Below, piece by piece: positions 1 to 64,000 of a stretch of 64,000 nt of DNA. Each line of letters begins with the position of its first letter. Position 1 is the first letter of the stretch. The notes under the pieces were generated by a model. The model saw only the letters and a program-made list of their open reading frames with translations, did not search any database and was not told the origin of the DNA. The DNA is taken from NCBI GenBank assembly GCA_963082975.1, contig OY720344.1, positions 434,001-498,000 of the forward strand, written 5' to 3'. The position numbers and the translations under genes are program-made. Source of the stretch: Labia minor. Lineage: Eukaryota; Arthropoda; Insecta; Dermaptera; Spongiphoridae.

Positions 1-960
1 AATTTCGAAATAAAATTAAAAATATTTATTTTTAATAATATATATATATATATATATATATTTATTAATCTTAATTAATTAATTATTAACAAAAAAATAC
101 GGTTGGTTGATTCCCGCTTTTTTTTAAATGAATTGTATTAACATTTTTTTATATATTTAAAATATTTTAAAATTCATTATTTAATTTCAAAATAAAATTA
201 AAAATATTTATTTTTAATAAAATATATATATATATTTATTAATCACTCTCAAAAAAAACAAAAACAAAAACAAAAAAAACATATAATTCTTGCAAAGAGA
301 TTAAAAATGTCATTTTCATCATCTAAATATATTAGTCTATTGGGTAAAGGCACTGTTTTGAATAGTCAACTTAGCAGGATCGAAACCGGCGGAAAAAAAT
401 TTTTTTTTTTTTTTTATCTATTATTTTATATTTATTTATTCATTGTTCTTTGATTAAATTTAATTTCTTTTATTTTATTTTATTAATTAAAATGATGCAA
501 CATTTAATAATTGTAATATTGTAATAAATTTTATTTTTTTTATTTTATTAATTACTTATTAGTCATTAACTAATAATTTAATATTAATTCAAAATTTTAT
601 AAATTTTTATTATTTAATTTTGCTTTTGTTTATATATATATTTTAATTAACTTATCTTATCTTTTAATTTATATATGGACAAATGACACTCATATTGAAA
701 TTTGACTCCCGCCTTTTTTTAAAAGATATTTTTTTTATATTTAAAATATTTTAAAATTTTTTATTTAATTTCGAAATAAAATTAAAAATATATATTTTAA
801 TAATATTTTATAATTATAAATTACGATATATATTTATCATTCTTCCAATAAAAAAAAAATATTCATGCACTTAGAAACATATCTAATAATACATATTTAT
901 GTATTATTGAGGACCCCAAGTTCCATGCAATGATGCAACATTTAATAATTGTAATAAATA
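1..960. repeat. AT-rich dispersed repeat modules, no gene seen
   Basis: No coding signal is visible here. The stretch is built of repeated AT-rich modules: a segment beginning aatttcgaaataaaatt recurs near 1, 183 and 768, and a segment around gatgcaacatttaataattg recurs near 494 and 932. A related module (gaaatttg, then ctcccgcc, then AT-rich DNA ending in a poly-A tract and attcatg) recurs at about 46820-47060, so this is a dispersed family. Short AT microsatellites and poly-T runs are included. A stretch near 355-400 contains ggatcgaaacc, which fits an RNA polymerase III B-box loosely, but no A-box was found. Confidence 0.5.
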
Positions 961-1322
961 ATTAAAGAATTGTATATCAGCTCGGTGTCCCAAGTATTAA
1001 TGTTACCAGCCAAACCCAATATAATAATGAATTATTTTTTTTTAACTTAATTACCTAGCCGAGGCTCGGGGTCCCGGTGTGATCTTAATATATTGTCAGA
1101 ATTAGATAAATAATGTAGAGAGAAACATTATTTAAAAATAGATATTTATTTAAATGAAATAAAATTATTTAATTTACAGAATGAAAATGTCTATAATAAT
1201 GTCTAAACATTTTTTCGAGCGACAGCTCGGTATCCCAGGTATTAATATTACCAGCCAAACCCAATAATAATGAATCATTTTTTTTAACTTAAGTACCGAG
1301 CCGAGGCTCGGGGTCCCGGTAC
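961..1322. repeat. Direct-repeat pair of a GC-richer module
   Basis: Two roughly 100-bp modules lie in the same orientation at about 988-1075 and 1224-1320. Each contains agctcggt, ccagccaaaccca and ccgaggctcggggtcccggt in the same order. About 140 bp of AT-rich sequence separates them. The family is not recognised. The second copy also forms the left side of the perfect inverted repeat at 1237-1363. Confidence 0.55.
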
Positions 1323-1363
1323 TGATTCATTATTATTGGGTTTGGCTGGTAATATTAATACCT
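1237..1363. repeat. Perfect 41-bp inverted repeat with 45-bp spacer
   Basis: Bases 1237-1277 are the exact reverse complement of 1323-1363. The 45-bp spacer carries a second small palindrome (ccgagccgaggctcgg). The arms include the conserved ccagccaaaccca core of the neighbouring direct repeats, so the structure looks like one repeat unit plus an inverted partial copy. The right arm ends where a TG-starting, LTR-like segment begins. Confidence 0.8.
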
Positions 1364-2193
1364 GTGGACAAGCCGCTGATTATATAAAATATTGTTCAGC
1401 CTGTCGGACCACCTGTGCCACTAGTGAAGGAGTTAAAAAAAAGAATTCTCAACTCTTTCACACGGGGAATAAAACAAATTATTTGGGAAAGGAACCCTTA
1501 AATATACTTCACCAAAGAGTGCAGTACGTTTGACTATTAGCGCTTAGGAGAATCACCTTGAACATCCAAAATCGTAAAGCAATAACAAATTAAATTAATG
1601 AAATATCCGATGCTAACATATGGGCCTGCAAAGGAAAGATTAGGTTCACTTTTTCTAAATAAAAGAGAAGTGTTCGTTGCCACGTTATATGTATTTAATT
1701 AAAGAAAAATTAATATAAAGTAAAAAATAACTAAAATAAAATTAAAATATAAAAATAAAAGAAATAAATGCTGGCTAATACTCAGCTAAAACAAACAAAT
1801 TACAAAAATATAGTAATAATAACTGAAACACAGTGTCTCCACGTGTTTAACAACGAAATGGCGAATTTACACCTAAAAAGCGTGGAAAAGGAATCCACGT
1901 TCAAAATACAAGTTCTCAAGACGAAGTCACACAAGCAAGTGAGGCGGCCAGCTCTTGACGTCAAGGTAGCCAGCCTTTTTGGCGCCATGGGCCAAAATCG
2001 AGCATGGTGATTGGCTGTGAGGAGTCATGTGACCCCAACTAGTGGCGTTAAAGTAGCCACTAAACTCAACACATGGCATACCAATATAATAAAAAAAAAC
2101 ATACATATTTAAAAAAGGGAAAAATTACAAAAATTATATAAAAATAAATTGAAATTAAAATAAATAAATCTAAATCAGGGAGAGGCGTTAACA
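1363..2193 (-). repeat. Putative long terminal repeat of a truncated LTR element
   Basis: The segment starts with tgtggacaag and ends with ggcgttaaca, giving the TG...CA ends expected of an LTR. Read on the minus strand it starts TGTTAACGCC and is immediately preceded by the purine run GAAGGGGGGAGGA (2194-2206), which fits the polypurine tract next to a 3' LTR. A second LTR and coding region are absent from the window, so it would be the 3' end of a broken element. The boundaries are an inference from the terminal dinucleotides and the purine tract. Confidence 0.4.
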
Positions 2194-2544
2194 TCCTCCC
2201 CCCTTCAGTGAAGAAACGCAGTTTATCACTGACCAAAAACTTACAAGTAATTTACATACAATTAGTTTACAAAGAATAGATGTGTACAGTAAGACCCCGC
2301 TTAACGCTGTCTCGGTTAGCGCTGTTTCGGTTTAGCGCTCTTTTATTTGAACCCGTGGATTCCCCGAAATCATTCACAGCGCTAGGTTTTCCAAACAGTG
2401 TAGTTGTGTTTTTTGTTTGGTACGGTGCTGTGCGAACGCAATTTTATTATTTGAAACATTTGGTGACATTATTGTAAGTATAAATTTATATAATATGTAT
2501 AACGATTAATACAGTGAAAAACATTATGATCTTTAGTTTTTAAC

Positions 2545-2754
2545 ATGGATGATAACGAAAAACAAGAAAAGAAAGCAACCAGAAAAAGCATTTCACTAGA
2601 AACTAAAATGCAAGTGATTAGAAGATTAGATTCTGGTGAACGTCAATCTCAAATTAGTGCTACATTGAATTTGGCAACTTCAACAATAAGAACAATTCTT
2701 AAGAATAAAGAAAAGATACACTCATCGGCAACTGCAACATTTGGCCAGATTTAA
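2545..2754 (+). pseudogene. Tigger transposase N-terminal DNA-binding segment
   Basis: A 69-codon frame starts MDDNEKQEKKATRKSISLE and continues as a CENP-B/Tigger-type helix-turn-helix: basic residues, a KMQVIRRLDSGERQSQI helix pair and TSTIRTILKNKEKI as the recognition helix. This region normally binds the element's own ends. The frame stops before the second DNA-binding domain and the catalytic core. It might still be made as a short DNA-binding peptide, but it is best read as a fragment left by internal deletion of the parent transposon. Confidence 0.75.
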
Positions 2755-2786
2755 GTAAGAGTGAAGACATTGGACACTCCGTCGAT

Positions 2787-3199
2787 ATGAATAAAATTTT
2801 GGAAGAAATAGTGGAATTAGCGAAACAAACCGGCTTAGATGAGGTAAATGTGGAAGACGTCGAAGAAATAGTTCAAGAAACAGCAGCTAGTCTTTCTAAT
2901 GATGAGCTCAAGGAATTAACTGAGCAAGAAGAAAACAAAAATATTAATAGTAATGATTCCCAAGAAGAGCAAAAAGAACTTTCGATGGCGTTTGTAAAAA
3001 GCAGTTTGACCACTATAACTGAAATTATGGACCAATTTGTTGAAATTGATCCAAATTTTGACACGAGTTCAAACGCAAGACGAGGAATATAGATGCTTTA
3101 TCCACTTATCAACAACTTCTAACAGAACGCACAAGGAAAACGCAAACTACATTAGATGCCTTCTTGATAAAAAGGCAGAAAATTATAAACACAGAATAG
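2787..3199 (+). pseudogene. Tigger transposase C-terminal remnant, frameshifted
   Basis: The frame from 2787 encodes an acidic stretch (EIVELAKQTGLDEVNVEDVEE, then a run rich in E, N and S) typical of the linker after the DDE domain in Tigger-type proteins. It stops at about 3092. The homologous C-terminus continues in another frame from 3092 (ALSTYQQLLTERTRKTQTT) to the stop at 3197-3199, so a small frameshift separates the parts. No catalytic aspartates are present. Confidence 0.7.
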
Positions 3200-3589
3200 A
3201 CTGGATGATTTGTCTGACTTAGAATTTTATTTATATTTTCGTTTATATTGTTTTTATTTTTGTAAGAAATAAATGTTTGGTTTTATTTTTATTAAAAAAA
3301 ACAGAATTATTAAATTTAACACCTAACCAATTTTCTATCCATCTTCCCCTAACCCCATTATTTACATGTTAAAATAGCCTCGTTTAGCGCTGTTTCGCAT
3401 TACGCTCTCTTTTCATGGAACGTATCCCCCGCGTTAAACGGGGTATTACTGTATAAGCAATAGTATACATCCTTAAAAACAAACGTATTAATAAAATTAA
3501 CTTAATCATCAATAATTAGAGGTGCCAACTTACACCCAGGTCTTTTAATGTCAACTTTTAGAATTAAGTTTACAATTTTGATTTTTTTT

Positions 3590-4275
3590 AATTAATAAAA
3601 GGTAGATGAGTCAGTGCTTCTCCAGTGAGAAAAATGACCGGGAGAAATGACGAAACATCAAATTATATATAACATAGAAGACAGACCGAGACGCCGATTT
3701 TGGCCAAAAAATCATCTTTTCGGATGAGGCGGATACGTCAACAAACAATATTGCCGCATCTGGGGGACAGAAAACCCACACGTTATCATGGAGAAGACAA
3801 TGCATCCTCAGAGAGTTACGGTTTGGTGAGGATTTTGGTCTGGCGGCATCATTGGGCCATTTTTCTTTGAACCGTTACGGTTAATGGCGACTGCTATCTG
3901 ATTGGTTGTTACCGAAACTTGAAGAGGAAGATTTGGACAACATTTGGTTCCAACAAGACGGCGCTCCGTGTCACACAACTAAACTTACAATCGATCTTTT
4001 GCGCATTGACTTCGGAGACGGAATTATCAGCAGAAATTCGGATGTCGTTTGGCCACCGATAGACTATTATTTGTGGGGAGCCGTCAAAGACAAATGTTAT
4101 GCAGACAAACCAGAGAAGGACAACATTCGTGCAAAAATAGGACCGACCGTATGGCGTACTGTAAGGCCAGCCGAGGCAGCCATTGGAATGAAATAGTATT
4201 TCATAAATAATCGAAAGGTCTACTTCACTATACTTCACTATCAAAAAAATAAATCTGAAAATTCATGGAACCATT
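3590..4275 (+). pseudogene. Decayed mariner-type transposase remnant
   Basis: From about 3630 the plus strand gives, in shifting frames, pieces of a mariner-like catalytic domain. Around 3710 'IIFSDEA' matches the block around the first catalytic aspartate, and WGTENPHVIMEKTMHPQRVT follows at about 3750-3810. The longest intact part (3906-4196) reads LPKLEEEDLDNIWFQQDGAP and CHTTKLTIDLLR, the block with the second aspartate, and then WPPIDYYLWG in place of the usual D-containing third block. Several frameshifts and stops make it non-functional. The tail near 4240-4300 resembles the 3' end of the same family. Confidence 0.8.
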
Positions 4276-4956
4276 TTTGTTTTATTGTATTTTAAAAAAA
4301 TGTTACATGGTGGACCATGTATACGTAGTTAATACTAATACTATTTTTTATATCTTATATATAAAATTGTTAACCACTTTCACAGAAACGTGTAATCTAT
4401 CATTGATTTAATTTAAAATTTAATATAAAAACATAATAATTATAAATAATTTCATTCATATATATATATATAAATGTGTGTGTGTGTGTGTGTGTGTGTG
4501 TGTTGAGGTGAGTAATATGTATTGTTAATATTCATAGCACATCAATTTTCATTTGGTAAATACAAGTGGCAAGTTTTATTGATGTGAGTTGATGCATTAA
4601 ACTGTTGCCGCAACTACTCTTAAATGTAATTAAGATTCGTGTAATCAAAGAGAAAAGAGATAGAGATAGAGATAAACTCGGTCTCTTTCATTGATCTCAT
4701 TTCATGACTATATTAAATCAGCCATCGTTGGAATTTCATCAAAATAATATCAAATCTATTTAAAGTATCAAGCTACCAAACCGTTTTAATAGATGAACTA
4801 TACAAAATCAAAAAGACAGCGTTAGGTCAACGATCGACATAATCTATAATACATTCCATATTCATTTTAATATCGTAATAATAATTTAATAAATTTAACT
4901 TCGAAATTAATTAAATATCGAATCATTTCATATTTGATAGATATCTTAATTTTTTT
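4276..4956. other. Noncoding AT-rich stretch with TG microsatellite
   Basis: No gene or recognised element is visible. An (AT)n/(TG)n microsatellite lies at about 4460-4502. The last 100 bases drift into a degraded form of the satellite monomer that follows. Confidence 0.5.
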
Positions 4957-5112
4957 CAGTGATTTCTTAGAAAAAGCGTGAATTTCACAATATTTTAGGC
5001 AAAATGCTACTTTTTTAAATACAAATGTGAAATTTATTTATTATAAATCATTTTCTTCCATTTCTGATTTTATACGCAAATCTATTCATATTTCATCGAT
5101 ATCATAATTTTT
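4957..5112 (+). repeat. Isolated monomer of the 160-bp satellite
   Basis: The sequence from the tcagtgatttcttagaaaa motif through the aggcaaaatgctacttttt motif to the tcatatttcatcgatatc motif matches the monomers of the tandem array at 8161-9110 in the same orientation. It abuts the composite repeat that starts with taccgaccgacgatagtaag. Confidence 0.8.
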
Positions 5113-6226
5113 TACCGACCGACGATAGTAAGGGAGGTATTGTTTTCACACCAAATTTCACATGTGGAGATTTTTACATATCTCCATGAATCATGCATTT
5201 TCTTAACAGAATAAGTTGACCTGTGCCCAGGTCCGAACCGACCGACGGTTTGAAATAAATTAATTTCCAGCTACAGAAACAATTTCAAATAATTTTAATA
5301 TATCTATTAATGTAATAAAAAACAGATAGGCATAGAACATAAATATTTTTAATTTTATTTTATTTATAATATATAGCTGAAGTAGCCGGCGTTGCCGGCG
5401 TTACCCGAGGCTGTGACGTCATGAAGGGCTGGGTGACGTCATATAATTTTAAATTAAGAAAAACATAATGAAGATGATTTTTCCCGAGGATAAAACCAAT
5501 ATATTCGTGGTGATATGTAAACAAATTTCCTTATGTGAAATTTGGTGCGAAAATAACCCTTCCCTTCTTATCGTCGATCGCTAATACTACCACTTCCGGT
5601 TTCCGGATTTGCACCAAAAGTTGATCAATTCATCCCACTGATGCATTAAGTAAATATACCAAATTTCATCAAAATCCGTTAAGCCGTTCAGGCTGTACAC
5701 ATCTATACGGACGGACAGACGGACAGACGGACGGACAGACATCATGCTAAAAATACTTTTTTCTGTTAAGAAAATGCATGATTCGTGGAGATATGTAAAA
5801 ATCTCCACATGTGAAATTTGGTGTGAAAACAATACCTCCCTTACTATCGTCGGTCGGTAAAAATGTATTTTTAGCATGATGTCTGTCCGTCCGTCCGTCC
5901 GTATAGATGTGTACAGCTTGATCGGCTCAACGGATTTTGATGAAATTTGGTATATTTACTTAATGCATCAGTGGGTTGAATTGATCAACTTTTGGTGCAA
6001 ATCCGTAAACCGGAAGTGGTAGTATTAGCGATCGACGATAGAAAGGAAAGGGTTATTTTCACACCAAATTTCACAAGAGGAGATTTTTTACATATCACCA
6101 CGAATCATTCACTTTGTATTTGTTTTATCTTCGAGAAAAATCATCTTTATTAGTTTTTTTCTTAATTTAAAATTATATGACGTCATCCAGCCATTCATGA
6201 CGTCACAGCCTGTTCTTACATATATA
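5113..6226. repeat. Composite repeat forming a large inverted repeat
   Basis: Bases 5409-5756 are repeated in inverted orientation at 5865-6210 with about 108 bp between them. Landmarks are the paired gtgacgtcat sites at both outer ends, ggatttgcaccaaaagttg in the middle, and the ggacggacagac run near the centre. Outside the left arm, 5211-5390 (aataagttgacctg, ccgaccgacggtttg) recurs inverted at about 7999-8160, so the inverted duplication originally continued and was split by the Helitron at 6227-7998. A direct copy of the left half lies at 45750-46375. No coding frame is convincing. Confidence 0.8.
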
Positions 6227-7998
6227 TCTATATATATAAAGGAGAGTGTTTGTATGTATGTATGTATGTATGTATGTAATTTGTTTACTTTTTTGCTGTC
6301 ATAGAAACAAACAAAAAAGAAATTCCCAATCAAAGAATTATTATAATATTTAACTTTTTATTTTAAATTCTAATATTCAAATATCATTTCAATTAAATAA
6401 TTTATTCTAAAAGTTCTCATTTTAATTAATATAATAAAATATTTAAATCATATTTAACTTAAATTTTATTTTGTATTTATTCTTTCTATATTTGAATACT
6501 TCTTTTATTTTAAGGGAGGGAATTAACTATGATCTAAAAAAATTAATAAATGAACTTAATAATAAAAAATCAATTAAATCCATTAATTTAAATTAATACT
6601 ATTAATGAATGTATATATTGTTAATTTATCTTTAGTTTTATCAATACTTTTATACCGTTAATTTTTATAAATTAATTTTTATAAATTGTCTCAAGTCTCT
6701 AACTTTGCATTTTCTCAAATTTTATTATAATTAAAAATATTCAATAAAAATCAAGCAATGAAATTGAAATATCGAAATGAAATGATCAAGAAATAGTATA
6801 CTCTATTATAACATATACAATACTTATAAACTTAGGCGGAGGAAATAGACGATATCATTGCGGGTTCAGGCCAAATCGATCAACATTACTTAATTAAGAT
6901 ATTTTCATTATGACAGATATTAAAAAAACCGCGAATTCAATATCTCTGTTCACTAATTATTTGTAGACTTTAGTAAAACCTACGCATGACTCAATAGATC
7001 CGGATAAACTTTTTCAAATTTTGATCTTAAAATTTTTCTTGAAGGTAGTAAAGAAAGAGTAAGATGTGGAAATCAATTGTAAAATATTAGATTACCCAGA
7101 CGACTTAAATATAATAGGAGATTCGGCAATTGCAATTACAGATAGCGAGGAAAAATTAATCGAGGTAGGAAAAGAGATGAGGTTTGAAATTAATAATGAT
7201 AAATAAATATATTTAGAAACAAACAGGAGCAGTATTAACATACAAAATGTAGAATTTGAATATGTAGAAAAATTGAATGTAATCACGAAGGATAATAATA
7301 TTTGAGAAGAATTTAAATCGAAGTTGCAATCGGGAAACGCCTGTTATCATGCAGTAAAGAGGCTTATCTCATCAAAATTATTATAAAAGGGAATGAAAAT
7401 TAAAATATATAAAACAATTATTTTGTCTGTTGTATTATATGAGTGTGAGACATGGTCTATGATCTTAGGAGATGAGAGTGGATTCAGAGTATTTGAGAAT
7501 ATAGGATTCTCCCCAGCATTTATGGGCCAAAGATGAGCACACCAGGGAATGACATAAGAGAGATGGAACAGAGGTTCAGGATAAGGACACTTGGAGAAAT
7601 GTGGTTGTAGCTGCCAAGAACTTTCGAGTACCGTTGAGCCACGCATGGTTTATGACCCTGGGAGATGAGAGTAAATTCTGATTATTCTTTCCAGCATTTA
7701 TTGGCCAAAGAAAGATGAGGTCACTTGGAGAAATGTGGTTGTAGCTGCCAAGAACTTTCAAGTAGATAGATATAACATATTCAATAATAATATATATAAT
7801 TAATTTACTAAATAAATTAAAATATATTTTAAATAATCACACAATAAGAAATGAATGTTTTATGTTATACATTGTTTGAAACAAAATGGATGAAAACCTT
7901 TTACTACTTTCAACCAAATACGATGTACCACTCGGGGGTACAGGGGGCGGAGCCCCCGTCTAGATGTGAAGAGCGACAAAGGAGCTCTGAGCAGCTAG
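6227..7998 (+). mobile_element. Non-autonomous Helitron carrying a reverse-transcriptase fragment
   Basis: The element starts TCTATATATATAAAGG after an A and ends with a GC-rich stem region, then gagcagCTAG before a T. These are the TC start, CTRR end and A^T target of Helitrons. The terminal hairpin is degenerate (gagcgacaaaggagctc). Inside, from about 6960 to 7760, are plus-strand remnants of a non-LTR reverse transcriptase (FVDFSKTY near 6965, a YxDD-like block near 7095, the LYGWEAW-equivalent near 7435) with many stops, plus a local duplication of the 3' segment (7610-7760). This is the oldest-looking of the four copies in the window. Confidence 0.8.
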
Positions 7999-8160
7999 TT
8001 ATAAATAAAATAAAATTAAAAATATTTATGTTATATGCCTATCTGTTTTTTATTGCATTAATAGATATATTAAAATTATTTGAAATTGTTTCTGTAGCTG
8101 GAAATTATTTTACTTCAAACCGTCGGTCGGTTCGGACCTGGCCACAGGTCAACTTATTTT
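7999..8160 (-). repeat. Inverted outer part of the composite repeat
   Basis: This segment is the reverse complement of the 5211-5390 and 45753-45930 copies (landmark ccgtcggtcggttcggacctgg). It directly follows the CTAG end of the Helitron at 6227-7998 and leads straight into the satellite array. Confidence 0.75.
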
Positions 8161-9110
8161 CATTGATTTCATAGAAAAAGCGTGAATTATTCACAATATT
8201 TTAAGCAAAATGCTACTTTACAAATGTAAAATTTATTTATTATATATAATTTTCTTCCATTTCAGATTCTAAGCGCAAATCTATTCATATTTGATCGATA
8301 TCATAATTTTTTTTCATTGATTTCATAGAAAAAGCGGGAATTATTCACAATATTTCATACAAAATGCTACTTTTTTAAATACAAATGTAAAATTTATTTA
8401 TTATATATCCTTTTCTTCCATTTCTGAATCTAAACACGACTCAATTCATATTTGATAAATATTATAAGTTTTTTTCAATGATTTCATAGAAATAGCGTGA
8501 ATTTTTCACAATATTTTAGCCAAAATGCTACTTTTTTAATTACAAATGTAAAATTTATTTATTAAATATCATTTTCTTCCATTTCTGATTTTAAACGCAA
8601 ATCTATTCATATTTCATCGATATCATAATGTTTTTCATTGATTTCATAGAAATAGCGTGAATTTTTCATAATATTTCAGGCAAAATGCTACTTTTTTAAA
8701 TACAAATGTAAAATTTATTTATTAAATATCATTTTCTTCCATTTCTGAATCTAAACACGACTCAATTCATATTTGATCGATATCATAATTTTTTTCATTG
8801 ATTTCATAGGAAAAGCGTGAATTTTTCACAATATTTTAGGCAAAATGCTACTTTTTTAATATAAATGTATAATTTATTTATTATATATTATTTTTTTCCA
8901 TTTTTGAATCTAAACACGAATCAATTCATATTTCCTTGATATCTTTATTATTTTCATTAATATCGTACAAAAACTGTTTTTTTTAATATTTCATGCAAAA
9001 TACTATTTTTTTTCAATACAAGGGATACATTTATTTATTATATATATCATTTTCTTCTATTACTGATCCTAAACACAAATTAATTCATATTTCATGTAAA
9101 ATTGTAAATT
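8161..9110 (+). repeat. Tandem satellite, about 160-bp unit, six copies
   Basis: The motif cattgatttcatagaaa starts new units near 8161, 8315, 8476, 8636, 8796 and 8955, giving spacings of 154-161 bp. Each unit then holds the landmarks aggcaaaatgctac, aaatttatttattata, cattttcttccatttctg and ttcatattt.atcgatatc. The last unit is the most diverged. A single unit occurs at 4957-5112. This is a short noncoding array. Confidence 0.9.
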
Positions 9111-9175
9111 TATCCTTAAACCCAAAATTGGGATGGGTGTAATCGATAATAAATAAAATAAAAAAAATTAATTTT
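9111..9175 (+). repeat. 3' end fragment of a non-LTR retrotransposon
   Basis: The sequence ccttaaacccaaaattgggatgg followed by tgtaatcgataataaataaaat matches the 3' untranslated end and AT-rich tail of the retrotransposon at 15732-17661 read on the minus strand (ccctaaaccccaaaacgggg, then ggaatcgataataaaataaa). It is a heavily 5'-truncated copy. Confidence 0.6.
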
Positions 9176-10881
9176 AATTTATAATTTAATTTATTAATTT
9201 ATATTTAAATTTAAATATTATATATCCGGTTTAATTAATCCAATTCAAATTTGCCACAACACTCCAAATTTTTTTTTTATCTTAAAGTGGTATTTGTAAT
9301 TTTTCAACTAGGATATAAAAATAAATGTATTAAAGAAAGAAAGACATCTATCTAGTCTAAATTCTAGTCGTGTGGATGTAGGTTTTTAAATGAAATTTTC
9401 AAAAGAGTTGAGAAAACATTTTTCTTTTCTATTTTTTCATTTTCTCATACAAAAACTTTTCTGACCAACAAGTTGATAAATGTTACTGAATGGTCTAGAA
9501 TGAAGCAAGCAAGAGTTAGGTTTGGTTGAAGGGAAAAAAAATTTTAAACGTCTAATAGGGAGGGTTGATGGTTAAATAATAAAAAAATGGTTGGAATGGG
9601 GGTATTTTTTTTCAATGGTTAATGTTGGCTACACCCTTTAATAGATTTTAAATAATTGAACAACGAAGTAATTGAAAAAACGAAAACTACAATGTAATGA
9701 CAATCTTTGTATAATTAAATTATATCGGCTATGTTCCAGTTTTTATATTTTACAATTTTATTAAAAACTGCAATATAATGGTTAACGTCCACTCCGATCC
9801 ACCTCTTTCAATGGGTTACTGAGAGCGAATTTAATGACGTCATGAATCACGTATTCGAAACGTTCCCAAGGCAAGTGATCGACATGTCAAAAGAATAAAC
9901 CAACGCACCCAACGTATATCGTTTTATAGTAAGGTCACATTTAATATATAATAACAATAATAATAATAGTATATATAATAATGTAATATTGTAATTTTAT
10001 GATATCCATGAAGTCTTTTCCATTGTGTGGGAGTATTATAAAAATTGAGTTTATGAACACTCGAAAAGATGTATAAGTACACATGTACATCGTTGGTGTC
10101 ACATTTATTAATTGAGTGATAATTACAAAATTTTCATAAAGTTCCAACAATCCATTTCAAATATATAGCCTAGCCTTATCTCAATGACGCTCGGGCCTGA
10201 TTAATAAAAATTCAATTGGTTTAATTTTTTTCACAATGGAAATCTATCCTGAAATCAATATTGATGCTTTAGATGCCGTTAAAACATATCTACAAAAATT
10301 CTCAGAAGCCTAGCTTAATTTAAAGTTGAAGAAAAATCGAATAAAATTTTTCATTTGAGTGGACAAACAGACAGACAGACAGACAGACATAAAGTGAAAT
10401 TGATAAAATATTGTAATAAAAATATACTCTAAATTTTATGATAAAAAATAAGAAAAACGTACGAATTAAGATTTGTAAATCGACGTACAATAATTGAAGT
10501 GATATTTTGAACTTAATCACACCTGATGGGGAAAGGAGGAGGTTAGAAGAAAAAATATTCCAAATGTAAAATAGTATCTCATAGATAGTGTAGTATAAGT
10601 TTTGGAAAAGACATTTGAAGAAGAAAATATTTCATTTATATTGTCGGTTTGTTATGTCTTTTGTTCAATTAAAATTTTAAGAAACTTGTCATGAAATTTC
10701 TTATTATTTTATAAGTTTGATTCATGCCAATAGTTTTCATCGAGAACATTTCTTCCAACCAAAATGGGAGTGTACATGTGGAAGTTGATATTTGGTATAA
10801 ATGTTTATTTATAGTTCATTTTAACTATATAATTACCTATTAAAGGGCATTTTTATGCTTATATTTATATATGTATATATA
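9176..10881. other. Noncoding stretch, weak repeat traces
   Basis: No gene is supported. A part near 9190-9285 resembles the dispersed repeat seen at 34817-35025 (tccaattcaaatttg, cactccaaatttttt). Near 10360-10390 there is a cagacagacagac run typical of repeat tails. A 25-codon frame at about 10238-10315 (MEIYPEINIDALDAVKTYLQ) is noted, but nothing supports it as a gene. Confidence 0.4.
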
Positions 10882-10954
10882 GGCCCTGTGGCGCAACGGA
10901 TAACGCGTCTGACTACGGATCAGAAGATTCCAGGTTCGAATCCTGGCAGGGTCG
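10882..10954 (+). tRNA. tRNA-Arg (anticodon ACG)
   Basis: The 73-base sequence folds as a standard cloverleaf. The acceptor is GGCCCTG/CAGGGTC (one G-T pair) with G73 as discriminator. The D-arm is around ggcgcaacggataacgc, the anticodon stem TCTGA/TCAGA encloses the loop CTACGGA, and the T-arm is CCAGG TTCGAAT CCTGG. The loop places ACG at positions 34-36, decoding CGN arginine codons after A34 modification. There is no intron. The downstream flank is unusual: no run of four or more T occurs on the plus strand until about 11109, only repeated TTT triplets. Confidence 0.97.
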
Positions 10955-11345
10955 GTTGTTTATTTACTTATTTGTTTGTTTCTTTATTATTTATTTGTTT
11001 ATTTGTTTATTTGTTTATTATTTATTTATTAGAATTTATTTATTAGAATTAGAATTAGAATTGAAATTAAGATAAAAACCTAAAATATTACTACTTTCAT
11101 TGGATTGATTTTTGATTCTTTAACATTTTCACTTTTAATTTTAATTGAATTAAAATTGTAGTATTTAAATTTAATTATTTTCTTTTATTAGTATTTTATG
11201 TTTTTTTTTATTGGCTTTAAAGTTTTAAGCCTATATTAACCACTTTATATATTGAGACATTTTGTTTTAATAACATTATATATTATATTTTAAATATTTT
11301 TAAAGATTCTCAATTAGAGTAATTCAGCATTTTACCACGGTTTTA
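10955..11345. other. T-rich flank of the tRNA gene, no gene seen
   Basis: The first 90 bases are a TTTA/TTTG-rich degenerate microsatellite, followed by (agaatt)n. Nothing else is recognised. Confidence 0.5.
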
Positions 11346-11379
<34 letters not shown>

Positions 11380-11580
11380 TTATATAAAAGGCAATGTCTG
11401 TGTGTGTGTCTCGCCTAAACTCAAAAACTACCCGTCCGATTGCGATGGAACTTTCAGGGATTGTTGTGGGCATCCCAGGGAAGGTTTGAGTGTAGTTAAA
11501 TCAAAAATTAATTTAATTAGTAATATTTTGGTAAAGTCTATTCAAGGTTACCATGGTTACATTGGTTACTTATAAGTAGG
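11346..11580 (+). repeat. Possible 5' end of another Helitron-like element
   Basis: After an (ATCT)n run, the sequence tatataaaaggcaatgtctg with a following gtgtgtgtctcgcc and aaaactacccgtccgattg has the layout of Helitron 5' regions (TC start, TATATAAAAGG, short pyrimidine/purine repeat). No matching CTAG/hairpin end was found nearby, so this is a weak call. Other repeat classes share similar text. Confidence 0.3.
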
Positions 11581-11614
11581 TATATACATAAAATTACAAT
11601 ACAATATTTATATA

Positions 11615-11845
11615 CAGTGATGCCTCGCATAACGAACGCCTCGCACAGCGAACGCTGCACACAACGAACCATAATGAACTAAATTTCATGATTCATACAA
11701 CGAACTTCGTTTCACGCAACGAACTCACCCGAGCTTACACGATCGCTGCCGTTGTATTGCATCCCCTTGCGTTTCACATAACGAACTTTTCGCATAACGA
11801 ACTTGCTCCTGGAACGAATTAAGTTCGTTGTGTGAGGCACCACTG
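11615..11845. mobile_element. 231-bp MITE with TA target duplication (Tigger-like)
   Basis: The ends cagtgatgcctcgcataacg and cagtggtgcctcacacaacg (the latter read on the minus strand) are inverted repeats matching at about 19 of 23 positions, and both outer sides are TA. The motif aacgaac is repeated many times within, as in the subterminal binding sites of Tigger/pogo derivatives. There is no coding capacity. Confidence 0.85.
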
Positions 11846-14800
11846 TATATAGAATATATTATGTGTTTGAATTTTCATTTTAAATTCAATAATTTTACAA
11901 TTTTAATTCTAATTAATAAATGTTTCTACCTAAATAGTAAAATCTTTAAAATGTAAAAATGATTAAATTATATATTGAATATTTCAAAAAGAAAATAAAA
12001 AATTAAAGAAAATAATCACGATATTCAATTATTTTTTTTTTTTAATTAATAATAAAATAAAAAAACAATTGAATATTTAATAGGGCCTCCTCCTATCCCC
12101 ATAAATTAGCCCTTCCAAGCCTCTCCTTACGGAATTTGGAAAAAGTAATATAAAAGAAAGTTCGCCTTAAAAAAAAATATTAAAAAAATAAGGCGTTTGG
12201 TCTGTACGCCTTTTTGAATCAGCTGAGAATGGCTTTGATTTTTTGGATTTCGAAATGAAACCGCCACATTCGGGGCAACCTGAAATAAAACCTGCCTACC
12301 TAAGAAGATGCATGGTCTCCACTATTAGGAGTGATCCACTCCGCCCATGCTAATCGAATCTTTTATCCTACGCTCAAAAGGTATCCAACAATTTGTTCCT
12401 ATTCAGGCTATTCCCATTTCGGAACTGTGCTGAATTACCTTCCCGAATGCTCGTCCATTCGATCCACCTCAAATACATTCTCAGCAATACAAAAAGGCAC
12501 AATACAGACATGGCATGCAATTAATACAACCCTTCTCTTATAATATTGGCATGGCACTTGCTTTATCCACCCACACTTTTCTATTTAATAATTCTAAACT
12601 AATCTATGGATTAGTAGGATGAGAACCAGCATCCTTCGATGGAAGTAGGAAGCAACCTCCTGAAAATCTCTAACAACAAAATATAAGTATATTCCAATGA
12701 TTAGCCCCCCCCCCCCCAGTGTAACGCAATTCTAATTACCTTTCTCTCTTCTGCTTCCTTTATCAATGATACTCATTCTTGAGAGATGTAATCTGAAATC
12801 CCCTAATCTCACTAAGTTCTAGAATATATTTCCCTAAAATTTTCTAATTAATATTATCAAAATAAAGAAAATCAATCAATCATAAATCAAATATAATTAC
12901 TGTTATGTATGTTAAATTTTACTTGAAATATTTTATTTAGAAATTGAAATTAATAAAATTTATTCCTATTTGAATTTGTGCCATGCTAAATAAATAAATA
13001 ACGATGATTACTTACATTTGGTGAGCTGTATGAAGGTCATTTCATCATCATCAGAGATGGAGAAGATAATCAAGAATTTGAATCAACATCCAGTAGAAGG
13101 AACGAAGATTGAATCATGAAATGGAAGATAAAAAATAACATATTAGATTATAAAATTTTAAAATAGATAATTATAAATTGAATAAAAATCAAATTAATAA
13201 TAAATACTGACCTCGGAGTTAAGAAAAGGTTGATAGAACTCGCAGATTAAACTCGAAGACTTGTATTGATATTTCATCTCACTGGACTGGATAAAAAAGA
13301 AATTAAATAAGATTAGTTATGTCATTTAAGAAAAAGAAAAATATAATAGATATATAAAAATAAAATAAATAACATTATAATGATTGAAGAGGTGTAAGTT
13401 TTAAAAAAATATTATTTTATTTTTTCAGTAATATTACATTAAAATACTAAAATTCTAGAATTATCCTAGAGCCACACCATTTTATGATTAGATGAATAAA
13501 TTTATAAGTGTTTGAGTTAATTTTAATAGAAATACTTACAAGTTATTATACTCAATTAATAGTCATTAAAAAATTTCCTACAAAACACCACAAAACTAAA
13601 AATCTCTTCTTTCTTAAATATTAAAAAGATTATAGGATGACACAGTGGAAATAAATTACATTTATCTTATTAATTTCATGAAGATATTCTCTTCTGTGTA
13701 ATTGACATACAATAGAAATACCCTTTATTTACTTTCCAAAAGTGTTATATTATAATAATAATAAATTGACAAAATAATATTAATTTTTCATTTGGATATT
13801 TCTATTCTAATTTAGTAAATTGCTTTTATTTATTTATTTTAAGAATTTTTATGAGATTTGTTTTTTTTAATGATGTTATTAAGTATGAATAGGTATATAA
13901 ATGCCCTTTAAAGTAGTATTGTATTTTTTTTTTGATAATGTTATTCTAATCACCTGTGTCAATCAATGACAATCAATGATAAAGGCTTATTTATACTATT
14001 TTCCACCACTTTATTTATATATGTATAGATTAATTTTATTATTATATTGATAACAAATTGAATATCATTTTAAATTGAAACATTGAAAGCAATGTTGTTC
14101 TTTAATATATTTATAAAATTTAAATTTTGAAAATTGCAATGATATTTCAAATGTTAAAATAAATAAATCGATTTAAATATCTATAATAGATTTAAAATTT
14201 TTTATTTTCAAATTAAAAAAAAAATATTTTAATTATTCGAAGCATTTTCATCGAACAAAGTCTGTGATAAAGCCACTGGAATAAATTGAGATTAAATAAA
14301 ACTGATTTGAGAAATTTTTCATTCAATTTATCCAAAATTTGTTTTGATTTTTTTAATAGAAACTCCAATCAAATAATAACACGAGAATCGTAGAACAAAA
14401 TTATTATTAAAGAGGATACGATGTTGGTAAGTGAAAATATTAACTTGATTCAAATTGAATGGTAATTTACCAACTGATTGATTGATTGATTGATGTTGTA
14501 GTGTTATATTCATGGATTCAATACGAAGAAATTGATTTCCACACTGAAGACCATATATATATATAGGGTACGATATATAATATATCCTATTATATTAAAT
14601 GACATGAGAAAAATGAAATAGAAAAGAAGATTTTCAAATTCTAATAAAATGTGTAAATAATTTTAAATTAAATTTTGAGTAATGTGCAGATATATCACGT
14701 AAAATAAATAAAATATCATTCATAATATGAATATGAAATAAAAAACAAATAGGATATTTTTCTATTAAAATAATTATTAAAAAAAAATCAGTAAATCATT

Positions 14801-14900
14801 TGAGACTTTATTATAATAATGGTAGAGGTGATGTTAATTGAACGCTTTATATTGGTGAATTATGATAATTTCAATAGAAAATACACTTACGCTTTTGATA

Positions 14901-14906
<6 letters not shown>
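11846..14906. other. Noncoding stretch with a less AT-rich island
   Basis: No gene is supported. The part at about 12070-12850 is clearly richer in G and C than its surroundings and contains a C14 run (12706-12719) and a 70-codon plus-strand frame (12331-12543) of no recognised family. It may be the noncoding tail of an old retroelement. The rest is AT-rich with (gatt)n near 14476 and short AT runs. Confidence 0.4.
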
Positions 14907-14932
<26 letters not shown>

Positions 14933-15062
14933 CGTCATCGCCGCCCGCCTGGTTTGAGTTGTCTTGCGCACTCACACAACGAAATCGACTGACTGACTGA
15001 CTGAGCGAGCGTTCATTCGACTAGGAGCCCCTGGCATTTAGGCAACCAGCAATACAAGCCAC
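14907..15062. promoter_or_regulatory. GA-repeat plus CpG-rich island, candidate regulatory DNA
   Basis: An (AG)n tract at about 14906-14932 is followed by roughly 110 bp that is far richer in G, C and CpG than anything within several kb (gcgtcatcgccgcccgcctgg, then gactgactgactgactgagcg). Tcattc at about 15013 fits the insect initiator consensus TCAKTY. GA tracts beside GC-rich DNA are common at arthropod promoters, but no exon could be attached, so the function is inferred. Confidence 0.3.
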
Positions 15063-15717
15063 CCAATTTAAACTTGAAATATTTAAATAGTATATTCTAT
15101 TATTAATTATCAATCGTATTAATTCTGCATCTAATATTTCCATAAAAATTTTAAAATAAACTTATATATTTGAACTTTCTAATATAAGAAACGAATGGTT
15201 ATCAATTTTAATGGAATTTAGAAAAAAAATAAACAAATAAAAATTTTAAAAGAAACTATTGGAAAATAAAATATGATTTATAGTATAATATCAAGATAAT
15301 ATCAAGATGATATATATATCATATATATTAGGTTTTTTTGGAATATTGTTTTGATATTTTCATAAATGGGTTTAAATAGAATTAATAAAAATAGAAAAGT
15401 AAAGAGCTATCAAAAGATGATTTAATACGAGATAAAAAAAGAAAATTTAAAGAAAATTGATTAAGGTACCTTAAGTCTATTCCAGTCTATGCCAGTAGGT
15501 ATAGATAGATGATTATTAAGAATAAGTAAATTTGAAAATTTACTTTATTTAATAAGTTAATTAGTGTTTCATATTTTCTCTCTTTAAATGACAGTGGGGT
15601 AAAAAAGATCATCCACCTCCTTTTGTATTGAAAGAGGTGTGCGGTTCTATCTATCCGATCATAAGATTTAAAGATTTTAACAAAATTTTCACTGATAACA
15701 TTTTATTGAAATAAGAA
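15063..15717. other. Noncoding AT-rich stretch
   Basis: Nothing recognisable is seen apart from simple AT runs. It ends at the target-site duplication of the retrotransposon that follows. Confidence 0.5.
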
Positions 15718-17675
15718 GACTTTTTGGATTATTTTATTATTTTTATTTTATTATCGATTCCACCCTTCCCCGTTTTGGGGTTTAGGGCTACAATTACCAT
15801 AATTTATATACATAATTTACAGATATTATTTACACTACAGATTTTATTTCAAATCACTTCCGTCTTTTTTGACTTCTCTTGCTCTCTTCTTTCTTTATTT
15901 CCCTCTCCCACACACACCACCATTCACACATCTTCTCATTTATGCCAGATTTCATTTTCCAATCTCTTCCGTCTTTTTTGACTTCTTGCTCTCTTCCTTC
16001 TTTATTTCCCCCTCCCACACACACCACCATTCACACATCTTCTCATTTATGCTCTCAGTCAACATTTTCAACCAATTCACATTCTGTCCACAATTTTCTC
16101 TCCACTCTCTCAAATTTTCACTCACTTCACTTCTCACTCTCTCACAGCTCATCACATGCTCCAAATTTTCTATTTCCCATCCACACAATCTGCAAGACTC
16201 ACATTCATACCAATCTTTCAATCCTTTTATCCCATTTCCCATTCTCATTCTTCCCCATGCAACTCTTCTGTTCCACCTTCTATCCGTTTCAAACCAGTAT
16301 TCTTCTCTCAATGCTGTTCTCTTTAGGAGTTTGTATTCTTTGGAGTAGGACGAATTGTCGATTCTTCTCCAACGCTCTTGAACTTCTTGTTCCATTAGCT
16401 TTTGAAAACCATTCTCCGCAGCCCGTCTGATGGTCGTCATATCCCATTCACACATTATTCCTAATAAAATTTCTCCACTCCCCATCTTGTCACACAAATT
16501 TTTTAGATGCTTCCCCCATTGTGTCGCCTCATTATTTTTTATTCCTCTTAATACTTCCCTCAGGCATATCTTTGGCCATCTATGTTCTTCGAATGAGTTC
16601 ACTCTTAGTACATATTCTAGTACTTTTTTAACTTGTAGAAGCCAAATGCTGTTCTGGCCCAGTTCGCTCTGCCAGATATAATGTGGAGTATTTTTTTCAA
16701 GGCCGAAACATATTTTTATATATCTGGCCTGAACTACCTCTAGTTGTTTGTTTTCCCTCAATCCCGTGATCTCAGCTCCATATGTCATGGTTGAACTCAC
16801 TATAGAGTTGAAGGCCAACAGTTTCTTCTCTGCTGAACCACAATCTCTCATAATTGCCCCTAGCTTATTTACCAGAACTGTAGCTCTAGCTGCTTGTGTC
16901 TTTACGTGCATATTCATAGAGCCTATATTTGAAAAGACTATCCCAAGGTATCTAAAGTTTTTTACTTCTTCTATTTCCTTTTCATTTAGGCATAATTTGG
17001 GATATTTTTTTCTTCTTCCTCTATTCCCAAAAATCATATATTTTGTCTTGTTTATATTTATCTCTAGATCATTCTCTCTAGCGTAGATCTCGAGGGATTT
17101 AGCCATCTCTTTTAATCCCTCGAAATCATCCGCCAACAAAACTACGTCATCAGCAAACTTCATGCAGTTTATTTTTGTATTACCAATAACTGTTCCTCCT
17201 ATATTCTTTCTCATACTGTCTTTCTCTAAATCATTTATATATATATTGAAGAGTGTTGGGCTCAGAGGACAACCCTGCCTTACCCCTTTCCTCGTAAAGA
17301 ATTCCTTCCCTTCCTCTCCATTCACTCTCACTATATTCCGTGTTTCTTTATAAATATTTCTTAAAACATAAAATAATCTTCCCCTCAGCCCAACTTCCTC
17401 TATCTTCTCGAATAACCGGTCTCTATTTATTTTGTCGAAAGCCGCCCTAAAATCTACAAATAAAGCAAAGAGTTTCCCTTTCTTTCGTTTTAATTTATTT
17501 TCTATTAACGTTTCCAATACAAATATATTGTCTCTTGTACCGTAATTTTGTCTAAAGCCAGATTGACTCTCTGTTATAACCTCTTTTACTTCCAACCATC
17601 TTCTTAACCTTTTCGCCATTATCGATGCGAATATTTTGTAAAGTACGTTTAGGATAGATATGACTTTTTGGATTA
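15718..17675 (-). mobile_element. 5'-truncated non-LTR retrotransposon with 14-bp TSD
   Basis: The element proper is 15732-17661, read on the minus strand. The 14-mer gactttttggatta flanks it on both sides (15718-15731 and 17662-17675), a target-site duplication of the kind made by target-primed reverse transcription. The 3' end is an AT-rich tail (taaaataaaaataataaaat on the minus strand) preceded by ccctaaaccccaaaacgggg. The 5' end is cut inside the reverse-transcriptase gene, just before the conserved block that normally reads RPISIL (here VISILNVLYKIFA), so ORF1 and the endonuclease are missing. Confidence 0.9.
15952..17619 (-). CDS. Non-LTR reverse transcriptase, N-terminally truncated
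   Basis: This is a 555-codon open frame, extended upstream in frame to about 17661 by the truncated element. Visible reverse-transcriptase blocks are ESQSGFR (residues ~18-24), FVDFRAAFDKI (~54), RKGVRQGCPLSPTLFN (~109), MKFADDVVLLAD with the catalytic FADD (~152), NKTKYMIFG (~189) and FRYLGI (~220). After the thumb come the jockey/I-like block TYGAEITGLRE (~283) and a C-terminal zinc knuckle CRLCGWEIENLEHVMSC (~481-497). The order and the knuckle fit the jockey/I/R1-type group; the clade is not resolved. The frame is intact, but the endonuclease is lost by 5' truncation, so this copy cannot mobilise itself. Confidence 0.85.
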   Translation of the reverse strand: MAKRLRRWLEVKEVITESQSGFRQNYGTRDNIFVLETLIENKLKRKKGKLFALFVDFRAAFDKINRDRLFEKIEEVGLRGRLFYVLRNIYKETRNIVRVNGEEGKEFFTRKGVRQGCPLSPTLFNIYINDLEKDSMRKNIGGTVIGNTKINCMKFADDVVLLADDFEGLKEMAKSLEIYARENDLEININKTKYMIFGNRGRRKKYPKLCLNEKEIEEVKNFRYLGIVFSNIGSMNMHVKTQAARATVLVNKLGAIMRDCGSAEKKLLAFNSIVSSTMTYGAEITGLRENKQLEVVQARYIKICFGLEKNTPHYIWQSELGQNSIWLLQVKKVLEYVLRVNSFEEHRWPKICLREVLRGIKNNEATQWGKHLKNLCDKMGSGEILLGIMCEWDMTTIRRAAENGFQKLMEQEVQERWRRIDNSSYSKEYKLLKRTALREEYWFETDRRWNRRVAWGRMRMGNGIKGLKDWYECESCRLCGWEIENLEHVMSCERVRSEVSENLREWRENCGQNVNWLKMLTESINEKMCEWWCVWEGEIKKEESKKSKKTEEIGK

Positions 17676-17978
17676 ATACTATAGTTTTGTGAGTTTAGCA
17701 AATTTATGAAATGTATTTGTTTTCAACTGCTTTTAGCTTCAATGGTCCTTTTGCGAATGAGCTGCATTTGTCAAAAGTTGATAGAAAACTACGAATTTTG
17801 AATAATGCCCGTATATAAAATTTCATTATTCTAGCTCAAACCGTTTTTGCGTAATCTTGTCTACACACACAGAGAGAAACATTTTTCTCAACCTTATTGA
17901 AAATGACTCAGTGACCTTCAAAACGTATAACATCATCAAAATCTCGCCATCGAAAATTTTCGTGATCACAATCTCTCA
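17676..17978 (+). repeat. Copy of a dispersed repeat with 'cgtttttgcgtaatcttgtct' core
   Basis: Landmarks aaaactacgaattttgaataat, cattattctagctcaaaccg, the short ca/ga run and catcgaaaattttcgtgatc match the copies at about 45130-45555 and, inverted and split by a hAT, at 31840-34815. There are no coding signs. Text of this kind is common in 3' regions of old arthropod retroelements, but the source family is not identified. The Helitron at 17979 begins directly at its right edge. Confidence 0.7.
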
Positions 17979-19453
17979 TCTATATATATAAAAAAAGGTT
18001 TTTGTCTGCACATTGCTCAGAATTTAAAATTTTTTGCATATTGCAATTATGTTAATTTTATTTTATAAATTGTCTCAAGTCTCTATTTTTGGATTTTCTC
18101 AAATTTAATTATAATTAGAAATATTCAATAATAATCTAGCAATGAAAATAAAATATCAAAATGTAATGATCAAGAAATATTATACTCTATTTCACTATTA
18201 TAACATATACAATACTTAAGAACCATAGGCGGAGGAAATATTAGGAGATATCATTGCGTGTTCAGGCCAAATCGACCAACATTAATTAAGATATTATCAT
18301 TATGACAGATATTAGGAAAAAAACCGCGAATTCAATATTCAATCTGTTCACTAATTATTTGTAGACTTTAGTAAAACATACACATGACTCAATATAGATC
18401 AGCATAAACTTTTTCAAATTTTGATCATCAAATTTGTCTTGAAGGTAGTAAAGAAAGAATAAGATGCGGAAATCAATTGTAAAATGTTAGGTTACCCAGA
18501 CGACTTAAATATAATAGGAGATTAGGAAATTACAATTGCAGATAGCGAGGAAAAATTAATGGAGGTTTGAAATTAATAGGGATAAGAAAAAATATTTAGT
18601 AACAAAGAGGAAGAGTATTAACATACAAAATCTTAAGATACAAAATGTAGAATTTGAATATGTAGAAAAATTGAATGTAATCACGAAGGATAATAATATT
18701 TGAGAAGAATTTAAATCGGGGTTGCAATCGGGAAACGCCTGTTATCTTGCAATAAAGAGGCTTATCTCTTCAAAATTATTATCAAAGGGAATATATAAAA
18801 AAATTATTTTGCCTGTTGCATTATATGGGTGGGAGGCATGGACTATGACCCTGGGAGATGAGAGTAGATTCAGAGTATTTGAGAATAGGATTCTTCCCTG
18901 CATTTATTGGCCAAAGAAAGATGAGGTCACCGGGGAATGGAGGAGACTGCATAACAAGAAATTGCATGGCCTCTCTGCATCTTCAGAAATAGTTAGGGTT
19001 ATAATAGGGAAAAAGCTGCGATAGGCAGGACACGTGGCTAGAATGGGAGAGGAAAAATATATTGGTGGGGAGACCGATTGGAAAACGTCCGCTTGGATAA
19101 CCAATGGCGCGTAGGAAGGGACGACAGAGAGTTGGGACAAGGGCTCAGGATAGGGACACTTGGAGAAATGTGGTTGTTGCGGCCAAGAACTTTCGAGTAT
19201 CTTTGAGCCACATAGGTAGATAGATATAACATATACAATAATAATAAATATAATTAATTTACTGATTAAATTGAAATATATTTTTAAATAAGAACACAAA
19301 AAGAAATGAATGTTTTTTGTAATATACGGATTGAAACAAAATGGATGAAAACCTTTTACTACTTTCAACCAAATACTATGTACCACTCGGGGGTACAGGG
19401 GGCGGAGCCCCCGTCTAGGTGTGAAGAGCGCCGAAGGCGCTCTGAGCAGCTAG
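17979..19453 (+). mobile_element. Non-autonomous Helitron with captured reverse-transcriptase fragment
   Basis: The element starts TCTATATATATAAAAAAAGG after an A and ends with the hairpin gagcgccgaaggcgctc, then tgagcagCTAG before a T. The terminal GC-rich block (gggggcggagcccccgtctagg) is shared with the other copies and with the autonomous Helitron at 48150-59039. From 18350 to 19220 the plus strand carries a decayed non-LTR reverse transcriptase ending in a gatagata tail, which indicates capture of a retrotransposon 3' end by the Helitron. It has no Rep or helicase of its own. Confidence 0.9.
18722..19024 (+). pseudogene. Captured reverse-transcriptase C-terminal fragment
   Basis: This 100-codon open frame inside the Helitron reads LPVALYGWEAWTMTLGDESR, FRVFENRILPCIYW and EWRRLHNKKLHGLSASSEIV, the well-known post-palm region of RTE-like/non-LTR polymerases. 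Upstream in other frames lie FVDFSKTY (~18360) and a YPDDLNIIGD block (~18493), the latter a changed YxDD catalytic motif. Downstream AGHVARMG and a degraded GRPRTRW-type region continue. The remnant is not a functional enzyme. Homologous fragments occur at 7090-7760, 30080-30950, 42340-43200 and 24195-24425. Confidence 0.8.
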
Positions 19454-20763
19454 TATATTAATAAAATAAAGTGGGGACATAGGCCCCTAGCTTACTCAAC
19501 CTGGCTCAAAATAAAATCTCTCGCCCATATATAGTGAAACCAATCATTATTAATTTCTGTGGATCACAGAGGTTCTTAATTCATAATTCAAAGAATTCTA
19601 TGTCAATGTCCTATTTTTCATATTCAAAACGAAACTAACGAACACTATATTGAAGCAAATATAAGGTATATGATGCAATCAGATGAAAAATCATCAAACA
19701 CCAAATAAATATTGTATTAAGTACTTGAATATATGTATACAGTGACTGTATACGTTGTCCCCAGATGTGGAACTGACGTCACACTGTTTTTGATAGTATA
19801 ATAATATAATACCTATACTTTTAAAAATTATTATCCGATTACACCAACATATGTAGTAATCATTGTACTTTTATCATCGTTAAATAAATGCACTTTAAAA
19901 AGTAGTTTATGGACGTTGAATGGTATTAAATTACAAGAAACTAGACCATTCATATTCTTTTTAAAATTAAGCTTGTAATAATTTAATTTCATATTATTAT
20001 ATATAATATTAAAGTATTTTAATTTATTCATTTTAATTAATTACTATAATTTTGTTCCATTAAGTGTCAGAAAAAAGTTTAATATTCCTTGGAAAAAGGT
20101 TAGTTTTAGAGATTTGATAATCTCGCTTTAGAATTTCTTGATGAAACTTTACCCAAAATTATTTTTTATTTATAAGATTTAGCCATAAAATTTAATAACT
20201 TATTTAAAGGGATTAAACATGAATTTATAATATTGAATAGTTTTTATAATCTGTAATATTTAGCTACTCTTTTTCACCTTTCTTTTATATCCGAAGGGGT
20301 CACCCCTTCCTTCTCTTTATCGTACATTCTCATCCCTTGACAACCGATAAATCCTTTGAAATTAAATTCTAGTAGCTAATTCCTGCACTTTGCATTTCAA
20401 AGGGTCGTTTACCGTGGTGAAATGAATGAAAGAAAAGTAGAAGGGTGTAGAGAGACATATCATGATGCCCCCCCCCCTGTTTTCCCTTTGACAAGCTAAA
20501 TAATAAACCCTCCTTCACACATACACACCCTTCCTTTCCATCCTTTGCCTCACACTCTTGTCTATCATACCATACCATATCATACCATACCAGAAGTCTA
20601 TTTTCCTTCTTCTTAAATCTTATCTTGAAATTTTATAAATAATAAATAAGCTTCTGCTTTATACGTATATTAATATACACGTTCACACAACACATCCTTT
20701 ACATACTCTCTTCTTCCCCCTCCCCACCCCACCCCACCCCCCACACACAACCTATTTTAAACA

Positions 20764-20794
<31 letters not shown>

Positions 20795-21156
20795 TATAAA
20801 TAAAAGGAGGGAGGGAGAAGCATGACTTGAGTTTAACACGTTCACCTAGCAGCCAAGAGTTCAGCGTTCGAAGCCATCCATTCAAGGGAGCAATTTTCAT
20901 GATTAAATTAAATATGAAAACAGCTACAGGAAGTGACAATCTCAGGTTCAACATATGTTAAACCTGGCATATGTGCAAGACTATTCCATTACAAGCATCC
21001 ATAAAGCATGAGAAGAAAAACAACCGGCAACCGGACGGACATTCGGATTCTGAAGATCGTGACGATCACGAAAAATTAACATCAAAAAGTCTCGTTTAAT
21101 ACGATCAGTACGTTGAAACCGATACTCAAAATGGCAAAAGATCAAAATGCTTGTCC
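19454..21156. other. Noncoding stretch with microsatellites
   Basis: No gene is supported. There are C-rich and A-rich runs near 20466 and 20700-20745, (catac) repeats near 20568-20592 and (aat)n near 20768-20795. The segment at about 20290-20560 is somewhat less AT-rich, but no frame or motif could be named. Confidence 0.4.
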
Positions 21157-21164
21157 TTTATAGG

Positions 21165-21439
21165 CAGTGATGTATTGGTAACATAAGAAGTAAGGGAACG
21201 CATAGTGGGAGTAAAAAAAGTCCTATTTTCAGCAAACTATTTTTTTCCATTTAAGTTTTTATTTTTTCTTATTCTTACACTCTACAAAATATTAACGAAC
21301 ACACACACAAAAAAAAAAAATTCTAACAGTACATTTAAGTGGGACTTGTCGGGACATGAAAAACTACTGGAACGAGTTCCGATTCCGAAAAAGGAAAGGG
21401 AACGTCGTTCCCCCGCGTTCCCCTCCCAATAAACCACTG
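21165..21439. mobile_element. hAT-type MITE with perfect 8-bp target duplication
   Basis: The ends start cagtgatgtattgg and, from the other side, cagtggtttattggg. Subterminal ggaacg motifs also occur inverted. The 8-mer tttatagg flanks both sides exactly (21157-21164 and 21440-21447), as in hAT insertions. It is 275 bp long and has no coding capacity. Confidence 0.85.
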
Positions 21440-21447
21440 TTTATAGG

Positions 21448-22277
21448 GGCTTTGCGTGATTCCAAAATAAATATTAAGAATAAGACTAAAATAACACTAA
21501 AATAAATCTACTAAAATTATTTTTAATAAGTTTTTATTTATTTAATTATTTACTTTTTTAATTATTATAATTCAAACAATTGTTGCTGTTCTTTAGTGTA
21601 AGTACCGTTGATATTATTGATTTTTAGTATTTCTCTTAAGTAGTTGAACTTAAAAACATAATATAATATAATATAATATAAATATATATTCTTCATTCTT
21701 GTCATATATCAAACGAGCCCATGTCCAATGAAATGGATTTAATTACACACCAAGACATAATTGCAATAGAAATTGCTAATCTTGTAAAGCGTCATATTTT
21801 ACATTCAATTCATTCTTCATTTCAAATATAACAAAATTTATAAATTTATTTAAAAAAATAACAACAATCATCAATAATTGAAATTTATTGCAACCAATAA
21901 TGGATTTAAATAATTGTTTAACAGTGACAATGGTCAATAAAGATCTGATAAAATATAAAATAATGATATTATGATAGATGTGTCCTTTTGAAGATCTCTT
22001 GAATTTGCTTATTGTACCATGTTTGTTATAATGTTATTACAATAAAAAAAAATCTATATTTACATTCGCCACCGTTTGGCAATATGTTTTTTATATTCCA
22101 CCGAAGGGAACATAAAAATTTACATTTATTTCTATTTTTAAAGATATATGTGCCATTTTTCTACACAAATTCATTCATTCTTGATTATTTTTACTTATGA
22201 ATCAAAAAACTTTCATAGATCTCCACATTACAAGTCAAAAATGGGTTTCCCGTTTCCGTATATATGTGATTATATAT
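21448..22277. other. Noncoding AT-rich stretch
   Basis: Nothing is recognised besides a (taata)n run near 21660-21685. Confidence 0.45.
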
Positions 22278-22510
22278 AAAGGGTGATTTTTTAAAGAGTT
22301 AAGTTTTTCAGGTTGGCAGCACTGGTTGGTAATGGCGTCCAAACGTCATCTGTCAAAGTGTAAAGTGTAAAGTTGACTTCATCATGGAAAGACTTACAAA
22401 CGAACAACGATTGCAAATTGTTGAAATTTATTATCATATTTCGGGCTCTGAGAAAAAAGTGTATCGTTTGTTACGACCATCATAATCGACCTGACAATTT
22501 CGCACAAGTT
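22278..22510 (+). pseudogene. 5' end fragment of a mariner-like element
   Basis: It begins aaagggtgattttttaaaga, a mariner-type inverted-repeat end, and then at 22384 encodes MERLTNEQRLQIVEIYYHI, the start of a mariner helix-turn-helix domain. A short deleted and frameshifted continuation follows (CGRPS.STXQF-like). No catalytic part is present. It probably belongs to the same group as the remnant at 3590-4275. Confidence 0.7.
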
Positions 22511-22574
22511 TACATTGTTGGACATTAAACCATTGTCTTCCACCAATGTTTTTCCACTTAGACATGTTTTAATA

Positions 22575-22614
<40 letters not shown>

Positions 22615-24190
22615 ATTAATATATAACATTTAAACCATTTTCAACATCGATAGTACAATTTTTGACAGATTTTTTTCAATAAAATTTTGAATACTCTCAA
22701 ATGATTAATCTGAAAAACTTGTAATTCTTTACTAGTTCCTTGGACAATTCAATATTGTTATAAAAATTATCTATAAACAATAATGCCGTACAACTAAACC
22801 AACCCAGTCCTAAATTAAAAAGAGAAAAATATAATTTCCATCATTTCCTATCTATTTAGTCTCCTTTTTGGCTGTCGGTCTTTGATACCGACTCCTGATG
22901 TTTATAATGTACAGCGATGAATGTCCATGTGTTTGAACAAAAGATTCTAACAAAACTTTCCTGATAAAGCGTAATTAAGCGTTCACAATTGATGTTATTT
23001 AATCTTAACCATTCCACCGAATAACCTGATCCTTCGTCTTCCTTCTAGTAATACCGTTAAGATCTCTTAAGCCGAATTAATTAATTTTTATTACTGATCC
23101 TGCGTAAAATGCATCTTTTTATCTAATTAGCGGTGTTGATTCTACCTCCACCACATTCAAATTATTAATTAAATTTCAAAAAATAAATAATAAATAATTT
23201 TAATTACGAGGACGATTAATTAATTATGATTTTTTTTTCTAATATTTTTGGAAAAATTATATTATTTAATATACTGGGTAATGTTTCTTCAATGATAATG
23301 GATCCATTATCTAATAATTCCTCAGATAATATTCCACCATTTGGTACATCTTCGGATTTTTATAATTTATTTAATTTATTTAAATCAAACGGATTTTTAT
23401 TTTGAAATTAATTAATTAATTTAAATCTGAAAACTGCACTGAAGTCAAGTTTGATGCAAGTTAATATGCAACAAAAAACAAACAAATTTCTGAATAATTT
23501 CATAATTGGCTACTGTAATACATGTATTTACAGCTATTTGCCCCCAACAAAGATTTACCCAAATGATTTTCCTAATATTGTCATTTGCCTAGGACACATA
23601 AACATAATATAGAATATAGAATATAGATTATAGGAAATAAATAATTTAATATAGTAATAAAAATTGTACATTTTATTGTAAAATATAAAAAAAAATCCAA
23701 TGTTCAATTTATTTATTATTGTTATTTTTAGGATCTTTTAAATCGCTATTGGCTTATCTGGATTTAGTAATTTATTACTTTGTTTTTTATATATATATAT
23801 ATATATATATAGTTCTATATATTGACATTACAATACATAAATCTTTTATAATGTTAAAAAAATGCTTGTCAATTTTGAAACGTTCATAAATTATTTATTA
23901 TACCACATTTTACATTTTTACAACAAACAACAAGAAAAATAACCAAGATTCAAATAATTTTAACAATTGTCATAAAAAATTTTCACTTACTAATTAAGGA
24001 CAGAAGATAAAATTATAATAATCAAATAATTTTAAAACCAAATTAGAGTGTAATCTATCAATCATTTTCATTTTTCGTTGTTCCTTTGTTCTTATTTTGA
24101 TTATTGTACTTGATATAATTACCAATACTTTTTTTTTGTTTTTTTAAAAGTAAAAACAAGTATATTCGTTTATTTATTTACATAATTATT
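22511..24190. other. Noncoding AT-rich stretch
   Basis: No gene is supported. AT microsatellites lie at about 22580-22609 and 23788-23812. The segment at about 22860-23150 is slightly less AT-rich but shows no open frame of note. Confidence 0.4.
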
Positions 24191-24194
24191 TATC

Positions 24195-24425
24195 TTCTAT
24201 CTATCTATCAATCTCTGTGGCTCTACGGAACTCGAAAGTTCTTGGCCGCAGTAACCGCACACCTCCAAATATCCCTATCCTGAGCCACAACCATCCAACT
24301 CCTACCCTCTCCCATCTCTCTCACGTCCCTTCCTATATTATCTATCCACCGCGTCCTTGGTCTTCCAAGCGGACGTTTCCCACTAGGTCTCCCGACCAAT
24401 AAATTTTTCACCATTCTTTTATATT
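24195..24425 (-). pseudogene. 3' end of a non-LTR reverse transcriptase
   Basis: The minus strand reads VGRPSGKRPLGRPRTRWIDN and then DVREMGEGRSWMVVAQDRD, ending AAKNFRVP and a stop, followed by a gatagata tail. GRPRTRW is the hallmark of the extreme C-terminus of RTE-like polymerases. This is a short 5'-truncated copy outside any Helitron and so a model for the segment the Helitrons captured. Confidence 0.8.
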
Positions 24426-26282
24426 TTTATATCCTTGAAATAAACTGGAAATCTCTATGATATATCCATTCTTACTTTGAGTTACCACCATCCATTTATT
24501 ATTCAGTCCTAATTCCTTTAAGGCTCCCAGATTTTATTACTTTCCCTAAAACAAAGATGCGACTCAAGAGAAAAGCTTTTTAGTAACCAAAATAAGATAG
24601 ATAATGGAAATTACGAATACCACTATGATGTCTATACCGAAATCTGATTATAATAAAGGCTTCTAGGATTGGATCAAGCACAATTCAATTGTTGGAGAGT
24701 ACTTTGAAGAGGGGACCATACAAATTGGCTTAAGAATAATCTCGAATTTGCAATGTTATCAATAAAATTTCACAAACATTTTTAACACGATGATATTTAA
24801 GGCATCACTATTTATTTATGTTTTTTATCGAAAATTCATTTCTATTAAGTATAAAAAAGTAGTTTTTAAGAAAAAAAATAATTAATACAGAAATTGTATA
24901 TACATTTTATACCCAATTCTAATCTCATTTATTATAAAGTCAATTTGTTTAAGAGTATAATTCAAAGGATTTTTATTTATTTATTTATTTTTGTTTGAAT
25001 AAAAAAAAAAAAAAAAAAAAAAAACAAAACAAATCAAAGCTCTCTTTTACTACTTATATATTATTTGTTAAAAGTTGTTTTATGTTGTTATATTCTTTGA
25101 TCAAAGCTTATTATCTTATTAAATATCAGAAACATCTTTAGAAATATTGATAACTTATATAATAATAATAACACCGAGAAAGGGAGATAGAAATAAAATA
25201 AATAAAAGAGAAAATATTTAGAGTTAAAGATGTGATGAAGAAAGTAGAGGTAGGAAGGGAGAGAAGGGGAGGGGGTGTTAAATAAAGTGAATCGTCTTTT
25301 TGTTGTTGTTGTTGCTGTCTTGTATCTCTCTTTGATCGTTTTGCGTTATTCCCCAAAGAAATGGACCACCATTGCTCATTGGTCCCCATCCTCAAGCCAG
25401 AATCAACCCACTTCTTCTATACACACAAACACCCTCACTTTCTCGTCTGTATTATAATAATAACCATTTTAATGCGTTCATAAAATGGATTACAATTGTA
25501 TTAAAATAATCGTAGAGACATTTTCCGGTTAGAGGATACATTTTAAGCTTCATTACATTTTTATTAAATAACTAGCAAACATTTAGAAAAAAAAAGAAAC
25601 GATAAGAAGAAGAAAAAAATATTAAACAAAGTTTTATTCAAAATTAAAATTGATTATTAATATTATCATAAGAAAATTAAATAAATTACACTATGATTTA
25701 TCATTATATAAAAAATAATTATTTGTTCATTATTAAAATATTTTAATATTTGCGATATTTTTTTCCTATTAATATTAATTTTTTTTTTTTTCGTTAAAAA
25801 ATTAGAAATAGAAAGAACAAATCATATAGTAATTGTTTGTCTTTAGAAAGCTTACAATACTGTAATTTGTTTGAAAAATTGTCAAATTTCAGCTGTCTAC
25901 ATAGACGCGGTGAAAAACCTATACTGCGATTGCAAAATATTAATAAAAATGAAAAATGAAATTTCCAAAGCGTTTAATTGATTTAATTGATGATAAATTA
26001 CTATATTCGTTGATAACCAGTTATTATTAGCTTCGGATAAAGACGATATAAATATGCTGCAAAATTAAATGAGAAATTGGGACAACCATAAATTATTTTT
26101 GTTATTGTAGTGTCATCGACTTTCAATATACTTTTCAAATACAATTACAAATTTTCAACATTAGAGACAGACAGAAAAGTAAAGTTATAATAAAAAGCGT
26201 ATAATAAACATTTGTTAAATGTTCCAAACCAGTTTCTTAAAAAACAAACAAACAAAACTATTCAAAAAATCATGAATGTAAT
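24426..26282. other. Noncoding stretch with a conserved-looking spot near 25.35 kb
   Basis: There is no convincing gene. At about 25290-25420 the DNA is less AT-rich and contains the imperfect palindrome ggaccaccattgctcattgg followed by tcc (25361-25383), next to a (ttg)n run. On the minus strand the same place gives a short frame with poly-Q, probably only the microsatellite. Elsewhere there are A-rich and AT-rich runs (25006-25024). Confidence 0.35.
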
Positions 26283-26309
26283 CAGATATATATATATATA
26301 TATATTTAT

Positions 26310-26619
26310 CTCCTAGAGCCATGTGCCTTCAAGGAATTGGAGCTGGTCATTTCTTCTTTTGAAGACGACGATCGAATCCTGAAGAAATCGACGCCTGCAA
26401 CGAATCTTTCTTCGGGGTCGGATCTCGTCCAACCATGCAGCGACGGAAGAGTCTAGAGAAATCGGGGTAGGACATGTTCATAGAAACATGGTGGCCCTTC
26501 CAACTGATAAAATTAGCACGTCCAACCTAGAAGAGCCTCAACTCCAACTCCAGCCCTCAACATCACCAATAACACCAATCCAAGATGTCCAACTCATCAT
26601 AGGATCGATGAATGTCTAA
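26310..26619 (+). pseudogene. Unrecognised coding-like island
   Basis: The segment is much less AT-rich than its flanks and is open in two plus-strand frames. One, up to a stop at 26454-26456, reads KELELVISSFEDDDRILKKS and later SSGSDLVQPCSDGRV. The other, 26383-26619, reads NHAATEESREIGVGHVHRNM and ends in a Gln/Pro-rich tail. The frames may be one gene broken by a frameshift, perhaps a retroelement ORF1, or chance. No family was recognised. Confidence 0.3.
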
Positions 26620-26881
26620 AGTCCATTGCCTGCGTTGAGAGAATTAATGCCCATTCACGAGATTTTATCAAAATAAAATTATCCTGACAAAACGAAAACT
26701 TCACTAGGTACTTATAGATAGGTATCTTATAGATATTGGCGTGTATGCTGCATGAGTTGGATTTGATTAAATATGGCTAAGATTTAATCTGGAACACGAG
26801 TATAATACTAAGTTGAAAATAATTAAGTGAATCCAGCGCGACGGTTGAAAGATTAAATTTCATTCAGAATGTGATAAAAAA

Positions 26882-27154
26882 AAATTTAAGTAAAAAGAAA
26901 TCTTTTTAAAAAATACACTTTACTTAAAATTGCACTAAAAAGTAAAAAATAAAATCACTTTAAAGTGTGTGCGCTCAAATTATAATAACACCAAATGGAA
27001 GCAAATGTTTTACGGTGTTATAATTTGAAATGGAAGCAAATGTTTTACGGTGTTATAATTTGAGCGCACACACTTTAAAGTGATTTTACTTTTTACTTTT
27101 TAGTGCAATTTTAAGTAAAGTGTATTTTTTAAAAAGATTTCTTTTTACTTAAAT
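26882..27154. repeat. Fold-back element with internal tandem repeat
   Basis: Bases 26882-26992 and 27049-27154 are near-perfect inverted repeats of about 110 bp (landmark cactttaaagtgtgtgcgctc against its complement). The loop holds two tandem copies of a 36-bp unit (aatggaagcaaatgttttac, ending ggtgttataatttga). The arms themselves contain aaagtaaaa-type small repeats. There is no coding capacity; it is a MITE-like fold-back of unknown family. Confidence 0.85.
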
Positions 27155-27159
27155 TTATT

Positions 27160-27874
27160 TTATACTTTTTAGTCGTATTCAGCGCTTCTAGAACTGCTAT
27201 CGCCATCTATGATTGAAATAGTGAACTAATCCATATTCCGGATATGAAAGTTTAGTTAGTTAATTACCACTAATAGATAAATAATTCAGTGGATTTTTCA
27301 ATTGATTCGTATATTATTAGCAGGAGCAAGCGCGTATGCAAAATTTCAAGTTGATTGAATCACGGGAAGTTGTTGAAATATCGTTTATAAAATGCCGCGG
27401 ACAAACAAACATCCGGACAGAGTGAGTTAAGTAAAAGTGTATAAAAAAGTTTAAATTATTTATAAAATTAACATTTATTAAATTAAATATTTAAAGAATC
27501 ATTAATATAATTTTTTTTTTTTTTATTTTTTGATTTCAATAAGAATGAATAGAATAATTTTTTCTTTTTTGCATTTTGTTCTCTTTTACTTTTTTTTTCT
27601 TTTCTTCTATGTCTTATATTTTGCAAGTTCTATTAATAATTTCATTAATAAATATTCACTACAAAGTATTACATATTTTTCCCCTGTGCATAATTTTCCC
27701 TTAAACTTGTATGTGAGATGTGAGATGTTTTTTTTTTTTTTTCTAAAATGAAATTTTCTTTTTCTTTTCATTTTTTCTTTGCATCTTCATGTAACATTTA
27801 TGACAATAGATGAGTTTAATTAAAAATTTTATATCATCAAAAAAAAAAACTTAAACAAAGTATATAGATAGATA
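27160..27874. other. Noncoding stretch, repeat traces
   Basis: The segment at 27295-27430 (aaaatttcaagttgattgaat, followed by cggacaaacaaacatccgg) resembles a retroelement 3' tail. T-rich DNA follows. No gene was found. Confidence 0.4.
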
Positions 27875-27988
27875 TCTATATATATAAAAAAAGGTTTTTG
27901 TCTGCACATTGCTCAGAATTTAAAAATTTTTGCATATCTTCGTGTTTCATGACCTCTAGAATCCAAAAGTGACTTTAGAATTTTTCAC

Positions 27989-28055
<67 letters not shown>

Positions 28056-31000
28056 CGGAAAATTACTATTTTATAGACTCAGAATTGGCTGAACCGATTT
28101 CTTTGAAATTACATCACAATATTCTTATATACCTCTAGAGTAACATAGGCTATAAATTTTATTAATATCTTATCAATAACCGCAGAAATTAATTTTTTAA
28201 AGTTTATATAATTCTCCGTGTTGTTCATTCAAGAGCAGCTCGCGGCTCACTGTCGGCCTAGCGGAATCATTTCAAACAATGAATTATCATAGAGATTCCC
28301 AATCGAAGAATTATTATAATATTTCCCTTATTATTTTAAATTCTAATATACAAATATCAATTCAATTAAATAATTTATTCTAAAAGTTCTCAATTTAATT
28401 AAAATATTTATTAGATCATATTTTTATCTTAAATTATTTTTTATTTAATTGAATATTTCTTCTTTTCTATAATATATATATAATAATATATAAATTTTAT
28501 CATTGAATAATAAAAAAAAATATTATTTAACCTGAATTAAAATGACTGAATTATATTATCTTTGTTTTTTATTTTAATTTAATTACTCTATTATTAATTA
28601 CTAAATATATATATATTATATAAAAATTAAAATATGATGATATAAAGTTGTTTTAAATTTTTGACATTTTTAAATTGGGTATATTTTTTAAATTTATTAA
28701 AATGTCTTTTTTATTTATTATGTTTAAAAGATTCATTTTTATTATGTGATATTAATAAAAAATAACGATGCTCTGTGCAAGTCGAATCATGTTGCACATA
28801 ATTAAATAACAATTGCCAAACAAGGAATATAATATTTTTTTAAATTCTTATATTTAAATATCATTTCAATTAAATAATTTATTCTAAAAGGTCTCATTTT
28901 AATTAATTTAATAAAATATTTAAATCACCATTCAATTTTTTATTAATAGGCTTCTTTTTTTATTTTTAATTTTTAATAAATTCTCTTTTTTTGATATGAT
29001 ATTAATAAAAAATAATATTAAATTGTATATATAAATATAAAAATTAGAATATTTGAATTTTTTTAAATTTTAACACATGTAATCAATCATATGCATTAAG
29101 AATGGAAAATTTTTAAAATCAACTTGCTATTAAATTCAGAAAAAAAATACTGATATATAGAATATATAGACTATTCGAATATAATTTAAAACTCTTTCTC
29201 TCCTTCTATTTTAAATTAAAAAAACGGAGTTTTAAGAAATTTAGATGCCATATGCAACATGGGTGGGTAAATGAATTGGGCTGGAAGAGGAGGCAATTTA
29301 TAATTTTCTTCTAATTCAGATTTAGGACAAATCGTACAACATTATATCAAATCTCGCTAAGAACATTCAATATTTTTGTACACAAAATATTCAGAGTATT
29401 GGCTAAGCGTATCACTCACAATAAATATATATAAATTAACAAAGTAAAAATTTTTATTTGTTTAAATTTTATTATAATGAATCAAAAAAAATTAAATATA
29501 TAGATCACATGATTAAGAGAAGCAAAAAACTTAACAGAAAATAACTGTTGGATGGAGGTCGGACATGACAGAAACTGTAAGCGAAATCTTCATATTGCGA
29601 CGAATAATTTTCAAATCCCCTAGCACCACAGAATTTAAGTTTCTTTTAAGGAAAATAACTATGATCTAAAAAAATTAATAAATGAACTTAATAATAAAAA
29701 AAACAAATAAATCAATTAATTTAAATTAATACTATTAATGAATGTATATATTGGTCATTTATCTATAGTTTTATACCGTTAATTTTTATAAATTGTCTCA
29801 AGTCTCTATTTTTGCATTTTCTCAAGTTTCATTATAATTAAAAATATTCAATAATAATCTAGCAATGAAAATAAAATACCAAAATGTAATGATCAAGAAA
29901 TATTATACTCTATTTCACTATTATAACATATACAATACTTAAGAACCATAGGCGGAGGAAATATTAGGAGATATCATTGCGGGTTCAGGCCAAATCGACC
30001 AACATTAATTAAGATATTTTCATTATGACAGATATTAGGAAAAAAACCGCGAATTCAATATTTCTGTTCACTAATTATTTGTAGACTTTAGTAAAACATA
30101 CGCATGACTCAATAGATCCGGATAAACTTTTTCAAATTTTCAATCTTCAAATTTCTCTTGAAGGTAGTAAAGAAAGAATAAGATGCGGAAATCAATTGTA
30201 AAATATTAGGTTACTCAGACGACTTAAATATAATAGGAGATTCGGCAATTTCAATTACAGATAGCGAGGAAAATTTAATGGAGGTTTGAAATTAATAGTG
30301 ATAAGAAAAAATATTTAGTAACAAAGAGGAAGAGTATTAACATACAAAATCTTAAGATACAAAATGTAGAATTTGAATATGTATAAAAATTGAATGTAAT
30401 CACGAAGGATAATAATATTTGAGAAGAATTTAAATCGGGGTTGCAATCGGGAAACGCCTGTTATCTGCAATAAAGAGGCTTATCTCTTCAAAATTATTAT
30501 CAAAGGGAATATATAAAAAGATTATTTTGCCTGTTGCATTATATGGGTGGGAGGCATGGTCTATGACCCTTGGAGATGAGAGTAGATTCAGAGTATTTGA
30601 GAATAGGATTCTTCCCTGCATTTATTGGCCAAAGAAAGATGAGGTCACCGGGTATGAGGGAGACTGTATAACAAGAAATTGCATGGCCTCTCTGCATCTT
30701 CAGAAATAGTTAGGGTTATAAAAGGGAAAAAGCTGCGATAGGCAGGGCACGTGGCAAGAATGGGAGAGGAAAAAGATATTGGTGGGAAGACCGATTGGAA
30801 AACGTCCGCTTGGAAAACCAATGACGCGTAGGAAGGGACGTAAGAGAGATGGAACAAGGGCTCAGGATAGGGACACTTGGAGAAATGTGGTTGTTGCGGC
30901 TAAGAACTTTAGAGTATCTTTGAGCCACATAGGTAGATAGATATAACATATACAATAATAATATATATAATTAATATAGTGATTAAATTAAAATATATTT

Positions 31001-31174
31001 TTTAAATAAGAACACAAAAAGAAATGAATGTTTTATGTAATATACTGATTGAAACAAAATGGATGAAAACCTTTTAATACTTTCAACCACCAAATACTAT
31101 GTACAACTCGGGGGTACAGGGGGCGGAGCCCCCGTCTAGGTGTGAAGAGCGCCGAAGGCGCTCTGAGCAGCTAG
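27875..31174 (+). mobile_element. Non-autonomous Helitron, long copy
   Basis: It has the same ends as the 17979-19453 element: TCTATATATATAAAAAAAGG after A, and the hairpin gagcgccgaaggcgctc followed by CTAG before T. It is 3.3 kb long because it keeps about 1.8 kb of AT-rich sequence (including a long (GTCT)n run at about 27988-28052) between the 5' end and the captured reverse-transcriptase part at 30080-30950. The latter reads FVDFSKTY, LPVALYGWEAW and IYWPKKDEVTG with many stops. It is nearly identical to the copy at 40408-43441. Confidence 0.9.
30080..30950 (+). pseudogene. Captured reverse-transcriptase remnant in Helitron
   Basis: These are plus-strand remnants in several frames: FVDFSKTY near 30082, DSIDPDKLFQIL-like near 30106, a YxDD-type block near 30212, and an open frame at 30527-30709 reading MPVALYGWEAWSMTLGDESR and CIYWPKKDEVTG. 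Stops and small indels prevent any product. The same set of fragments in the same order is in each Helitron of this family. Confidence 0.75.
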
Positions 31175-31811
31175 TTGTATAATATATAAAAAATGATGTT
31201 TTTTTTTGTTACTGTATCTGTATTATTAAAATATGATTAGACAGACAAGTGTATATAGTATGCCCCCCATAGAATAATAAAGATATAAAAAAAAAAGTTT
31301 CTTTATATATATATAAGTATATAACCTTTTATATTAACATTATATATTTAACTTTAATATTATATACGTATTTGAATATTTAAAATATGTACCAAATGTT
31401 TGTTTTCAAAATTTCACATATTAAATTATAATATTATTATATTTGAAGAGAAGAGAAAAAAGAAACCTGTTATTTTGAATCTATTAATGAAGACGATAAT
31501 AATCATTATCATATTTTTTATTGAGGCCTCCCAAAACATACTCGAGCCACAACCAGCTGTATGCTCTGGGACAAAGTGATAGAACAAATTTTATAATCAT
31601 CTAACAATCTTTACTAATATAATAATTGTAATAATAGTAATAATAATATTAATATTATCTAAGTGTGAATAAAAAAATAAATAAATAATCATTTTTGAAT
31701 ACTAGTAGTTTTGAATGATTATTTAAGGAATTTTTAATTTTCTAAGACTTTTATCCTTTCGACTTAATCTTTGGGCTGTTGCCTCGTTGCCGTTGGGAAA
31801 AATGCCCATTT

Positions 31812-31839
<28 letters not shown>
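31175..31839. other. Noncoding AT-rich stretch
   Basis: No gene was found. A (gt)n run lies at 31816-31848 at the start of the repeat copy into which the hAT element inserted. Confidence 0.45.
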
Positions 31840-31849
<10 letters not shown>

Positions 31850-31883
31850 AGACAAGATTAAGCAAAAACGGTTTGAGCTAGAA
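31840..31883 (-). repeat. Left flank: split copy of a dispersed repeat
   Basis: Read on the minus strand, ctagctcaaaccgtttttgc followed by ttaatcttgtctacatac matches the repeats at 17790-17870 and 45360-45400. The other half of the copy continues at 34566-34815 after the hAT insertion. Confidence 0.75.
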
Positions 31884-34565
<2,682 letters not shown>

Positions 34566-34815
34566 AGCTAGAATAATGATATTTGGTACAAGGGCATTAT
34601 TCAAAATCCTTGTTTTCTATCAATTATTGAGAATTGTAGCTCATTCAGGAGAGAGTCATTACCTCATTACCTACTACGTTTTCATTTGTTTTTCTCTAAA
34701 CTGACCGTAAACATAAAGATATATGTTTGATAGTTTTCCACATGATTAAAAAGCATATAAAATTGTTATAAATAAAATTTCAGCTTGATTGAATCGCTGA
34801 AAGTATCGGAATTAA
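34566..34815 (-). repeat. Right flank: split copy of a dispersed repeat
   Basis: On the minus strand this contains aatttcagcttgattgaatc-like and aataatgccc-type landmarks in the same order as the copy at 45130-45360. It completes the repeat begun at 31840-31883, with the hAT element between. Confidence 0.7.
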
Positions 34816-34816
34816 T

Positions 34817-35025
34817 TTTTTAACACGTTGACTGCTAATCACGCGCCAGCACGTGTCGTGTTGCCATCAACAAAGAGCCAAACACGCGCTGGTTTAATAA
34901 ATAGTATTTATTAATTTTAATTTATAATTTATAATTAATTAAATTTAATTTAAATATAATATATTATGTTATTGAATCCAATTCAAATTTGCGAGATAGT
35001 TGAGTGGAGACACTCCAGATTTTTT
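34817..35025 (+). repeat. Dispersed MITE-like repeat starting TTAACACG
   Basis: A copy of this about 200-bp unit lies inverted at 43772-43955, and a partial copy near 9190-9285. One end is ttaacacgttgactgctaat with acgcgccagcacgtg nearby; the other is gagtggagacactccag. The ttaacac end recalls piggyBac-type TTAA targets, but matching inverted ends could not be shown. Confidence 0.5.
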
Positions 35026-35944
35026 TTTTTGTATTTTGTTTGTTAATAAGTTAATATTAAATGATAACAACCATTTAAATTATTTCTTTTTCTGAAGACA
35101 TTTATATATTTCAAGAACCGAATTTCATATCATTTTCATGATTGATATATTATATTTATATTTGATATAAATTAAACTTAATTTGGATAATAACAATAGT
35201 TTAGCGATCACAACTCTCTCTGTCTCTCTCTCTCTCTCTTCTCTAAATCCAAAGTTTATTTGTTTTATTTAACTAACGACTATTTTTTGTAAGAGACTAA
35301 CGATCAAACGAACTGATTCAAGAAGTTCCTGATCAATTTAATTTTCAAGTGCATTATTTGGTCTTGTATTTCGAATTAAAAATTCGATTTACCTAAATCC
35401 AAATTCTTTGCTTATACAGTAAGTAAGATATCCAAAAAGTAGAGAATCTAAATCGTTAAATTCTCATATTATAATATTACAAAATAAATAAACTACAATA
35501 AAATTAGAATTAAAGTAAATTTAATTATTTAAACGAATTTGTGTGTGGCAGTGATAGAAAAATAAAATGTGGCTTTTATAAATGATAAAAGAAAGAAAAT
35601 GGAGAAAATAGAAAGGGTTAATCATAAAGAAGATGAGTGTGAGTGTTTGTTTTTACAAATTGTTAAATTATATCCTTTACTTTAAAAATAAATAAATAAA
35701 ATACTCGTAAATAAATAAAGAAAAAAACATTTGTAACGATTGAAGAGAGTCGCTTGATCTCTCCTTTTTATTCTTTCTTTCCTTCCTTCCTTCTTTTCTT
35801 CCTTCCTACTTTCTTTTCTATTCTCTATTCTTTCTTTTGTTTTCTATTGTAATTAATAGTGATGTTGTTGTTGTTGTTGTTGTTGTAGAACGTGAAGGGA
35901 AGAGAAAATAACCAACCCGAGACGACTGCTGTACTCTACTCACA
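35026..35944. promoter_or_regulatory. Upstream region of the signal-peptide exon
   Basis: The region contains a (ct)n tract at about 35218-35242, a pyrimidine-rich stretch (35755-35850), a (ttg)n run at 35862-35887 and then a less AT-rich leader (ccgagacgactgctgtactc) just before the ATG at 35945. GA/CT tracts are frequent in arthropod promoters. No TATA box could be placed with confidence. Confidence 0.3.
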
Positions 35945-36019
35945 ATGCATTCCGCCAGTCCATCCTTTCTTCTTCATCTTCTTCTCTTTATTATTTTGTG
36001 CATTCATTCACAAGCAAAG
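35945..36019 (+). CDS. Probable first coding exon with signal peptide
   Basis: The ATG (context ctcacaATGC) opens 25 codons: a short polar start MHSASPS, a strongly hydrophobic core FLLHLLLFIILCI, then HSQAK. This is the n-, h- and c-region layout of a secretory signal peptide with a plausible cleavage after a small residue near HSQA. The frame runs, without a stop, exactly into AAG|GTAAGT at 36019/36020, a consensus 5' splice site in phase 0. The next exon could not be identified in the remaining plus strand, so the intron is long or leaves the window. The protein is a secreted or membrane protein of unknown identity. Confidence 0.55.
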
Positions 36020-36519
36020 GTAAGTAATACATTTACGTTGTTTAACATAAAATTATAAGATTATAAGTCCAATTTAGCAATACATTTCTAAAGTAAATAA
36101 TATAATATTTGTATTATTATATTATGATATCTATTTATAGTAACCCATTTTTTATTAATTACAAATTTTACAAAAATATTTTAAATTAAATATCATTAAA
36201 ATTTAAATTGTTTATTTTATTTTTATAGTATCGTTTCTCTATTACAGTTGGGATGTTTCAAATAATAATCAATGAACGAACGAGAGAATGTTCTTTTACT
36301 ATGAAGGAAGTATTTGTGTATGAATTTTGTCTAATTTAATGTCAAATTTGGAGATTATCTGTACAAAAGCATATTTAATGATCAGTCATCTACCTACAAG
36401 TATCAATTAATAGAATTAGGCGATATCAGTCTATAGTCGATTTTGTTTTATTTGTTAAACCTTTCATAAAATCTATTTTTATATCTTATCATATTATACT
36501 AGCAAAAATTGTATATATA
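36020..36519. other. Intron-like noncoding stretch
   Basis: This AT-rich DNA follows the GTAAGT donor. No following exon was recognised. Confidence 0.4.
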
Positions 36520-36597
36520 TTGCCTTGGGGAGGGGGGGGGGCGATGAAAATTATGATTGAAATTTGGGCTGTGAATACTAAAAGGTTGAGAAACACT
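36520..36597. repeat. Single end of a hAT-like element
   Basis: The sequence aaaaggttgagaaacactgg ends in what, on the minus strand, is cagtgtttctcaacctttt, a typical hAT terminal repeat. A G11-type run precedes it. The partner end was not found, so this is a remnant. Confidence 0.5.
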
Positions 36598-36659
36598 GGC
36601 TTGTACCACTTATAAGCATTTTTATTTTATTATTATTTTTTCATCTAATGTGGGTCTTC

Positions 36660-36773
36660 CAAATAATGTCAACATATGAGATACATATCTGTACCAACAT
36701 AACAAAAAAAAACAAAAAAAAAAATTCGATAATCGAAAATTCAAAATTCACCTTTTCTTTTGAACATACCTCG
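36660..36773 (-). repeat. Solo 5' end of a mariner element
   Basis: The sequence atctgtaccaacataacaaa, ttcgataatcg and accttttcttttgaacatac then ctcg next to TA matches the right end of the mariner at 59040-59854. Only this end is present. Confidence 0.75.
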
Positions 36774-39539
36774 TAATGTAAACCATTTATTTATTTAATT
36801 TAAACTTTGTTTTATTCATATATAAGTAATAATATTGACGATTTTGTTGAATAGACAAAGAACTAGTTGGGTACCTATTTCAAATTCAGTTTGAGTCCGT
36901 TGCAGATGACACATGAATGCCTCTTGAAACGGTTGATACCCTCTCTCACGTTTTTTTATTTTTTTATTTTTTTATTTTTTTTACATTCTACTTTCTACTC
37001 TCACTTTTTAACTCGCCTACACACATATTATTCATTACATATATATATATACTTTTCGGTTATTTTTAAAAGTTTGCTCACGAACGAAAGCCATCCCATC
37101 TCAATACTTACTTATCCTTACCCCTCCTTCCCTCCAATCGATTTTAATCCACCAAACTGACTGGTTTAAATAAGAATCGGAAAAGGAAGAATGAGAATGG
37201 AAGAAAAGATGCAACTCTTAGAAAGTAGTACGCGTAAAATACTTGCAGGTGTGTGTGTGTGTGTGTGTGTGTAATGGCGAAGGACGGGTAAAAAGGAAGG
37301 AAGATGAGGGTGAAGGGAAGAGAGATAGTAATCGATACATTTAAACGAAAAACTTGATCAAAATAAAAAAAAAATTGAAGAAATCTTTACATAAAATTAC
37401 ATGGGAATTGATCTAAAAAAGAAGAAAAAAAAACTAACCGATGCTATTTCTTATCATTCAATGACAGAAAATCTTTCATATAAAAAAAAAAGAAATGTGT
37501 GTGAATCCTTTGATATTATTAAGTCTATGATTGCAAAATTAAAATCTAAAAATATTTTAAACTTAACTAAAGACCCTATATGTTTGAGGAATGGGCCCTT
37601 CAAAAACAAAAAATAAAACAAACAAACGAATAATATAGTTAGAGATTATTAATATACATCGATCAATAGATAACCTGCATTTTTTTTAAATAATATAATT
37701 TGAATAATGATACAGTGGCGTATTTAAATAGGGGATATATATTCGAAGGTGATCTATTTAATATTAAGTAAAATTTTTAATCCTGAAATCGAAGGGGGGG
37801 GGGGAATAAAATTGAAAGGGATGACTCCTTGATATCTATTAATGTTGCTCGAAGGTCTAAAAAGAGAAATTAATTTAATTACGATAGAAATTTCTATAAG
37901 CCTATAATATACTCCCATACAAAGTATGGAAGTATGGAAGGAGGCCCTTTTGTTTACCCAAAGCAAGTCGAGTCACCATTTGATGCTCTGACTGAGATGA
38001 ATTACAAAAAATTAGGAGTAAATATATCAACCCCCCTGAAAGTTCTCTTTGCTTTTTTTAGAAAATTATATAACATAATTAATTGAATTATATTAACTAT
38101 AATATCTAATTATAATAATAAAAAGTTATCAAATACATATTAATTAAGTATTATAAATAATTAACCTTTTACATAAAAAATATATAGAGGCAAGCTTGAA
38201 AATTACCAAATAAATGTTCGAGTGTAGTTCGAACACTGATTAAAGAAGATGAATTATTTGAAAACGCTTAAGATTGTATTGAAAGTAAATGATAAATATT
38301 TAGAATAAATCAATTGAAAATGTGTGCATATCCCATAAATATGGTTAAAACTAAAATTTATTTATTTATTCCTTTTGTAATTTTTCTGTGTTTTATGTTT
38401 ATTTGTGTCCCTAGTTAGACGTTTTAAATGGAGTAGGGACTTTTTCGTTACCGGATTTTTTTTTTTTTTTAATATATTTTGTTATTTTTTTTTTTCATTT
38501 TTTCGGCTTTTTCTATTTTTTTTTCAATGAGCGAATGTTGTAAAATTTTCAATATTATTTAAATACGCTACTTGCTAGCATTTAACTCACAATGAAGCAA
38601 TTCTCCACTAAAAATAAGTCAAATCATAAGATATAAAACAAGTCACTAGCCTGTCATTATTGAAGTGAAATTCATAAATGTTATCTATTATCATAATTTA
38701 TTTAATTTAATAATTAATTAATAATCGAAATTTTATTAATTATAAATATTTAATAAAATATAAAAAAAGAAATAAATAAATTCAAGAATATATAAATTAA
38801 AATTTTTGATTAATTAACAATCAAGATAAATAGTATTAGATTTCAATAATTAATTTATTATTCATGATACATAAATATGAAATATACGATATGAATGTTT
38901 GATAATTTATTTAATTGGAGATCCATTTTGATATATGTGTTTTGGATATTTTAAATTATCAAATCAATTCAAACCAATAGATCCATTAATTGATTAATTA
39001 TTTATTTTATATACATACCATACATAAATTAATATATTCATTTATAATTTTTGTTTTGTTTCATTCTTTGTTTCTTAGTTTTCAATGTTAATTTATATCG
39101 TCCTCTTAATTAAATGAATCAATAAAGGAATTTATTTAATTAATTGTAGTATAATTCATGAACGCTTTGATATATTTTTTTCACCTTCCAATTTTTTATA
39201 TCGATTTTTTTTTTTTAAATCAGCAGTTTATTTTAAAGATTTGGAATCCAGATAACAATACTTTTTCTACAGTTATGTGAATCAAATTATTTTTCAAGTG
39301 AGATCCCATCGAATGCTTGTTTATTAATAATTAAGAAAAATAAAATAAAATTTAATTATCTATTGATTATTTACCTAATAATGTACAAATTTATATTGTT
39401 TTAACAATGATTTATTATTTGTATTGAATATTGTTCTTGATTTATTTAAAATGGAATGAAGAATGGTTGGTGATAGTGTTGTTGGCTAATGAAGTAATTG
39501 CCAGACTCTCCGTAATTGTGTATGTAAGGGATAGAGGAA
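36774..39539. other. Noncoding AT-rich stretch
   Basis: No gene is supported. A (gt)n run lies at 37247-37272, a G10 run near 37794 and long T runs near 38456-38520. Two short open frames (36867-37160, 37401-37616) are of low complexity. Confidence 0.4.
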
Positions 39540-39720
39540 GGGGGTGGGGGGTGGGGGTGAAGAAGAGAGAGAGAGGATTGGCTCTTTATTTGATAAATGG
39601 CTACTGGGTTTAATTCCTGCCGGCGTTTAATTGCCCTGCAGCTGCCGCTGGTGTTTCACCCTAAATAACCCTACAACCTATTCCCCCACCCCTTTCTCTC
39701 TTTCTCTTTCTCTCCCCCTC
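39540..39720. promoter_or_regulatory. Less AT-rich island with E-box and homeodomain-type sites
   Basis: After a G- and GA-rich run, the segment at 39580-39680 contains two tttaatt sites, cctgccggcg and ctgcagctgccgctgg with a CAGCTG E-box. It stands out sharply from the surrounding AT-rich and low-complexity DNA and is not one of the repeats seen elsewhere here. A conserved enhancer-like element is possible; the function is not shown. Confidence 0.25.
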
Positions 39721-40407
39721 CCCGTACCTTTGTAATGATCCTGACTTAAGTAACATTCTCCCCTCTCCAACATCATTTCATATCTACTGCCCTCTCCTCT
39801 TTACCTTATAGATTCATTTTCGATTCCTATCCTTGCTTGTCCATGTTCGACTTAGGAGATTCATCTACAAAAGATACATTACCAAATATCCAACAATACA
39901 ATCGAATCTCCATTCATCCGTGTCTATTGATTCCTCTCCACAATCTCCCCTTCTTTACCCTTTACTTCCAACCCCCCCCCCCCCATCAGCCTTATACATC
40001 GCTCGTTTGCATGCTTTTTTTTTATCTCTACCGAGTTTTTAAATATTTACATAGGGTTTAAATAAAATTTGCATTTTATTTCATCTTGTCCTTCTTTCGT
40101 ACCGTTCGATCTGTTATTTTTTATTTTTTTTTTTTTTTTTTTTTGAACACATGAATTTTCTATCAGACTTCATTCTTTTTCTCTTTTTTTTAGTATTGGA
40201 TTAAATTTGTATTGAATCCTCATTGAGTTGAAAAAGTGTTTTTTTTTAGAATATTCCAAAATTAATTATCAAAGTTTGGACTTTGATATAATTGAATTTA
40301 AAATGGAAGTGTATCTAAATGATGCATAATATGATAGAAGGGATGAATGGAGGGATTGAATTGGATAGATGAATGTGGAAAGATTAGAGACTAGAAATAT
40401 AATAATA
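39721..40407. other. Noncoding, C-rich and T-rich runs
   Basis: There is a C-run at about 39971-39984 and a T-run at about 40121-40144. No gene was found. Confidence 0.4.
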
Positions 40408-40521
40408 TCTATATATATAAAAAAAGGTTTTTGTCTGCACATTGCTCAGAATTTAAAAATTTTTGCATATCTTCGCGTTTCATGACCTCTAGAATCCAAA
40501 AGTGACTTTAGAATTTTTCAC

Positions 40522-40564
<43 letters not shown>

Positions 40565-43441
40565 CGGAAAATTACTATTTTATAGACTCAGAATTGGCTG
40601 AACCGATTTCTTTGAAATTACATCACAATATTCTTATATACCTCTAGAGTAACATAGGCTATAAATTTTATTAATATCTTATCAATAACCGCAGAAATTA
40701 ATTTTTTAAAGTTTATATAATTCTCCGTGTTGTTCATTCAAGAGCAGCTCGCGGCTCACTGTCGGCCTAGCGGAATCATTTCAAACAATGAATTATCATA
40801 GAGATTCCCAATCGAAGAATTATTATAATATTTCCCTTTTTATTTTAAATTCTAATATACAAATATCAATTCAATTAAATAATTTATTCTAAAAGTTCTC
40901 AATTTAATTAAAATATTTATTAGATCATATTTTTATCTTAAATTATTTTTTATTTAATTGAATATTTCTTCTTTTCTATAATATATATATAATAATATAT
41001 AAATTTTATCATTGAATAATAAAAAAAAATATTATTTAACCTGAATTAAAATGACTGAATTATATTATCTTTGTTTTTTATTTTAATTTAATTACTCTAT
41101 TATTAATTACTAAATATATATATATTATATAAAAATTAAAATATGATGATATAAAGTTGTTTTAAATTTTTGACATTTTTAAATTGGGTATATTTTTTAA
41201 ATTTATTAAAATGTCTTTTTTATTTATTATGTTTAAAAGATTCATTTTTATTATGTGATATTAATAAAAAATAACGATGCTCTGTGCAAGTCGAATCATG
41301 TTGCACATAATTAAATAACAATTGCCAAACAAGGAATATAATATTTTTTTAAATTCTTATATTTAAATATCATTTCAATTAAATAATTTATTCTAAAAGG
41401 TCTCATTTTAATTAATTTAATAAAATATTTAAATCACCATTCAATTTTTTATTAATAGGCTTCTTTTTTTATTTTTAATTTTAATAAATTCTCTTTTTTT
41501 TTGATATGATATTAATAAAAAATAATATTAAATTGTATATAAATATAAAAATTAGAATATTTGAATTTTTTTAAATTTTAACACATGTAATCAATCATAT
41601 GCATTAAGAATGGAAAATTTTTAAAATCAACTTGCTATTAAATTCAGAAAAAAAATACTGATATATAGAATATATAGACTATTCGAATATAATTTAAAAC
41701 TCTTTCTCTCCTTCTATTTTAAATTAAAAAAACGGAGTTTTAAGAAATTTAGATGCCATATGCAACATGGGTGGGTAAATGAATTGAGCTGGAAAAGGAG
41801 GCAATTTATAATTTTCTTCTAATTCAGATTTAGGACAAATCGTACAACATTATATCAAATCTCGCTAAGAACATTCAATATTTTTGTACACAAATTATTC
41901 AGAGTATTGGCTAAGCGTATCACTCACAATCAGTTTATATTGAAATTTATATAAATTAACAAAGTAAAAATTTTTATTTGTTTAAATTTTATTATAATGT
42001 AATCAAAAAAAATTAAATATATAGATCACATGATTAAGAGAAGCAAAAAACTTGACAGAAAATAACTGTTGGATGGAGGTCGGACATGACAGAAACTGTA
42101 AGCGAAATCTTCATATTGCGACGAATAATTTTCAAATCCCCTAGCAAATGTAATGATCAAGAAATATTATACTCTATTTCACTATAATAACATAGAAAAT
42201 ACTTAAGAACCATAGGCGGTGGAAATATTAGGAGATATCATTGCGGGTTAAGGCCAAATCGATCAACATTAATTAAGATATTTTCATTATGACAGATATT
42301 AGGAAAAAAACTGCGAATTCAATATTTCTGTTCACTAATTATTTGTAGACTTTAGTAAAACATACACATGACTCAATATAGATCAGCATAAACTTTTTCA
42401 AATTTTGATCTTCAAATTTGTCTTGAAGGTAGTAAAGAAAAAATAAGATGAAGAAATCAATTGTAAAATGTTAGGTTACCCAGACGACTTAAATATAATA
42501 GGAGATTAGGAAATTGCAATTGCAGATAGCGAGGAAAAATTAATGGAGGTTTGAAATTAATAGTGATAAGAAAAAATATTTAGTAACAAAGAGGAAGAGT
42601 ATTGACATACAAAATCTTAAGATACAAAATGTAGAATTTGAATATGTAGAAAAATTGAATGTAATCACGAAGGATAATAATATTTGAGAAGAATTTAAAT
42701 CGGGGTTGCAATCGGGAAACTCCTGTTATCTTGCAATAAAGAGGCTTATCTCTTCAAAATTATTATCAAAGGGAATATATAAAAAAATTATTTTGCCTGT
42801 TGCATTATATGGGTGGGAGGCATGGTCTATGACCCTGGGAGATGAGAGTAGATTCTGAGTGTTTGAGAATAGGATTCTTCCCTGCATTTATTGGCCAAAG
42901 AAAGATGAGGTCACCGGGGAATGGGGGAGACAGCATAACAAGAAATTGCATGGTCTCTCTGCATCTTCAGAAATAGTTAGGGTTATAAAAGGGAAAAAGC
43001 TGCGATAGGCAGGGCACGTGGCTAGAATGGGAGAGGAAAAAGATATTGGTGGGAAGACCGATTGGAAAACGTCCGCTTGGAAAACCAATGACGCGTAGGA
43101 AGGGACGTAAGAGAGATGGAACAAGGGCTCAGGATAGGGACACTTGGAGAAATGTGGTTGTTGCGGCTAAGAACTTTAGAGTATCTTTGAGCCACATAGG
43201 TAGATAGATATAACATATACAATAATAATATATATAATTAATATAGTGATTAAATTAAAATATATTTTTTAAATAAGAACACAAAAAGAAATGAATGTTT
43301 TATGTAATATACTGATTGAAACAAAATGGATGAAAACCTTTTACTACTTTCAACCACCAAATACTATGTACCACTCGGGGGTACAGGGGGCGGAGCCCCC
43401 GTCTAGGTGTGAAGAGCGCCGAAGGCGCTCTGAGCAGCTAG
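40408..43441 (+). mobile_element. Non-autonomous Helitron, near-twin of the 27.9-kb copy
   Basis: The ends are identical in type to the 27875-31174 element (TCTATATATATAAAAAAAGG after A; hairpin and gagcagCTAG before T). The first 1.7 kb is almost base-for-base the same, differing mainly in the number of GTCT units. About 250 bp present at 29630-29885 are missing here (junction near 42146). The captured reverse-transcriptase fragment lies at 42340-43200. Confidence 0.92.
42340..43200 (+). pseudogene. Captured reverse-transcriptase remnant in Helitron
   Basis: The same blocks as in the other Helitron copies are visible in plus-strand frames: FVDFSKTY near 42347, a YPDD-type block near 42478, LPVALYGWEAWSMTLGDES near 42795, and AGHVARMGEEKDIGG near 43010 followed by a gatagata tail. 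It is interrupted by stops. Confidence 0.75.
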
Positions 43442-43771
43442 TATTATTATATTAGTGATTATAGAAATAAATGACTCTGAAATGGACTATGAACCAAAAT
43501 TATTTCTTTTTATTTACCAAAAGTGTAGAATTGAACATTCGATGAAAATTTAATTACCTAATTTTCAGAAAATAAAATTTAAATATATAATAAAATTCAA
43601 AATAGCAATAAATAATAATTAAAAAAAAATGAAATAGATAATGTTGCTGAAAAGATAATTTTGACAAATATTTATTTATTTATTTAAAATTGTATGATGC
43701 AATCGCTTGAAATTAGGTTCATCTCACTCATTTTAAATATAATATTTTCCATAAGAACGAATTAAAAAAAA
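43442..43771. other. Noncoding AT-rich stretch
   Basis: Nothing was recognised. Confidence 0.45.
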
Positions 43772-43955
43772 TAAGCTGGAGTGTCTCCACTCGACTATCT
43801 CGCAATTTGAATTAGATTAAATAACATAATATATTATATTTAAATTAAATTTAATTAATTATAAATTATAAATAATAAATATTAAACCAGCGCATGTTTG
43901 GCTTTTTATTGATGGCACCATGGCACGTGTTGGCGCGTGAGATTTGCAGTGTTAA
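43772..43955 (-). repeat. Inverted copy of the TTAACAC repeat
   Basis: This matches 34817-35025 in reverse orientation (ggagtgtctccactcgacta at one end, gcagtgttaa at the other, acgtgttggcgcgtg near it). The order of landmarks is conserved over about 180 bp. Confidence 0.65.
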
Positions 43956-44099
43956 ATAAGCGGGAGTGTCCTCCCCTAGACTTTCCCGCATATAAATAGG
44001 TATAAAGAGTTGTGAATGAATATTTAGAATGTGTAAACTTGTTATTGATAAAGAGCCAGTTCGTATTAGTTTATTGGTGTCAAATTTGATATTTGGTAA

Positions 44100-44937
44100 C
44101 ATTTATATATATATATATAGAATAAAGTGCTACTTCCGGTTAACTGATATTTTAAATGTAAAAAAACAAATATGGATATAATATAAATATTTTTAATTTT
44201 ATTTTATTTATAATATATAAGGGCTGGCTGTGACGTCATGAAGTGCTGGGTGACGTCATATAATTTTAAATTAAGAAAAAACTAATGAAGATGATTTTTC
44301 TCGAGGATAAAACCAATACAAAATGCATAACACGTGGAGATATGTCCTCACGTGAAATTTGATATGAAAATAACCCTTCACTTCCTCTCTTCGATCGGCA
44401 ATACTAGCACTTCCGGTTTCCGGATTTGCACCAAAAGTTGATCAATTCATCCTACTGATGTATTAAGTAAATATACCAAATTTCATCAAAATCCGTTGAG
44501 CCGTACGGACGGACAGACATCATGCTAAAAATACTTTTTTCTGTTAAGAAAATGCATGATTCGTGGAGATATATACCTAAAAATATCCATAGGTGAAATT
44601 TGGTGTGAAAACAATACCTACCTTACTATCGTCGGTCGGTAAAAAAACGCTACTTGTATAGGTAAAATGTCACTTCCGGTAGTCAGATCATGATGAAATT
44701 TGGTATCTCAATTTTTTTCATATTTTTAAATCTATATACAAAATAGGAAGCAAATATCTCGAAGCAAACTGGTACTTTACTTGAAAGGTAAACGCAACCA
44801 GTGTAGGTAAAGTACCACTTCCGGTTAACCGATTTTGACGAAATTTTGATAGAAATCCACAAACTGTGAATAATATCGGTGTACCAAATTTCGAAGTCCT
44901 AGCTTGATTAGTTTTTGAGTAAATTTGCTTACAGACA

Positions 44938-44968
<31 letters not shown>

Positions 44969-45127
44969 CATACATACATACATACATACACAGACATAAT
45001 TCGAAAAATGGTATTTTCCGACTCAGGGAGGTCTAAAACGTCAAGATCTATCGAAATCTCGAAGTCGAAATTTTTGACGATTCCAATACTTCCCTTACTT
45101 ATACGAAGTATGCGGGAAAGTAAAAAT
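44100..45127. repeat. Cluster of related repeats with 'cacttccggt' motifs
   Basis: Copies of cttccggt and ccaaatttc-type units recur near 44132, 44410, 44671, 44818 and 44882. The part at 44220-44650 is a diverged copy of the inverted-repeat arm at 5409-5870 (gtgacgtcat pair, gcaccaaaagttgatcaatt, ggacggacagac). An (acat)n run lies at 44938-44986. No coding frame is credible. Confidence 0.65.
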
Positions 45128-45394
45128 TAATTCTGGTGCTTTCAGCAATTCAATCAAGCTGAAATTCTATATATAGCAGTTTTATACAATTATTAATCAT
45201 GTGAAAAATTATCAAACATATATTTTTATTTTTACGGTCACTTTAGAGGAAAAAAAATCAAAACGTTGTAGGTAATGACCCTCTTCCGGTTGAGCTACAT
45301 TTCTCAAAAGTGGATAGAAAACTACGAATTTTGAATAATGCCGGTGTACCAAATTTCATCATTCTAGCTCAAACCGTTTTTGCGTAATCTTGTC

Positions 45395-45426
<32 letters not shown>

Positions 45427-45555
45427 GACAGACATTTTTCTCAACCTTAATGAAAATGATTCAGGAACCTTCAAAACGTATAAAAACATCAAAATCTCAA
45501 CATCGAAAATTTTCGTGATCGCAATACTATCTCTTACGAGATAGTAATAAAGAAA
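45128..45555 (+). repeat. Full copy of the dispersed 'cgtttttgcgtaatcttgtct' repeat
   Basis: This is the most complete copy: ttcagcaattcaatcaagct, ctcttccggttgagctacat, the aatttcatcattctagctca block, a (ca)n run at 45405-45425, gaaaattttcgtgatcgcaa and a terminal gagatag repeat. Shorter or split copies lie at 17676-17978 and around the hAT at 31.8 and 34.6 kb. Confidence 0.75.
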
Positions 45556-45749
45556 TAAGATAGTATCAATAGAAACTTATGTGTATTCATATGCAATTCC
45601 TTTAATAATGTAAATATAATTGCTCGTTTTTAAATAAATTCAATGAACTCATTGGATTTCAAATCTCCAATTATTTTTCTTTAAACGTGTACTTATATAA
45701 TCAAGCATGCGATTTTAAAGTGCCATCCTTATCCTTATTGATATAAATA

Positions 45750-46375
45750 GAGGAAAATAAGTTGACCTGTGGCCAGGTCCGAACCGACCGACGGTTTGAA
45801 ATAAATTAATTTCCAGCAACAGAAACAATTTCAAATAATTTTCATATATCTTTCTAATGTAATAAAAAACAGATAGGCATATAACATAAATATTTTTAAT
45901 TTTATTTTATTTATAATATATAGCTGAAGTAGCCGACGTCATGAAGGGCTGGGTGACGTCATATAATTTTAAATTAAGAAAAACATAATGAAGATGATTT
46001 TTCCCGAGGATAAAACCAATACATTCGTGGTGATATGTAAAAAAATCTCCTCATGTGAAATTTGGTGCGAAAATAACCCTTCCCTTCTTATCGTCGATCG
46101 CTAATACTACCACTTCCGGTTTCCGGATTTGCACCAAAAGTTGATCAATTCATCCCACTGATGCATTAAGTAAATATACCAAATTTCAACAAAATCCGTT
46201 AAGCCGTTCAGGCTGTACACATCTATACGGACGGACAGACGGACGGACAGACATCATGCTAAAAATACTTTTTTCTGTTAAGAAAATGCATGATTCGTGG
46301 AGATATGTAAAAATCTCCACATGTGAAATTTGGTGTGAAAACAATACCTCCCTTACTATCGTCGGTCGGTAAAAA
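45750..46375 (+). repeat. Second copy of the composite repeat (as 5205-5860)
   Basis: From gttgacctgtggccaggtcc through gtgacgtcat, gcaccaaaagttgatcaatt and the ggacggacagac run to ttactatcgtcggtcggtaa, this follows 5205-5860 almost base for base, but as a single arm without the inverted partner. Confidence 0.85.
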
Positions 46376-46544
46376 TTGGTTGGGGAGAGGGAAGTTCGGA
46401 TCTGTACTCTGGAAAAAGTTGGGCCTTAACAAAAGGTGAAGCCAGGAGAAAGAACGAGTCAATCACAGGCTCTGCAAGTGTATAATCGCTATAGACTATA
46501 GACAGTCCCGAAAGGAAAACAATTAGAGCCGCTGAAACATGCAT
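46356..46544 (-). CDS. Short secretory-looking ORF, doubtful
   Basis: A 62-codon minus-strand frame starts MHVSAALIVFLSGLSIVYSD, which has the shape of a signal peptide, and continues PVIDSFFLLASPFVKAQL before running into the composite repeat, where it stops. The DNA at 46376-46570 is less AT-rich and not part of any repeat seen here. It could be a first exon, a gene cut by the repeat, or chance. There is no splice site of high quality. Confidence 0.25.
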   Translation of the reverse strand: MHVSAALIVFLSGLSIVYSDYTLAEPVIDSFFLLASPFVKAQLFPEYRSELPSPQPIFTDRR

Positions 46545-46599
46545 TAAAAGGTTCCTGGCAAACGAGAAGAGTATGTAAGAGTACCTATATATTCCTATT

Positions 46600-48085
46600 A
46601 ATGTTAATATACTAGGAAAAATTATATATATATATATTTGTTTATTTTTAAGATATTAAACCGCTCTAAGGATTTTTTTTTTAATTCACACCATAGATAA
46701 TATTTATGAAGAAAAATCGATCTGTATTGATTTCAACCTCGAGAATAATCAACTTTATTAATATTTTCTTAATTTAAAATAGTAAATGTAAATGACGTCA
46801 CAAATTACGTCATCCATATTGAAATTTGCCTCCCGCCATTCTTATTTAATTATAATTGTATTCTTTATAAATATTATCTATGGTGTGAATTAAAAATTTT
46901 TTTATAGTTAAAATATTTTTAAAATTTTAATTTCGAAATAACTTTAAAACAATTTAAAAATATTTATTTTAATAATATTTTAGAATAAAATTATGAAATA
47001 TATATTATCATTCCCCCCCCCAAAAAAAAAAAAAAAATATTCATGAAGTTAGTAACATATAAAGGAAGAAATTTCAAATAAATTGTTGAATAAATTTGAT
47101 TTATCATAATATTTAATAAATTATATTATATTAATTAAAATGTTTTTTTTTTAAATTAAATAAAATGAAAAAATATAATCACCACCTTTCTTAATTAAAA
47201 TATAGACAAGTACAGGTGTCAATATAATTTCAGAATAGATATTATTATCAGTAGTAATCCATGTATGGTCGAAACAGTCTATTCTATAAGCTATTGCTTT
47301 TTTGAAAAATATAAAACTGAAGCCATCTAATTATAACAACACACATATATATATATATATATCTACTCGTATGAATAATATAGAATCAAATATTTTATCA
47401 AGTAAATTTGTATATAATTTTCATCTTGAAATGAAAATCAAGTTATTTTAATTAATTTATACTATTTTAGGAAACAAATTTTTGATGGAGAGCGAACAGA
47501 CAGACAGACAGACGCCAAGTGATGTTGAGAAAAACGTTATAATAATAAAACACACATTCATATATAAAATATATATTCATTTTAAGTTTTTTGAATGAAA
47601 TGTAATACACTTAAAGTTTTTTTTCACTTTTTTTTATTCAATATCCGTATACTTTCTTTATTTTTTACTTCTATTTCAAAATAAACGTATCTAAAGTTAT
47701 TTTTTATTTTAATGTATATGTAGGTAAATTTATATATAGGTTTAAACATGTATATATATCATATATCACCCTTAAATAATATATATAAGAGAGATATGGA
47801 ATGAATAAAAGAAATTTATGCAGCAATGTCAATTTGATTTTTGATAACCAAAAGATTGATGGCTTTCAATATAGCCTACCAAACCATACTAAAAGCTCCA
47901 GATTTGGCTATATTTGAAAAATGGAAGATGAAAAGTGTCCTGATATTGACAGACACCCTCTTTAAATGTATATATATATTTCCAAATTTACCTTTATTTT
48001 CATCATCTTATATTATTCTAGTTGGGTATAGGTTTTTTTTTCTTCTTGTTCTTGTAAAATACATTTAAATACATACATATAAATA
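46600..48085. other. Noncoding AT-rich stretch with repeat module
   Basis: At 46790-47060 there is a copy of the AT-rich module found at 680-890 (tgacgtca pair, gaaatttgcctcccgcc, C9/A15 run, then attcatg). (AT)n lies near 47345-47362. A 75-codon plus-strand frame at 47841-48068 has no recognised features. Confidence 0.45.
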
Positions 48086-48149
48086 CAGGTTTGTTCAAAA
48101 GAAAAGGTGAATTTTTAATTATTTCGAAAAGTATTTATTTATTCAATAA
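48086..48149 (-). mobile_element. Left part of a mariner split by a Helitron
   Basis: It starts after TA (48084-48085) with the inverted-repeat end caggtttgttcaaaagaaaa then ggtgaattttt. On the minus strand it continues the transposase C-terminus as LLNK and a stop. The rest of the element is at 59040-59854. Between them lies the Helitron. Confidence 0.85.
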
Positions 48150-48220
48150 CTAGCTGCTCCGAGCGCCTTCGGCGCTCTCCACACCTAGACGGGGGCTCCG
48201 CCCCCTGTACCCCCTGAAGT
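48150..48220 (-). terminator. Helitron 3' terminus with hairpin
   Basis: On the minus strand the sequence is gggggcggagcccccgtcta, then gtgtgg, hairpin gagcgccgaaggcgctc, then ggagcagCTAG. The hairpin about 11 bases before CTAG is the element's transfer terminator in Helitron models. An upstream gggggcggagccccc palindrome is a second stem, shared by all copies in the window. Confidence 0.85.
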
Positions 48221-48244
48221 CTATCTTTTTTAACCTCTCTTCTA

Positions 48245-48592
48245 TTTCTTCTTCTGTCTCATTAGAGCGACCAGCTGCATGTAGACCCTATCATTAAAAA
48301 GCCTATTTTCTCTCTCAGACAGAGACTCAATTAATCGTTTTTTAATTTTAGGCTCCCTATCTTTGTTTTGTAATTCTAACAAATCAAATAACACTATCTG
48401 ACTTGATTTTAAACGTTCCTTCCTTTACCTACAAAACTCTTGAACAGAACAATGTGTGGGCTTCTCTCGAGTGACGCTTCCACGAACTTTTGCCACCCTT
48501 CTGGGACCCACTAAAAACACTGACTGGGATGTCTGCCTGAGGGCTTCAAAATAAGAGGCGAACTTAAGGTTCAAACCTAATTCGAAAATAAT
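48245..48592 (-). pseudogene. Unidentified coding-like passenger in the Helitron
   Basis: Between the helicase gene and the 3' terminus a single minus-strand frame is open for 55 codons (48592-48428), has one TAA (48427-48425) and continues open for 60 more (48424-48245). It reads KFASYFEALRQTSQSVFLVG, PRRVAKVRGSVTREKPTHCS and, after the stop, SSQIVLFDLLELQNKDREPK with a basic tail. The DNA is less AT-rich than the flanks. TGTAG|GTAAAG at the stop resembles a splice donor. It is not part of the known Rep-helicase. A captured host or transposon fragment is likely; the family is not recognised. Confidence 0.4.
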
Positions 48593-48887
48593 CTAAAGGG
48601 ACAATGGGAACCTAAAGGTGACAAATATTTAAAAAGTGAGTGCCTCAATAATCAACAACTTATTACAACACACAAACTCATCTATTCAGGTTACGTTCTT
48701 GTGATGGCATAGTTTATAATGGGTACCTGCTGTAGTGACATTATTTATTTTTAATAGCACAATTCACCAGAATAGATAAGTTTGCGATCAATCTGTAATA
48801 TAAAATAATTAAATAAAACGTATATAATCATTTAAAAATAAGTAATCGCTTTATTGTCAAGTGAATCATAAAAAATCACTTTTGTTT

Positions 48888-51145
48888 TTATTGTAGCGTT
48901 TTGTGATATACGATGTTTTTTGTTTGATTACATGGCGCATAGACGAACAAATCTGATGGTTTTCCAACACGGGAACAGGCAACATACAATTGACCGTGTG
49001 AGAAACATGGGTTTTCTAGATTAATACCACAAACACTTAATGATTGCCCCTGGGACTTGTTTATGGTCATAGCAAAAGCAAGTCGCACTGGAAACTGTAG
49101 TCGTTTAAACTCAAACGGTACATCATTCGGAATCATTGGGATGCGTGGTATCAAAACATCTTCTCCTTTTTACTTTCCTTTAATTATAGTTGCTTCTATC
49201 AAGTTGTTCATTAATTTTTTTATCGCTAACCGTGTGCCGTTGCAAAGATACGGTTGGTTGATATTTCGTAACATTATAACTACCGATCCAACCTTTAATT
49301 GAAGATTGTGAGGTGGCAATCCTGGAAAATCCAGCAAGTTTAAAAATTCCGGTGGATAGTTGACATCATCTTTGTTAGTAGCCGAATCAACTGATTTATA
49401 TATCTTCAATTCCCCTGTAATTTGTTCTTGAATTTTTAAATTTAATTCATTTTCAGTTTCTGTAATTTTGAGGAACATTTGGAAACACCTTTTGAATAAG
49501 TTCATCTGTTGATCGAGTTAACTGACAAAAACTTTGAGGAAAGTTAATGCAGCCAGTCAACATGTCTTTAGGAAATTTGCCATCACCAATATCAATTAGT
49601 TGTTTAGAGAATATGTCTCCAGATTGGTCATTTTGCACTGCGACACGCATATTTTTGCTTAAATGTAATACCTTGACCTGTTTCCATAAATTGGAGGACT
49701 TCAAACATGCATTGAATTTATCAGCTGGCGTTGATCATGGAATTACTGGCAATGTTTGACGAAAATCTCCTGCTAATAAAATCATTGCACCACCAAATCG
49801 GTTATTATTGCTCCGTATATCTTTTTAGGTTCTATCTAAAGCCTCCAAAGATTTTCTATGTGCCATCGTGCATTCATCCCAAACAATCAATTTACATTGC
49901 TGCAAAACCTTTGCCATTGGAGAGTTCTTCGAAATGTTGCAGGTTGGATTTTCATTGCTTTGCATATTTAATGGCAATTTTAGTGCTGAATGGGCTGTTC
50001 GACCACCTTCAAGTAAAGTTGCTGCGATTCCCGACGATGCGAGTGCAAGTGCAATTTTATTTTGTGAGCGAATTGTTGCTAATATTAATGAAATCAAAAA
50101 CGTTTTTCCTGTACCACCAGGGGCATCTAAGAAGTAAATCCCTCCAGATTCATCATTTGTTACTTTCAAAAGAGTATCAAATACATACTTCTGTTGTGCA
50201 TTCAATAGTGGAAGATTTGTTTGGATTAATTCTTTCATAGTGTTGAGATCATACTGTTTTTCTCGATGCAACTCTTGGTTATGCATTGGACGATTGGGCG
50301 CGGCCAGTCCTAATTGAAATAATCGTTTGTTTGACATCATCAAGAACATGTCCTCAATTGAAATCAATGCTTGATTGTAAATTTCTTCGCTTATTTGTAT
50401 ATTTGGATTTCCCGTTCTATTCCGTATTTGATATAAAATATCATCACACATATTATCTTTGTACTTGATCCACAAATCAATCGGGTTTGATGGGAAGCAT
50501 GTAGATATGATTATAGAAAACAATGTTCGTATTTGATGAGCATGTGATGATATTACAGCATCATTGAGAGTTTGATCCCAATGAGCGTCATTTTCTAGCA
50601 ATTGCAAACGTTGACAGGCTAAATGTTGGAATGATGTTGGGCCACGTACATTGACTAATAGAAGTCGTAAATAAAAACATTCATCATTGCTTGGATGTAC
50701 TGAAAAAATTCGACCAATCGCATCTGTAGAGTATATATCTGGGTATCCTGGAACAGGTTTTCCTTGTTTCCGCCGAATAAATTTTTTTGAGGATTGATTC
50801 CAAGTATAATATTTTGGCATTTCAGAATATAGCAATCTTTGTGCAAAAATATCATTTTGGCATGTCTCAAAAAAACTGGTTAATGTAGTAGATGATGGCT
50901 GAGCAGCTCTTTGTACTGCGTTCTGTGCTGTAAAATACACTCTTTGTCCATTTTCTAAGTGTACAGCTAAGTGAACAACAGAAGGGTGTCTCTCATGAAT
51001 AGGAAAATAAAATATTCGCCAAATTGCTTCATTACTACTAACATAGCGGCCCATTTGGTATTGGGTAACTTCATCATTGGAATTATCTGCACCAATTCCA
51101 ATCACAGCCATATCACTCCCTTTGGTTACATATTTGCATATATAT
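48888..51145 (-). pseudogene. Helitron helicase half (PIF1-like), with stops
   Basis: From 51111 the frame reads MAVIGIGADNSNDEV, continuing the Rep end, then the helicase: Walker A DAPGGTGKT at about 50101-50126, Walker B KLIVWDECTMAH at about 49858-49893. TAA (49827-49825) and TGA (49737-49735) interrupt the same frame; between them lies LAGDFRQTLPVIP. After SKNMRVAVQ a frameshift with loss of about 25-30 residues occurs near 49455-49505. The frame resumes LKVGSVVIMLRNINQPYLCN, has a TAA at 49172-49170, and ends with AFAMTINKSQGQSL, YVACSRVGKPSDLF and the stop at 48888. This ATPase would unwind the donor strand during rolling-circle transposition; here it cannot be made. Confidence 0.9.
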
Positions 51146-52346
51146 TGTAATGGTTTTCTTGGGTTTCTAGGGGGGGGAAGGGGAAGGGGAAAGAATCAAT
51201 TAAAAAAAATTAATATAAATAATTTTTTTATTTTAATTAATATTTAATTTAATTTAAATTAAATTGATAAATTTAGAATTAATCAGAAGATAATTAATAT
51301 TGATTTTAATATTAATTAATAAATACATTAATTAATTTCTTATATTCCAATCAATTAGTAATTATGATTTAAATTAATAATTGAGGTTTTAAAAGATAAT
51401 GAAGGTAGGAGAAATGAGGGGAAAAAATATGGCGTCCTTCTAATTCGACAAGGGTCGTGAATGAAGGAGATAATTTTAATTTGTGGTCCAGATAAAGATA
51501 TAGCACTCAGATAACAAGGATTCCAGCGTGAAATAGAGAAAGAGTTGTACAATAGAAGAGAGTGATTAGATTATTAGATGTTAACTTTTAATAAATTTTA
51601 TTATAAGTAAAATAATAACGTTAGAAAATTTTCTTTCAAGAATCTTTGTTATTTTAAGCAATAAATCATATTAATTAGTTTTACAAATGGTGATAGAAAT
51701 AATATCAATTAGTAACAAGAACTTAAATTATAATAAAACAAAAGGAATGAAATAAAGTCTTATCCGTGTCGTGGTGTGGAAATGGCGGCTGACATATGAT
51801 GTCGTGATGATTTCCAAGAGGTCCAGATGAGTAGATTTTGTGAAGATCGAAAGAACCAGGTTGTCTTGTGTCTTCACGGGTTGAGATCAATTCCAATATT
51901 TAAATATTTTATTTGGAAACGAATGAGAGTTAAAAAGTATTTAGAAACGTAAAAATTTTATAAAAGCTGATTGAGCAAAATAGAACACGTCTATTCTCTC
52001 TGATGTCTCGATCAAGAATAATCTTTCCAACAATATCAATAATCAAAATCAACACTCGGATAAATTCACTCACACTCTCACATAAACACACACAGACCTG
52101 GAGTTCTTCCGTCTCTTTCTAATTCTAATTACAAAGTTGTATTTTAATTAAATAATTTATTTTATAAATTAACTAATTATCTCTCTAAGTGAGATCACAT
52201 TTCAAATTCTTAGAACTATTAAATTATATAATATTAAAATACATAAAAAGAAAGGGATAGAGATATTGGCATTAATAAATAAAAAAACTTAAATATAAAA
52301 TAAAGAAATTATTAAAATTAGGGACTGAATTGAAAATATCAGTACA
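51146..52346 (-). repeat. 3' LTR (left copy)
   Basis: The copy starts tgtaatggttttcttggg and ends atatcagtaca on the plus strand (TG...CA). It is 1201 bp long. It matches the right LTR throughout except for one A fewer in the run near 52287. It includes a G8 run near its edge. Confidence 0.95.
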
Positions 52347-52358
52347 TCCTCCACCTTT
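52347..52358 (-). other. Polypurine tract of the LTR element
   Basis: On the minus strand aaaggtggagga directly precedes the LTR start TGTACTGATA. A purine run at this position primes plus-strand DNA synthesis in LTR retroelements and so fixes the orientation. Confidence 0.75.
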
Positions 52359-53352
52359 GTAAAAAAAAAAAAAATATTTCTTTTGGAGATGAAATGTTCA
52401 CAAATCACAAAAAAATATAATTTTTTTTTTTTTTTAACATAATTGTTATGAATACTTAAAAAATATTACATTGGCATTTGTATATAACAAAACAACAAAA
52501 AACTTTCAGATATTTGGCCCTTTTTTTTTTTAAAGAATACCAAATTAATACTGGCAATACAGAGGTTTGATATGGTGGATTCTAAGAAAACAATTTATAA
52601 AGAAGTTAACAAGTAGCAGAAACACAACGAATTGGTTCACACTGACACCCACAGAATAATTATAGTACTCTAACGTGACACATTAAGGTTGGAGCAAGTC
52701 TGTCAATAATCATATTTAATAATAAGTAATACAGGTCCATTGGAAAATTATCAGTTTCGATTTTCTCATTTCTACTTAAATTTAATTAGAATTCATGTTT
52801 CATTCTTTATTCAATACTTTATTGCTTTCATAGCATTTTATATTCTCTTTAATTATTCATATCTCATTTTCATTTAACATTTGTTTCTCTATAAAAATCC
52901 TATTATCTATAACATCAAATTCTTCTATATTATTTTTCGCAAATATCAGAAACCTCTCCTTACCATCTCACAATAGAAGCGATTTCAATCATCAAAACAG
53001 ACTAAGAGACAGACCCGCTTGGTGGCTCATATGTCAAGGCAAAGTCTTCAAATTACACTTGTTAAAAAAATGACAAAAAATTATTAATTGGAATAAAAGG
53101 GTTTCAAAATCCTCCTATTATACTTGCCGATATTTTTATTTGTGTGAGCGTTCTTAATTTCATAAGTTCTCTCTCCACCATGGAGCTTTTTATTGATTTG
53201 AAATGGTCCTTCGATTTGATTTAACTAATACCAAATCTCTTTAAAACATCAGATAATTCAATATTCTTTTAAGGGGGATGGTTAAAAGAAACTTAGAAAA
53301 TTTTTTTAAAATTGAAGAAGGCAAAGCAAGGTTTTTATTTACATAAAATTTT
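52359..53352. other. Noncoding interior of the LTR element
   Basis: About 1 kb between the ORF stop and the polypurine tract shows A/T homopolymers and no polymerase motif in any frame. A pol gene is therefore absent rather than merely broken into recognisable pieces. Confidence 0.6.
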
Positions 53353-54357
53353 TTAATGAAGACAAATTAAAATTTTATCCGAGGCAATTAATTTAAATCT
53401 TTTCTTTCCTCGATCCCAGAGGATATTTTGGGATTTAAATTTTAGTGTTTTAAAATGTGATGTATAATTATCTTGATTGACAAACCATTGCTTCATTCTC
53501 TTCTTTGGCTTTCCCTTTTTCGTTAAATATGGTTTCAATCTCTTGTTATTTATACATTTTTTAAGATTTTTTATAAACATTTTTCTTTTCCATTTGTACT
53601 TAATATTTTCTAGTATCTGCTTCTTTATCAGATTCTTTATTTTCATTACTTTAGTATTTTCTTTAATTTCTTGTATATTTTCTAGTTCTTCTTTTGTTTC
53701 TACTTCCATCTTTTCAAATTCATTTTCATTTTCTATATTAAAATCGGTGTTCTCTTCTTTAGAAACCATTTCTTCAGCATTTTCATCAATTTCGATTTCA
53801 ATTAACATTTTACTCTCCTCTTTCGGAGTAGATTTAGAAGAGGTTTCTTCTTCTAGGGGTGTTTCATCAGTTTTTCCAATTGATTCATTTACTTTTTCTT
53901 CTTCTTTCATATCAAGATTCTCTAGTTTATTTTCCTGTTCCTCTAGTGTTTTATTTAAATCATTACTATGTTGTGGTAATTTTCCATTTAATTTTAGAGA
54001 GAAATTTCGAACATCATTTCTTAAAAGGTTAGTATTTTTATTTAATTTTTCAGTTTGATTGTCTAGTTTTATATTTAATTCACTTCTAAATTCTCCCAAT
54101 AGCTGTTTCAATAGCTGAGATTGATCATCAAATTTTTTATTTATTTCACTTCTAATTTCGCCAAACAACTTTGTCATTATTGTGACAAAATCCACTTGAC
54201 TAAGAGGGTTATCACATGGAACCGCCTCAACACTCACCTGAGTATCCGTGTGACCAATCAATTGACTTTCTACAGACATCGGGCTAACATCATCAAATAA
54301 TTGGGGTTGAAACATCTCTGTATCAGCCTCCGTATTAATATTACTATCAGTGGCCAT
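53353..54357 (-). CDS. Coiled-coil, Gag-like protein of the LTR element
   Basis: This is an intact frame of 334 codons with ATG at 54357, about 180 bases after the 5' LTR. Residues ~55-130 form a likely coiled coil (FVTIMTKLFGEIRSEINKKF, then LLKQLLGEFRSELNIKLDNQ in heptad-like spacing). Residues ~130-240 are acidic and rich in E, N and S. Residues ~240-334 are strongly basic (KKQILENIKYKWKRKMFIKN). This layout could serve particle assembly and nucleic-acid binding, but there is no CCHC knuckle, so the Gag assignment rests on position and charge alone. The protein was not recognised otherwise. The open frame fits the youth of the insertion. Confidence 0.65.
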   Translation of the reverse strand: MATDSNINTEADTEMFQPQLFDDVSPMSVESQLIGHTDTQVSVEAVPCDNPLSQVDFVTIMTKLFGEIRSEINKKFDDQSQLLKQLLGEFRSELNIKLDNQTEKLNKNTNLLRNDVRNFSLKLNGKLPQHSNDLNKTLEEQENKLENLDMKEEEKVNESIGKTDETPLEEETSSKSTPKEESKMLIEIEIDENAEEMVSKEENTDFNIENENEFEKMEVETKEELENIQEIKENTKVMKIKNLIKKQILENIKYKWKRKMFIKNLKKCINNKRLKPYLTKKGKPKKRMKQWFVNQDNYTSHFKTLKFKSQNILWDRGKKRFKLIASDKILICLH

Positions 54358-54516
54358 ATTGCTTAAAAATTAAAAAAATTAGTTACAAATAAAAATGTAA
54401 AATTCAATTTTAACAATACAAAATTTCCTGCGTGTCTTCTCTCTCTCTATTTCAACTCCGGTAAAAAAACAATTAAATTAGAAGCCAAATTATTTAATTA
54501 TTTTTAATTAAAACAA

Positions 54517-54535
54517 TCTCGGGGGGATGCCTCCA
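54517..54535 (-). other. Candidate primer-binding site
   Basis: Immediately after the 5' LTR the minus strand reads TGGAGGCATCCCCCCGAG. Starting with TGG at this place fits pairing with a tRNA 3' CCA end. The matching tRNA was not identified. Confidence 0.55.
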
Positions 54536-55737
54536 TGTAATGGTTTTCTTGGGTTTCTAGGGGGGGGAAGGGGAAGGGGAAAGAATCAATTAAAAAAAAT
54601 TAATATAAATAATTTTTTTATTTTAATTAATATTTAATTTAATTTAAATTAAATTGATAAATTTAGAATTAATCAGAAGATAATTAATATTGATTTTAAT
54701 ATTAATTAATAAATACATTAATTAATTTCTTATATTCCAATCAATTAGTAATTATGATTTAAATTAATAATTGAGGTTTTAAAAGATAATGAAGGTAGGA
54801 GAAATGAGGGGAAAAAATATGGCGTCCTTCTAATTCGACAAGGGTCGTGAATGAAGGAGATAATTTTAATTTGTGGTCCAGATAAAGATATAGCACTCAG
54901 ATAACAAGGATTCCAGCGTGAAATAGAGAAAGAGTTGTACAATAGAAGAGAGTGATTAGATTATTAGATGTTAACTTTTAATAAATTTTATTATAAGTAA
55001 AATAATAACGTTAGAAAATTTTCTTTCAAGAATCTTTGTTATTTTAAGCAATAAATCATATTAATTAGTTTTACAAATGGTGATAGAAATAATATCAATT
55101 AGTAACAAGAACTTAAATTATAATAAAACAAAAGGAATGAAATAAAGTCTTATCCGTGTCGTGGTGTGGAAATGGCGGCTGACATATGATGTCGTGATGA
55201 TTTCCAAGAGGTCCAGATGAGTAGATTTTGTGAAGATCGAAAGAACCAGGTTGTCTTGTGTCTTCACGGGTTGAGATCAATTCCAATATTTAAATATTTT
55301 ATTTGGAAACGAATGAGAGTTAAAAAGTATTTAGAAACGTAAAAATTTTATAAAAGCTGATTGAGCAAAATAGAACACGTCTATTCTCTCTGATGTCTCG
55401 ATCAAGAATAATCTTTCCAACAATATCAATAATCAAAATCAACACTCGGATAAATTCACTCACACTCTCACATAAACACACACAGACCTGGAGTTCTTCC
55501 GTCTCTTTCTAATTCTAATTACAAAGTTGTATTTTAATTAAATAATTTATTTTATAAATTAACTAATTATCTCTCTAAGTGAGATCACATTTCAAATTCT
55601 TAGAACTATTAAATTATATAATATTAAAATACATAAAAAGAAAGGGATAGAGATATTGGCATTAATAAATAAAAAAAACTTAAATATAAAATAAAGAAAT
55701 TATTAAAATTAGGGACTGAATTGAAAATATCAGTACA
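54536..55737 (-). repeat. 5' LTR (right copy)
   Basis: The copy is 1202 bp and nearly identical to the left one. A promoter and polyadenylation signal are expected here; AATAAA-like text is too common in this AT-rich LTR to place one. Confidence 0.95.
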
Positions 55738-55743
55738 ATATAT

Positions 55744-56719
55744 TTAATAGATTTCACTGAATGGTAAGATTCAACGTTGATGTGAGCTTTGAAAGTCTTT
55801 GATAAAATGGGTGAATATGGTACAATCCAACGATTATCTATTTCAATATCGTGTTGATTTAATTTGACAATTGTTGATCTTCCATTGTCTGCTGTTGATC
55901 GGCGACGATACAGTGGATAACCGTCATTACCAGTAATTGTTTCCGATATTAATGTCCGTGGATATCGCTTTGAACATTTACCATCCACCATACACGGTGA
56001 ATTTTGATTAAGCGTTCCGCAGGGACCATGTATCATATTTTTGATTACTACCTCATGCAATCCAGGATCTACTTCTACATTAGGGATTTCAGCTGATATC
56101 ACTGCATCAACTTCATTTGGCCTTATCTTTTCAACCAACCAAATCAAAATGTGTGAATGTGGCAATCCTCGTTTCTGCCACTCGACAGAATACATCCAGC
56201 AGCGTGTCTCACCAAACACATAATGTTTTACAATGAAATCCATTAAAGATTTCAACTTTTGTCTAAAGACTCTGGCTGTAATATCATGACGATCAATGGC
56301 TTATTGTCCAGATAATAACTCCTGCTTGATTTCTATCCATTTCGGATTACATGTAAAGGTAATAAATAAATCTGCTGTTCCATAATTACGGACATACGAC
56401 ATGGCATCTTGAGCATATTCATGCATATGTCGAGGGCTTCCGATGTATGTTGCTGGAAGAATAGTCATCCGACCAACATTCTGTGCATTTCCATCAGTAT
56501 TAATCGCATCTCGAAGGTGAATATACTCTTCAGATCGAAGTTTGGTCTGATTCAACCTGATGAATATCAATCTCTCCGTTTCAATTTTAACATACATGTC
56601 AACAACATATTTGTGATATAATCGCCGACATTTCAATATGTGATTGTCTTCATTTTCCCGAATCATTAAGCGATATGAATAATAGTTCATTGAACTGACT
56701 TTTTTGTTGGTTTCAGAAC
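55744..56719 (-). pseudogene. Helitron Rep domain (HUH nuclease), third exon
   Basis: After the acceptor at 56720 the frame reads MNYYSYRLMIRENEDNHILK and NVGRMTILPATYIGSPRHMH, then YGTADLFITFTCNPKW, the first Rep block. A TAA at 56303-56301 interrupts it, and it continues in the same frame with the HUH motif GLPHSHILIWL near 56150. The third block is SVKSIKY, with the first catalytic Tyr codon at 55742-55740. The second Tyr (CKYVTKGSD) is on the far side of the LTR insertion at 51132-51130. This nuclease would nick and join DNA ends during transposition. Confidence 0.92.
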
Positions 56720-56824
56720 CTGTAAATAAATTTTTGTTTTAATAACATTGAAATATAAAATTAAAATACATAATATATAGTGATTAAGATATTTACTTCA
56801 TAGCTAAACTAATAATTCAATTAC
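56720..56824 (-). other. Intron 2 of the Helitron gene
   Basis: The donor ACAG|GTAATT and acceptor TTTACAG| bracket 105 bases that contain stops. Splicing joins NPITG to SETNKKVSSMNYYSYR, which matches the continuous protein of other Helitrons. The join is phase 1. Confidence 0.75.
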
Positions 56825-57320
56825 CTGTAATGGGATTTATCATCTTGATTGAGAAATCATAGCCATCTTCACCTTTCCAAAATATAATGGGATATTGCAG
56901 TGCATCATATGAGCGGTGTGTTTCCATTATACGTTGTAATTGATCATTCCGACGATGTAAAACAATATCACGGGATTCCAAGTTTTCTCCAACTACAACG
57001 ATGGCAACTTCATGTATAGTTGGTGCATTAAAACGTCTCGCATGTTGGCCCACAGGTGTTTTATCAGCTCTGATTACAATTTTGTGATTATCAGATGGCA
57101 TCATATCCAGTGCAGTTTTAAACAATATTATCAATTGATTGTGTTCATGAAATAAATGTTGTAATTGTTCTACAATAGACCTCTTTACTGAATTGTTATG
57201 TGATAAACGCTGATCAATTTCTTGTGATGAATTGCCCATGAAATAAATTTGTAGGAATTTGTAGTCTCTATCTGACAATGGTAACAGTGAACCTGCTCTG
57301 TGATATATTTGGCCTTGTAT
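56825..57320 (-). CDS. Helitron Rep protein, second exon
   Basis: This is an open exon of 496 bases: IQGQIYHRAGSLLPLSDRDY at the start, then YFMGNSSQEIDQRLSHN, MMPSDNHKIVIRADKTPVGQ and HRRNDQLQRIMETHRSYDAL, ending DFSIKMINPITG. This is the conserved Helitron N-terminal region upstream of the nuclease motifs. No stop is present in this exon. Confidence 0.88.
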
Positions 57321-57730
57321 CTGTAAATTTAAAAAAAATATTTTGTTTGTACCAAACGCTATAAAATAAAATAAAATAAAATAAATAAGCAATGTGCCGT
57401 ATGAAATTATGGATTGTCAGTTGCTGAATATAAATAATATTTGTTACTAAAAAATATATCTGTCTCCTAATTTGAATAACCAAATAATATTTAATATGCT
57501 TAGGTATCTCAATATATAATAATTAGTTGTAACTAATAACTATAATCAAATAATTATATTCGGTTTCAAAATAATATAATTGTGGCTAAAACTGAATCAC
57601 CAAATAATATGATGACTAAGTAATAATATTTCTTGGGGATTAGGGAATTGAAGATTAGTGACACATTTTAACTTAGGTGACAGAAAATATTGTTCGCTAA
57701 AATAATTATGATTAATTAATAAATACATAC
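57321..57730 (-). other. Intron 1 of the Helitron gene
   Basis: The donor AAG|GTATGT at 57731/57730 and acceptor TTTACAG| at 57321 remove 410 AT-rich bases. The joined protein NFKPTFK-IQGQIYHRAG matches the usual uninterrupted Helitron sequence. The join is phase 0. Confidence 0.75.
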
Positions 57731-58165
57731 CTTGAAAGTTGGCTTGAAATTTTCTCCAACTACATTTGTTGCCCCAAATGAAGTCATTTGAAAGCAATTA
57801 TTGTATTTTTTGATATTTGTCAAAAAGTGTATGGATTCTGTTCCTATTCCTGAAACCAATGAGTACAATGGCTCTGGTGGTGGATCCAATGGTATCAATT
57901 TCACTTTGCCATTTGAGCAACACAATCCATTGGCTTCATTTTTGTATTTCAATGCCTTTTAATGTGAGCAAACCGAGTTCATAGATCCAATAGCAACACA
58001 TTGATAATTATTGTAGTCAGTTGAAACATCATAACTAAAAGCAGCTCGATTCAAACTTCCTCGATTATTAGTTAAATGTTGACATTCTTGATTAGATCGG
58101 AAATTATTTTGATTTGTAGCATTTCGGGTTCTTCTACCTAAATTACTTCGTCTTCTAGCAGGCAT
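57731..58165 (-). pseudogene. Helitron Rep protein, first exon
   Basis: The ATG at 58165 starts MPARRRSNLGRRTRNATNQ, the standard basic start of animal Helitron proteins. A TAA at 57961-57959 interrupts the same frame before KALKYKNEANGLCCSNGKVK, a Cys-containing block conserved in the family. The exon ends FGATNVVGENFKPTFK at the GTATGT donor. Confidence 0.88.
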
Positions 58166-59039
58166 ATCGAATATAATTTAAGATATTTGATTTGTTTATA
58201 TTTGATGTAATATAAACAATACATGTAACCATCAATCTGATTAAAATGAATTGAACTTGGGGTCCTCAATAATACAAACAAACAATTTTAGCTAATGAGA
58301 TTAAAAAATAAAAAATATATAAACTTACCTGAAAATAATTAGATATTTATTTAATAAAATTAAATTTTTAAGTAAATAAATCTTATAAATAAATATGAAA
58401 AAATAATTAAATCAAAATTCAAAATTAATCAAGTAAAAAAGGCAATTGAAATGTTTTAAATTATCTAAAAAAAAACAATTATTAATATAAAAATACAAAT
58501 AAAATGATCAAAAAATAAAAATAAATTAAATTAAATAAATAAAACGTTTTAAATAGAAATACAAACTAATTGATATTATGAAAAACAATTTTATAAACAA
58601 ATGTATTTAATTAAATTAATAAATTTAAAAAATATTAAATGATATTTAGCTTAAATATAAAAATTAAAATAAAAAGAAATTACTTAAAAAAATTAAAACT
58701 ATAATAATAATATTAAAATATATATAAAATTACCTGAAAATAATTAGATATTTATTTGATAAAATTAATTATTTATCTTAAAAATATTTTATAATCTATA
58801 GAATAATTTAATTATTTTAAAAAACGGCGGTAATCATTTTTTATCCCTAGCTGTGACGTCATTCATAAGAAGGTGTAAAGAAAAGGGCTGTTTTTAGGGT
58901 TTTCCCGACAATTATTCGATTTTTTCTCGCCGGAAAAACCATCCTTGGACTTCAACGAACATTTTAAAAAAAGAATTGTCAAAATTGGTCCAGACGTTAT
59001 TGAGTGATGCAATTACAAAAGTCATTTTTATTTATAAGA
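58166..59039 (-). promoter_or_regulatory. Helitron 5' leader and terminus
   Basis: This holds the 5' TC terminus at 59039 and about 870 bases before the ATG. The first 200 bases on the minus strand are less AT-rich (ccggcgagaaaaaatcg, tgacgtcac). The rest is A/T-rich with two similar gcttacctgaaaataatt-type segments (58325-58360, 58725-58750). A promoter is expected but no element could be placed. Confidence 0.5.
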
Positions 59040-59854
59040 TATCCATTTTGTTCCCTTCAAAGTAATTCCTCTCAGATAAATGCATTTATGCCAGCGCTTC
59101 TTCCAATCGTTGAAGCACTTCTGAAATGCACTTTTCGGTGTGGCCATCAGCTCGTTCTTTGATTCCGACTTTATCTCATCAATTGTGGCAAAACGCTTTC
59201 CTTTCCTCGTTCTCTTTAGTTTTGAGAATAGGAAAAAGTCACAGGGAGCCAAATCTGGTGAATGCGGTGGTTGAATTACAATGATTACATTGTTGTGTTT
59301 TGCCAAAAAATCACGAACAAGCAATGGTTGTGTGAACTGGTGGGTGTATTATCGTGATGCAGAATCCATGATTTGTTTTTCTACAATTCGTTCGGCCGTT
59401 TGAGTCGTATTGCTTCATGCAAACGTTGCATACCCTCCTTGTAGTATTTCTAACAGTATTATTAAGAGTAAGACTTGTTGGAAAGAGCCATTGTATAATC
59501 GAAGAAAACAGTGAGCAAAACCTTCACATTTCATCGAACTTGGCGTTCTTTTTTAAAGCGCTTGTATCATTTAAAAATATTTTTTTGAGACAAAGTAGAC
59601 TCGCCGAATGCCACAGTCAACATTTTAAGTGCGTTGGGGCACTTTATTCCATTTTAATTCAGATTCTTGAAAAACCGAAGAACAGCAAAAAAAATGTGAC
59701 TAACTTTTTCAGTTGTCAAAAACAAACTTCTAATCCAAAATGGCTAATAATGCCAACCTATGAGATAAATATCTGTACCAACATAACAAAAAAAAAAAAT
59801 TCGATAATCGAATGTAGTCAGTCAAAATTAACCTTTTCTTTTGAACAGACCTCG
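59040..59854 (-). pseudogene. Right part of the split mariner, transposase remnant
   Basis: The outer end on the minus strand is cgaggtctgttcaaaagaaa after TA (59855-59856), the inverted partner of 48086. Moving inward, frames give FGESTLSQKNIF (~59600) and NVKVLLTVFFDYTMAL (~59500) and then an open stretch at 59324-59040: LVRDFLAKHNNVIIVIQPPH, SPDLAPCDFFLFSKLKRTRK and FQKCFNDWKKRWHKCIYLRG. Several parts of the usual 1.3-kb gene are missing (total with the left part about 0.88 kb), so it was internally deleted as well as split. Confidence 0.85.
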
Positions 59855-59856
59855 TA

Positions 59857-60556
59857 TATACATATACACATTATATAGTCTTGTACGTATGCATTTAATA
59901 TATTTTAAGTTTCTTTCTTTTGTTTTAATTAGCAAGATGGTAAACAATTAATTGTTTTAATAATAATGAAATCCAATTAATTAATGTGAATTAGATATAA
60001 ATATTTTATACATTTTTTGTTTATTTTTATAATTTCTTTTAATAAAAAAGATTTATTTTCAGAGATTTTATATAAAATATTCCATAAATGAGTAAAATGG
60101 TAAAAAAAAAATATTTTTTTTTGTCCTTTGGAAGTAAAATATAATGTAGTTGAAATATTCATATATGCACTCTATGAAATTTAGCTTTGTTCTAAGAGAG
60201 AAAAAGAGAAGAGAAGTTAAAATAAATGTATATGTCACACACACACACACACACACATTTCAATTCTCTTAAAATTTATTCTATTCTATTCAAATATAGT
60301 GAAATATTTTTTCAAATCTTAAAATAACAACGATATTCTTTTGGCAAACCATTTATAATATAAGCCAGTTACACATTTCAATATAATTCTTATTAGGTGA
60401 TACCGAATAGCAGAGTATAGCATAATCAAATGAGACAAAGTTCAATTAATCAATTTCATCGATATTATTATACATTTTTCTTATATTATTTAACTATAAA
60501 CATAATAAAAGGAAAAATAATAAGGGAAAATTTGGAAATATAGTTATTGTTATTAA
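59857..60556. other. Noncoding AT-rich stretch
   Basis: A (ca)n run lies at 60237-60257. No gene was found. Confidence 0.45.
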
Positions 60557-60720
60557 AATTACCCCTTGTACCCCCCGAAGTGATAGTATTTGTTAGTATT
60601 TGGTTGAAATTAACAAAATGAAAATTTGTATTTGTTTAAATTTTAGTATAGTTAATCACAAACAAATATCAACTAAATATATGTAGATCACATGATTAGA
60701 AGAGTGCTAAAGACAAGCAA
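60557..60720. repeat. Degraded Helitron-family fragments
   Basis: The minus strand of 60560-60610 (cacttcggggggtacaaggg with a preceding aaccaaatacta) resembles the 3' region of the non-autonomous Helitrons. The plus strand of 60615-60720 (atttgtttaaattttagtat, tagatcacatgattaga) resembles 29455-29530. Both are old and rearranged. Confidence 0.5.
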
Positions 60721-60838
60721 GAAACTTGGTTATTTATAGAGAAAGCAATTGAGAAATAATCAGTTGATAGACCAAAAGTAAATGAGGACTTGAAGAAGTT
60801 AGAGAAGAAGAGGAGAGGGGGGTTTTTTGGATGGTGGT

Positions 60839-61237
60839 AGGGTAAAGTATATACCGTCGTTGGCCCCGAGGCAGTCATTGACTCCCTCCCTATCACTAAA
60901 ACACAAATTATAAGAGATTTTTATTATAAAAATTGCGCTATTAACTATTAATTATGTAATCAATCGTTGATTACATAGTTGTATCATCACTATAGAATAC
61001 CTAAACCAATAACTATAACAGGGGGGCCAATAACTGTATATTTTAGGATTTTTGCGTACTTATTGAAAATGTGATGAGAAAATGATTATTTTTTTTTATT
61101 CATCCAAATGTTTATAGTATCTACATGTGTTGTGCAAAGCTAATTTGGCACCGATTGTTCCGCAATTTGCCCAGATATGCATTAAAGACTGCTGCTAGGA
61201 GTTGCTTAAGGGGGCCAACGACTGTATGCTTTGCCCT
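60839..61237. mobile_element. 399-bp MITE with unusual inverted ends
   Basis: The left end agggtaaagtatataccgtc then gttggcccc and the right end (minus strand) agggcaaagcatacagtcgt then tggcccc are inverted repeats of about 28 bp with a one-base offset. An internal copy of the same motif (ggccaataactgtatatttt) lies at 61026-61046. There is no coding capacity. The superfamily is not recognised, and no clear target duplication could be assigned. Confidence 0.7.
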
Positions 61238-61254
61238 AGATCAGGACAAATCTG

Positions 61255-61440
61255 CTTTAACTCTTCTTTTATTTTACTTTTATTAAATGTCTTAAGTTTC
61301 AAACTTTAGATTTTTTTAATTTCATTATAATAAAATAATATTTAATAAAAATCAAGCATTGAAAATAAAATAACAAAATGATAAAGATATTTTATAACAT
61401 ATACAATAAAATATATAATTAATTTACTGAAATAAAATAA
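61255..61440 (+). repeat. Old fragment of the non-autonomous Helitron family
   Basis: Segments such as tttcattataat, aataaaaatcaagcattgaa and taacatatacaat follow the order of 6715-6830 and 29815-29935 in the Helitron copies. No ends are kept. Confidence 0.5.
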
Positions 61441-62866
61441 AGCCCTTTGTTTAGGTTTGTCTAAAATTTGTAGAAAGATTATTTTATGATTATGATTATT
61501 ATTAATATTATTATTATTATTGTTATTTTCATTCAAATTTCCATTATTAAAACAATAATAAGAAGAATAAGAATTAAGAATAATATGAAAATAATATAAC
61601 AAAATGAAATAAAAAACAATTGTTTGCAAATGATTTTTCACGCAGTCACACACACACACACACACACATAGAAATATTTATCGATTTGTGTATACATAAG
61701 TAAATATTATGTGAATGTTAGTTCCAGAACCAAATCACATATATACACACATACATATAGATAGATAGACATAGAGAGATAGAAAAATAGAGAGAGAGAG
61801 AGAGAGAGAAGAAAAAACTTTTCAATTCTGATAAGTGAAGCGCAAAATTGAAAATTGGATTTTAAATGAGTTTTAGATGATTTTTTTTTTTATATATTTT
61901 TCACCATCTTTTATTCATCTTTATCTTACTTATATATATAATAATAAATGATAAAACTGATAAAATAATCTTATCTATTATTAATCCATATGATAATAAG
62001 GATGTCAATATAAATAAATAAAATAATTATTATTATTATTATATAATTTTCAGTTTAAAAATGTAATTTAAAAAATTAAAATCAAAAGTGTAAACCCGTT
62101 AATATTTCTATTTATTTCATTTTAATGAAAATTTTATGAAAATATAAAATTTTAATATTGTAATATTAATATTTTTAGTTCTAATCTTTAATATTGAATG
62201 TACTGAAAATAAAAAGGATTGAAAGAACCTCAAATTTAAAAAAAAACAAAAAAAAACCTAATATTGTATTATATTATTTATTGAATTTTCTAAACTAAAA
62301 TTTATAGATGAATTGACAAATAGCAAATGCACATTTTAAAATAAATATTCTCATTGCCTTTAATAATAATAATAAATAAAGTGGATAAAATATTAATACT
62401 ACAAATAATGGTAGTATTTAATTGTATAAAATATTTGTTAATCAATTTCATATTTCCCAACCACCAATCCCTCACCCCCATGCAATAGTTTCTCTATCTT
62501 CCTTTATGATCAAACTCCAATGAATATCGAATTAATTAATTAACTCACATACGACTTTTCGTATTTATGTAAATTTGTATTGAGTTGACTGTATGGTTAT
62601 TTAAAATCCTCTATTGTATCATTTATATTTTTATCCATGATGCCCCCCCCCCCCCATCAATACTATACTCTCTCACCCCACTATACTCCTCCCTCTCCTT
62701 CCATTCTCAATCCTAACCATTTTTCATTCTAGCCAAATAAATTGAATATACATATAAGATCAGGTTCTTTTCATATATTTACAATAATAATAATAATAAT
62801 AATTAGAAATATTTCATTTTTAAATTTTATTAATTAAACTTAAATATATGTATATTATAATAACAT
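61441..62866. other. Noncoding AT-rich stretch
   Basis: Microsatellites: (att)n near 61497-61520, (ca)n at 61646-61668, (ag)n near 61790-61810, (tta)n near 62026-62042. A C13 run lies at about 62643-62656, followed by a less AT-rich pyrimidine-rich part to 62720. No gene was found. Confidence 0.45.
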
Positions 62867-62867
62867 A

Positions 62868-62873
62868 TTTATT
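62868..62873 (-). promoter_or_regulatory. Candidate polyadenylation signal
   Basis: AATAAA on the minus strand lies about 82 bases after the stop codon of the exon at 62955-63166. In such AT-rich DNA the match alone is weak evidence. Confidence 0.35.
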
Positions 62874-62954
62874 TTTTTTAATCAATTATTATAATACAAT
62901 TATTATTTTATAGAATATAAAAAAAAAAACAAAAAAACAATTAAATTGTTTTTT

Positions 62955-63166
62955 TTAAGTTCGTTGAACCCAAATAGGATCATTTAATTGGTTGTTTGGG
63001 CGTTTCACTTTTTGATTACGGTATACCCATTCAGTAGCACCCCATCCAGGCACACCATCCAATGTAAATTCGGCCAAATGTTCAATCACTTTCACTTCCC
63101 AATCCCAGCCAATATAACACGCAGGCGATTCTTTAATCTTTACACATAATTCATACGTTTGTCCAC
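62955..63166 (-). CDS. Last coding exon of an uncharacterised host gene
   Basis: After the acceptor TTTAG| at 63167 the exon reads GGQTYELCVKIKESPACYIG, WDWEVKVIEHLAEFTLDGVP and GWGATEWVYRNQKVKRPNNQ, ending DPIWVQRT and TAA at 62957-62955. Splicing to the exon at 63442-63578 (phase 1) gives a smooth AFIFQAGGQTYELCV. From memory the GWDWE...GWG..EW.YRN pattern resembles a domain in insect and spider proteins annotated as putative phosphoenolpyruvate synthase/phosphotransferase, next to the kinase-like parts; here it ends the protein. This family link is a recollection, not a search result. The DNA is less AT-rich than its flanks, as expected for coding sequence under constraint. Confidence 0.75.
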
Positions 63167-63441
63167 CTAAATAAAATTAAATTTAATGAAAAACACTATA
63201 TTTAAGACAAATTCTTAAAAAAAAAAAAACTGGGCAAAATGTTTTCAACTTTTATTATTAAATAAAATTTAATAATCATTATATAAGTATTACATATGTA
63301 TTATTATTATTATTATTAATATTATTATAAATATGTATATAATTAATAATAATAATAATAATATGTTTCTCAATGTTTAATGTTAAGTTGAGTGTTTAAT
63401 GTGAAATTGTGTGATTATAATGTAGGATATAAATTGCTCAC

Positions 63442-63578
63442 CTGCTTGAAAAATGAATGCATATTCTATGGGTGTATTATAATCATTTCCCTCGCCATGG
63501 TATTCCAATTGGAAATCACAATCATCGATTGCTATTGGATCATAATCCTTTCCTGGATACAGATAACCAATCACTAAT
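63442..63578 (-). CDS. Penultimate exon of the same gene
   Basis: This 137-base exon lies between acceptor TTTTGCAG| (63579) and donor CAG|GTGAGC (63441). It reads LVIGYLYPGKDYDPIAIDDC, DFQLEYHGEGNDYNTPIEYA and FIFQAG, with many acidic residues. It starts in phase 2, so earlier exons must lie beyond the right edge of the window or in its last 400 bases, where none could be recognised. The intron to the last exon is 275 bases and AT-rich with (aat)n runs. Confidence 0.75.
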
Positions 63579-64000
63579 CTGCAAAAGATATACAATTAAA
63601 ATTAACCTTTTATTATTTCTTCTAGATAGAATTGAATATCTTTAATGATATTTATAAAAATAAATGAAATTATAATCACATCTGTCAAATCCATTCTATC
63701 TCGGATGAATGTTAAATATATTATTTTCTATATTCTGGACATGCAGCATTAAAATATGAATAAGTAGAAGGATGTTGTAATAAAAAAGAAAAAGTATGAA
63801 ATATAGATACAATTTACATAAAATAATTGAGAAAAAAAACAAAAAATAATAATAATAACCTCCTTTTTTTTTCTTCTTCATTCATTCTTATAATAATTAA
63901 AAGTTTTTGTCTAAATATTTTGATTGGAATTTAAAAAAAAATTACACATCTTTACGCTTCATGACTTTGAAACATTGAGAGTATTATTCATGCCTGTCCG
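63579..64000. other. Noncoding end of the window, intron-like, with old repeat
   Basis: No further exon of the minus-strand gene is visible. From about 63900 the plus strand (aaaagtttttgtctaaatat, acgcttcatgac, gcctgtccg) resembles a diverged 5' region of the non-autonomous Helitrons (ggtttttgtctgcac, gtttcatgacc, ctgtctg). Confidence 0.4.

What the first reader, a model, noticed from the sequence alone, without database searches (positions are those of the whole stretch)
48084..59856. Three-level nest: LTR element inside a Helitron inside a mariner
Each level is supported by its own ends. Mariner: inverted ends next to TA at 48086 and 59854. Helitron: TC start and hairpin-CTAG end with A^T target at 59039 and 48150. 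LTR element: TG...CA ends and 6-bp duplication at 51146 and 55737. The order of events (mariner, then Helitron, then LTR) is therefore readable from one locus.
Basis: seen in the sequence. Interest (0 to 1): 0.8.

Follow-up and report, generated by a model that had tools for sequence, protein, structure and literature searches.

The report
Three jumping genes nested by insertion
One mobile element sits inside a second that sits inside a third, and uninterrupted copies elsewhere in the same genome confirm both nested insertions; this is an ordinary kind of genome history, although the youngest element belongs to a very recent family that lacks its own copying enzymes and favours long AT repeats.

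Summary
The nest is real. A decayed mariner (48086-59854, TA on both sides) is split by a Helitron (59039 to 48150, minus strand), whose Rep gene is split by an LTR element (51146-55737). Joined-flank searches found empty sites for both inner insertions: 40 of 40 scored mariner matches cross the Helitron site, and 5 of 5 close Helitron copies read through the LTR site. The Helitron edges recur: the same TC start in 20 of 20 fetched copies, and T after the 3' end in 20 of 20.

Correction: the '6-bp' duplication is more likely the family's 4-bp ATAT inside an AT run.

Addition: the LTR element has no pol. It belongs to a young family whose LTRs and Gag N-terminus are shared with a Ty3/gypsy gag-pol element (L039). 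All 19 independent insertions examined lie at ATAT, most in long (AT)n runs; this one falls in the Helitron's twin-tyrosine motif. Its 334-aa ORF joins a Gag-like part to an unmatched basic tail. The tail showed no stops in 30 genome matches, but pairwise dN/dS near 1 gives no sign of protein-level selection.

Nested transposons are common: new member of known kinds.

The parts
48084..48085 (.). TA next to the left mariner end
48086..48149 (-). mariner, left arm (64 bp, end of the transposase side)
48150..51145 (-). Helitron, 3' part, ending in CTAG at 48150; includes one copy of the ATAT duplication (51142-51145)
48161..48177 (-). Helitron 3' hairpin (7-bp stem, 3-base loop), 7 bases before CTAG
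48888..51145 (-). Helitron gene, PIF1-type helicase and second half of the tyrosine motif, in several reading pieces
51146..52346 (-). LTR (3' LTR in the element's orientation)
52347..52358 (-). purine-rich stretch next to the 3' LTR (likely polypurine tract)
   Evidence: by eye
53353..54357 (-). 334-aa ORF of the LTR element: residues 1-156 Gag-like, the rest unmatched and basic
54518..54535 (-). TGGAGGCATCC..., likely tRNA primer site after the 5' LTR; tRNA not identified
   Evidence: by eye
54536..55737 (-). LTR (5' LTR in the element's orientation)
55738..59039 (-). Helitron, 5' part, beginning with TC at 59039
55744..56690 (-). Helitron gene, Rep part (Helitron_like_N; HSH motif by eye), cut by the LTR element before the tyrosine motif
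59040..59854 (-). mariner, right arm (815 bp) with a transposase remnant
59855..59856 (.). TA next to the right mariner end

Best explanation
Three successive transpositions. A mariner inserted at a TA; it is now 879 bp and decayed. A Helitron then inserted between an A and a T of that mariner without duplicating the target. Last, a pol-less Ty3/gypsy-type LTR element inserted at an ATAT run in the Helitron's Rep gene, in the codons of the twin-tyrosine motif. The order is shown by the nesting and by empty sites at both inner levels. That the LTR element was copied and inserted by enzymes of a partner such as L039 is inferred from near-identical LTRs, shared leader and Gag N-terminus, and its own lack of pol.
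For: Empty sites: mariner 40 of 40 scored matches of 2566 candidates, and 6 of 7 loci in an alignment; Helitron 5 of 5 close copies. Recurring Helitron edges; L094 carries both ends. Rep and PIF1 domains. LTR pair without substitution. LTR family: 40 scored of 130 candidates, 38 at 99-100% (the window's own two included) and two at 96%. L039 has related LTRs plus gag and pol. ATAT on both sides in 19 of 19 independent insertions. Four of five LTR-free Helitron copies read KYICKYVTKG or KYLCKYVTKG across the site; in L063 two extra bases shift the frame.
Against: Nothing found against the nesting. The mariner's own TA empty site was not testable. The partner reading rests on one fetched gag-pol copy; the window's LTRs differ from its LTRs by about 2%, and searches for more gag-pol copies and for a donor of the window-type LTR block did not complete.
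Confidence: 0.96

Rival explanations
1. Assembly artefact: two or more unrelated stretches joined at repeat edges, so that the nest does not exist in the organism.
For: All three families are repeated, and repeats are where assemblies join wrongly.
Against: Every inner edge falls exactly on an element end that recurs in other copies; the outer arms match one mariner family on both sides and complete one another; no N in the window. Reads were not available.
Confidence: 0.02
2. The LTR element made a true 6-bp duplication here, not 4 bp in a longer AT run.
For: Four of five LTR-free Helitron copies have the shorter AT run that a 6-bp join predicts, and that run keeps the Rep frame.
Against: Five informative members of the same family share only 4 bp; AT runs gain or lose units, as in L063; Drosophila Ty3/gypsy families with ATAT targets have 4-bp duplications (PMC3276498, passages).
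Confidence: 0.25
3. The pieces did not insert one after another here; an already nested block (for instance Helitron with LTR element) arrived as one unit in the mariner.
For: Helitrons can move with an insert inside them; the Helitron ends around the LTR element are complete.
Against: The five LTR-free close copies show that the Helitron family moves without it. No second locus with the same Helitron-LTR junction turned up, where the only half matches at the junction edge were the window's own, apart from C2:51585208, which ends four bases past the join and was not inspected. The mariner-then-Helitron order is unaffected.
Confidence: 0.03

Closest known systems
mariner (IS630-Tc1-mariner)
   Same: TA flanks, inverted ends of about 30 bp, remnant that looks like the end of a mariner transposase
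   Different: only 879 bp; frame broken; the DDE_3 hit (E 0.028) is below Pfam's cut-off
Helitron with RepHel, TC...hairpin-CTAG, A^T target (compare Helraiser, PMC4778049, passages read)
   Same: both termini, hairpin, A^T target, Rep part with HSH and Y-x3-Y, PIF1 helicase
   Different: this copy's gene is cut by the LTR element and lies in several reading pieces
Ty3/gypsy elements with ATAT targets and 4-bp duplication (297/Idefix and 412 groups of Drosophila; PMC3276498 and PMC5408687, passages read)
   Same: ATAT target, 4-bp duplication, RT-RNaseH-integrase order in the gag-pol relative
   Different: bias to long (AT)n runs; the window element has no pol; clade of the relative not determined
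Endogenous florendoviruses of plants (PMC4241990, passages read)
   Same: frequent location in TA dinucleotide repeats
   Different: plant Caulimoviridae; only the landing place is alike; those authors suggest capture during break repair
Non-autonomous LTR elements (TRIM, LARD, TR-GAG; definitions recalled, TRIM seen in the listing abstract of PMC3532108)
   Same: LTRs, no pol, presumed mobilisation by a partner
   Different: keeps only the N-terminal Gag part joined to an unmatched basic tail; 4.6 kb, so larger than a TRIM

Membership tests
mariner | TA at both ends | tested here: met
mariner | terminal inverted repeats shared with family copies | tested here: met
mariner | DDE transposase domain | tested here: inconclusive
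   DDE_3 E 0.028, 14.7 bits against a cut-off of 28.6
Helitron | 5' TC and 3' hairpin followed by CTRR | tested here: met
Helitron | insertion between A and T without duplication | tested here: met
   A before TC in 19 of 20; T after the 3' end in 20 of 20; the window mariner joins without gain or loss at the junction
Helitron | Rep (HUH and two tyrosines) plus helicase | tested here: met
   Helitron_like_N and PIF1 above cut-off; HSH and Y-x3-Y by eye
LTR retrotransposon | direct repeats TG...CA with target duplication | tested here: met
LTR retrotransposon | tRNA primer site and polypurine tract | tested here: inconclusive
   candidate stretches in the right places; matching tRNA not searched
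Ty3/gypsy, autonomous member | pol with RT, RNase H and integrase | tested here: not met
   absent from the window element; present in L039, protease hit RVP below cut-off
non-autonomous derivative of a Ty3/gypsy element | same LTRs and non-coding ends as a gag-pol element | tested here: met
   to L039: LTR 98%, 866 bp at 96.5%, 617 bp at 91%
TR-GAG type element | recognisable gag domain | tested here: inconclusive
   156 residues 74% identical to the start of L039's Gag; no Pfam gag hit for either protein

The most novel reading that the evidence does not exclude
The youngest element is not passive debris but a satellite of a Ty3/gypsy element that encodes its own chimaeric protein, the partner's Gag N-terminal coiled-coil-like part joined to a basic tail, which enters or blocks the partner's particles so that the satellite's RNA is copied in preference, and which spreads into (AT)n repeats.
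Probability: 0.18. Interest if true: 0.55.

Novelty: new member of a known kind. Interest (0 to 1): 0.3.

Why it matters
Both nested insertions are checked at base level against uninterrupted copies in the same genome, so the order of events is secure. The wider value lies in the youngest level: a pol-less LTR element with nearly identical LTR pairs, mosaic LTRs and a gag-pol relative in the same genome, a tractable case for studying how retrotransposon parasites multiply. It also shows how a preference for ATAT can break a Helitron at a conserved motif whose codons happen to spell that target.

Tried and rejected
Purifying selection on the tail of the non-autonomous ORF: tested, not supported. 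Pairwise dN/dS in the tail is 0.47-2.25 over 21 pairs of seven loci. L118 and L119 were left out of that count as near copies of L117, L121 and L122 as short fragments. The lack of stops points the other way, but that figure is biased: for L114, L115 and L120 only their longest open stretch was compared, and these copies are truncated or altered elsewhere.

A plain deletion origin of the short element: not favoured, because about 700 bp of its interior have no convincing match in L039.

Rows dropped: L007 from the mariner count (it did not align across the site); L058 from the target-site table (its LTR match starts at base 41); L047 counted with L046 (same 500-bp flank).

Helitron ends guessed by distance: several stretches missed the ends because copies differ in length; replaced by direct searches of each end.

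Not completed: searches for more gag-pol copies and for a donor of the window-type LTR block were all answered busy. The tRNA behind the primer site and the organism's name were not determined. Paper searches: (listings seen); passages read; no paper was read whole.
Full report
What was claimed.

Setting. The window is C1:434001-498000 of an unnamed 604-Mb eukaryote assembly in 71 contigs. It has 28.6% G+C outside the LTR element and no N.

Level 1, mariner. The left end starts at 48086 after TA (48084-48085), the right end finishes at 59854 before TA (59855-59856). The ends are inverted repeats (91% over 34 bp). The arms total 879 bp. The right arm carries a remnant that looks like the end of a mariner transposase, but its only Pfam hit is below cut-off (DDE_3, E 0.028).

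Level 2, Helitron. Minus strand, from TC at 59039 to CTAG at 48150. For the 5' end, 40 of 822 candidates were scored, all at 97-100%, and 20 places were fetched: 20 of 20 start at exactly this TC, 19 of 20 after A (L090 after T). For the 3' end, 20 copies were read, four at 98-100% and sixteen at 88-93%: 20 of 20 have T after the end, 18 end in CTAG, L096 in CTAC, L104 in CCAG (ends were located by a fuzzy match to the last 15 bases). L094 is a 2.9-kb copy with both ends. A hairpin with a 7-bp stem precedes CTAG. The interior encodes a Rep part (Helitron_like_N, E 1.1e-36) and a PIF1 helicase (E 1.2e-38).

Empty site for the Helitron. The mariner arms joined across it (184 nt) have 40 scored matches of 2566 candidates; 40 of 40 run through the junction at 91-94% identity, with length differences of a few bases. 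In an earlier alignment of seven loci, six read through and L007 did not align; at the junction the window gains and loses nothing against those six, though L008 has six extra bases a little to the left.

Level 3, LTR element. 51146-55737, minus strand. The LTRs differ by one 1-bp indel. TGGAGGCATCC... follows the 5' LTR, and a purine-rich stretch precedes the 3' LTR. The interior is 2189 bp; its one long ORF on the element's strand is 334 aa, and no pol was found.

Empty site for the LTR element. The Helitron joined across it (212 nt) has 15 genome matches; two are the window's own halves. Five run through at 96-99%; of the other eight, six also span the junction at 71-77% identity and two do not, or barely do. 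The five close copies were fetched: four fit a 6-bp join, L063 has two more bases and fits a 4-bp join. Translated, L060, L061 and L062 read KYICKYVTKG and L059 KYLCKYVTKG across the site; L062 has a frameshift just after it, and L063's two extra bases shift the frame. The motif has two tyrosines four residues apart, as do Y727 and Y731 of Helraiser, whose mutation stops transposition (PMC4778049, passages); the match of the two motifs is by eye. The insertion lies in the codons of this motif.

Target site. Twenty sites were tabled (19 loci and the window); all have ATAT on both sides. L046 and L047 share flanks, so 19 are independent. In L039, L049, L054, L056 and L057 the flanks share only 4 bp. 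The family duplication is therefore 4 bp, and the ATATAT here probably includes two bases of the target's AT run. ATAT targets with 4-bp duplications are known in Drosophila Ty3/gypsy groups (PMC3276498, PMC5408687, passages). Here the bias goes further: the AT run before insertion averages 20.6 bp over 19 insertions, against 6.6 bp for 1150 ATAT sites in the window, with 0 of 20,000 random draws as high. The background is this window only, and three of 19 insertions are in runs of 4 or 6 bp. Location in TA repeats is reported for plant florendoviruses (PMC4241990, passages).

A young family with a gag-pol relative. One search scored 40 of 130 candidates for the last 338 bp of the LTR: 38 at 99-100%, two at 96%. 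Of 20 fetched loci, 15 hold the short element (L056 as a tandem of two with a shared middle LTR), three are solo LTRs (L042, L043, L052), one is a truncated LTR (L058), and one, L039, is 8.8 kb. Fifteen LTR pairs (all but the window's and L056) hold six substitutions in all. L039 has a 760-aa gag frame and a 989-aa pol frame with RT, RNase H and integrase above cut-off and a protease hit just below. The window element shares with it the LTR (98%), 866 bp before the 3' LTR (96.5%) and 617 bp of leader and gag start (91%). That the relative supplies the enzymes is inferred.

Mosaic LTRs. The LTRs of the window and L040 share about 20 alleles in alignment columns 416-876 that, with one exception at one column, no other aligned LTR has, while columns 877 to the end hardly vary and the interiors differ by 1-3 mismatches. 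L042 and L049 share another private block in columns 80-210. Template switching between co-packaged RNAs is the simplest reading (inference).

The ORF. Residues 1-156 are 74% identical to the start of L039's Gag, the first 79 or so identical; the rest has no convincing match in Gag or Pol and the ORF has no Pfam hit above cut-off. The tail (188 aa) has 30 genome matches, 20 of them 100% identical, the window among these, and none of the 30 has a stop inside the match. dN/dS in the tail is 0.47-2.25 over 21 pairs: no sign of purifying selection on the amino acids. About 5.9 stops were expected among at least 90 changes and none was seen (rough chance 0.003), but three of the seven loci were compared only over their open stretch, so this is weak. 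The role of the protein is open.

Order and age. Nesting gives the order; divergence agrees: mariner 6-9% from its nearest matches, Helitron about 1-2.4% substitutions in blocks over 500 bp against L112, LTR pair none. I give no absolute dates.

Verdict. Observation and interpretation hold. Nested transposons are common and each part is of a known kind. The less ordinary part is the youngest element: pol-less, recently multiplied, drawn to (AT)n, with a chimaeric ORF of unknown role.

Noticed in passing
7934-7998, 19389-19453, 31110-31174, 43377-43441: Four more copies of the Helitron 3' end (91-97% over 65 bp) in the opposite orientation; three of them share about 1.3-1.4 kb at 95-97% with each other, and 27862-29625 matches 40397-42146 at 97%.
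   Followed up: partly
L056 (C1:53725166-53734150): Tandem LTR-interior-LTR-interior-LTR of the same short element.
   Followed up: no
L046 and L047 (C5, about 68 kb apart): Two copies of the LTR element with identical 500-bp flanks on one side, so probably a segmental duplication after insertion.
   Followed up: no
window 51146-52346 and 54536-55737; L040, L042, L049: LTR mosaics: private allele blocks in LTRs around nearly identical interiors.
   Followed up: partly
window 53353-54357; L113-L120: ORF family with a Gag-like start and a basic tail; length variants between subfamilies are in frame, open, dN/dS near 1.
   Followed up: partly
window 58309-58388 and 58714-58794: An 81-bp stretch repeated at 86% inside the Helitron's 5' part; copy L112 has the blocks of this part in another arrangement.
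   Followed up: no
window 15952-17619, minus strand: 555-aa ORF that looks by eye like a non-LTR reverse transcriptase (FADD motif); not searched.
   Followed up: no
window 32880-33539, minus strand: 219-aa ORF that by recall resembles hAT/ZBED-type transposase-derived proteins; not searched.
   Followed up: no
window 8151-9093: Tandem-like direct repeats about 155-160 or 315 bp apart at 86% identity, also matching 4909-5113 at 85-90%.
   Followed up: no
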